Origin: Endomicrobiia bacterium
Lineage (GTDB): Bacteria; Elusimicrobiota; Endomicrobiia; Endomicrobiales; Endomicrobiaceae
DNA length: 37,214 bases
Direction of reading: 5' to 3'
NCBI GenBank assembly: GCA_009776745.1
Contig: WRNH01000011.1
Location: forward strand, 1 to 37,214
The notes below the pieces were generated by a model. The model was not told where the DNA came from. It saw only the letters and a list, made by a program, of their open reading frames with translations, and did not search any database. Position numbers and translations under genes: made by a program. Positions 1 to 37,214 of the stretch are shown piece after piece (the first letter of the stretch is position 1; every line of letters starts with the position of its first letter).

Positions 1-1
1 A

Positions 2-997
2 TTATATGCCGCTGCCGCCGTAAAAGAAGCTTTGGATACGGCGGGTTTTAAAGAGGCGCCTGCAGGCACTTCTTTATTTTTAGGTTCGACGATAAGCAGT
101 ATGGAAACGTGGGTAAATTTTGCCGACAAATATAAAAAGAAAGAAATGGATTCCGTCAAAACAACCGTGGTGTTTCAGGTCATGAATCATTCGCCTTTGG
201 CAAATATCGCGCAGACATACGACATAAAAGGGCCGGGATTTGGAAACTCTGCGGCCTGCGCAACCGGACTTGCAAATGTCGGAATGGCATATCTTGCCAT
301 TATAAGCGGTTTTGCCGATAAAGCTTTGTGCGGCGGCACCGACGAATATCATCCGATCATGACAGCGTGTTTTTCAATAATGAATGCCGCAAGCCATAAA
401 TATAATGATAAGCCGGAACTTGCTTCACGCCCTTTTGACGCCGACAGATGCGGAATAGTATGTTCCGAAGGATGCGGCATGCTTTTTGTCGAATCTCTGG
501 AAAGCGCCTTAAAAAGAAATGCAAACATTTATGCCGAGATAATAGGTTTTGGCACGAATACGGAAACAAAAAGCATTTCCCATCCTTCGGCGCAATGCAT
601 AATAGAGTGCATGGATCTTGCTTTAAAAAATGCCGCATTATATCCGGAAGACGTAAATTTCATAAACGCGCACGCCACAAGCACGCTTGCCGGCGATATA
701 GAAGAAAGTAAAGCCATTGCTTCGGTTTTCGGCGGCAATAAACCGGTCAACAGTTTGAAAGGACATATAGGCCACACTATGGCCGCAAGCGGAAGCCTTG
801 AACTTATAGCGACGATAGATATGATGAACAGAAATAAATTTGCCGCTACGCTCAATCTTGAAAATGTCGACCCGGAATGCGCCGGCATAAAGCATATGCA
901 AAAAAACGAAGACCTTAACGTTAATATTTTTATGAAGAACAGTTTTGCCCTGGGAGGGACTAATTGTTCTTTGGTTGTGAGGAAATACAATAAATGA
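2..997 (+). CDS. Beta-ketoacyl-ACP synthase, FabF type (5' end outside window)
   Basis: Condensing enzyme that would extend an ACP-bound acyl chain by decarboxylative Claisen condensation. The reading frame is open from base 2, so roughly 75 N-terminal residues of a usual ~410-residue KAS II enzyme are missing; the TTG at 32 is not a believable start. The visible part has the nucleophile motif NSAACATG (Cys), the first catalytic His in NAHATSTLAGD and the second in KGHIGHTMAASG, so the triad looks intact. It is followed by an ACP, a PlsC-type acyltransferase and dehydratases, which fits the KS role (ApeO/ApeR-like) of aryl-polyene clusters rather than housekeeping FabF. Which APE ketosynthase it matches cannot be decided by eye. 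Seen: motifs and context. Inferred: pathway. Confidence 0.93.
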   Translation, partial: LYAAAAVKEALDTAGFKEAPAGTSLFLGSTISSMETWVNFADKYKKKEMDSVKTTVVFQVMNHSPLANIAQTYDIKGPGFGNSAACATGLANVGMAYLAIISGFADKALCGGTDEYHPIMTACFSIMNAASHKYNDKPELASRPFDADRCGIVCSEGCGMLFVESLESALKRNANIYAEIIGFGTNTETKSISHPSAQCIIECMDLALKNAALYPEDVNFINAHATSTLAGDIEESKAIASVFGGNKPVNSLKGHIGHTMAASGSLELIATIDMMNRNKFAATLNLENVDPECAGIKHMQKNEDLNVNIFMKNSFALGGTNCSLVVRKYNK

Positions 998-1000
998 AAA

Positions 1001-1122
1001 GAGTGGAGAGTGAAAAGTGAAGAGTGAAGATAATGTGTTTTCGCTTTGCGAAAACCTAATAGATAGGTTTCGGCAGAGCCGAAACACAATATTTCCACTC
1101 TTCACTTTTCACTTTGCCGTTA
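1001..1122. repeat. Heptad-arm palindromic element, copy 1 (GTGAAGA-type arms)
   Basis: The left arm is made of 7-nt units of the GTGAAAA/GTGAAGA kind (about 1003-1029). The right arm (about 1093-1115) is its complement (CTCTTCACTTTTCACTTT). Between them are hairpin A (stem TTTTCGC/GCGAAAA, 1038-1054, loop TTT) and hairpin B (TTTCGGC/GCCGAAA, 1068-1084, loop AGA), with outer GTG...CAC and inner CCT...AGG also pairing. The right end reads TTGCCGTTAAAGGGAG, so the Shine-Dalgarno of the next ACP gene starts where the element stops. It fills the gap between the ketosynthase stop and that gene. See the family finding. Confidence 0.88.
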
Positions 1123-1138
1123 AAGGGAGATATCAAAA

Positions 1139-1393
1139 ATGACGAGAGATGAGATCATCAGAGTTGTAAACGAAGCGCTTTGCAAAGAGTTTGAACTTGA
1201 TCCTGAGGTTATGAAGCCGGAAGCTAATTTTTTTACGGATCTGGGGCTGGACAGTCTTGACGCGGTCGATATGGTCATAGTTTTGGAGCAGGCTTTTAAA
1301 ATGAAACTTAGAACAAATTATGAAGTCGGAAAAATAATGACTCTTAACGATCTTTATAACTATATTGAAGATTTGATGAAACAAAATGGCTGA
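1139..1393 (+). CDS. Acyl carrier protein (84 aa)
   Basis: Small carrier protein that holds the growing chain on a 4'-phosphopantetheine arm. Seen: 84 residues, acidic, with the attachment motif DLGLDSLDAVDM, where Ser39 would be modified by a phosphopantetheinyl transferase. The start is ATG at 1139, preceded by AAAGGGAG about 9 nt upstream. It follows a ketosynthase and overlaps the next acyltransferase gene by 8 nt, so it is translated in one operon with them. It is a dedicated carrier of the APE-like cluster (ApeE/ApeF-like) by context. A second, different ACP lies at 11686. Confidence 0.94.
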   Translation: MTRDEIIRVVNEALCKEFELDPEVMKPEANFFTDLGLDSLDAVDMVIVLEQAFKMKLRTNYEVGKIMTLNDLYNYIEDLMKQNG

Positions 1394-2105
1394 TTTTTTA
1401 AAAAAAATTTATGCGTCTTTTTTTGCCGTTACGGTTTATGCGTGGCTGTTTATAGCCGGCTTTGCCGCGTATATTTATTTTTTTCTGACGGGTTATAAAG
1501 AAAAGCAGATTAGAATTTTTTTGTACGCGCAGGGAAAAATTATTCAGGCGGCGATAGTTTTCGCTTCGGGGTTTAATAAAAAAATTATAAAATGTCCGCT
1601 GCCGGAAAAACCTTCCGTGCTTGTGGCAAATCATCCTTCTACGTATGACACTTTTGTTTTTCATTCATTTAACATAATCAATTTCGTCTGCATAGCAAAA
1701 GGATGGCCGTTCCGTATACTTTTTTACGGAAAATTTATAGAGCGCGCAGGTTATATAAATTCTGACAATAAAACCGCCGGACAGATAATTGATCTTGCCA
1801 AAGAAAAGTTAAATCAGGGGCTTCACGTGGCGATTTTTCCGGAAGGCACAAGGCAGAAAAAAACCGGACGGTTCCGTTCGCTTGCTTTTGCCTTGGCGAT
1901 AGCGGCGGACACTTATGTTGTCCCTTTTGCCATAAAAGGTCTTGAAGAAATGCTTCCTCCGGGGAAATATATGCCGACATACAGCCCTATAGTATACAAA
2001 CAGCTTCCGGCCGTTTACGCAGGCGATTTTAATTATGAAGCCGGCGATCTGCGAATGGCAAAATATGTAAAGGAGTCTATAACGGAGGAGTTAAAAAATG
2101 TCTGA
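1386..2105 (+). CDS. 1-acyl-glycerol-3-phosphate-type acyltransferase (PlsC family, ApeD-like)
   Basis: Inner-membrane acyltransferase of the LPLAT/PlsC family, 239 aa. Near the N-terminus is a hydrophobic anchor (about residues 10-36). The catalytic HX4D box is seen in ANHPSTYDTF and the acceptor-binding box in FPEGTRQKK. APE clusters commonly carry a lysophospholipid-acyltransferase-like gene (ApeD) thought to help attach the polyene to a lipid anchor; that role is inferred from position. Its ATG overlaps the ACP stop (ATGGCTGA), so translation is probably coupled. Its own 3' end overlaps the start of the truncated ORF at 2098. Confidence 0.88.
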   Translation: MADFLKKIYASFFAVTVYAWLFIAGFAAYIYFFLTGYKEKQIRIFLYAQGKIIQAAIVFASGFNKKIIKCPLPEKPSVLVANHPSTYDTFVFHSFNIINFVCIAKGWPFRILFYGKFIERAGYINSDNKTAGQIIDLAKEKLNQGLHVAIFPEGTRQKKTGRFRSLAFALAIAADTYVVPFAIKGLEEMLPPGKYMPTYSPIVYKQLPAVYAGDFNYEAGDLRMAKYVKESITEELKNV

Positions 2106-2190
2106 AATAAAACGATTTTTGTTTGCGTTTTCGATCGTTTTTTTCATGACTGTTAATATCTATTCCGCCGGAGCTCCTCTCAGCTTCTAA
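2098..2190 (+). pseudogene. Truncated signal-peptide ORF (30 aa)
   Basis: A 30-codon ORF that starts with ATG overlapping the acyltransferase stop (ATGTCTGA) and has a very strong Shine-Dalgarno (GGAGGAG, 2084-2090). It encodes a Lys/Arg N-terminus, a hydrophobic core (FLFAFSIVFFMTVNIYSAG) and then only a few residues before TAA. The initiation signals and signal peptide look real, but no mature protein follows. The stop falls where the pyrimidine/purine-rich repeat at about 2171 begins. I infer that a secreted-protein gene was cut by the repeat, and that the secreted protein at 2432 may be its replacement or its displaced remainder. An alternative is a short leader peptide. Confidence 0.5.
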
Positions 2191-2424
2191 AAGAAAAGTC
2201 GATGTTATAATAAAAGACAGAAGGTGAGAAGATGGGATGTTGGGAAAAGACAGAAAAGGCAGAGGATGAGAAGATGGGATGTTGGGAAGGTGGGCAAAGA
2301 CAAGGGCAACGACAAAGAAGAAACGACCACAGCTCCTCTCAACTTCTCCGCTTCCCACCCTCTCACCTTCTAGAAAGCTCCTCTGAGCATCTCAGCCTCC
2401 CAACTTCTCAGCTTCCAAAAAGGA
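2171..2424. repeat. Purine/pyrimidine heptad repeat tract, palindromic
   Basis: The left half is purine-rich with near-repeats such as GGTGAGAAGATGGGATGTTGG, cut here: GATGAGAAGATGGGATGTTG recurs at about 2229-2246 and 2267-2286. The right half (about 2331-2416) is pyrimidine-rich (CTTCTCAGCTTCC, CTCCCAACTTCTCAG), complementary in kind to the left. The units are 7 nt, as in the AACGGCA-type elements. The right end runs straight into AAAAAGGAG, the ribosome site of the next gene. Related right ends lie before the genes at 19041 (AAGCTTCTAAAAAGGA) and 26508 (GAGCTTCCAAAAGAGGA). Confidence 0.7.
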
Positions 2425-2431
2425 GATGAAA

Positions 2432-2824
2432 ATGAAAAAAATTTTAGTTTTATCGTTTATGTTGTTTTTCTGCGGTTCGGCTGTTTTTGCGGCCAGCAGA
2501 ACGGCGGATATTGTCAATACCGCTTTAGCCGTAAAAGATGTCAAAACTCTTCACAAAGCCATAATAAAGGGCTGTGAAGAACGCGGCTGGATACCTGTTA
2601 AAACCGGCGACAATGAAATAACCGCGACTTTAGACACAAGAGGACATCAGGTTATCGTCAAAATTACTTATAACAATAACGGTTATCGGATAACCCACAA
2701 AGACAGCAAAAACATGAGCTATAATCCGCAAAAAAACACGATACATCCTAAATATAACCAATGGACGGCAAATTTGGATAGAAGCATAAAAACAAATGTA
2801 AATTTCAGAAAGGATATGGAATAA
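2432..2824 (+). CDS. Small secreted protein of unknown function
   Basis: About 130 aa with a clean signal peptide (MKKILVLSFMLFFCGSAVFAAS, cleaved after AFA). I prefer ATG 2432 over 2426 because AGGAG (2421-2425) would touch the earlier ATG but sits 6 nt before the later one. The mature part has the pattern DSKNMSY...IHPKYNQW...NLD. This resembles a small periplasmic/lipoprotein family seen in many Gram-negatives, whose biochemical role I do not know. It has no Cys lipobox. It lies 2 nt before the next dehydratase gene, so it is co-transcribed with the APE-like cluster. Confidence 0.75.
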   Translation: MKKILVLSFMLFFCGSAVFAASRTADIVNTALAVKDVKTLHKAIIKGCEERGWIPVKTGDNEITATLDTRGHQVIVKITYNNNGYRITHKDSKNMSYNPQKNTIHPKYNQWTANLDRSIKTNVNFRKDME

Positions 2825-2826
2825 AG

Positions 2827-3252
2827 GTGGATCTCAAAGATTTTAATTTAAAAGATTTTATGCTCCATAAGCCGCCGATGCTGCTTGTCGATAAAGTTTT
2901 GGAAAAAAGCGAAAAACAGGCAAAAACTTCTTTTTTAGCCGGTAAAGAATGCATATTTTTAAATGAAAACGGAGTTTTGGCAAGGCCTGCGCTTATAGAA
3001 ATTGCGGCGCAGTCTTTCGCGGCAGCCGATATTTTTCAAAAAACTGCGGATGGCAAAAAACTTTCGAAAGGTTTTCTTGCAAGCGTCAGGGATTTTCAGT
3101 TTTATTCGGACGCGAAATCCGGCGATGAAATAATTTGTTCAATAAAAGAAACAAACGAGATAGCTCAGCTGCATGTAGTGGAGGTTGAACTTTTTATAAA
3201 TGATGCCCGTATAGCGCGCGGAGAACTCAGAATTTTCGAACTTACTGAGTAA
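2827..3252 (+). CDS. Hotdog 3-hydroxyacyl-ACP dehydratase (ApeP-like)
   Basis: Predicted to remove water from 3-hydroxyacyl-ACP to give the conjugated enoyl unit. 141 aa, single hotdog fold. It resembles the ApeP type rather than FabZ: FMLHKPPMLLVDKV near the N-terminus (His-containing loop) and ARPALIEIAAQSFAAAD as the central helix, where the acidic Glu sits. The GTG start at 2827 is 2 nt after the preceding stop, and an upstream AAAGGA (about 2810) can serve as ribosome site. With the FabZ-like protein at 7192, the cluster has two dehydratases, as aryl-polyene clusters do. Confidence 0.82.
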   Translation: MDLKDFNLKDFMLHKPPMLLVDKVLEKSEKQAKTSFLAGKECIFLNENGVLARPALIEIAAQSFAAADIFQKTADGKKLSKGFLASVRDFQFYSDAKSGDEIICSIKETNEIAQLHVVEVELFINDARIARGELRIFELTE

Positions 3253-3255
3253 AAA

Positions 3256-3512
3256 ATGACAGAGACGCTAAACGAATTGCCGTCATACATTGCAGCTGCA
3301 TCTTTACAAATAATGCGGGCGGACTTAATTTTACAATAATAGCGCCGTCTTTTGCTTTATCCCTTAAACTTACTTTGAAAAAAGCGGTAAATTAAAAATT
3401 GAATGGACTGATATGACAAAAGCATTTGCTTTCATTTTCATTATAAATGCGATTGCATTTTTTGCCATGCCAAAATTTTTGAGGATTATTGTCAAAGCGC
3501 TTATACCATAGG
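3256..3512 (+). pseudogene. Possible decayed gene remnant
   Basis: This stretch has no single open frame, but protein-like pieces run in succession. From ATG 3256 comes a 27-codon ORF. It is followed in another frame by a piece ending FALSLKLTLKK. After one more shift at an A-run near 3377 comes SGKLKIEWTDMTKAFAF, leading into a hydrophobic segment (FIFIINAIAFFAMPKF) that stops at 3512. The pieces join naturally if one or two indels are restored, which suggests a frameshifted gene whose 3' end abuts the LolA-like gene. I do not recognise the family. Chance is a real alternative. Confidence 0.35.
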
Positions 3513-4178
3513 AACCTTATTTTGAATAAAATATTTACTGCGGCATTGCCGCCATTGCAGGAAGCGTTATCGACGAAAAAATCCATATTAACGGCTGCGT
3601 CCTTAATGCTTTTTTTAATATTTTTCACATATTCGTTTTGCGCGGCGCAAAGCGCGCCTGAAAAAGATTTGTCCGCGTTTTCTTCGGTAAGCGCTATAGA
3701 AAGCAGATTTTATATGGCAAAATATGTTTCCATAGCCGATAAACCTTTGACAAGCGAAGGGAAATTTTATTTTCAAAGGCCGGACAAACTTTATTGGGAA
3801 TACGAAACGCCTTATTCTTACGGCTTTATAATTTCCGAAGGCAAAACTTTATCATGGCAAGATAAAGACGGCGTAAAAGAAACTAAAGATATAACAAAAC
3901 AGCCGGCCGCAAAAGAAATGGCAAATCAGCTTTATACTTTTGTTTCTATGGACACGGACAAAATATCCAAAGTATATACGGTCGAACATTTTGAAGAAGG
4001 CATAATTTTATATCCTAAAAACCAGTCAAAAAAACAGATGATACAAGACATTAAAATATATTTCGCGGATGATATTGCCGCGGTAAGGGAAGTTGTTATC
4101 GCGGAACGTTCGGGAGATAAAACCGTGATAACTTTTACGGAAACAAAAATAGACGATAAAACTGAATTTGCGAATTGA
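3489..4178 (+). CDS. LolA-like outer-membrane lipoprotein carrier homologue (ApeL-like)
   Basis: Periplasmic carrier-like protein that in APE clusters is thought to move the lipid-linked product, or a lipoprotein, toward the outer membrane. After a signal peptide (KKSILTAASLMLFLIFF...CAAQS) it shows the LolA pattern: FSSVSAIESRFYMAKYVS, then GKFYFQRPDKLYWEYETPY (short hydrophobic beta-strands), then a C-terminal half with IKIYFADD. The start is doubtful. TTG 3489 has GAGG upstream but leaves about 29 residues before the Lys-Lys of the signal peptide. At the natural place (about 3577) the codon is ACG, preceded by GGAAG, so a lost ATG is possible. Next is the MMPL exporter. Confidence 0.78.
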   Translation: MSKRLYHRNLILNKIFTAALPPLQEALSTKKSILTAASLMLFLIFFTYSFCAAQSAPEKDLSAFSSVSAIESRFYMAKYVSIADKPLTSEGKFYFQRPDKLYWEYETPYSYGFIISEGKTLSWQDKDGVKETKDITKQPAAKEMANQLYTFVSMDTDKISKVYTVEHFEEGIILYPKNQSKKQMIQDIKIYFADDIAAVREVVIAERSGDKTVITFTETKIDDKTEFAN

Positions 4179-4260
4179 GTAAAAACTTATAAAATGTTTT
4201 GGCTTTGCCCAAACACATGCGCTTATAACCCGTCATTCGTAATTTTTTTAGGAAATTTGA

Positions 4261-7041
4261 GTGCCATTTGATATTTCATTTATCAACAGCCATAAAAAAA
4301 TTTATCTTGCCGCGATTTTTCTTTTTTTTGCAGCGGCGGCTTTATTGCTTTCGCAGATAAAACTCAGAGAAGACATTTCTGAAATGCTTCCTTCCGTTTT
4401 GAAAGAAGAGCTGCGGCTTTTTCAAAATTCTCCTTTATCCGGAAAAACTTTTGTAGTCGTTAAAAGTCCGCAAGAAGAAGAAACCCTGGAATCGGCGGAT
4501 ATTATTTCGCATGCGTTTATTGAAGACGGCGGTTTAGGTCTCTCAACTTTAAAAACCGACGGAGATTTTATACTTGCTTATTATTATTTTGCCCCGCGTT
4601 TATGGAATAAAGAGTTTGCCGAAAAAATTGAGAATCTGGCAGAGCCGGAAGCCGTAAGAGCAAAAATGGAAGAAAATTATAAAGTTTTGCTTTCTCCCGC
4701 CGGCACATTTATGAAAGAATTCATTACCGCCGACCCTTTGGGAATGATTCCTGTTTTTGCCAAAGAGCTTAAAAATTTAAACCTCGGCAGCTCTCTTGAA
4801 ACAAAAAACGGTTATATCTCTTCGCCCGACGGAAAAAAAATACTTTTGATATTTGATTCTCCGGAAAATTCTCTTGACGGCGCGCATGCAAAAAAAATCA
4901 ATGAAGCTTTTAAAACAATAAAAAAAGAAATTCCGGAAAGTTCCGAAGCTTTTTTGATGGGCGCCGTAAGATATACAAACGAAAATAGCGAAATTATAGC
5001 TAATGACATAAAAAGGATTTTGCCGATTTCTTCGTTTTTTATGCTGGCTCTTTTTCTGATCTTTTTAAGGACAAAAAAAGCGCTTTTAATTTATATTGTT
5101 CCCGCTGCCGTTATGTCCGTGGCGGCTGTCGCGGTTTTCTTTTGGTTCGGAGGCATTTCCGGCATTACGATAGGTTTCGGTTCGGTTCTCATGGGTTTAT
5201 CCATAGATTATTCGGCATACATGTATTTTGCGCTGAAAAGTTCAAAAGAACAAGACCGTTTTTTAACCGCGCGTAAAATGGTAAAGCCTATTACCGTAAG
5301 CGCGGTTACTTCAATAATAGTTTTTTCCTTATTGTTTTTTTCATCGATATCATTGTTCCGCCAGATTTCCTTATTTTCTGCAGCCGGTCTTGCTGCCGCG
5401 CTTTTTTTGGCGCTGTTTGTCGCGCCGTTTATTTTTGATTGCGGCGGCGATGGAGCCTGTACACGAGCGTATAAATCGGGGGAATCAACAGCAAAGACAA
5501 AAGCAGAAGAATCTGTTATTCCCGAAAACACTGATCGGAAATCTGACGCTGCAGGGCTGCCGTCGTTTAGTCCGGCTGCGGCTGCCGTTATAATAGCGAT
5601 TATTTTTGCTGCGGCTGCCGTAAGTTTTAAGTTTGTTGATTTTAACGCTTCCCTTGATTCTGTAAATACGGTGTCAAAGCAGTTTGAGTACGATAGAGCT
5701 GAGTTTGAAAACCTTACCGGAGGCGCGCACAGCGGCAGCGGTTTCTTTTTTGTTTTCGGAGACACCGTTGAAGAAACGCTTCAGAATAATGAACGGGTTT
5801 CTTCGCAAAACGAAAATATTCTTCAGCTTGCCGGACTGTACCCTTCGCAAAAAACTTCCGGCGAAAATCTGGCTGAGTGGAAAAAATTCTGGGATGCGCA
5901 AAAAATAGAAAAAATTAAAAAAGAAATTGAAGATTTCTCAAAGTTAAAAAACCTTAAACCGGAGATATTCAATCCCTTTTACGAATTTCTTAAAACCGGA
6001 GAATCGGCCGCGGAAGGATCTCAAATTTCTTTAAATGATATTTATAATCCTTTGATAAAACACAATGACGGCTTTGCGTTTGTCAATATAGTTCCGGAAA
6101 ACGCGGTAATAACGGAAACGGAAGGAATAAAAACATTTTTTATTTCTAACGCGGTTTTACAGAAAAAAATAGCTTCAAATATCAAAGGCAATATTGCCGC
6201 CGTTACGGCTATACTTATAATAAGCGTCTTTTTTATTTTAATTTTATGGTTAAAAAAGGTACAATTTGCTCTAGCCGCTTTGGCCGCCCCTCTATGCGGG
6301 ATAGGCGTATTTTTAGTTGCGGCTGCTGTTTTCGGCATAGAAGTTAATTTGTTCGGTTTGTTTGCCGTGCCTTTGCTTATAGGACTGGGAATAGATTACG
6401 GCATTTTTATAATATACCGGCAGAAAGGAGAAACAAAACTTCATCCGACAAAAGCGGTTATTGTGGCGGCCGTTTCAACGATAATAGGTTTCGGATCGCT
6501 GATGGCTGCCGGACATAAAGTTTTGTTTATGATAGGATTTATGGTATTTACGGGAATTTTGACGGCAATAATAATAAGCGTGTTTGTGCTGCCTTCGCTT
6601 TTAAAAGGCGTTAAGAAAACTCTGCCGCTTTTGCTGCTTATATGCCTTATGCCTTTTGCCGGCTGCGCGACAGTCGGAGTGAAATATAATGTCAAAGAAC
6701 CGCCGCTTCTTTCAGTTGATAATGCGGATACGGCGATGTTTTACGGTTCGTATATGGACGATTTTAATTTCAGGGCTATTTCAAGAACAGAACCCGACGG
6801 GTACAGAATAGTCATAATGAGCGACCTCGGCATAAAAATGCAAGACATGAAAATTAAGAAAAATGAAGATACGGACATATACTTTTATATTGAATATATG
6901 CCTAAAGAAGTCGTTGAAAATTTTGCCGCGTTTTTTAAAGAGTATTATTTTTTCGAAGAAAAACCGAACATAAGGAAAGATGCGGCGACAATATATTATT
7001 TTAAAAACCAACATGCGATAGTGTGGGTGAAGAAAATATAA
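4261..7041 (+). CDS. MMPL/RND-family exporter fused to a lipoprotein-like domain (ApeM-ApeN-like)
   Basis: Inner-membrane exporter of 926 aa with two MMPL repeats. Each has an N-terminal TM helix, a periplasmic domain and a TM bundle bearing the family signature (GLSIDYSAYMYF about residue 317; GLGIDYGIFIIY about residue 709). MMPL proteins of APE clusters (ApeM) are usually about 770 aa. Here the frame continues through a hydrophobic segment (TLPLLLLICLMPFAGC) with a lipobox-like FAGC at Cys802, then about 125 soluble residues. That resembles a DUF3261/ApeN lipoprotein, normally a separate gene. I see no good start codon for a separate ORF. The start is GTG 4261 after TTAGGAAA. Exporter assignment is sure; the ApeN match of the tail is inferred. 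Confidence 0.9.
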   Translation: MPFDISFINSHKKIYLAAIFLFFAAAALLLSQIKLREDISEMLPSVLKEELRLFQNSPLSGKTFVVVKSPQEEETLESADIISHAFIEDGGLGLSTLKTDGDFILAYYYFAPRLWNKEFAEKIENLAEPEAVRAKMEENYKVLLSPAGTFMKEFITADPLGMIPVFAKELKNLNLGSSLETKNGYISSPDGKKILLIFDSPENSLDGAHAKKINEAFKTIKKEIPESSEAFLMGAVRYTNENSEIIANDIKRILPISSFFMLALFLIFLRTKKALLIYIVPAAVMSVAAVAVFFWFGGISGITIGFGSVLMGLSIDYSAYMYFALKSSKEQDRFLTARKMVKPITVSAVTSIIVFSLLFFSSISLFRQISLFSAAGLAAALFLALFVAPFIFDCGGDGACTRAYKSGESTAKTKAEESVIPENTDRKSDAAGLPSFSPAAAAVIIAIIFAAAAVSFKFVDFNASLDSVNTVSKQFEYDRAEFENLTGGAHSGSGFFFVFGDTVEETLQNNERVSSQNENILQLAGLYPSQKTSGENLAEWKKFWDAQKIEKIKKEIEDFSKLKNLKPEIFNPFYEFLKTGESAAEGSQISLNDIYNPLIKHNDGFAFVNIVPENAVITETEGIKTFFISNAVLQKKIASNIKGNIAAVTAILIISVFFILILWLKKVQFALAALAAPLCGIGVFLVAAAVFGIEVNLFGLFAVPLLIGLGIDYGIFIIYRQKGETKLHPTKAVIVAAVSTIIGFGSLMAAGHKVLFMIGFMVFTGILTAIIISVFVLPSLLKGVKKTLPLLLLICLMPFAGCATVGVKYNVKEPPLLSVDNADTAMFYGSYMDDFNFRAISRTEPDGYRIVIMSDLGIKMQDMKIKKNEDTDIYFYIEYMPKEVVENFAAFFKEYYFFEEKPNIRKDAATIYYFKNQHAIVWVKKI

Positions 7042-7051
7042 AATAGAGGAC

Positions 7052-7191
7052 AGGTAATAAGTAATAGGTAAAAGATTTTGGTGTTTTCGTCTTGCGAAAA
7101 CCTAAAATAAATTTCGTTTCGGCAATCCTGCGGCTGCGCTCAGGACAGCCGCCGAAACACAACACCTATTACCTATTGCCTATTACTTGTT
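7052..7191. repeat. Heptad-arm palindromic element, copy 2 (GTAATAG-type arms)
   Basis: The left arm has GTAATAA/GTAATAG/GTAAAAG units from 7053; the right arm (about 7165-7190) is the complement (CCTATTACCTATTGCC). Hairpin A is imperfect (TTTTCG/GCGAAAA). Hairpin B (GTTTCGGC...GCCGAAAC) carries a longer head with a nested CCTG/CAGG stem (about 7121-7152). No AACGGCA terminus is left at either end. It fills the gap between the exporter gene and the dehydratase ATG at 7192, which directly follows the right arm. Confidence 0.85.
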
Positions 7192-7542
7192 ATGATAACA
7201 GTCGATCAGGCTATAAGATCATCTTTTATAAAAAAAGAAAATAATATATTTTCTTTTTTTATAGATAAAAATTTTCCGGCATTTGAAGGACATTTTCCGG
7301 GCGCGCCTCTTTTGCCCGGGATAGCGCAGATAGAAATAGCGTTATTTTGCATTAGTCGGATTTTAGGCAAAAACGTTTGCATTGCGGAAATTAAAAAAGC
7401 CAAATTTGCAAACCCCGTGCTTCCTGCTGCGGAAATTTTTGTTTCCGTTACGGAAAATACGCCGTATTACGGCATATTGATAAAAGATGAAAAAAAAACA
7501 TATGCTCAAATATCTATGAGCGTTGACAATTCCGCAGAATAA
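7192..7542 (+). CDS. FabZ-like 3-hydroxyacyl-ACP dehydratase (ApeI-like)
   Basis: Hotdog-fold dehydratase, 116 aa. The diagnostic FabA/FabZ box FEGHFPGAPLLPGIAQIE (residues about 27-44) is present with its active-site His. The matching acidic residue is at the IEIA helix. It is shorter than FabZ (~145 aa) and lacks the C-terminal strand extension, as ApeI proteins do. It is predicted to dehydrate the polyene intermediates on the cluster ACPs together with the hotdog protein at 2827. The ATG lies against the right end of a palindromic element and has no clear Shine-Dalgarno, which may lower its translation. The thioesterase gene starts 7 nt after its stop. Confidence 0.87.
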   Translation: MITVDQAIRSSFIKKENNIFSFFIDKNFPAFEGHFPGAPLLPGIAQIEIALFCISRILGKNVCIAEIKKAKFANPVLPAAEIFVSVTENTPYYGILIKDEKKTYAQISMSVDNSAE

Positions 7543-7549
7543 GGAAAAT

Positions 7550-8011
7550 ATGATACCGAAATCATTCTTTAAACAAAACCCCGAAGATCCAAAACCTTTA
7601 AAACACATAATAAAAAGAAAAGTCCGTTTTGACGAGCTTGATCCTTTAAATATTGTGTGGCACGGCAATTATGCAAGTTATTTTGAAGAAGGGCGCATAG
7701 CCATGGGCGATAAATACGGGTTCGGGTATCTGGATTTTAAAAAACACGGCGTAATGATACCGCTAAAAAAGTTTTATGTCGATTATATAATGCCTTTGGA
7801 GTTTGCCAAAGAATATGCAATAGAAACGCTTCTTTACTGGAACGAATCCGCCAGACTTGATTTTGAATACCGCATATACGATTGCGAAAACAGGCTTGTC
7901 ACAATGGGATACAGCGTCCATATGATGGTAGATTTAAATAAAGGGATCCTTGTAGTCAAACCCGCATTCTATGAAAAAATCTGTGAAAAATGGAAAGAAG
8001 GAAAAATATGA
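7550..8011 (+). CDS. 4HBT-family acyl thioesterase (ApeK-like)
   Basis: Predicted to hydrolyse acyl-thioesters, either releasing the polyene or editing the carrier protein. 153 aa from ATG 7550, chosen because AAGGAAA (7542-7548) precedes it; an upstream in-frame ATG at 7523 lies inside the dehydratase gene. The YbgC/FcbC-type motif is FDELDPLNIVWHGNYASYFE, with the Asp before the PLN loop (residue 31) in the catalytic position and the usual WHGNY..YFE continuation. It sits between the ApeI-like dehydratase and the glycosyltransferase, as in known APE clusters. Natural substrate unknown. Confidence 0.88.
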   Translation: MIPKSFFKQNPEDPKPLKHIIKRKVRFDELDPLNIVWHGNYASYFEEGRIAMGDKYGFGYLDFKKHGVMIPLKKFYVDYIMPLEFAKEYAIETLLYWNESARLDFEYRIYDCENRLVTMGYSVHMMVDLNKGILVVKPAFYEKICEKWKEGKI

Positions 8012-8130
8012 AATTAATTAGTAATTAGTAATGAGTAATTAAGGAGTGCGCGAAGCGCACCTATTAATAAGCGGGGCAAAGCCCCGCACAACAATTACTA
8101 ATTACTAATTACTCATTACTAATTGCCGTT
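8012..8130. repeat. Heptad-arm palindromic element, copy 3 (TTAGTAA-type arms)
   Basis: Arms are made of TTAGTAA/TGAGTAA units (8016-8040) and their complement (8093-8124), ending TTGCCGTTAA. The core has a GC-rich hairpin GTGCGC/GCGCAC (loop GAA) and a second CGGGGC/GCCCCG (loop AAA) in place of the TTTTCGC and TTTCGGC stems of other copies, at the same positions and spacing. It begins directly after the thioesterase stop codon and ends just before the glycosyltransferase ATG. It is almost identical to the copy at 9296, so the glycosyltransferase gene is flanked by direct repeats. Confidence 0.9.
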
Positions 8131-8136
8131 AAAACT

Positions 8137-9297
8137 ATGTTTAAAAAATTTAACCCGTTAGCGGTCATTCCTCTTTATAATCATTCCGGCACAATTGAGC
8201 ATATTGTCTCGGGGTCATTACCTTATTGTAAAGAAATTATGATCGTCGACGACGGCAGTACCGATTCAGGGATCCGCGATATGGAAAAACTGCCCGTCAA
8301 CATAATCCGTTTCAAAAAAAATAAAGGCAAAGGCGCCGCGATCATAGCTGCAGCGGAATGGGCTGCGGAAAATAAATTTACGCATATAATTACCATTGAC
8401 GCCGACGGGCAGCATTATCCTTACGATATACCGAAACTTCTTAAAGCCGCTGAAGACAGCCCGAATTCTATAATAATCGGAAAACGCAAATTTGAAAATC
8501 CGGATATTCCCGCAGCGTCAAAGTTCGGCAGAAAATTTTCCGGATTTTGGGCAAAAGTGCAGACCGGCAAAAAAATTATCGACATGCAAAGCGGCTACAG
8601 AGTTTATCCGCTTTCGGTATTTGATAAATTTAAAATTTACACAAGACGCTTTACTTTTGAAGTGGAAATTATCATCAAGGCTTTATGGGCTGGTTTTAAA
8701 GTCGAAGAAGTTGAAGTTGACGTTCATTATCCGGATAAGAAGAAAAGGATTTCGCATTTTAAGTTTTTTGCTGATAATGCAAGGATCAGCATTTTAAATA
8801 CTTATCTTACCATCAGGGCAATGATACCTTTTCCGCACAGAAAATATATTGAAAACAAAGAAGGAAAAATAATTTCTCAAAATCCCTTTAAAGCCGTTGC
8901 GGAACAGATGAAAAATGAAAATAATCCGTTTCATCTTGCGGTGTCCGCAGCCTGGGGCAGTTTTTGGGGCGCGCTCGCTTTGCCGGGAGTAAGAGCTTTT
9001 ATTTTAATGGTCGGCGTGGGCTGGTTTAATTTAAACAGAGCCGTTGCTTTCAGCGTTGACAAACTTGCCATGCCTCCGTTTATTCCATTTGTTTGTATTG
9101 AAGTGGGATATTATTTAAGGCATGGCAAATTTTTAACGGAAATAAGCTGGCAGATAATAGGAACGCAGTTTTTACAAAGAGTATGGGAATGGATCTTAGG
9201 CTCTTTGATAGTTGCACCGGTATTTGCATTGCTGGTAGGAAGCATTGTTTATATTGCAGGAAAGATAATGAGGATAGGCGCGAGAAAACTGCTTTAA
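8137..9297 (+). CDS. GT2 glycosyltransferase with C-terminal DUF2062 membrane domain (ApeJ N-half-like)
   Basis: Family-2 glycosyltransferase, 386 aa, expected at the cytoplasmic face of the inner membrane. The N-terminal GT-A domain (about 1-235) has the nucleotide-binding VDDGSTD and the metal-binding DADGQH motif, plus DMQSGYRVYP and a Phe-Glu-Val-Glu acceptor motif. Residues about 260-386 form a hydrophobic domain typical of DUF2062 (VSAAWGSFWGALALPG, then TM segments). In reference APE clusters, GT2 and LpxL-type acyltransferase domains are fused in one protein (ApeJ); here they are two genes, with the acyltransferase next at 9430. The sugar donor cannot be told. The stop TAA overlaps the AACGGCA end of the following element. 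Confidence 0.88.
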   Translation: MFKKFNPLAVIPLYNHSGTIEHIVSGSLPYCKEIMIVDDGSTDSGIRDMEKLPVNIIRFKKNKGKGAAIIAAAEWAAENKFTHIITIDADGQHYPYDIPKLLKAAEDSPNSIIIGKRKFENPDIPAASKFGRKFSGFWAKVQTGKKIIDMQSGYRVYPLSVFDKFKIYTRRFTFEVEIIIKALWAGFKVEEVEVDVHYPDKKKRISHFKFFADNARISILNTYLTIRAMIPFPHRKYIENKEGKIISQNPFKAVAEQMKNENNPFHLAVSAAWGSFWGALALPGVRAFILMVGVGWFNLNRAVAFSVDKLAMPPFIPFVCIEVGYYLRHGKFLTEISWQIIGTQFLQRVWEWILGSLIVAPVFALLVGSIVYIAGKIMRIGARKLL

Positions 9298-9414
9298 CGG
9301 CAATTAGTAATTAGTAATGAGTAATTAAGGAGTGCGCGGAACGCGCACCTAATTAATAAGCGGGGCAAAGCCCCGCACAACAATTACTAATTACTAATTA
9401 CTCATTACTAATTG
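9296..9414. repeat. Heptad-arm palindromic element, copy 4 (TTAGTAA-type arms)
   Basis: Near-identical to the copy at 8012-8130. It starts with AACGGCA, whose first AA belongs to the glycosyltransferase stop codon. Its first hairpin is one base pair longer than in copy 3 (GTGCGCG/CGCGCAC against GTGCGC/GCGCAC) with the GAA loop unchanged, so both sides of the stem changed together. The right terminus is diverged (ATTGTCTTTA instead of ATTGCCGTTA). Next comes the Shine-Dalgarno TAGGAG of the acyltransferase gene. Confidence 0.9.
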
Positions 9415-9429
9415 TCTTTAGGAGAATTT

Positions 9430-10317
9430 GTGTCTCAAAAATGGACTAGTAAAAGTTTAGGGAGTTCTTTTTTTCAGAATCTGTTTTGCTTTTTTGTAAA
9501 ATACGGCGGCAGGCATATTGCGTATTTTATCGTTTATTTTGTCGCGGTTTTTTATACTTTGCTTCCGTCGGTAAGATGCAAAGCGTCTTTTTATTTGAAA
9601 CGGCGTTTTCCGGAAAGTAATACTTTCGGGCGTTTCTTTCACGCTTACAGGCTTATTCTTACTTTCGGAAAAATACTTGCGGACAGAGCGGCGCTTGGCA
9701 TAACCGGAGAAATTAAAATTATTTCTTCCAAAGAAGATCAGCAGCTTTGCAGGGATCTGCACTCTAAAGGCAAAGGCTTGATAATAATTACCGCGCATTG
9801 CGGCTGCTGGCAGACGGCGATGTCGTGTTTTGATTTTATGGAAGGCGACAAATACGTGATTTATCACAGAAGCAAAGAAGACATAGACAGACATGCGCAC
9901 GAACTTTCCGGAGAAAAACCTCCTGTAAATTTTATTGATCCCGCAAATTTCGGCGGCGGTTCGGTCGAAATAATGTCCGCTCTTTCAAAAAACGGGATAG
10001 TCTGCGCAATGGGCGACAGAACATTTGGAAACGGCGATAATAAAACGGAAGTTGATTTTTTAGGCGGTAAAATTGATATTCCTTACAGCATTTACAGAAT
10101 TGCCGGCGCAACGGGCGCGCCTATTGCCGTGATATTTTTTCCGCGCGGCCGCAGCGGCGAAATAGATTCGGTAATTGCCGAAACCTTTTTTGTTGAAGAT
10201 AAAGGCCATAATGCAAAAAACTATTTTAATGACGCGCAAAAATTTATAAAATCATTAGAAAGCTTTTGCGAAAAATACCCGTACCAGTTTTTCAATTATT
10301 ATGATATGTGGAAATAG
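9430..10317 (+). CDS. LpxL/HtrB-like lysophospholipid acyltransferase family protein (ApeJ C-half-like)
   Basis: LPLAT-family protein of 295 aa from GTG 9430, chosen because TAGGAG (9419-9424) lies 5 nt before it. An N-terminal hydrophobic stretch (about 20-47) would anchor it in the inner membrane. The acyltransferase box is TAHCGCWQTAM. In LpxL-type enzymes this is HX4(D/E); here the sixth residue is Gln, so the catalytic acid seems replaced. Downstream, GIVCAMGDRTFG and PIAVIFFPRG follow the LpxL pattern. In APE clusters this domain is usually fused to GT2. Whether it is active with His-Gln is open. Confidence 0.8.
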   Translation: MSQKWTSKSLGSSFFQNLFCFFVKYGGRHIAYFIVYFVAVFYTLLPSVRCKASFYLKRRFPESNTFGRFFHAYRLILTFGKILADRAALGITGEIKIISSKEDQQLCRDLHSKGKGLIIITAHCGCWQTAMSCFDFMEGDKYVIYHRSKEDIDRHAHELSGEKPPVNFIDPANFGGGSVEIMSALSKNGIVCAMGDRTFGNGDNKTEVDFLGGKIDIPYSIYRIAGATGAPIAVIFFPRGRSGEIDSVIAETFFVEDKGHNAKNYFNDAQKFIKSLESFCEKYPYQFFNYYDMWK

Positions 10318-10353
10318 AACGGCAGGTAACAGGTAAAAAGTAATAGGTAATAA
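10318..10353. repeat. Half palindromic element (left arm only)
   Basis: Directly after the acyltransferase stop codon comes AACGGCAGGTAACAGG and further GTAAAAA/GTAATAG units, but neither hairpins nor a right arm follow. It looks like a solo arm or deletion product of the GTAATAG-type element. The ribosome site GCGAGGG of the next gene lies a few bases beyond. Confidence 0.75.
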
Positions 10354-10376
10354 TAAATTGCGAGGGTATATATAAT

Positions 10377-11597
10377 ATGGATATGCTGCAGCAGCGAAAA
10401 CAGGAAAGAGAGCGGGTTTTGCAATCCGAAAAGTATTTGCGTGTAAAAAAACGCGCTTCGGAATTAACCGGTAAAAATATAATATTGAAATTAGCAAACC
10501 CTGAAAATATGACGGTTTACGGGAACTATAATGCCAGAACTTTTGACAGGCCGGAAAACATATATACGATCACAGTTCCTTACGATTCTAAAAGATTAGA
10601 CTTGCCGGAAGATTCTTTGCTTGCTTTTGTTTTGTCAGAGTATTCTTATTGTTATTGCGAAGATACAAACAATCAAAACAGAGATCTTTTTTATTTCATT
10701 CTTGTAATGATTATGCTGCTGTTGGGAGCCGGCTTAGTATTTTTGAAAGATATTGGTTATTATAAAGTTCCGTTATTATTCGCAGCGCTTCCTATAGTTT
10801 TTTTTGTTCTTTTAATAATTTTTAAAGAAATAAACGTGCATTATACAAAAAATTCGGTTTTCCATGCGGATAAACGATCTCTCGGATTTACGGGTAACCC
10901 GAATGCTTTAATAAATTTATTGGAATCTTTTAAAAATATTGAAATTTTACATTTCAAGTTAGGGATAAAGCACAAAAGCCTGCATAAAAATAACTTTTTA
11001 CAAAAAAGAATTGACAAATTGCAAAATGAGAAGTTTAATCATGTTTTATTTGAGCCTGAATCTGAGTCCAGCAAAGAATATGAAGAGACTCCGCCGCGCG
11101 ATATTTTGCCGCAATTTCAACCCGGACCAAAAGAGGAAAAGCCTTCTGTCTACGATATGCTCAAAGAGAGAAACGAATATCAAATCAGATTAAAAGAAGA
11201 GGCGCAGAAGGCGTTGGCCGATAATATGCTTAAAGAGCAAAGCAGATACCAGTTTATAAAAATCCCGAAAAATGCTATTTTTACAGATCCCGTTGTCAGC
11301 TCAAAATCTACGCCGGTTTTTTTGTATGCGGTTTTAATAATAGTTACCGCTTTAGTTTTTTGGGGAGTTAAATACGGTTTTGATTTGGACAAATCGAAAG
11401 AACTTAAAAATTGGTCTGAACAATCCGAAAGCAGAACCAATGCGGTTTCTGCGCTTAAAAACACAATACAATTTTTTATGCAGACGGTAACAAGCAACAA
11501 AATAACAAAAATATCAGACAGTGAAATACAAAAAACAGTTGAAAAAGACGAATTGCATGATACTAATACAATAAACGGCGCGGAGTTTGGAGGATGA
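10377..11597 (+). CDS. Membrane protein resembling HtpX/M48 peptidases without zinc histidines
   Basis: 406 aa, inner-membrane by prediction. The order is HtpX-like. LLAFVLSEYSY (87-91) stands where M48 enzymes have LAFVLxHELSH. Two TM helices follow (about 104-124 and 130-149). Then comes VFHADKRSLGFTGNPNALINLLESF (written here only to note HADK at 163-166 and GNP-AL), where M48 has the EADR...G-P-AL helix. Both HExxH histidines are Ser and Tyr, the middle Glu is kept, and the third ligand Glu is His. A charged linker (about 225-305, Pro/Glu/Lys-rich) leads to a third TM (about 318-340) and a polar tail. I read it as a non-peptidase M48 relative, function unknown. It is in line with the APE-like genes, before an ACP. 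Confidence 0.7.
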   Translation: MDMLQQRKQERERVLQSEKYLRVKKRASELTGKNIILKLANPENMTVYGNYNARTFDRPENIYTITVPYDSKRLDLPEDSLLAFVLSEYSYCYCEDTNNQNRDLFYFILVMIMLLLGAGLVFLKDIGYYKVPLLFAALPIVFFVLLIIFKEINVHYTKNSVFHADKRSLGFTGNPNALINLLESFKNIEILHFKLGIKHKSLHKNNFLQKRIDKLQNEKFNHVLFEPESESSKEYEETPPRDILPQFQPGPKEEKPSVYDMLKERNEYQIRLKEEAQKALADNMLKEQSRYQFIKIPKNAIFTDPVVSSKSTPVFLYAVLIIVTALVFWGVKYGFDLDKSKELKNWSEQSESRTNAVSALKNTIQFFMQTVTSNKITKISDSEIQKTVEKDELHDTNTINGAEFGG

Positions 11598-11599
11598 GT

Positions 11600-11662
11600 G
11601 TAACGGCGATTAACAACTGACAAAGTACAATTTAATTGTTATTTATTAATTGCTTTTGCTGA
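11600..11662. repeat. Degenerate palindromic element with TTAACAA-type units
   Basis: After the stop comes AACGGCGATTAACAACTGA, an AACGGC end with an arm of another sequence type. The rest (AATTGTTATTTATTAATTGC) is partly complementary to it. A related arm, reversed, is at 24022-24050 (TTGCCGTTAATTGTTATTTG). No clear central hairpins remain. The following AAAGGGG is the ribosome site of the ACP at 11686. Confidence 0.5.
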
Positions 11663-11685
11663 GCTTTCAAAAAGGGGATAAAGGT

Positions 11686-11943
11686 ATGATACGAACAACT
11701 TTGGACGACGTAAAGGAAGTCTTGAACGCTAATCTTGATATGCAGGGGATTGATTTGGATTCTTTAAAAGAGGATACGCCTCTTTTTTCAGGGCTTGGTT
11801 TGGACAGTCTGGACGCAATAGAACTGGTTATAATTTTGCGTAAAAATTATGACATTGTCGTGGAAAACATGGACGAAGGCAGAAAAATATTCCAAACTCT
11901 CGGCACATTGAGAGAACATATAGAACAAACAAGGAAGAAGTAA
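11686..11943 (+). CDS. Acyl carrier protein (85 aa)
   Basis: Second carrier protein of the cluster. I place the start at ATG 11686, with AAAGGGG about 9 nt upstream; an in-frame upstream start at 11650 would overlap that site. The phosphopantetheine attachment motif is GLGLDSLDAIELV, Ser41. It differs clearly from the ACP at 1139 (for example the helix-III region NMDEGRKIF against NYEVGKIM). The two ACPs may thus serve different steps, as ApeE and ApeF do in characterised APE systems. It precedes a complete ketosynthase and the CLF-ligase fusion. Confidence 0.93.
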   Translation: MIRTTLDDVKEVLNANLDMQGIDLDSLKEDTPLFSGLGLDSLDAIELVIILRKNYDIVVENMDEGRKIFQTLGTLREHIEQTRKK

Positions 11944-12078
11944 GAATAACAACAAAGTGGAAAGTGAAGAGTGAAAATATTGTATTTTGTTTGGTAAGCA
12001 GCCGGCATGGATCCCCGATCAAGACATTCGGGAATAACGCCTGCCGGCGTCACTTTAAAATTTGAACTTTGCCGTTTA
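11944..12078. repeat. Degenerate heptad-arm element with foreign core
   Basis: The left arm has GTGGAAA/GTGAAGA/GTGAAAA units (about 11957-11976). The right end reads CTTTGCCGTTTA (about 12067-12078), as in copy 1. In place of the two hairpins the core holds GCCGGCA...TGCCGGC (about 12001-12052) enclosing CCCGA/TCGGG, the kind of GGATCCCCGAT/TTCGGGAAT repeat also hinted at 24111 and 37114. It seems to be an element whose core was exchanged or invaded. Confidence 0.55.
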
Positions 12079-12096
12079 TTAAATTGGTTAAAATTT

Positions 12097-13284
12097 ATGA
12101 AAACAATAATTTCGGGCTTCGGATGCGTTTGTTCGCTGGGAAGCAATACCGAAGAAATTACTAAAAATCTTTTTGAAGGCTCAATAAAACCGTCTTATAT
12201 GAAAGACAGGTTTGAGAGTTCTTATGCCGTCGAGTATCCGGTTTTTCAGGTTCCGGACAGTATTTTGGCGCAGCGTGAAGACGGCGAAAGCTGCAGTTTT
12301 TTATTTTTTAGAAAAGCTTTGCTTGAAGCTATGGAAAAAGCCGGTCTGAAGAAAGAAGATTTTAAAAATATGAAAGTAGGCGTATGCGCCGGCACTTCGG
12401 TGGACGCTTCGTTTAATTGTTTTGATTTTTATAAAAATTGGAGAGAAGGAGCAGTGCAGTCCCTGAAGCCGTTGGAGAGATATATAAATTATTCGCTTTC
12501 CGCAGAAGTATTGAAATTTTTGGGAATTGAAGGTTTATCGCAAACCGTAGTTACTGCCTGCGCTTCGGGTACCGACGCGATAGGCATAGGCGCGCAATGG
12601 ATCGAAAACGGTTTTTGCGATATAGTTATAGCGGGCGGCGCGGACGAATTAAATTTGATCCCTTTCACCGGATTTATAAAACTTATGATAGCAAGCAAAG
12701 ACCCCTGCAAACCTTTTGACAAAAACAGAAACGGCATAAATCTCGGCGAAGGCGCCGGTATTTTTATTTTGGAATCGCAAAATTCCGTAAAAAAAAGAAA
12801 CGCAATAAAATACGGCGCGGTTTTGGGATACGGAAACGCGTGCGACGGTTATCATGCCACTGCTCCGGAGCCGGAAGGAAGAGGTTTAAAAAAAGCGATA
12901 AATTTTGCGATGAAACAGGCCGGCATCGCCAAAGAAAAACTTGCTTTTATAAACGCTCATGCAACTGGCACGGTTGACAATGATTTGGCGGAGTCAAAAG
13001 TTTTTAATTCTGTCCTTGAAGGCGTTCCTGTTACGGCGACAAAAGGATATACCGGCCACGCGCTCGGAGCGGCCGGAGCGGTAGAAGCCTGTCTTTCGTT
13101 AATATGTCTTAACGAATATAAAATTCCAAAGACAAATAATTTTGAAACTCCCGACGAAAATTTAAATACTGTTCCGGTTTTAGAAAATGCAGGCATAGAA
13201 AAAAACAAAGCGGCTTTATCCGATTCTCTGGCTTTCGGCGGATGCAATGCCTGCATTGTTTTGGCAGGGAGCGATTATGAATAA
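12097..13284 (+). CDS. Beta-ketoacyl-ACP synthase, FabF type
   Basis: Complete condensing enzyme of 395 aa from ATG 12097; the longer frame upstream runs through a repeat and is not used. The nucleophile is Cys155 in VVTACASGTDA. The catalytic His are in NAHATGTVDND and KGYTGHALGAAG, so all three residues are present. The glycine-rich C-terminus DSLAFGGCNACIV is typical. The next gene, a catalytically empty half-ketosynthase fused to a ligase, starts within its last codons (ATGAATAA overlap). This suggests equal synthesis and a KS:CLF-like heterodimer (compare ApeO:ApeC). No strong Shine-Dalgarno is seen. Confidence 0.93.
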   Translation: MKTIISGFGCVCSLGSNTEEITKNLFEGSIKPSYMKDRFESSYAVEYPVFQVPDSILAQREDGESCSFLFFRKALLEAMEKAGLKKEDFKNMKVGVCAGTSVDASFNCFDFYKNWREGAVQSLKPLERYINYSLSAEVLKFLGIEGLSQTVVTACASGTDAIGIGAQWIENGFCDIVIAGGADELNLIPFTGFIKLMIASKDPCKPFDKNRNGINLGEGAGIFILESQNSVKKRNAIKYGAVLGYGNACDGYHATAPEPEGRGLKKAINFAMKQAGIAKEKLAFINAHATGTVDNDLAESKVFNSVLEGVPVTATKGYTGHALGAAGAVEACLSLICLNEYKIPKTNNFETPDENLNTVPVLENAGIEKNKAALSDSLAFGGCNACIVLAGSDYE

Positions 13285-15034
13285 ACTTTATTTCAAAAGT
13301 TCCGCATTTGCGGAAAATACCAACGGCATTGAAGAATTTTTTGACGCAAAACAATTGCGCCGCATAGACGATTTTACGAAACTGTCTTTGTTTTGCGCGG
13401 CAAAAACTTTAGCCGAAGCGGAAATAAAATTAGACGAAGAAAAAGAAGAAATAGGGCTGATAATAGCCACCGGCCGCGGACCCGTAAAACAAACCTGTAA
13501 TTTTATGGATTCGATAATAGACGACGGGGATCTTATGGCTTCCCCGCTTGCTTTTTCAGCCTCGGTGCACAATTGCGTTGAAACGCATATTTCCATGCTT
13601 TTAAAATTCAGAGGCCCATGTCTTACCGTAAGCCAGGGCGGAAACTCTTTTGAATCCGCGGTAAATACGGCCAAAAACTGGCTTCTTTCGCAAAGATGCA
13701 AATACGTGCTTCTTGGCGCTGCCGACGAAATTCATCCGGTTATTTATAAAGAGTACAAACACAAAATATACGGCAAAGACTGCGCGGCATTTTTTCTGCT
13801 TACTTTTGAAGAAACCGGCGACGAATTCAATTTTGAAAGCGGTTTAAAAGACGACTATAATCCCGCGGGGCAGGCTTTTGATCTTGCCAAAAAATACGCG
13901 CCTTTCTTAAACAAAAAAGACGTGGGAAGAATAATTCCGGATTTTATAAAAACTTCGCTGGCAGGCAAAAAAAAAGACGTGATGTCGGTGTTTGACAATC
14001 TCAGCGTCAAAGAAATGCTTAAAAAAACTGATAAAAAAGAAAAAGAAGAAATTCTCGCGGGCATTAAACTGCTTTGCGGCATTAGCAGTACTTTCGGATC
14101 CGAAAATAAAGAGATAGAAGAAATTTGTTATGACGCGTTCATTAAAAACAAACAAATAAATTTTTTTACTTCGGGAAGCACCGGAGCTCAAAAAAACTGC
14201 ATTCATTCGCAGGATATGATAAAAGAAGAGACTGAAGGCGTGTCTTTTCTTTTTAACAAAATCAAAAGAATTGTTTCAACGGTGCCGGCGCATCATTCAT
14301 ACGGTTTTATTTTCGGTTTGCAGCTTCCTAAACTTTTCAATCTTAATGTTATTTCCAAAGCTCCTCTTCCGTTTTTGGAATTGAATAAAATACTTCGGGA
14401 AGGGGATTTGCTTATTGCTTTTCCGCTGTTTTTAAAATATTTGATAGATATAGATTTCAAATTTCCAAAAGGCGTGACTATTTTAACTTCAACATCGTTT
14501 TGTCCGGATTCGGTTTTCGATGAAATGCTTAAGAGAGGCGCGGAAAAAGTTATAGAAATTTACGGTTCTTCGGAAACGGGGGCGATAGGTTTCAGAGAAA
14601 GCGCCGGAACTCAGTTTTTTCTTTTTTCGTTTTGGAATTATGAAGAGCACGGCAGCATAATAACCGAAGTATGCAGAAAAAATACTCCGCTGCGCTGCGA
14701 ACTTCCGGATATTGTAAGATCCAAAGGCGAAAGAATGTTTTCCATTATTGAACGAAAAGATCACGCGGTTAAAATAGCCGGCATAAATGTTTATCCGCTT
14801 AAAATAGAAAAAATACTTAAAAAACACAACAATGTGAAAGACGCTGTCGTGCGCCTCGGAGGCGAAAGGCTGAAGGCTTTCATTGTTCTCCGCGACGACG
14901 CCAACGTTAAAGCGGCTAAAAAAAGCATACATGATTATATACAATCGGTGCTTACCGCGCATGAAATACCAAGAAATATAACTTTCGGGAACGAACTTCC
15001 GTTAACTCCTTTCGGCAAAAAAGCCGACTGGTAA
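13277..15034 (+). CDS. Fusion: chain-length-factor-like half-ketosynthase plus AMP-dependent acyl ligase
   Basis: 585 aa. Residues about 1-200 match the thiolase N-terminal half found in ApeC-type proteins (PF13723-like): SPLAFSASVHNCVETHIS, then LTVSQGGNSFESA, where alignment with the neighbouring KS puts Gly122 at the Cys position, then LLGAADE. It therefore cannot condense and probably shapes chain length with the KS. From about 250 to the end is an ANL-superfamily ligase: P-loop FFTSGSTGAQK (about 297), IEIYGSSETGAIG (about 427), ERKDHAVKIAGINVYP (hinge, about 492) and the C-terminal LTPFGKKADW with the catalytic Lys. It would load an aromatic or acyl starter on an ACP (ApeH-like). These are two genes in reference APE clusters. 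No stop or frameshift lies between the domains. Confidence 0.86.
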   Translation: MNKLYFKSSAFAENTNGIEEFFDAKQLRRIDDFTKLSLFCAAKTLAEAEIKLDEEKEEIGLIIATGRGPVKQTCNFMDSIIDDGDLMASPLAFSASVHNCVETHISMLLKFRGPCLTVSQGGNSFESAVNTAKNWLLSQRCKYVLLGAADEIHPVIYKEYKHKIYGKDCAAFFLLTFEETGDEFNFESGLKDDYNPAGQAFDLAKKYAPFLNKKDVGRIIPDFIKTSLAGKKKDVMSVFDNLSVKEMLKKTDKKEKEEILAGIKLLCGISSTFGSENKEIEEICYDAFIKNKQINFFTSGSTGAQKNCIHSQDMIKEETEGVSFLFNKIKRIVSTVPAHHSYGFIFGLQLPKLFNLNVISKAPLPFLELNKILREGDLLIAFPLFLKYLIDIDFKFPKGVTILTSTSFCPDSVFDEMLKRGAEKVIEIYGSSETGAIGFRESAGTQFFLFSFWNYEEHGSIITEVCRKNTPLRCELPDIVRSKGERMFSIIERKDHAVKIAGINVYPLKIEKILKKHNNVKDAVVRLGGERLKAFIVLRDDANVKAAKKSIHDYIQSVLTAHEIPRNITFGNELPLTPFGKKADW

Positions 15035-15104
15035 AGAAGCAGTTAATAATTAGGGCGTATTGTCAACGCGCCCATCCCGCACGGAACAGATAAACATAAA
15101 AGCA

Positions 15105-15136
15105 AAAATACCCTGAGATTAAACTCAGGGTATTTT
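15105..15136 (+). terminator. Intrinsic terminator of the APE-like cluster
   Basis: Perfect 13-bp inverted repeat AAAATACCCTGAG / CTCAGGGTATTTT with a 6-nt loop (ATTAAA). The stem's A-run and T-run serve both strands, so it could act in both directions. It lies 70 nt after the fusion gene stop and marks the end of the cluster transcript. Confidence 0.9.
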
Positions 15137-15296
15137 CTGTTATAAATTGTTGTATCAAAATGTTTCTGCTTTCGAGCATTTTTATTACATAACAACTAAC
15201 TGCATTTTCAATCAATTATATATTATTTTTTCTAACGGCTTCCATTAAAAATTTTTATCCTGTGCGTTTGTCGTGAGATTTGGATCGATTCGCGTA

Positions 15297-15325
15297 TTAA
15301 GCTAATCCCGTTATTTTTGTATAAT
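15297..15325 (+). promoter_or_regulatory. Candidate recQ promoter
   Basis: A TATAAT box at 15320-15325 is preceded by TG (TTTTGTATAAT), with a poor -35 (TTAAGC, 15297-15302) at 17 nt. The recQ start is 35 nt downstream, after AAAGGA. The rest of 15137-15296 is AT-rich with no gene or clear signal. Confidence 0.5.
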
Positions 15326-15359
15326 AATTGCAATAAAAGTAATGAAAGGATAAATTTTT

Positions 15360-17315
15360 ATGTCTGATTTTTCTTCGGGGCAGCGGCTGGATGCGCTTAA
15401 AAGGTATTTTGGGCATGGGGCGTTTCGCGGGGCGCAGGAAAGGGCGGTTGAAAGTATTTTGGGCGGGCGCGATACGCTTTGCGTTATGCCTACGGGAGCG
15501 GGCAAGTCGGTTTGTTTTCAGCTTCCCGCCGTATTGCTTGACGGGATCACGTTTGTGATTTCTCCCCTGATATCTTTGATGAAAGATCAGATAGATTCTC
15601 TTTCCCAAAACGGTATACCCTGCGCATGCATCAACAGTTCGCTTTCTTTATCTGAGATAAAAAACGTTCTTTCAAATACCGCCAAGGGAAGATATAAACT
15701 TATTTACATTGCCCCGGAAAGGCTGGATAACGAGTGGTTTTTATCTTTTGCAAAGTCTCTTAAAATTTCCATGATCGTCGTTGACGAAGCGCATTGCGTT
15801 TCCCAGTGGGGGCAGGATTTTCGCGTAAGCTACACAAAGATTTCTGATTTTGTAGATAGTATAATGCTCGCCGGCATTCCGGCGCGTCCGTTTGTTTGCG
15901 CTTTTACGGCTACGGCAACTCCGCGCGTTCGCGAAGATATAGTTAAAATGTTAAAACTTCAAGATCCGGAAATTATAGTTTCGGGTTTTGACAGAGAAAA
16001 CTTAAACTTTGAAGTTCGCCGTCCCGCAAAAAAGTTTGAGGAGTTAAGCTCCTTTTTAAGGGAACTTCGTTCCCAGGAACAAAGTTCCCAGGAACGAAGT
16101 TCCCAGGAACGAAGTTCCAAAAGCGGGATTATTTACTGCTTAACAAGAAAAACCGTTGACGAGCTTAGCGAAAAACTAAAAAGTTTAGGTTTTAGCGTTG
16201 CGCCGTATCACGCGGGGCTTTCCGCTAAAGACAGGCATAAAAATCAGGAAGATTTTATTTTTGACCGCGTTCATATTATAGTCGCGACAAACGCTTTTGG
16301 CATGGGCGTCAACAAATCTAATGTGTCTTTTGTTTTGCATTATAATATGCCAAAAGATATTGAAAGTTATTATCAGGAAGCAGGCAGAGCAGGCAGGGAC
16401 GGCAGTCCCGCGGATGCCGTGATTTTATACAGCGGGCAGGATATAAGGACAAATCTTTTTCTTATCAATGAAAGCAAAGATAAGCAATATTCTTCGCCGG
16501 AAGAAGAGATGTATTTAAAATCTTTGGAAAGAAAAAGATTAAAAGAAATGGACTTGTACTGCAATACCCACGAGTGCCTGAGGCGCTATATTTTAAAATA
16601 TTTTGGAGAGGAAATAAAAAACCCGCAAAGCGGGTGTAAAAACTGCGGGAACTGCAATTGCAAATCCGACATTAAAGATATCACCGTTTTATCGCAGAAA
16701 ATTTTATCCTGCGTTTTCAGGATGCGCGAAAATTTCGGCAAAAACACTGTGATCGACGTCTTAAAAGGAAGCAAAAACGCGCGCGTCCAGAGATTTATGC
16801 TCGATAAACTTTCAACTTACGGAATATGCAAAGAACACAGAACGGAAATCCAAGACGCGATAACGTTTTTGCTGGTCAACGGCTTTTTAGATATGACAAA
16901 CGGAGAGTTTCCGGTACTAAAATTAGGCGGCCGCGCAAACGAAATATTAAAAGATAAAATTAAAGTTGAAATGAAACTTTCCGCAAACAAACAAAAAGAA
17001 TCGCAAGTAGCCGACGAACGCGCGGCAAAGCTTGCCGCCGATAAGTTATTAAAAGCGCCTGCCGGCACCATAAGCACCATAGACCAAAAATTGTTTGCAA
17101 ATTTGAAATCCTTAAGGGCAAAACTAGCCAACGCCCAAAACCTGCCTGCCTATATAATTTTCCACGACAGCGCGCTGATAGACATGTGCGCAAAACTTCC
17201 CAAAACCAAAGAAGATTTTGCCATGATATCCGGCGTAGGCGCACAAAAATTAGAAAGATACGGCGACATTTTTATTAAAGAGATAAGCAATTATTTATCG
17301 GCAGCGCAAAGCTGA
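15360..17315 (+). CDS. recQ: ATP-dependent DNA helicase RecQ
   Basis: 3'-5' DNA helicase of recombination and replication repair, 651 aa. In order: helicase core with Walker A (MPTGAGKSVCFQLP, about residue 43), DEAH box (VVDEAHCVSQWGQDFR), motif III (FTATATPRV), motif VI (YYQEAGRAGRDG). Next come the zinc-binding region with four Cys (CNTHEC...CKNCGNC), the winged-helix RQC domain (about 440-530) and a C-terminal HRDC domain (about 565-645). Length and order match full RecQ. Oddity: at residues about 235-253, between the two RecA lobes, a run of SQERS pentapeptides is encoded by a tandem palindromic DNA repeat (16061-16120). Confidence 0.96.
   Translation: MSDFSSGQRLDALKRYFGHGAFRGAQERAVESILGGRDTLCVMPTGAGKSVCFQLPAVLLDGITFVISPLISLMKDQIDSLSQNGIPCACINSSLSLSEIKNVLSNTAKGRYKLIYIAPERLDNEWFLSFAKSLKISMIVVDEAHCVSQWGQDFRVSYTKISDFVDSIMLAGIPARPFVCAFTATATPRVREDIVKMLKLQDPEIIVSGFDRENLNFEVRRPAKKFEELSSFLRELRSQEQSSQERSSQERSSKSGIIYCLTRKTVDELSEKLKSLGFSVAPYHAGLSAKDRHKNQEDFIFDRVHIIVATNAFGMGVNKSNVSFVLHYNMPKDIESYYQEAGRAGRDGSPADAVILYSGQDIRTNLFLINESKDKQYSSPEEEMYLKSLERKRLKEMDLYCNTHECLRRYILKYFGEEIKNPQSGCKNCGNCNCKSDIKDITVLSQKILSCVFRMRENFGKNTVIDVLKGSKNARVQRFMLDKLSTYGICKEHRTEIQDAITFLLVNGFLDMTNGEFPVLKLGGRANEILKDKIKVEMKLSANKQKESQVADERAAKLAADKLLKAPAGTISTIDQKLFANLKSLRAKLANAQNLPAYIIFHDSALIDMCAKLPKTKEDFAMISGVGAQKLERYGDIFIKEISNYLSAAQS
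16061..16120 (+). repeat. Four tandem 15-bp palindromic units inside recQ
   Basis: Units GGAACTTCGTTCC, GGAACAAAGTTCC, GGAACGAAGTTCC and GGAACGAAGTTCC are each followed by a CA or AA spacer. Each unit is itself a near-perfect palindrome (GGAACNNNGTTCC), and the unit length keeps the frame, giving Ser-Gln-Glu-Arg-Ser repeats. It lies at the joint between helicase lobes, a place that tolerates insertions. Confidence 0.9.
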
Positions 17316-17347
17316 TGTAATGTAATTGCAGGCATTACATATTTTTA
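17315..17347 (+). terminator. Intrinsic terminator of recQ
   Basis: Perfect 8-bp stem ATGTAATG / CATTACAT (17315-17322 and 17333-17340) with a 10-nt loop, followed by ATTTTTAT. It starts at the last base of the recQ stop codon. The gene converging from the other strand ends 58 nt further on. Confidence 0.65.
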
Positions 17348-17397
17348 TGCATAGCAATGCGGTAAAATTAAAATCATCAGACTGCAATGTGTTGTCG

Positions 17398-17940
17398 TCA
17401 TTTGCAAATCTCATAAACGGATATATCGCAGGGATTGCCGTTATTGTCAACATCGCCGTCTTTTTTGGTTTCTGTAAATTTCATGCCGCTTTTTTCCATC
17501 ACTTTTCCGGAAGCGGGATTGTCAATATGATGCCAGCTTTTAACTTTTTCAATACCGTCTTCTTTAAACAAATACCCTATAACATTTTTTAACGCTTCCG
17601 TCATTATGCCTTTATTCCAATGTTTTTTTGAAAGGCAATATCCGGCATACGCGGCTTTTTCTTCTTTGTTGAAATTCACCACGTCTATCGCGCCGGCAAG
17701 TTCGCCCGTTTCTTTTAAAACTATGACCCAGCGGTAGACATCGTCTTTTTCATATTCTTTAAGCCACATATTTATAACGGCTTTTGTCGTTTCAATATCT
17801 TTATGCGATTTCCAGCGCATATATTTTGTTACTTCATCGTCGGATGCCCAATTATCAAACATTTGCTGCGCATCGGAAATATTTAATTTACGAAGCAGCA
17901 GTCTGCGGGTTTCAATGGTTTGCGTACCGTTATTTTTCAT
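17398..17940 (-). CDS. GNAT-family N-acetyltransferase (RimJ/RimL type)
   Basis: Acetyl-CoA-dependent N-acetyltransferase, 180 aa. It opens with IETRRLLLRKLNISDAQQMF, typical of the RimJ/RimL branch (Acetyltransf_3). It goes on with ELAGAIDVVNF, YAGYCLSKKHWNKGIMTEAL (the acetyl-CoA pyrophosphate loop region) and SWHHIDNPASGKVMEKSGM. This group includes ribosomal-protein and small-molecule acetylases; the substrate cannot be told. Its start codon overlaps the stop of the upstream kinase gene by 4 nt (ATGA), so the two are co-translated and may act in one pathway. Confidence 0.9.
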   Translation of the reverse strand: MKNNGTQTIETRRLLLRKLNISDAQQMFDNWASDDEVTKYMRWKSHKDIETTKAVINMWLKEYEKDDVYRWVIVLKETGELAGAIDVVNFNKEEKAAYAGYCLSKKHWNKGIMTEALKNVIGYLFKEDGIEKVKSWHHIDNPASGKVMEKSGMKFTETKKDGDVDNNGNPCDISVYEICK

Positions 17941-18740
17941 ATTTCAAAACCTCCGATATGGGAAAGAGTTTTTGAAGCAAAGACGGAACCGCTGCGCATT
18001 GCGGCTTCCGTATTGCCGCTCTTAAGATACTCCGTCAAAAAGCCTGCCTGAAAACTGTCGCCGCAGCCCGTCGTGTCTATAACCTTTTCAACTTTTACCG
18101 CGGGACAAATAAATTCTTTTCCGTCCTTGTATGAAATACTTCCGTTTTCGCCAAGCGTAGCGGTAAATACCGTACGGTATTTTTTTGACCATTCCCTAAG
18201 CGTCTGCCTAAACTCGCCGCGATCCTGGCTTTTGCCGCTTATAAAAAATAATTCTATAAACGGGAAATACTTTTCAAAATCGCTTTTTATCGTATCTTCG
18301 TGAAAATCCACTGCAAAACAGACGCCCTTTGAGGCTTCAAGTATATTTTCAAAATCCGGTTCGTGCACCGTCGTAGCCACGGCGTCGAAAGTTTTTATGA
18401 ACGATTTATCGTTTTCGCTTATTTTAAATTGATCCCAAACATTGCCGTGCCATGCTCCGTCTTCAAAATGCCTGTCGCCGTTTTTGTCTATATGAATTAT
18501 ATTGTACGCAGTCTGTCCGTCGATTTCATAAATTTTGTCGCGGTTGATTTTATATTTATCCATCGCCTGCTTAAGAGTTTCGCCGTAATCGTCTTTGCCT
18601 ATATTGCCCATGACAAAAGCGTCGGCGCCGCCGTAAATTTTGCAGTTAACGGCAAGATTCAAATTATTCCCGCCCGGCAAAACCTTCCCGCTTTCCGCAA
18701 AAACGTCAACGCAAAAACAAGCCAAAGACAAAATCTTCAT
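17937..18740 (-). CDS. PfkB-family sugar kinase, fructoselysine-6-kinase (FrlD)-like
   Basis: Ribokinase-family kinase, 267 aa. Substrate-binding GGNNLNLAVNC stands near residue 23, and the C-terminal PfkB signature is VIDTTGCGDSFQAGFL, where the catalytic Asp is kept but the usual GAGD is GCGD (Ala to Cys in the anion hole). Overall layout, including the short N-terminus and the ending ASKTLSHIGGF, resembles FrlD, which phosphorylates fructoselysine. Since no deglycase is next door, only a sugar or sugar-amine kinase is safe. It is first in a two-gene minus-strand operon with a GNAT protein. Confidence 0.82.
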   Translation of the reverse strand: MKILSLACFCVDVFAESGKVLPGGNNLNLAVNCKIYGGADAFVMGNIGKDDYGETLKQAMDKYKINRDKIYEIDGQTAYNIIHIDKNGDRHFEDGAWHGNVWDQFKISENDKSFIKTFDAVATTVHEPDFENILEASKGVCFAVDFHEDTIKSDFEKYFPFIELFFISGKSQDRGEFRQTLREWSKKYRTVFTATLGENGSISYKDGKEFICPAVKVEKVIDTTGCGDSFQAGFLTEYLKSGNTEAAMRSGSVFASKTLSHIGGFEI

Positions 18741-19040
18741 ATTTTCCCCGCTAATTTTTCTTGCAGCTATTTTACAAAATAAAAAACTTTTAATTATTTA
18801 AATATACTCCGCAGCTTGCTGTGCGGAGGTTCATTATTCAAAAAAGCGGCCATTTGCCGTTCCCTTTGTTCCGCTGCTGTACCCTTTCTTTGACGGAAGG
18901 ACGATGTATTGTCCACGCAAATATTATATAATTTAAATGAAAAAGTAAAACATGAAATATTTCCAAAATTTAGCCTTTGTCGTTTTTATATATTATATTT
19001 TCTATGTCTTCCAAGTTTCCAAGCTTCTAAAAAGGACAAT
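18741..19040. other. 300-nt divergent intergenic region
   Basis: Lies between the minus-strand kinase and the plus-strand phosphatase. It holds a hairpin CTCCGCA/TGCGGAG (18807-18828) preceded by TTAATTATTTAAAT. The same AT block with a CCGCAG/CTGCGG hairpin recurs at 24044-24072. A TATAAT-like box (18927-18932) has no good -35. The last 40 nt end in AAGCTTCTAAAAAGGA, the right-end form of the purine/pyrimidine heptad repeat, and provide the ribosome site of the phosphatase. No gene is seen. Confidence 0.6.
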
Positions 19041-19706
19041 ATGATAAAAACCGCGTTTATCAGCGATTTTGACGGGACGATAACAAAAGAAGATTTTTTT
19101 AATATGGCCGTAAACGGTCTGCTTGCTCCAAACGATTTAAAACCGTGGCACGATTATCTCGGCAAAAAAATCACTCATTATCAGGCGCTCGACGGAATTT
19201 TTTCAAAAATCCGCATTTCTCAAAGCGCGCTTGATGATTTTATAAAAACTATAGAGATAGACCCTTATTTTACGCAGACGCTGGAATTATGCAAATCTTT
19301 GCAAATCCCGGTGTATATATGCAGTGCGGGAATGGATTATTATATTTTGAAACGAATCCCGGATGAGATTAAAAAGTACAAAATAACGCTTCTTTCAAAT
19401 AAAGGCGAATATTCGCCGGAAACGGGTTTTAAACTTACCCCGCCGCCGAACGATTATATGTTTTACAATGAAAACACCGGTATTTCTAAAGAAGCGCTGG
19501 TTGAATATTTGAAAAAGCAGGGCTTTTTTACGATATATGCCGGCGACGGCATTCCGGATTTAGAACCGGCAAAAATTGCAGACGCGGTTTTTGCAAAAAG
19601 CGTTCTTCTGGAGTTGTGCCGCAAGCAAAATATAAAAACTTTAAAATTTGACGATTTTAGGGACATAATAAAATATATAAAACGGCAAGTAACAGGTAAT
19701 AAGTAA
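19041..19706 (+). CDS. HAD-family phosphatase, MtnX-like
   Basis: HAD subfamily IB phosphatase, 221 aa from ATG 19041 (AAAAAGGA upstream). Motif I is SDFDGTITKEDFF (Asp nucleophile and general acid), motif II VYICSAGMDYY (Ser), motif IV IYAGDGIPDLEPA (metal Asp pair). The set matches MtnX-like phosphatases (2-hydroxy-3-keto-5-methylthiopentenyl-1-phosphate phosphatase) and phosphoserine-phosphatase relatives; no other methionine-salvage gene is here. Oddity: the last residues, RQVTGNK and the stop, are encoded by the palindromic element that begins at 19681, so the native C-terminus was probably replaced. It may be co-transcribed with the G1P-dehydrogenase-like gene. Confidence 0.85.
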   Translation: MIKTAFISDFDGTITKEDFFNMAVNGLLAPNDLKPWHDYLGKKITHYQALDGIFSKIRISQSALDDFIKTIEIDPYFTQTLELCKSLQIPVYICSAGMDYYILKRIPDEIKKYKITLLSNKGEYSPETGFKLTPPPNDYMFYNENTGISKEALVEYLKKQGFFTIYAGDGIPDLEPAKIADAVFAKSVLLELCRKQNIKTLKFDDFRDIIKYIKRQVTGNK

Positions 19707-19807
19707 CAGATATTGTGTTTCGGCAAAGCCGAAACCTATTTTAGGTTTTCGCAAAGCGAAAACACCAAAACCTTTTACCTTTTACTTGTTACCTATTACC
19801 TGCCGTT
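19681..19807. repeat. Heptad-arm palindromic element, copy in inverted orientation
   Basis: Complete copy with both ends: AACGGCAAGTAACAGG... and ...CCTATTACCTGCCGTT. The hairpins come in reverse order to the copies at 1001 and 36536: first TTTCGGC/GCCGAAA (loop AAA), then TTTTCGC/GCGAAAA (loop AAA). The left 26 nt are coding sequence (end of the HAD gene). The right end is followed at once by AAGGAG, the ribosome site of the next gene. Confidence 0.92.
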
Positions 19808-19818
19808 AAGGAGTTATC

Positions 19819-20880
19819 ATGCCGTTAAACAAAGAAATAAGAATCCCGTCGCTTTTAAAAATAGGTTCCGGGAAAATTGCTAAAATCGGCAAATATCTTT
19901 ATGACAGAAAATATTTTAAGACGGCTTTGTTTTTTTCCGACGGCATAGAAAATATTGTCGGCGAAAAATTATATTCCGGCTTTAAAGAATACGGTATTGA
20001 GATCGTCCGCAAGGATTTTATTTCGGACATCAATATAGAAAATATAATACACACGGCTTTTAAAGTTCCGCAGGACACGGACGTTTTGATCGGCATAGGC
20101 GGCGGGAAATCGCTTGATTACAGCAAATACTGCGCGCATATTTTAAAACTTCCGTTTATAAGCGTGCCGACATCCGTTTCTAACGACGGTTTTTGCAGTC
20201 CGGGCGCGTCGCTGCTTGTGGAAGGAAAAAGAAAAAGCGTAAAATCCAGCATTCCTTACGGCGTTGTCGCGGATCTGGATATTATTGCCGGCGCGCCGAA
20301 AGAAACTTTTTATTCCGGCATAGGCGATATGATCTCTAAAGTTACGGCTTTGTGGGACTGGAAACAAGCGTTTAATAAAAAGCTTAGCTCCCACAATGAT
20401 TTTGCCGCGATGCTGGCTTACAACTCTTTAGACGCTTTGTATTATGCCGGTTCCCAAAAAAAATTTAATTCCTCAGAGTTTTACTCAAAGCTTGTGAATT
20501 CTCTTGTTTTAAGCGGGATAGCCATGGAAATTGCGGGCTCGTCGCGGCCGGCAAGCGGAAGCGAACATTTAATTTCGCACGCTTTAGATCAAATTACCGC
20601 AAAACCCAAAATGCACGGCTTGCAGGTAGGCGTTGCGGCTTGTCTTTGTTCTTTGCTTCAAAACAATAAATCGGAAGAAATAAAAGCATTCCTTGAAAAT
20701 ACCGGCTTTGCCGGCTTTGTCAGCAAAAATTATTTTGAAAAAGAAGAATTTTTTAAAGCTTTACGGCACGCTCCGCAGATAAAAGAAAATTATTACACGA
20801 TATTGAGTGAAAAAGATTCTTTTGAAAGAGCAAAAGATTTTATAGAAAAAGATGATATTTTAAAAACATTGGTAAAATAA
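19819..20880 (+). CDS. Glycerol-1-phosphate dehydrogenase-like enzyme (EgsA/AraM family)
   Basis: Iron-containing-alcohol-dehydrogenase superfamily, 353 aa. NAD(P)-binding loop GIGGGKSLDYSKY, then PFISVPTSVSNDGFCSPGAS and SGSEHLISHALD (a metal-binding His), then KMHGLQVGVAA (a second His). This series is that of sn-glycerol-1-phosphate dehydrogenases, which reduce dihydroxyacetone phosphate: EgsA in archaea, AraM in Bacillus. In a bacterium the product would not feed ordinary sn-glycerol-3-phosphate lipids, so it hints at an unusual glycerophosphate compound. The strong ribosome site TTAAGGAG comes right after the element. The upstream HAD phosphatase may act in the same pathway (inference). 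Confidence 0.85.
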   Translation: MPLNKEIRIPSLLKIGSGKIAKIGKYLYDRKYFKTALFFSDGIENIVGEKLYSGFKEYGIEIVRKDFISDINIENIIHTAFKVPQDTDVLIGIGGGKSLDYSKYCAHILKLPFISVPTSVSNDGFCSPGASLLVEGKRKSVKSSIPYGVVADLDIIAGAPKETFYSGIGDMISKVTALWDWKQAFNKKLSSHNDFAAMLAYNSLDALYYAGSQKKFNSSEFYSKLVNSLVLSGIAMEIAGSSRPASGSEHLISHALDQITAKPKMHGLQVGVAACLCSLLQNNKSEEIKAFLENTGFAGFVSKNYFEKEEFFKALRHAPQIKENYYTILSEKDSFERAKDFIEKDDILKTLVK

Positions 20881-20945
20881 CAGAAGCGCAAAAAACTAAA
20901 ATTTCCTCAAAAATCTTAGCGGCGCAGGCGCGCCCCAATTGCCGT

Positions 20946-22910
20946 TTAATCGTATCTCAGCGCTTCTATAGGATTAAGGAGCGAAGCTTTTCTGGCGGGC
21001 CAAACTCCGAAGATGAGGCCGGTCAAGGCAGAGAAACAAAATGCCAGCGCGACTGACGACGGAGCAACGAATGTCGCCCATCCGGCGACTTTGCTTATTA
21101 TTACCGCCACGCCCGCTCCGAAAATAATTCCTATGATCCCGCCGGCGCAGCATACGAAAACCGATTCTATTATAAATTGAAAAAGTATGTCGGCATTGTT
21201 TGCGCCGATAGCTTTGCGCAAGCCGATCTCTTTAGTTCTTTCCGAAACGGACACAAACATAATGTTCATAATTCCTATGCCTCCGACAAGGAGGCTGATA
21301 AAAGCTATCGCGCCAAGCAGCAGCGAAAACGCGTTTGCCATTGATGACATCGTTTCCTGAATTTCGGCCATATTCCTTACTCTTATGACATCCTTATCCG
21401 TAGGTTTAAACCTGTGCGTAAAAAGAAGTCTTTGGGTTATCGCGTCGGCAACTTCCTGCATGTCAGTGTTTTCTTTTACCTGCACGTCTATATTGTTAAG
21501 GTTTTCGGTTCCGATAATCCTGTACATCGCCGTATTTAAAGGCATTATGATTTTATCGTCTTCATCCCTGAATCCGCTTGATCCCTTGACCGGAAGCGTG
21601 CCTATGACCTGAAAATCTATTCTGTTAATTTTTATAAATTCGCCGATCGGATTGAAATCCGCGCCGCCGAAAATTTCTTTTATCACGGTTTGTCCGAGCA
21701 GCACGACTCTTTTCTTTTCTGCGTTTTCCGTTTCGGTGAAAAATCTTCCGCTGCCCGGATGCGAATTTCTCATGTCCGCGTAATCAACCGAAACGCCTTC
21801 AAGCCGTGTATTGTAATTTTTACCGTTAGCGACGACCTGCGCTCTTCCGTTTGCATAACCCGTTATTGCGGCAATCCCGGCAACGTTCTTTTTTAAATCT
21901 TCTATATCTTCGTGGAAAAGACGCATTCTTGTGCCGCCGTCGGAGGATATGCCGCCTCTTTGCGACGCTCCCGGAAACACCATCAAAAGATTCGAACCCA
22001 GCCCCGCTACCTGATCTTCGATTGCTTTTTGAGCTCCGGTGCCGACGGCCATCATCGAAATCAAACTTGCAACGCCTATCATAACGCCCAATATCGAAAG
22101 GATCGAACGCATCTTATTGCCGAGCAGCGCGCGCCACGCCTGCACAAAATAATCTTTAACTCTTGAAAAAGAAAAAGCTTTGTGCTTAAAAGTTTGCGCC
22201 TGTCTGTGTTTTTTCGTTTCGTCAGATTTTTTTGTTGTCTCGTCAGATATGATCAGCCCGTCCTGAACCCTTATTGTTCTTGTGGCATAAGCGGTAAGAT
22301 GCGGTTCATGGGTAACCATTACAATTGTGATGCCGGAATCGTTTAACTCTTTTAACGTTTGTATGATTTCTTTTGTAGATTTCGTATCTAAATTTCCGGT
22401 AGGCTCGTCCGCGAAAATAATAAGAGGTTTGTTTATAAGCGAACGCGCTATCGCGACCCTTTGCTGCTGTCCGCCGGACATTTCATTCGGACGGTGCTCC
22501 ATTCTGTCTTTAAGCCCGACGAGTTCAAGCAGTTTCGCAGGATCTTCATGATTTTTTTCGTCTTTGGTGTTGGCGTATATTACGGGAAGGCTGACATTTT
22601 CCAAAGCCGTAAGTTTTGAAAGAAGGTTAAACTGCTGGAAAATAAAGCCCAAATAGTGATTTCTTAACGCGGCAAGTTCATCGTCGGAATATTTGGAAAC
22701 TTCTATGCCGGCGAGCTTAAAAGAGCCTTCGCTGGGCTTGTCCAGCAAACCCAAAATATTCAAAAGCGTGGATTTTCCGCTGCCGGAATGCCCCATTATC
22801 GCCACGAATTCTCCCTGATATATTTCAAGGTCGATTCCGTGCAATACGGGAACGTCTATCTTTTCCAGATGATAAGTTTTTTTAAGCCCTTTTAATTCGA
22901 TCACTTTCAT
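20946..22910 (-). CDS. MacB-type ABC transporter (ATPase-permease fusion)
   Basis: Inner-membrane motor of a tripartite efflux or secretion pump, 654 aa. Residues 1-230 are the ATPase: Walker A GHSGSGKSTLLN, signature MSGGQQQRVAIARS, Walker B IIFADEPTGNLD, H-loop VTHE. A charged linker (about 230-255) leads to the MacB permease: TM1 (about 275-295), a periplasmic core (about 300-520) and three C-terminal TM helices with the FtsX motif SERTKEIGLRKAIGA. The gene is last of a minus-strand set after the TolC-like and MacA-like genes. Its TAA overlaps a GCCGTTTAA element end (20940-20947). The substrate (drug, peptide or lipoprotein) is unknown. Confidence 0.94.
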   Translation of the reverse strand: MKVIELKGLKKTYHLEKIDVPVLHGIDLEIYQGEFVAIMGHSGSGKSTLLNILGLLDKPSEGSFKLAGIEVSKYSDDELAALRNHYLGFIFQQFNLLSKLTALENVSLPVIYANTKDEKNHEDPAKLLELVGLKDRMEHRPNEMSGGQQQRVAIARSLINKPLIIFADEPTGNLDTKSTKEIIQTLKELNDSGITIVMVTHEPHLTAYATRTIRVQDGLIISDETTKKSDETKKHRQAQTFKHKAFSFSRVKDYFVQAWRALLGNKMRSILSILGVMIGVASLISMMAVGTGAQKAIEDQVAGLGSNLLMVFPGASQRGGISSDGGTRMRLFHEDIEDLKKNVAGIAAITGYANGRAQVVANGKNYNTRLEGVSVDYADMRNSHPGSGRFFTETENAEKKRVVLLGQTVIKEIFGGADFNPIGEFIKINRIDFQVIGTLPVKGSSGFRDEDDKIIMPLNTAMYRIIGTENLNNIDVQVKENTDMQEVADAITQRLLFTHRFKPTDKDVIRVRNMAEIQETMSSMANAFSLLLGAIAFISLLVGGIGIMNIMFVSVSERTKEIGLRKAIGANNADILFQFIIESVFVCCAGGIIGIIFGAGVAVIISKVAGWATFVAPSSVALAFCFSALTGLIFGVWPARKASLLNPIEALRYD

Positions 22911-22952
22911 GAAAAACTTTCCTTTTATTCATTCAATTACGAATAAACTGCG

Positions 22953-23026
22953 GTTGCCATAGTCGTCGAAAAAAAAGCAAACGAATTTCGGGAATGACAA
23001 ACAGTGGTTTTTAGAGATACCCGTAT
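22953..23026 (+). repeat. GCCATAGTCGTCG dispersed repeat, copy 1
   Basis: TTGCCATAGTCGTCGA, an A-run with GCAA, a shortened CGGGAATGACAAACAG block and TTTTTAGAGATACCCGTA. A longer copy is at 37083-37170 and an inverted partial one at 24084-24110. It fills most of the 119-nt gap between the MacB and MacA genes. Confidence 0.8.
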
Positions 23027-23029
23027 TTG

Positions 23030-23956
23030 TTATCTCGCTCTTCCCATGCTCATAAACGACTTGGCTTTTTCTTTGCTTTTTGCCGTCAGCGTAACTATCG
23101 TTTCGTCCTGCGATAAACCGGAAACAACTTCGGTAAATCTGCCGTCGGTTATTCCTGTTTTTATTTCTTTTGTTTCAAGAACGGATTTATCTTTTTTGAC
23201 CAAAACGGATCTTTTGTTGCGCTGGTCGGTTATAAAATTGTTCGGTATAGACCACGCATTATCTTTGGATTCGGCGGTAACGGTTATTGTCGCGGTCATT
23301 CCTGCGCGAAAAACTTCAGGTTTTTTGACCGGCCTTATTTTTATCATGTAAACCGTAACATTGCTTACGACCGTAGATTCGTACGCTATATGTTCAACAA
23401 TTCCTTCAAAAGTATCGTCGGGATACGCGTCAAGATACATTTTCAGCCTATTGCCTATTTTTATATATCTCAAATCCGTTTCGTCAACATTTGATTCTAT
23501 TATAAGATCGTCAGCCATAACAAGGATCGCGTCGGCGGAGGTTATTGTCTGGCCGGGCTCGTTGCTTCTGAGTATTATAAAACCGTCCATAGGAGCGACG
23601 ATAGGCGTAGGTTTATATATGTTCTGCCATCTTTTGAATTCCTCTTCGCCCATAGCTCTTGCTGCATCGGTCATTGCCGCGCGTTCGCTGGAACTCATCC
23701 ATACTATTATCTGCCCTTTCTTAACAAAGCTGCCTTCCTGCACAAGAATCTCTTCGATCCTTCCGGCAAAAGGCGGCTTTATTTCAAGCCTGTTTCTTGG
23801 GCTGACCGAACCCGTTGCCCTGAATTCCACGTTCAGATTTCTTTGCTTGAGCTGCGCTTCTTTGTCTATTTGCGGTTTCGGAGATTTAAAAATAAAAAAA
23901 CAAGCTATGCCCGCCGCTATCAAAACCCCAAGAATAATAATAAATACCTTTTTCAT
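23030..23956 (-). CDS. Periplasmic adaptor protein (MacA/HlyD family)
   Basis: Membrane-fusion protein that would link the MacB-like transporter to the TolC-like channel. 308 aa. An N-terminal TM anchor (about 4-23) is followed by the first lipoyl half (IKPPFAGRIEEILVQEGSFVKKGQ). A very short helical part (about 90-115, SSSERAAMTDAARAMGEEEF) leads to the second lipoyl half (PIVAPMDGFII), then beta-barrel and membrane-proximal domains (about 150-300). MacA is usually about 370 aa with a long coiled-coil hairpin; here the hairpin is nearly absent, so the contact with the outer-membrane channel must differ. Confidence 0.9.
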   Translation of the reverse strand: MKKVFIIILGVLIAAGIACFFIFKSPKPQIDKEAQLKQRNLNVEFRATGSVSPRNRLEIKPPFAGRIEEILVQEGSFVKKGQIIVWMSSSERAAMTDAARAMGEEEFKRWQNIYKPTPIVAPMDGFIILRSNEPGQTITSADAILVMADDLIIESNVDETDLRYIKIGNRLKMYLDAYPDDTFEGIVEHIAYESTVVSNVTVYMIKIRPVKKPEVFRAGMTATITVTAESKDNAWSIPNNFITDQRNKRSVLVKKDKSVLETKEIKTGITDGRFTEVVSGLSQDETIVTLTAKSKEKAKSFMSMGRAR

Positions 23957-24223
23957 ATTTTTCCCTTTTACAATTAAGAGGCTGGGAAATCGGGCGGCTG
24001 CATCTTTGTTTTTCCGCCGCTTTGCCGTTAATTGTTATTTGTTAATTATTTAAATCCGCAGATTTACTGCGGAAAACCGCGCTGCTTTTTTCCCGACGAC
24101 AATGGCAAACATGGATCCCCGTTGGAATTTACCCTCGAGCGCCTAAATCGGGGGCGGGACACGGCGCAGGCAGGGTTTTTAGAAAAACCGGATTGTTAAT
24201 TGCTGCCCGCCGCTCTCTGCCGT
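23957..24223. other. 267-nt intergenic repeat patchwork
   Basis: Between the adaptor and TolC-like genes. Pieces seen: an AACGGC-type end with TAACAAT-like units (TTGCCGTTAATTGTTATTTG, 24022-24041); the hairpin CCGCAG/CTGCGG (about 24054-24072); an inverted GCCATAGTCGTCG repeat (24084-24110); GGATCCCCG (24112-24120); and a GCCGTTTATTG end (24216-24226) overlapping the end of the TolC-like gene. No gene is visible. It seems a landing zone for several repeat families. Confidence 0.65.
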
Positions 24224-25477
24224 TTATTGCCCAGGCCTTACAAATCCTTCGCCTATAAAATTATGCCATTTTGCTTTTTCCAAAGCGGCGGATCTTTTTG
24301 CGTCCAAAAGCGTTTTTTGTGAACTTATATAATCGTTTTCGATCGAGTACCAGTCCTGATAAGTTGACAGTCCGTTAACGTACTTTCTCTGCGAAATTTC
24401 AGCCTGCTGCTGCGATGCCGTTAAATAAAATTCCCTTGCGGCGATATTTTCGACTGCGTCGGTCAGGCTATTATAATAGTTTACCGCATTTGCTTTAAGC
24501 GAATTGCTTACGGTTTTAAGATTTTCTTCGGCAATTTTAAGCTGGTTTGCCGCTATTTTTGTATCGGCAATTTTCGATCCGGTAAATAAAGGATACGACA
24601 GCGAAAGACCGGCATCCCAGCTGTTTCCGTATGGCGCCCACTCATTTCCGGAGCGTCCCAAACTGCCTGACAAACTTAACGACGGCCACCACGCGCTTTT
24701 TGATTTAGCGGCCTGCGCTTCGTAGCTGTTTATGCCGTATTTCGCCGATAAAAATTCAGGGATCGCGGCAATAAGCCGGTCGTAATCAGGCTTTGAAAGT
24801 TCCCTTTTTTTTAAAGTAAGCTTTTCGTCAGTTTCCAAGATCACGCCGTCTTTTCTGCCAATTGCCTGAAGCAAAGCCGCGGAGACCGTTTCAATATATC
24901 TTTGCGCTTTTCTGAAATCATAAGCGGAAAGTTCAACGTCGGCCTCGACCCTTCTTAAAGAACCGACATCCGCATTTCCGGAATTATATTTCAACTGTAT
25001 CATATCTTTGTTTTCCGTTCTTCTTTCAAGTATTTTTTTGGAAAGCTCAACGGTTTCGTAAGCCCACATAAGGTTGACATACTGCGCTGCGACATTATAA
25101 GCGGCGTCGGAAACAGCCCTGTCATAATCTGCCTGAGCGGCTTTAAGTTCCGCCGATTTTTGTTTTACGTCATTGTAAGTGTCAAAACCGGAAAATATCG
25201 AAAGATTCGCGTTCAATCCGTAAGAATAGCTTCTTGAAAATCCTTTGCCATCGGACTCTCCCTGCGAAGCGCCTCCGCGCAAAGACACATCGGGCATATA
25301 GCCGCTGAGCGCGCGGTTATAAGACTGCTGCGCGTTTTCAAGCCTGAGTCTTGCGGTTTGGATCGACGGGTTTCTGTCGTAGGTTTGTTTTACGGCTGCA
25401 TCCCAATCGATTTTTTCCGCATTTGCCGCCGAGAATGCAAAAACTGCCACAAGTGAAGTTAAAATTAATTTTTTCAT
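24224..25477 (-). CDS. TolC-family outer-membrane efflux protein
   Basis: Outer-membrane channel of the tripartite system, about 417 aa from ATG 25477. I chose this start because MKKLILTSLVAVFAFSAANAE is a standard signal peptide cleaved after ANA; upstream in-frame starts only add hydrophobic residues. The mature part has the two TolC-like repeats, each with long helices rich in Ala/Lys/Glu (PSIQTARLRLENAQQSYNRA; KSAELKAAQADYDRAVSDA) and short barrel strands (MPDVSLRGGAS; PSLSLSGSLGRS). Order TolC, MacA, MacB on one strand fits a single transcript despite the repeat-filled gaps. A weak TTGTTT-18-TATAAT promoter may lie at about 25534-25563 on the minus strand. Confidence 0.92.
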   Translation of the reverse strand: MKKLILTSLVAVFAFSAANAEKIDWDAAVKQTYDRNPSIQTARLRLENAQQSYNRALSGYMPDVSLRGGASQGESDGKGFSRSYSYGLNANLSIFSGFDTYNDVKQKSAELKAAQADYDRAVSDAAYNVAAQYVNLMWAYETVELSKKILERRTENKDMIQLKYNSGNADVGSLRRVEADVELSAYDFRKAQRYIETVSAALLQAIGRKDGVILETDEKLTLKKRELSKPDYDRLIAAIPEFLSAKYGINSYEAQAAKSKSAWWPSLSLSGSLGRSGNEWAPYGNSWDAGLSLSYPLFTGSKIADTKIAANQLKIAEENLKTVSNSLKANAVNYYNSLTDAVENIAAREFYLTASQQQAEISQRKYVNGLSTYQDWYSIENDYISSQKTLLDAKRSAALEKAKWHNFIGEGFVRPGQ

Positions 25478-25634
25478 ATGCCTCATAAACGGATAAAACA
25501 AAAATTTTATTGCAACAATGATCCGAAGAATCAATTATACATAAAAAAGATGACAAAAAACAAAAAACCGCCGGACGGTGCACAGAGGCATGGAGCAGAT
25601 ATGGCCGTTAAAGCTGCCGGTACTGCTGTTATTC

Positions 25635-25687
25635 TTGCCGCGGCTGCGGCCGGCAATTTGACAAATGAGATTATAATTTTATATATT
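25635..25687 (+). promoter_or_regulatory. Promoter of the outer-membrane barrel gene with upstream hairpin
   Basis: Consensus -35 TTGACA (25658-25663), 18-nt spacer, -10 TATATT (25682-25687). Directly upstream is a GC-rich inverted repeat TTGCCGC...GCGGCCGGCAA (25635-25656) that may be an operator or a terminator for other transcripts. The gene follows with a near-perfect ribosome site AAGGAGGAG (from 25709), so strong expression is expected. Confidence 0.75.
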
Positions 25688-25720
25688 TATTGGGTAGTTA
25701 AAAAAAATAAGGAGGAGTAA

Positions 25721-26287
25721 ATGAAAAAATTAGTATTAGTGCTTGCTTTGATGGTTGCGTTCAGTATGTCGGCTTTTGCGGCAGGAAAGTTTTATGTTGG
25801 CGGAACTTTGGGTTTCGTAAGTGAGTCTGATACGTATGACGGAAAAGATGCCGGGTCATCATCTGTTTTTAGCATTACGCCTGAAGTAGGATATGTAATA
25901 AATGAAAAACTTGATGTGGGTTTAGATTTTGGATATTTGATGAGAAGTAAAAAAGATGCTTCCGGAGACACAGTAGATTATAGCGGTTTTGGTATTGCGC
26001 CGTATGTCCGTTATGCTTTGGCAGAAGCAGGAGATTTGCGTTTCTTGGCAAAATTTGCCATAGGGTATGAATCTGTGAAAGCAGATGTAGACGATGCGGA
26101 AGCAGAAAATACTATCTCATTCTCGCTTGCTCCTGTTGTGGAGTATAAGCTTACCGAATCTTTTGCTTTAGTTGCGACTGCAGATTTTCTAAGTTTGTCT
26201 TTCTATTCGTGCGACAAAAACAAATCTACAACTTTCGGATTCAACGGAGGTCTTGGCGGTTCCCTCGGCGTTTCTTTCAGCTTCTAA
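25721..26287 (+). CDS. Small outer-membrane beta-barrel protein (OmpW/opacity type)
   Basis: 188 aa. Signal peptide MKKLVLVLALMVAFSMSAFA, then alternating amphipathic strands (KFYVGGTLGFVSES; VFSITPEVGYVINEKLDVGLDFGY; FALVATADFLSLSF). It ends in aromatic Phe (GVSFSF), the usual BAM-recognised C-terminus. The pattern suits an 8-stranded barrel of the OMP_b-brl family. The role is unknown; such proteins are often abundant structural or adhesion porin-like proteins. It is a single-gene unit: strong promoter and ribosome site, and a terminator 25 nt after the stop. Confidence 0.86.
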   Translation: MKKLVLVLALMVAFSMSAFAAGKFYVGGTLGFVSESDTYDGKDAGSSSVFSITPEVGYVINEKLDVGLDFGYLMRSKKDASGDTVDYSGFGIAPYVRYALAEAGDLRFLAKFAIGYESVKADVDDAEAENTISFSLAPVVEYKLTESFALVATADFLSLSFYSCDKNKSTTFGFNGGLGGSLGVSFSF

Positions 26288-26312
26288 ATAATAAATATAA
26301 GCAGATTTTTAA

Positions 26313-26348
26313 AAAAGGGCAGCCGTTTTTAAAACGGTTGCCCTTTTT
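26313..26348 (+). terminator. Intrinsic terminator after the barrel gene
   Basis: Inverted repeat AAAGGGCAGCCGTTTT / AAAACGGTTGCCCTTT with one G-T wobble, a two-base turn and a trailing T-run. It works in both directions by symmetry. Confidence 0.88.
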
Positions 26349-26389
26349 ATTTGACTATTCTTTTCATTATTTATATGCTGATAATAAAG

Positions 26390-26500
26390 GCGGAAGTTTA
26401 GAAGCTTGGTAAAGGATGAGGATAAATGACAAAGACAAAACAAAATTGCTGCAACTCCTTTAAACTTCTAAGCCTCTGAGCTTTCCGAGCTTCCAAAAGA
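26390..26500. repeat. Purine/pyrimidine heptad repeat, shorter copy
   Basis: The left part GGAAGTTTAGAAGCTTGG (26392-26409) is the rough complement of the right part (TTTAAACTTCTAAGCCTCTGAGC..., 26459-26482), which ends GAGCTTCCAAAAGAGGA. Same right-end form and same placement before a ribosome site as at 2171-2424. The middle (GGATGAGGATAAATGACAAAG) is purine-rich. Confidence 0.55.
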
Positions 26501-26507
26501 GGATAAA

Positions 26508-29003
26508 ATGTTTAAAAAATTTATAATGGCCATTGGAGTATTTTTAGTGTTTGCCGGTTATAGTTATTCTGCTCCTTTGGTTCAGGATAAATTTAAAAGT
26601 ATTGTTTTGACGGAGTATGCGATTAATCCAAACCAAAACGCAATGTCAAGTCAGTCTAAAGGATTGAATGAAATTGTGCAGGCCGGGACAAATACGTATG
26701 TTGTAACTTTGAATAAAAATAACAGAATCGCAATAAATAAAATAAACGGCACAAATCTTGAAGAGTATATGCTTGTTAATGAAGAAGTTGTTTGTTCCGC
26801 TTATGACAACATTTATCGCGGCGTCGGCAGCGTTTGCGCTGATGATGCCCAGAATATTTATATCACATACCTTTATTCAGACGGTTCAATAAAAACGGCT
26901 AAAATTTATATGCCGAGTAAAAGCATAATCTGGAATGTGCCGTATAAACCTAACAGCGCGTCAAAGTATCTGCCTTTGGATTCCATGTATTATAAGGGCA
27001 ATCTGTATATTTTGGTATATGAAAGCGAAAAAAATTACCATATTGTAAAAATTCCGTCAAACGGTCAAAGCGTATTAACTATTGCGTCTCAAGCGACATC
27101 TGCTGGCAGTGCTACAGATACAAAGTATATAAATTTTAATGCAATAGCTGCAGTAAAAGATCATATTTATATTTATGGCAGGCTAGAAAATAGAAGAAGA
27201 TTATCTGTAGGCTACACCTATTATTATACTTATATTTACATTATCAAATATGACCTCAACGGAGTGTACAAAGGAGAGAAAACTCATAATATAGGCAATG
27301 GTGCTATAGTAAGAGCCACAGTCTACAATGATAATGATGTTTATGTTTTATGCAGGTGGTATAACAATAATGGTTCCTTAGACAGTAAACACGAAATAAT
27401 GAAAATGAATGACGTGAATATTTCCTGGCGTCAATATACTAACGGTATATATTTTAAAAAATTATCTGCCGACCAAAACGGCGTTTATGTGGGCTATTCT
27501 TTGGGCAATAGATCCGGTTATCAAAGATGGGACACTTTCGGAACTCCAAAAGAAGATAAATTTGTTATCACTGCTGCACCCGGAACCGTACAAAATGATG
27601 CCGTGTTTGTCGACACTTCTTCTTCGACGGTTTTTCTGTTAACTTCTTTAAACAATAATAACGCGCAGTTTACAAGCATTCCTTCCGGCGAAATGACTTC
27701 TTATGTGTATAATCCCGATGGGGCAGAGTTTAAAGACTGCGCCGTTGCTCCGCAGGTCACATATAATGCAAGCGATACGTTTACGTACAGAATAAAATAT
27801 GTAAATTATCAAAATGCAGCGCCGATGTCCGGATATCCAAAATTGTATATTTATGACAACGGCAGTTTATTAAGCACTAATAATATGACTATTGAAAGCA
27901 GCACCAACAATTATACGGACGGCAGGATTTATTCTTTTACGCAGAATTTACCTGCCAAACCGAGGTATTCTTATAAAATCGAATTAAATTACGGGACAGA
28001 CCGTTTTACGTCGGACGAATACTTTTTTCCTAAACAGGGAGGCATGCCGGTAATAGAATATTTTGAAGGTAATTCGTATATAGTGCCCGAAGGCGACAAA
28101 AACATTAATACGGTACTCGCGGCAAAGATGAAATTTTATGATCCGGACGGGCTTGCAATACACGGGGATTCGCCCGTTTTTACTTTGTATAACGGAAGTA
28201 CATTAATAATTAACCAAAAGATGAATTCGGCTATTGGCACGGACAATTCGACATACTATTATTACAATATCGGCACATTGGCTGCCGGCAGCTACAGTTA
28301 TAAAATAGAAGCTAAAAATACGCTTGGCGCACAAGCTTCGCCTGCTACGGGAATTTTTGAGATAAAAGCGTTTACTGCAGTGGAACTTCCGCAAATACTG
28401 TATTTTGAAGGAAATTCGCATATACTGCCGGATAAAAAATTTGTTGATACGCAGTTGACGGCAAAACTAAAGATACACGACCCAAATAATTATCCCATAG
28501 ACGTGAATTATCCTGTTTTTTCATTATATGACTTAAATACCGGAGTGCAGATTTGCAGCGTGCAGATGACTAATGTATCGGACAAAGTATATCAATATAA
28601 TATAGGAACGCTTGCTGCGGGAAGATATAAATATAAAATAGAAATGAAGAACGTGTACAATATGGAAGCCGCGCCTGCAGAAGGAAAATTTGAAGTGCTT
28701 GATTCCATAAACAGCGTGTCGACAGGAAAAGTGTATAATGCGCCAAATCCGTTTAATCCGGCAAGGGGACAAACAACGACGATAGTGTTCAGGGCAAACG
28801 GAAATGAAAACGTGAAACTAAAAATATATACGCCTCACGGCGACAAAGTGTTTGAAGACAGCTTCAGCGCAGTACCCGGAACAAATCTTTATGAGTACAG
28901 AGGAAGAGATAATAGCGGAAAAATGCTATATAACGGCGTATACCTTTGTTATCTGGAAAAACCCAGCGGAAACGGCAAATTTAAGATGCTTATAATTAAG
29001 TAA
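26508..29003 (+). CDS. Large secreted protein with Ig-like repeats and FlgD-Ig-type C-terminus
   Basis: 831 aa, exported by signal peptide (FIMAIGVFLVFAGYSYSAP). Residues about 30-400 are rich in Tyr/Asn and look like a beta-propeller (repeated YxxxxxVYVLxRW, IYIYGRL-type strands). Then come at least two related Ig-like repeats starting EYFEGNSYIVP (about 518) and LYFEGNSHILP (about 630), each ending TLAAGxYxYKIEx(K)N. The C-terminal about 85 residues (APNPFNPARGQTTTIVF...NGVYLCYLEKP) match the FlgD-Ig-like module often placed at the end of secreted proteins in Elusimicrobiota and Bacteroidetes-like phyla, sometimes a sorting signal. Function unknown; surface or extracellular by inference. 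Confidence 0.82.
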   Translation: MFKKFIMAIGVFLVFAGYSYSAPLVQDKFKSIVLTEYAINPNQNAMSSQSKGLNEIVQAGTNTYVVTLNKNNRIAINKINGTNLEEYMLVNEEVVCSAYDNIYRGVGSVCADDAQNIYITYLYSDGSIKTAKIYMPSKSIIWNVPYKPNSASKYLPLDSMYYKGNLYILVYESEKNYHIVKIPSNGQSVLTIASQATSAGSATDTKYINFNAIAAVKDHIYIYGRLENRRRLSVGYTYYYTYIYIIKYDLNGVYKGEKTHNIGNGAIVRATVYNDNDVYVLCRWYNNNGSLDSKHEIMKMNDVNISWRQYTNGIYFKKLSADQNGVYVGYSLGNRSGYQRWDTFGTPKEDKFVITAAPGTVQNDAVFVDTSSSTVFLLTSLNNNNAQFTSIPSGEMTSYVYNPDGAEFKDCAVAPQVTYNASDTFTYRIKYVNYQNAAPMSGYPKLYIYDNGSLLSTNNMTIESSTNNYTDGRIYSFTQNLPAKPRYSYKIELNYGTDRFTSDEYFFPKQGGMPVIEYFEGNSYIVPEGDKNINTVLAAKMKFYDPDGLAIHGDSPVFTLYNGSTLIINQKMNSAIGTDNSTYYYYNIGTLAAGSYSYKIEAKNTLGAQASPATGIFEIKAFTAVELPQILYFEGNSHILPDKKFVDTQLTAKLKIHDPNNYPIDVNYPVFSLYDLNTGVQICSVQMTNVSDKVYQYNIGTLAAGRYKYKIEMKNVYNMEAAPAEGKFEVLDSINSVSTGKVYNAPNPFNPARGQTTTIVFRANGNENVKLKIYTPHGDKVFEDSFSAVPGTNLYEYRGRDNSGKMLYNGVYLCYLEKPSGNGKFKMLIIK

Positions 29004-29086
29004 AGGCAGTGAGTAGTTGTTGTGCGGGGCGGAGTTTATCCTTGAATGTCTTAATCGGGGAGACAGGTTAATTTCACTCACAATTG

Positions 29087-29102
29087 GTCTCATTTCGGTC
29101 TT
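29087..29102 (+). repeat. Candidate attachment-site repeat, left
   Basis: GTCTCATTTCGGTCTT, matched at 30740-30754 by GTCTCATTTGGTCTT (one base shorter). The two flank the AbiE pair and the recombinase remnant, and the right copy begins one base after the recombinase stop codon. Short and imperfect, so only a candidate att pair. Confidence 0.35.
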
Positions 29103-29165
29103 AATTTTAGCCTTATCGTCCTTTCCCCTACCTGCCAACAGTCGACCTATTATAGCATTTTAACG

Positions 29166-29489
29166 CTAAAGAGCTTCTTTGGTTTTTCTTAAGTTTTCTT
29201 CAAATTTCTCTTTGGACATCTTCTCTAAGTTCTTAATCTTCCACTGCACCGCAGGCAGTTTCTGGATGTTGGGAATATCAATCAAATCCCACTTAGGCTG
29301 CAAAGAGAAAAAGCCGAGTATGTAATCCAAATCTATGTCAACCGACAATCTTGGCAAGTCCCGACGGATAAAAAAGTTTATGGCAGTTCCGCCTTTCAAA
29401 GCGAAACATTCCTCTTTGGCAACATAGAACATCGTATCCATTGCCAAAGCGGCTTGCCTTTTGTAAGTATCCATGTTACTGGTTATCAT
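29166..29489 (-). pseudogene. AbiEii toxin, internally deleted
   Basis: AbiEii proteins are nucleotidyltransferase-like toxins of type IV toxin-antitoxin/abortive-infection systems, usually about 250-300 aa. Here only 107 aa remain. The N-terminal part is intact with ALKGGTAINFF and the catalytic RLSVDIDLDY. Then the frame passes straight to ILGFFSLQPKWD...LPAVQWKIKNLEKM, which reads like the C-terminal end of the family. The middle, with the rest of the active-site and fold residues, is missing without loss of frame. The start ATG 29489 overlaps the antitoxin gene by 14 nt. Probably inactive; a shortened functional protein cannot be ruled out. Confidence 0.75.
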
Positions 29490-30243
29490 CTAAATCACCT
29501 ATCATTATATTGTATTTAGCGTTGTATTTCCCACCCTTTTGTATCACGCGAACGCCTTTACCTAAGTCAATCTTGTTAAGGTCAAACTTTAACCAAGAAG
29601 CATTGGTTTTTTCAGCTAAGTAAAGAAACAGTCTTTTAACTTTTACGGATTTACATTGTTCCAAAAGAGTTTGCAATACATTTGGTCTGAAATTTCTGAA
29701 CTGTCCGAAAATCTCGAACATTTCCTGTAAACCTACATATTTGGGAGCTAAGTATAAAGCCTCAATAGCAGCACGTTCTACTTTTGAGATTTTTACAGTA
29801 AAATTACCGGCATCGTATTCTTGTAATGCCAAATCTTCGGATAAAAAATCAGTATTAAACAGTTTCCAACGGTCTTTATCTCCAAAATCGTATTCCTTAA
29901 ACCACTTCGGCAATACCACGCCCCTGTTTGCAAATAACTGCCAGTTATTTTTAAATCTGCCGTAATGCGTTTTACCGTACAATACCAATGCCGCCATACC
30001 GCCGATATGAACCTTTAACTTTGCCTGCTTTTGTAAAGCATACACCGCACCGGTAAAACTTGCATTTTCAGAGCTAAACTTTAAAAAAGCGCCTTTACCG
30101 ATAGGTTTTAACCAACCGTTTAATCTATACTTCTGTTGCAAACTTGACGATATACCCTGTTTTAATAACCACGACGATAAAACAACTGTGTTTGGCGGTA
30201 TAAGGTCAAGTTTTTTTAAAAATGTTTGTGTTTTTACATTCAT
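29476..30243 (-). CDS. AbiEi-family antitoxin
   Basis: Antitoxin and transcriptional repressor of the AbiE type IV system, 255 aa, apparently full length. An N-terminal winged-helix part (about 1-60: WLLKQGISSSLQQKYRLNGWLKPIGKGAF) would bind the operator. The following AbiEi_3-like domain has IGGMAALVLYG and GNFTVKISKVERAAIEALYLAP. It would repress its own operon through the repeat array at 30210-30346, the first copy of which lies inside its 5' coding end. Its partner toxin is deleted, so the antitoxin may now persist alone as a repressor. Confidence 0.85.
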   Translation of the reverse strand: MNVKTQTFLKKLDLIPPNTVVLSSWLLKQGISSSLQQKYRLNGWLKPIGKGAFLKFSSENASFTGAVYALQKQAKLKVHIGGMAALVLYGKTHYGRFKNNWQLFANRGVVLPKWFKEYDFGDKDRWKLFNTDFLSEDLALQEYDAGNFTVKISKVERAAIEALYLAPKYVGLQEMFEIFGQFRNFRPNVLQTLLEQCKSVKVKRLFLYLAEKTNASWLKFDLNKIDLGKGVRVIQKGGKYNAKYNIMIGDLDDNQ

Positions 30244-30346
30244 AGTATAGTTATGCTAACATTTTTAAAAAAACGAGTCAAGCTTCTTTAAAAATGTTGC
30301 TGATTTTATACCTACAGTATGAAATGGCTGACATTTTTAAAGAAAC
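30210..30346. promoter_or_regulatory. Four-copy operator-like array of the AbiE operon
   Basis: The motif RACATTTTTAAARAAAC appears four times in alternating orientation: minus 30210-30226 (inside the antitoxin gene), plus 30258-30274, minus 30284-30299, plus 30329-30346. Copies 2 and 3 form an inverted repeat around the expected promoter. AbiEi proteins are known to autoregulate by binding inverted repeats upstream of their operon, so this is a likely operator. Confidence 0.7.
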
Positions 30347-30580
30347 AAGTTAATTTTTTCCTTTATAGCCAAATCTGTCAAATATGCGATTTTGCAATGT
30401 CTTTTTCATAACTATAGAAAAACAACATATTTTTTCTACTAATTCAATGGGTATGCAACGAAGCATAAAGATAACTATTTGCAGGCTGGGTCTTTACGCT
30501 ATTGTCACGGAGGTATAGGATTGTTTTCTTGCCACAAGCCTCTTTGTTCAAGTCTTGTTGTCTTTTTTTGTTTTGGTATC

Positions 30581-30739
30581 ATGGGAGAAGAAATAGAAAC
30601 TCTGCTTAACACGGCAAGCGGCATAAGCCTTTACACAGTAAGCCAACTGTTAGGACACAGCAAAACAAAAACCGCAATGATATACGCACACCTTTCAAAA
30701 AACCACTTAAAAAACAGCGTAGATAATCTAAACTTTTAG
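30581..30739 (+). pseudogene. Tyrosine recombinase, C-terminal remnant
   Basis: About 52 residues that match the end of a phage-type integrase: ISLYTVSQLLGHSKTKTAMIYAHLSKNHLKNSVDNL, split here as SLYTVSQLLGHSKTK and TAMIYAHLS. The box III His (LGH) and the nucleophile Tyr (IYAHLS) are present; the catalytic Arg boxes and the HxxR helix are not. The frame continues upstream to 30479 but the residues there do not look like a recombinase. A relic of the event that brought in the AbiE pair. Confidence 0.7.
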
Positions 30740-30754
30740 TCTCATTTGGTCTTG
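30740..30754 (+). repeat. Candidate attachment-site repeat, right
   Basis: GTCTCATTTGGTCTT, partner of 29087-29102. A second GGTCTTG follows at 30760. From here to the DUF116 start (30755-30979) I see no gene or clear signal. Confidence 0.35.
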
Positions 30755-30979
30755 TTTTGGTCTTGTCAGCCACAACCCCAAAAGCAACCAAAGAAACAAA
30801 GCACAACTCCCGACGACAAAATAAAAAAACACCGAAAATATATATTTTTAGTGTTTCTATATAAAATTCGGGGACCCCGCTTAATAGATACGCTCTGCGC
30901 ACTCCGAAACTACCCGCCGATAACTATTCACTGTCGTATTTGTTTGCTTATTCAATCCTTATTTGATATAAAATATCTT

Positions 30980-31462
30980 ATGAAATTATGTAAGTTAAAT
31001 AAAAAAAGCAAAGAACAAAAGCATAAAGCTTTTACGGAAAAACAAAACAAATCACATCAAAAGAAGTTCTCCGCGGTTCCTTTTGGCAAACGGATTGTTT
31101 TTGCTCCTCATTGTATGCGCAATGTTTCCGTCTGTACTGCTGAAGAAAAAGAAAGCTATTACATTTGCAAAGAGTGCGGCGGATGCACGATGAGTAAAAT
31201 AAGCAGGCTTGTAAAAGAGCTTGGTTATATGGGGCTTTTTGCCGTCAAAGGCGGCAGAGCGCTGTTAAAACTTTCAAGCGAATACAAACCGAAAGCCGTC
31301 GTGGGCATCGCATGTTATTATGAAGGAGAGCTTGCCTTTAAAGTTTTTAAAGGTTCTGACGTTGCCGTACAATATGTTCCTCTTAACAAGGACGGCTGCG
31401 CAAATACGGACACAAATATTGAAGAAGTGGAAAAAGTTTTAAAGCAGACGGAGAACGGATAA
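30980..31462 (+). CDS. DUF116-family protein
   Basis: 160 aa from ATG 30980; no good ribosome site precedes it and the longer upstream frame runs back into the island, so the start is uncertain. The family pattern is clear: APHCMRNVSVCTA, YYICKECGGC (four Cys in all, possible metal site), LGYMGLFAVKGG and PKAVVGIACYYEGELAF. DUF116 proteins are conserved in bacteria and archaea without a settled function, sometimes near lipoate or tRNA-related genes. It may share a transcript with the helicase gene 33 nt downstream. Confidence 0.82.
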   Translation: MKLCKLNKKSKEQKHKAFTEKQNKSHQKKFSAVPFGKRIVFAPHCMRNVSVCTAEEKESYYICKECGGCTMSKISRLVKELGYMGLFAVKGGRALLKLSSEYKPKAVVGIACYYEGELAFKVFKGSDVAVQYVPLNKDGCANTDTNIEEVEKVLKQTENG

Positions 31463-31495
31463 TTATTTTGCAGGGGACAATATTAAAAGGAAAAA

Positions 31496-33256
31496 ATGAA
31501 AACATTAAAATTTAACGAATTGAATTTATCAAACGAAATACTCAAGGCGGTCGGCGATTTGGGTTTTGAAGAAGCGACGCCGATACAATCTTTGGCGATA
31601 CCCGTAATGATGACCGGCGCGGATCTTATCGGCCAGGCGCAGACGGGAACCGGCAAGACGGCGGCGTTCGGAATACCGCTGCTTGAAAAAATGGACGCTA
31701 AAAATAAAAACGTGCAGGCCGTGATTTTATGTCCCACAAGAGAACTTGCAATACAGGTTTGCGAAGAGCTTAAGCTTTTTTCCAAGTATAAAAGAGGGAT
31801 AAACATCGTTCCGGTTTACGGCGGCCAGCCGATACAGAGGCAGATACTCGCTTTGTCAAAAGGAGCGCAGATCGTCGTCGGAACGCCTGGGAGAGTTATC
31901 GACCATTTGGAAAGAAGAACGCTGAAACTGGACAATGTTTCCACAATAGTTTTAGACGAAGCCGACGAAATGCTGGACATGGGTTTCCGCGACGACATAG
32001 AGCTGATATTAAAAAGTATTCCCGAAGAAAGGCAGACGGTGTTTTTTTCTGCGACCATGCCGAAAGAGTTTATGTTTTTGACGAAAAAATACCAGCATCA
32101 TCCGGAAATGATAAAAGTTGTCAGCGAAAAATTGACCGTCCCTTTGATCGAACAGCATTATTTTGATATCCGCGAGCACCAGAAACTTGAAGCTCTTGCC
32201 AGATGTCTTGACATGTACGACCCGAAACTTTCTCTTGTTTTCTGTAATACAAAAAAGAGAGTTGACGAAGTTGTTTCTTCCCTTCAGGCAAGAGGATATT
32301 CCGCAGACGCGATACACGGCGACATGAATCAATCTCAAAGAGACAGAGTTATGGCGAAGTTCAGAAGCGGTTCTATAGAGCTTCTCATCGCGACGGACGT
32401 AGCGGCAAGAGGGATCGACGTTGACGACATAGACATGGTTTTTAATTTTGACGTGCCCAAAGACGACGAGGATTACGTTCACAGGATCGGCAGGACCGGC
32501 AGAGCGGGCAGGACAGGAAAAGCTTATACTTTTGTTTCCGGAAAAGATATTTATAAACTGCGCGATATACAGAGATATACGAAAGCCAATATAAAAAGAG
32601 CGAGCGTTCCGTCTTTGGCGGACGTTGAGAATATTAAGACGACGATGCTTGTAGAAAAAGTTAAAGAAACGTTAAAAGATAAAGGCACGGAAAAATATGT
32701 GCAGACCGTCGAGTCGCTGATTTCCGACAATATTACTTCTTTGGACGTTGCCGCCGCTCTTTTGAAAATGTTTTTTGATAATGAAAAGAAAGAGCAGGAG
32801 CAGAAAGAAGACGTGTTCGCTAAAAGAAAGTATGAAAATACGGGCGCAAGAGGCTACGGCATGACGAGGCTGTTTATCAATATAGGCAAAAAAGACGGCG
32901 TCGGAGCCGGAGATTTCGTCGGAGCGATAGCCGGAGAAACGGGCTTGAGCGGCGACGTTGTGGGAAATATTAAAATTTTGGAATCTTTTTCTTTTGTGGA
33001 AATTCCAAACGAACATGCCGAAAATGTGATAAACGCGTTAAGTTCCAGCAATATAAAAGGCAAACCCGTTGTTGTTGAGCCGGCAAAAGAAAATGCCGGC
33101 GCCGGTTTAAGAGATAACAGGGGAGGCAGAGACGGCCGTTCCGGAGAACGGTATGGCTCGCCGCGCGGAAAAAACTCTTTCGGACGCCCGCGTTTTAACC
33201 AGCACGGCGGAGAAAGAAGAAACGATAGAAAAAAACAATTTACAAATAGCAAATAA
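31496..33256 (+). CDS. DEAD-box ATP-dependent RNA helicase (DeaD/CsdA-like)
   Basis: RNA helicase for ribosome assembly or mRNA turnover, 586 aa. Q motif (FEEATPIQ), Walker A AQTGTGKT, Ia PTRELA, DEAD box VLDEADEML, SAT, then the second lobe with ATDVAARGIDV and HRIGRTGRAGRTG. After a helical dimerisation-like linker (about 370-450) comes a DbpA-type RNA-binding domain (TRLFINIGKKDGVGAGD...). The basic Arg/Gly-rich tail (GLRDNRGGRDGRSGERYG) is of the kind that binds RNA non-specifically. Layout and length fit DeaD/CsdA. Start ATG 31496 with AAAAGGA upstream. Confidence 0.95.
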   Translation: MKTLKFNELNLSNEILKAVGDLGFEEATPIQSLAIPVMMTGADLIGQAQTGTGKTAAFGIPLLEKMDAKNKNVQAVILCPTRELAIQVCEELKLFSKYKRGINIVPVYGGQPIQRQILALSKGAQIVVGTPGRVIDHLERRTLKLDNVSTIVLDEADEMLDMGFRDDIELILKSIPEERQTVFFSATMPKEFMFLTKKYQHHPEMIKVVSEKLTVPLIEQHYFDIREHQKLEALARCLDMYDPKLSLVFCNTKKRVDEVVSSLQARGYSADAIHGDMNQSQRDRVMAKFRSGSIELLIATDVAARGIDVDDIDMVFNFDVPKDDEDYVHRIGRTGRAGRTGKAYTFVSGKDIYKLRDIQRYTKANIKRASVPSLADVENIKTTMLVEKVKETLKDKGTEKYVQTVESLISDNITSLDVAAALLKMFFDNEKKEQEQKEDVFAKRKYENTGARGYGMTRLFINIGKKDGVGAGDFVGAIAGETGLSGDVVGNIKILESFSFVEIPNEHAENVINALSSSNIKGKPVVVEPAKENAGAGLRDNRGGRDGRSGERYGSPRGKNSFGRPRFNQHGGERRNDRKKQFTNSK

Positions 33257-33285
33257 TAATCCGGTGTCTATAAAAATCCGCGCGA

Positions 33286-33392
33286 TTGTCATCCTGGGAG
33301 GCGAAGTCTCCGAAGGATCTGCCGTTAGTTTTTTCACGGCGAAAGGCAGATGTTTCGGCTGCAGGACTTTGTCCTTCCGCTCAACATGACAA
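33286..33392. repeat. 107-bp palindromic repeat with TTGTCAT/ATGACAA ends
   Basis: Outer ends TTGTCAT (33286-33292) and ATGACAA (33386-33392), an inner GATCTGCC...GGCAGAT pair, and further partial pairing (GGCGAAG against CTTCCGC). A third, separate repeat type; short TGACAAACAG relatives occur at 22995 and 37142. It lies 30 nt after the helicase stop. The remaining 33393-33515 holds a small hairpin AGGGTG/CACCCT (33487-33502) just before the ribosome site of the next gene. Confidence 0.65.
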
Positions 33393-33515
33393 ATAAGCAA
33401 TTATTGTTTTTTGTGGCTCACTGAAGCGTTTTGCGAAACAAGATGAGCAATGCTGTTGGTTTTTCAATTGCGGATCGTAAATTGTTAGGGTGAACACACC
33501 CTGATTGGAGTTAAA

Positions 33516-33731
33516 ATGCCGATATTTGAATTTATATGCGATAAGTGCAAAGAGAAGTTTGAAACGCTTGTGCTAAACAGCGGCGAAAAAATCGAATGTC
33601 CGAAATGCAAAAGTAATGAAGTTATAAAACAATTTTCAACATTTTCGCAAAACTCTAAAACAGGCTGTTCAAATTACGATTCCTGCCGGCCTCAAAATAA
33701 ACATAAATGTTCAGGCGGATGCTGCCATTAA
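33516..33731 (+). CDS. FmdB-like zinc-ribbon regulatory protein
   Basis: 71 aa. Standard FmdB/CxxC_CXXC_SSSS start: MPIFEFICDKCKEKFE, then IECPKCKSNEVIKQFSTFS, giving two CxxC knuckles for one zinc. The C-terminal part is short, polar and rich in Cys and His (GCSNYDSCRPQNKHKCSGGCCH), which may bind another metal. The family is widespread, named after a putative regulator of formamidase, and its role is unproven. Ribosome site TTGGAG lies 8 nt upstream. Confidence 0.85.
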   Translation: MPIFEFICDKCKEKFETLVLNSGEKIECPKCKSNEVIKQFSTFSQNSKTGCSNYDSCRPQNKHKCSGGCCH

Positions 33732-34075
33732 TGGCATTGGATCGTTATGGTGTACACCCTAAACTTACCCTGCAGTTTGCTCTAAACTTGGCCCACAAAA
33801 GGTACAAGCTGCTTCCCTCACATTGGCAAGGGAAGAGGAAAGAGACATCCTTAAGTTTAAAAATCATATATTTTTACATCAAAAAATGGAAATTTTCGAT
33901 AAAGTTATGCACAGGTTATGCACATGCAGTATTTTTTTGTCTTTGTACTTAACATAATCTTGAAAAATTTGCATTATCAATTGATTTTTCAATTATTTTT
34001 TCAATAAATATTCTGTTGGCCTGCAATAAAGCTTAAACAAAAATTATTTTAAACACAGTCTTTATTAACAGAAAT
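33732..34075. other. Gene-free region with DnaA-box-like sites, candidate origin
   Basis: Two TTATGCACA sites (33905-33913 and 33916-33924), both fitting TTWTNCACA, in direct orientation one helical turn (11 bp) apart. An AT-rich stretch follows (about 33925-34075: TCAATTGATTTTTCAATTATT and runs of A/T). To the left are a perfect GGTGTACACC palindrome (33749-33758) and a CTTCCCT/AGGGAAG hairpin (33812-33835). With parB, parA and parS close by, this is the best candidate for oriC in the window, but two boxes are few. Confidence 0.45.
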
Positions 34076-34945
34076 TTATATATTACATCCAAACTCTTTT
34101 GTAAGCCTTTCCAAATCTTCCAAAGAATAATAGTGTATTTCTATCTTTCCTTTTTTACTGTTTCCGGAAATATTGACTTTTGTTCCGAGCTTTCTTTGAA
34201 TTTCTTCTTTAAGATGTATAAGTTCGATTTCCTGCTTTTTAGGCACCTTTGGAGCTTTTTCTTTTTTCTCCGGCTTCATTGCCGAAGCGATTTTTTCAAC
34301 GGCTCTTACGGAAAGTTTTTCGCTTAATATTTGTTTTACAAGCTCTCTTATCTTCTGCTCATCTTCTATACCGGCAAGCATTCTGCCGTGCCCGGCTGAA
34401 ATTTTACCTTCAGTTATTAAAATCTGCACGTCTTCCGGAAGATTTAAAAGTCTTAGAGCATTTGTTATTACGGATCTGTCTTTCCCCACAACGGCGGCAA
34501 TGTCTTCATGCGTATGGTTAAACTCTTCAATTAATCTTTTAAAAGCTTTTGCTTCTTCAACTGAATCCAAATCTTCCCTCTGAAGATTTTCAATTAAAGC
34601 CAAATCGAATTTTTGTTTGTCGTCCGTACTTTGTTTAACTATTGCTTTGATATCTTTCATGCCGGCAATTTTAGAAGCGCGCAGACGGCGTTCGCCGGCT
34701 ATGATCTCGTACTCGCCCGGAGCAATGGACGGCGTGACTAAAATCGGCTGGGCAAGGCCGTGTTTTTTTATAGACTCGGCAAGTTCTTGGAGTTTTCCTT
34801 TATCAAAATTTTTTCTCGGCTGGAATCTGTTTGGCCTTATTTTGCCCAAATTTATCGTAATTACCGCTTCCCCGCCGGCAACCTTATTTGCCGCAATCAC
34901 CGGAATTAAAGATTCAAGTCCGCGTCCTAAAGCTTTTTTTTGCAT
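34076..34945 (-). CDS. parB: Chromosome-partitioning protein ParB
   Basis: CTP-dependent DNA clamp that loads at parS and spreads, 289 aa. The N-terminus KALGRGLESLIP is the ParA-interacting stretch. The CTPase/ParB domain shows IRPNRFQPRKNFD and GERRLRASKIAGM (GERRxRA box, about 84). The helix-turn-helix is EDIAAVVGKDRSVITNALRLL. Residues about 215-240 are Lys/Glu/Pro-rich, and the C-terminal dimerisation domain follows. A perfect parS (36674-36689) lies 1.7 kb away, beyond parA. Unlike most chromosomes, one unrelated gene separates parA and parB. Confidence 0.96.
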   Translation of the reverse strand: MQKKALGRGLESLIPVIAANKVAGGEAVITINLGKIRPNRFQPRKNFDKGKLQELAESIKKHGLAQPILVTPSIAPGEYEIIAGERRLRASKIAGMKDIKAIVKQSTDDKQKFDLALIENLQREDLDSVEEAKAFKRLIEEFNHTHEDIAAVVGKDRSVITNALRLLNLPEDVQILITEGKISAGHGRMLAGIEDEQKIRELVKQILSEKLSVRAVEKIASAMKPEKKEKAPKVPKKQEIELIHLKEEIQRKLGTKVNISGNSKKGKIEIHYYSLEDLERLTKEFGCNI

Positions 34946-34974
34946 ATACTTTCTCCGTTTTAATTTGTTACTTT

Positions 34975-35673
34975 TTATTTGAACAGTTTGGGCAATTGAA
35001 TTTCACTATCCGCGCTCTTCGCCGGATTTTTTTGTCCGATATTCTGCCCGGAAACAGACTTTAATTCATACTTTTTAAAAAAGAAATTTTCTTTAAGCAT
35101 AACACCATGCAATGCACCGTAATATTGATAAAATTTGTCCGCAATAAGTTTTGTCATTTTTTTAGAACTTATTTTTAAAACGATATCATTGATTATTTCC
35201 ATATGATGAGGCTCTTTAGCAATAATTTTAGAAGATCCTTCTTTTTTTAATATATCTTTTACTATCTTTTCTTCTGCTAAGCCTTTGTAATAAATTTTTA
35301 TATGATAAAGATTATTCTTGCCGTTTGGGAACTCTCCGTAACTTATTTTTTGCATATCAGCCCACTTAACTGCTTTGCCGTTGTATATAAAATTCTCAGA
35401 ATTGAACTCAAAAATAACTTTCTTTTTACCGCACAACAAAAATATTATTGATTTATTTAAAAAAATACCGCCAAAAATAAACACTGCTAATATATATATC
35501 GGCCAAATGCCAATACCAGATTTAAAAAACCATTTATCTATAAATAAAAATATTGCAATAATTGGCAATGTTATTATTGCATAATATGTTATCTGAGCTG
35601 CTGTTTTATTAACAACAGGAATCTCAACCGCATCCCGCCCGATATATAATATTTGCTCGTCAGAAAAATTCAT
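34975..35673 (-). CDS. Hypothetical membrane protein with PH-like domain
   Basis: 232 aa, not recognised as a named family. Two TM helices near the N-terminus (about 28-46 and 54-80) are followed by a beta-rich stretch (KKVIFEFNSENFIYNGKAVKWADMQ) reminiscent of bacterial PH (bPH) or YcxB-like domains, then a polar Lys-rich C-terminus. It is AT-rich compared with its neighbours. It lies between parA and parB on the same strand, 29 nt before parB, so it is probably co-transcribed with them; any role in segregation is a guess. Confidence 0.6.
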   Translation of the reverse strand: MNFSDEQILYIGRDAVEIPVVNKTAAQITYYAIITLPIIAIFLFIDKWFFKSGIGIWPIYILAVFIFGGIFLNKSIIFLLCGKKKVIFEFNSENFIYNGKAVKWADMQKISYGEFPNGKNNLYHIKIYYKGLAEEKIVKDILKKEGSSKIIAKEPHHMEIINDIVLKISSKKMTKLIADKFYQYYGALHGVMLKENFFFKKYELKSVSGQNIGQKNPAKSADSEIQLPKLFK

Positions 35674-35740
35674 TTTTTATCCTGTTTATTTTTTAAAAAA
35701 GCAGCAGCTCCGGCTTGCTTAATGTGAACACACATATAGC

Positions 35741-35777
35741 CTTTTTACCTATTATCTATTACCTATTACCTGCCGTT
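35741..35777. repeat. Half palindromic element overlapping the 3' end of parA
   Basis: CCTATTATCTATTACC-type units ending CCTGCCGTT (up to 35776). Only one arm is present, without hairpins. It codes the last residues RQVIGNR and stop of ParA, much as the element at 19681 codes RQVTGNK of the HAD phosphatase. Confidence 0.8.
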
Positions 35778-36522
35778 GAAGGAATTCTTTCGCAAAGTCC
35801 ATATACGCGATAGTTCCTTTGCCGTGCGGATCGTACAGCAAAACGGGTTTGCCGAAACTGGGCGCTTCGGCAACTTTTATGGTTCTCGGGATTTTTGTCT
35901 CATAGACTTTATCGCCAAAGAATTTTTTTACTTCTTCAGCAACCTGCTGGGAAAGGTTTGTTCTGGAATCATACATTGTAAACAATACGCCGTCCAAATC
36001 CAGATTATAGTTCTGCATTAAAGCAAATATTGTTTTAGAAAGCTGCCCCAACCCCTGCAAAGCAAAAAACTCACACTGCATAGGGATAACTACCGTATCT
36101 GCAGCAACTAAAGAGTTTATTGTAAGAAGGCCAAGCGAAGGAGGGCAATCAATAATAATATATTTGTAAACCTTTTGAAATTTTTCAAGCGCGAGTTTAA
36201 GTTTTTCTTCCCTATTCGGCAGATTAACCAAATCCACTTCTGCTGCGGCAAGATCCGTTGTTGCCGGAGCAATGTCTAACCAGTCCATAACGGTATCTTT
36301 TAATACGTCTTCCAGAGCAATCTCATCGATTAAAACATTATAAATATTTTTACCGATATCTACTCTGTCAATGCCCAAACCGCTTGTGGCATTGCTTTGC
36401 GGGTCCATATCTATTAATAGACATTCCTGCCCTAAATGCGCCAAGCTTGCGGCCAAATTGATTGCCGTAGTAGTTTTCCCGACTCCGCCTTTTTGATTGG
36501 CGATTGCGATTACTTTACTCAT
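35752..36522 (-). CDS. parA: Chromosome-partitioning ATPase ParA (Soj)
   Basis: Deviant-Walker ATPase that drives origin segregation with ParB, 256 aa from ATG 36522 (AAAGGGG upstream); longer frames upstream run through a palindromic element. MSKVIAIANQKGGVGKTTTAINLA carries the KGGVGKT loop with its signature Lys, described here as residues 10-18. Then come LIDMDPQSNATSGLG (motif A') and YIIIDCPPSLGLLT (Walker B). The ending RQVIGNR comes from the half element at 35741, so the natural C-terminus was replaced, apparently without harm. Short, without an N-terminal DNA-binding extension, as chromosomal ParA/Soj. Confidence 0.96.
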   Translation of the reverse strand: MSKVIAIANQKGGVGKTTTAINLAASLAHLGQECLLIDMDPQSNATSGLGIDRVDIGKNIYNVLIDEIALEDVLKDTVMDWLDIAPATTDLAAAEVDLVNLPNREEKLKLALEKFQKVYKYIIIDCPPSLGLLTINSLVAADTVVIPMQCEFFALQGLGQLSKTIFALMQNYNLDLDGVLFTMYDSRTNLSQQVAEEVKKFFGDKVYETKIPRTIKVAEAPSFGKPVLLYDPHGKGTIAYMDFAKEFLQRQVIGNR

Positions 36523-36535
36523 AAGAACCCCTTTT

Positions 36536-36669
36536 AACGGCAGGTAATAGGTAAAAGGTAATAGGTAATAGGTTTTTGGTGTTTTCGCAAAGCGAAAACC
36601 TAAAAATAGGTTTCGGCGAAGCCGAAACACAATAATCTGTTACCTTTTACCTTTTATCTTTTATTTGTC
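36536..36669. repeat. Heptad-arm palindromic element upstream of parA
   Basis: Starts AACGGCAGGTAATAGG with five GTAATAG/GTAAAAG units, then TTTTCGC/GCGAAAA (loop AAA), TTTCGGC/GCCGAAA (loop GAA) and the complementary arm to about 36669. The right AACGGCA-type end is lost (TTATTTGTCTC) and parS starts 5 nt later. It lies in the leader of parA, whose ribosome site abuts the left end. Confidence 0.92.
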
Positions 36670-36673
36670 TCAT

Positions 36674-36689
36674 TGTTTCACGTGAAACA
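36674..36689. promoter_or_regulatory. parS centromere site
   Basis: TGTTTCACGTGAAACA, a perfect 16-bp match to the universal bacterial parS palindrome bound by ParB. It lies 152 bp upstream of the parA start, between two palindromic elements. Nucleation of ParB here marks the origin-proximal part of the chromosome. Confidence 0.97.
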
Positions 36690-36690
36690 T

Positions 36691-36822
36691 AACGGCAGGT
36701 AATAAGTAATAGGTTTTGGTGTTTTCGCTTTGCGAAAACCTAAAATAGGTTTCGGCTGGGACAAAGTCCCTGCCGAAACACAATATCTTTTACCTATTAC
36801 CTTTTATCTCTTACTTGCCGTT
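36691..36822. repeat. Heptad-arm palindromic element beside parS
   Basis: Complete with both ends (AACGGCAGGTAATAAG ... CTTACTTGCCGTT). Hairpin A TTTTCGC/GCGAAAA (loop TTT). Hairpin B TTTCGGC/GCCGAAA with a longer head that forms its own GGGAC/GTCCC stem (about 36764-36776). It starts one base after parS. Confidence 0.92.
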
Positions 36823-36897
36823 CTAGGATTATAGCAAACTATTTAATTTCTTTGCAAGTGCTTTTATCAGGAGCACGGGTCTGCGCTCTTCATTGTA

Positions 36898-36995
36898 ATT
36901 TTACATTTTCGCTTTGCGAAAACCTGAAATAGGTTTCGGCTTTGCCGAAACACAATATCTGTTACCTTTTACCTTTTATCTGTTACCTGCTCTTT
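36898..36995. repeat. Palindromic element lacking its left arm
   Basis: TTTTCGC/GCGAAAA (36905-36921) and TTTCGGC/GCCGAAA (36932-36951), both with TTT loops, then the CTGTTACCTTTTACC-type right arm to about 36990. No left arm and no AACGGCA end. Confidence 0.8.
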
Positions 36996-37082
36996 TGACC
37001 CAAGCTTGTCAGTCCGAGTTAGAGGCCATTTCTATCCATTAAACCGCCGAGGTACCACGTGCGTGAGCCCGTGGAGGTTCAC

Positions 37083-37170
37083 GTTTGCCATAGTCGTCGA
37101 GAAAAAAAGCAACGCGGATTCCCGATAGAGACTCTCGGGAATTGACAAACAGGTTTTTTTAGAGGTACCC
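37083..37170 (+). repeat. GCCATAGTCGTCG dispersed repeat, copy 2
   Basis: GTTTGCCATAGTCGTCGAG, an A-run, then GGATTCCCGAT...CTCTCGGGAATTG (an inverted repeat CCCGA/TCGGG), ACAAACAGG and TTTTTTTAGAGGTACCCGTA. Longer than the copy at 22953, which lacks the first half of the inverted repeat. The stretch before it (36996-37082) shows no gene. Confidence 0.8.
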
Positions 37171-37214
37171 GTAATAGGTAACAGATTATTGTGTTTCGGC
37201 TGGGACAAAGTCCC
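37165..37214. repeat. Palindromic element running off the window
   Basis: CCGTAATAGGTAACAG arm, then GTGTTTCGGC with the GGGACAAAGTCCC head, in the inverted orientation. Cut by the window end. It abuts the GCCATAGTCGTCG repeat. Confidence 0.75.

Follow-up and report, generated by a model that had tools for sequence, protein, structure and literature searches.

A probable superfamily of MITE-like fold-back elements with matched heptad or octad arms in Endomicrobium-type bacteria

The dispersed palindromes described here on balance probably constitute a non-autonomous, MITE-like superfamily of fold-back elements of Endomicrobium-type bacteria, the arms of which would be renewed via template switching in hairpins and then multiplied. 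Short bacterial palindromes are usually regarded as single families that spread and then decay. One architecture combined with many matched arm sequences represents an unusually rich record of the birth of long palindromes and of the upkeep of their pairing.

The window, i.e. the entire 37,214-nt stretch of DNA analyzed, is contig C11 of genome G000, a 2.29-Mb MAG in 130 contigs. The closest named relative of its ParB protein (84% identity) is that of Candidatus Endomicrobium neocapritermitis (Elusimicrobiota, termite gut). Four genomes of the same genus (g1; G001, G002, G003 and G004) were used for comparison, and g11 is the sister genus. The sampled DNA comprised stretches around matches and a sample of large contigs. 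Genes were taken as long ORFs, and the labels of arm families are our own. The genomes of genus g1 that bear elements are either MAGs or fragmented assemblies, so the copy numbers given are minimum values and some copies may be chimeric. Several contig ends of G000 fall within elements, which probably break assemblies.

A simple scan of 427 kb of G000 revealed 84 long palindromes, of which 41 had arms of 7- or 8-nt periodicity. Among 120 periodic palindromes sampled from G000, G002 and G004, 117 had a period of 7 (89) or 8 (28), and periods 5, 6 and 9 were represented by one palindrome each. The usual plan is an AACGGC-like end, an arm of about 4–5 units repeated in tandem (7-mers or 8-mers), then the centre, and behind it the complementary arm, which closes with a GCCGTT-like end. 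Compared to shifted controls, the outer ends were strongly enriched in AACGGC, AAAGGC, AACGAC or AAAGAC: AA[CA][GTA][GA]C was present at both ends of 26 of the 117 palindromes compared to 1–5 in the controls, and at either end of 87 compared to 26–37. Heptad units of the arms include GGTAATA, GAGTGAA, GAGAATA/GATAATA, GTAATTA and GAATTAC as well as GTTAATA, ATTAACA, GGTTAAT and AAAATAT, and octad units are AGAAGCTC/AGAAGCTG, GATGCAGG and GAAGATTA. The original prediction of at least four arm types was thus too low, as the true count is at least ten families, some of which consist of 8-mers. Two kinds of centre were found. Kind (i), in which the previously proposed common plan of ends, arms and two hairpins was recovered, reads GTG, hairpin A, CCT...AGG, hairpin B, CAC, while kind (ii) consists of a run of hexads resembling ACGGCAACGACA. 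The same arm families are combined with either kind; at L147 7969, GAGTGAA arms enclose a kind-(ii) centre in G000 and a kind-(i) centre in G004. Kind (i) was found within several unrelated arm families and also exists in the sister genus g11, there around other arms. Complete copies of about 65–200 bp, with the exception of a few that contain other nested repeats, have terminal inverted repeats (the arms and AACGGC-like ends), no coding capacity and a length below about 500 bp, as is characteristic of MITEs.

All seven clear copies and the partial or degenerate ones listed beforehand were found in the window (Table 1). An inverted-repeat scan returned 6 matches in the window versus 0 in three simulated sequences with equal dinucleotide make-up. 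Folded as single-stranded DNA, 7 window copies displayed z-scores of -6.6 to -10.4 relative to dinucleotide shuffles. A comparison of the window with Rfam gave no match above the gathering score.

Table 1. Palindromic elements and partial copies in the window, with the content of orthologous gaps in same-genus genomes.
Feature	Positions	Strand	Arms, centre and ends	Orthologous gap
Element	1001-1121	.	GAGTGAA arms; centre same as in 36536 copy; left AACGGC end lost, right end TGCCGTT	8-mer palindrome in sister G004; no palindrome in G001/G003
8-mer-arm palindrome	2219-2371	.	GAGAAGATGGGATGTTGGGAA ... CCACCCTCTCACCTTCT; absent from the list of the original prediction	
Element	7051-7192	.	GGTAATA arms; second hairpin enlarged by nested TCCTGCGGCTGCGCTCAGGA	
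Element	8012-8131	.	GTAATTA arms; hairpins GTGCGC and GCGGGGC	GAGAATA palindrome in G004
Element	9296-9418	.	GTAATTA arms; near-identical to 8012 copy	
Lone arm	10318-10353	+	GGTAATA arm with AACGGCA end	
Decayed element	11600-11660	.	GATTAACAACTGAC ... TTGTTATTTATTAATTGC; judged by eye	
Element, left half	11944-11990	+	GAGTGAA	
Element	19681-19807	.	GGTAATA arms; AACGGC and GCCGTT ends both intact	8-mer GATGCGGG arms in G002 and G004
Lone arm	24022-24060	.	GCCGTT end	Full palindromes of other families in G002/G004; none in G001/G003
Lone arm	35741-35777	-	GGTAATA arm with GCCGTT end; at 3' end of parA	
Complete element	36536-36670	.	GGTAATA arms; two-hairpin centre, loops AAA and GAA; right end degenerate	
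Complete element	36691-36822	.	GGTAATA arms; second hairpin tip with extra nested palindrome GGGACAAAGTCCC	
Element without left arm	36898-36990	.	Centre and right GGTAATA arm	
Element truncated by contig end	37165-37214	.		

The density of 7/8-mer palindromes was 96/Mb in G000, and 278/Mb in G004 and 368/Mb in G002, the latter two values being biased upward because their stretches were picked partly by homology to element-rich G000 loci. In G001 and G003, which belong to the same genus, it was 10/Mb and 0. G000 itself gave 105 BLAST matches. A GAGTGAA element matched 7 of 295 Elusimicrobiota genomes, all within two genera of one family; plasmid records gave no match. Orthologous gaps in G001 and G003 often measure 0–20 bp where G000, G002 or G004 hold an element of about 100–150 bp; the 148 bp at L138 16305-16452, for example, correspond to 8, 8 and 8 bp in the sister species. 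The near-absence from G001 and G003 and the empty gaps show that the elements were gained by insertion at intergenic sites relative to sister species, which answers the presence/absence comparison proposed in the original prediction. Such insertion polymorphism between relatives is a further property of MITEs. In 33 alignments over empty sites, the flanks were by eye too diverged to read a target-site duplication, and none was visible by eye in two tRNA spacers.

Whether arms match copy by copy was analyzed with 54 kind-(i) copies chosen solely by their two centre hairpins, with scores from local alignment between the left arm and the complemented right arm. The mean score of own arms was 21.3 compared to 12.7 (sd 0.9) with permuted right arms, and 0 of 2000 permutations reached it. 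Arms of copies with a shared centre therefore covary, as had been predicted. Within families, own arms scored 20.3 versus 22.6 with the arms of other copies for the GGTAATA family of G000 (n=15, P=0.999), and 20.8 versus 21.8 for the GAGTGAA family (n=15, P=0.84). The P value of 0.007 for the 'GTTAATA' group refers to a group that lumps several sub-families. Since the two arms of a copy fit each other no more closely than they fit arms from other copies of the family, most matching is inherited from a matched family founder. Arm matching is therefore a property of the family; families are born matched, multiply and then drift. The within-family permutations of GGTAATA and GAGTGAA gave no sign of ongoing conversion of arms in individual copies of the large families, and this reading was rejected.

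The statement that the arms of one copy always match was nearly correct, with a mean arm identity of 92% in palindromes that had been detected by pairing. A few copies of the centre-selected set have lost or decayed arms, and one copy (L220 258-306; G004:C2) combines an intact centre with different arm types, AGTTCAAA on the left and GAATTAC on the right. This copy is a recombinant or an assembly chimera, and its 4-kb contig could be a mis-join. The GAATTAC family has species-specific masters. That of G004 reads AATTACG-AATTACG-AATGACG-AATTACG on both arms (four paired copies), and that of G000 AATTACA-AATTACG-AATTACA-AATTACA on both arms (two paired copies). Judging from these few copies, the two arms were altered jointly in the source lineage, which is what arm-to-arm copying would produce if it took place as a master arose. 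The origin of a new arm family or of a species master still calls for concerted change of the arms.

Centres were equally alike across and within arm families. The similarity was 0.71 between GGTAATA and GAGTGAA copies, with a best cross pair of 98%, and 0.76 and 0.69 within the two families. Consequently, either matched arms were swapped jointly with the conserved centre left in place, or the centre moved into several palindrome kinds, and both histories fit these values alike. In 27 distinct centres, 432 of 432 cells of stems A and B were paired, and double-sided changes, 10 in all, affected 4 pairs; the percentage of pairing is partly a product of selection, since copies with at most one stem mismatch had been chosen. 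Stem covariation in the same centres was 0.114 versus 0.074 after shuffling (0/500). With the centre oriented from A to B, the triloops of hairpin A (n=42) were TTT (19), AAA (13), GAA (5) and TTC (1), and those of hairpin B were AAA (13), TTT (11), TTC (5) and GAA (4). Stepwise intermediates between TTT and AAA were nearly absent. Nested palindromes such as GGGACAAAGTCCC and TCCTGCGGCTGCGCTCAGGA are located in hairpin tips, and a nested tip was found in both orientations (TGGGACAAAGTCCCT and AGGGACTTTGTCCCA). A loop that has been inverted while the flanking stems stayed intact carries the footprint of interstrand template switching (PMC8794818). The inversion of triloops and tips between copies is such a footprint in hairpins, at the tips only, from which we infer that hairpin-based change may also reach the 35-nt arms.

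Taken together, the original prediction is supported in so far as arms covary, centre stems exhibit double-sided changes and tips are inverted; arm-to-arm copying as a process acting on each copy is not supported (P=0.999 and 0.84). In the scheme that we favor, a trans-acting enzyme would copy elements into tolerated intergenic sites. Extruded hairpins might be repaired or replicated with template switching, by which tips flip and the short centre stems stay paired. Occasionally, template switching would rebuild a whole arm from its partner, and slippage along the 7/8-mer array could alter the arm sequence. A rebuilt, perfectly matched copy would then found a new arm family and multiply, before its copies drift. 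Such a founder-then-drift scheme, with arm families presumably originating by template switching, would explain why arms match by family and not by individual copy. A bolder version is put forward tentatively: arm identity may be the renewable module of a fold-back class, with template switching rewriting both arms around the conserved two-hairpin centre, which would give rise to open-ended arm families sharing ends and centre, not arm sequence. Hundreds of natural copies could serve to test the template-switch repair of hairpins that mutation assays in E. coli and the evolution of rRNA have revealed.

In several gaps, two or three species hold palindromes that belong to different families, a situation for which hot-spot reuse and in-place replacement are both possible. 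Gaps filled in both G000 and G004 numbered 11, more than expected (Fisher P=0.008), a figure inflated by gap availability and including a coding artefact at L147 9682. If an old fixed palindrome stayed at its locus while template switching and slippage rewrote its arms in situ, this would account for about ten co-occupied gaps (G000 versus G004 or G002), nearly all of which differ in arm family, for the locus L147 7969, where the arm family was kept and the centre differs in G004, and for the GAATTAC masters altered in both arms. However, identical arm families are present at dozens of unrelated loci per genome, many gaps are empty in all sisters, and own arms match no better than foreign arms within families, all of which renders replacement in place unlikely. 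The positions of the elements bear on a role in RNA. They mostly sit between the stop codon and the ribosome-binding site, at a median of 3 nt past the stop codon and 19 nt ahead of the next start codon. This location, a strong RNA fold (-66.8 kcal/mol, z -12.5) and the double-sided changes in centre stems are consistent with selection for intercistronic mRNA hairpins that act as stabilizer or in processing or translation coupling, the arms being free to vary if paired. Such a function is nevertheless very unlikely given that G001 and G003 lack an element in the orthologous gaps, that elements also reside in tRNA spacers and between convergent genes, and that large families are devoid of copy-by-copy arm covariation. 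Moreover, gene-pair context tracks intergenic length only, as the flanking pairs are co-directional in 61 of 91 cases, which is about the share of intergenic bases available.

The strict period of 7 or 8 nt (117/120) and a precedent in Geobacter metallireducens (PMC2700814) argue for inverted operator-like arrays bound by a nucleoid protein or global regulator. This explanation appears highly improbable, because it is difficult to see at least ten unrelated units within a single genome as the site of one protein and occupancy differs across species. REP/BIME-type repeats moved by Y1 (RAYT-like) transposases of the same genome have a somewhat better, though still small, chance. Y1 genes (PF01797) were detected in G000 (2), G004 (3) and G031 (1), corresponding to three of five tested element-bearing genomes, and not in the element-poor G001 and G003. 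On the other hand, PF01797 was not found in G002 (70% complete) or G014 either. In five of the six Y1 loci (L197-L202), a GGTCARGGGGACGKAG-type repeat lies beside the gene, three times on both sides; the sixth gene is adjoined by a GAATTAC palindrome alone, and 7/8-mer arms bracket none of the six. The search proposed earlier for a full-length relative with a transposase or RAYT-type gene yielded Y1 genes, but beside other palindromes, and no autonomous relative among the stretches searched.

Y1/RAYT proteins were rejected as mobilizer because the flanking repeats differ. Also rejected were IS110 (PF02371), present in G002 only, and reverse transcriptase/group II introns (PF00078), absent from all of the nine genomes inspected. 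A self-BLAST of more than 30 stretches for separated inverted arms of an autonomous relative yielded only arms that seemed to belong to two separate copies each. The GGTCARGGGGACGKAG-type palindromes and Y1 genes represent a separate REP-like system in these genomes.

To our knowledge, ERIC/IRU, RUP, Correia/NEMIS, RPE and YPAL are each a single sequence family. Unlike these MITEs, the elements described here combine many unrelated arm sequences, built of tandem 7/8-mers, with a single architecture and, in part, a common centre. REP/BIME and RAYT share with them the dispersed extragenic palindromes, the hairpins close to gene ends and a Y1 gene in the genome, but the Y1 genes are not associated with the elements and the unit is much longer here. 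Eukaryotic Foldback elements (FB/TFB) are kilobases long and have inverted repeats that are themselves made up of short sub-repeats in tandem, flanking a middle that is short or variable; the likeness is one of anatomy, and homology is not claimed. A literature search for bacterial foldback elements found no paper. In architecture, the elements resemble ERIC/IRU and the other palindromic MITEs of bacteria as outlined in a review, being imperfect palindromes of about 100–150 bp that are intergenic, non-coding and variably present among relatives (PMC2229807). According to the original prediction, no known element joins all of these features. By description, the inverted pairs of tandem octa- and heptanucleotides of G. 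metallireducens come closest, which are multicopy as well (89 period-7 and 28 period-8 palindromes here), fall into classes 1–3 with the unit consensus GTTGCTYN and MTYCTGA, have variable inter-array distances and were read as putative global regulator sites (PMC2700814). In that paper, neither a shared hairpin centre nor AACGGC ends nor an exchange of arm families is described. Cyanobacterial STRR/TAACTGA arrays are likewise intergenic tandem heptamers of several sequences, but direct instead of inverted, inverted pairing being rare with one inverted set of 170 (PMC4679880). In an Endomicrobia genome paper, IS and CRISPR were looked for, and a term search of its text showed no palindromic intergenic repeats (PMC11257099).

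The elements fill operon gaps in termite symbionts and bracket a parS site by parAB. The parS-like sequence TGTTTCACGTGAAACA at 36674-36689 is located directly upstream of parA and near parB, between two elements. Sites of this type are also found near parAB in many related Endomicrobium loci, including L033 and L034 as examples without palindromes.

Other repeats were observed alongside the elements. Tandem 15-nt palindromes GGAACNNNGTTCC are located inside a RecQ helicase ORF (window 16061-16118), and their inner trinucleotide flips between AAA/GAA and TTC, resembling the triloop inversions of the elements. Another dispersed element with ends near TCTCTAAAAACC occurs at 22951-22983 and 37082-37170 in the window and at L137 8301-8449. 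It contains an inner CATTCCCG...CGGGAATGAC plus CGTCGAGAAAAAAGCAACG, and one copy is nested within the centre of a palindrome (L137 8209-8489). Two 72-bp direct repeats, 74% identical and each with an inner inverted repeat AAAAATGTT...AACATTTTT, lie at 30205-30348 of the window. The window region 1-15034 encodes several ketosynthases, an acyltransferase, an MMPL protein, an ApeI-like dehydratase, a thioesterase, a glycosyltransferase and an AMP-binding protein; it resembles an aryl-polyene-type biosynthetic cluster, much of which is conserved in same-genus genomes. Finally, a stretch of about 280–400 bp at L138 ~2776-3300 matches many closely spaced segments of G004:C51 and C43 (66–74%) and is probably a repetitive protein-coding repeat family.
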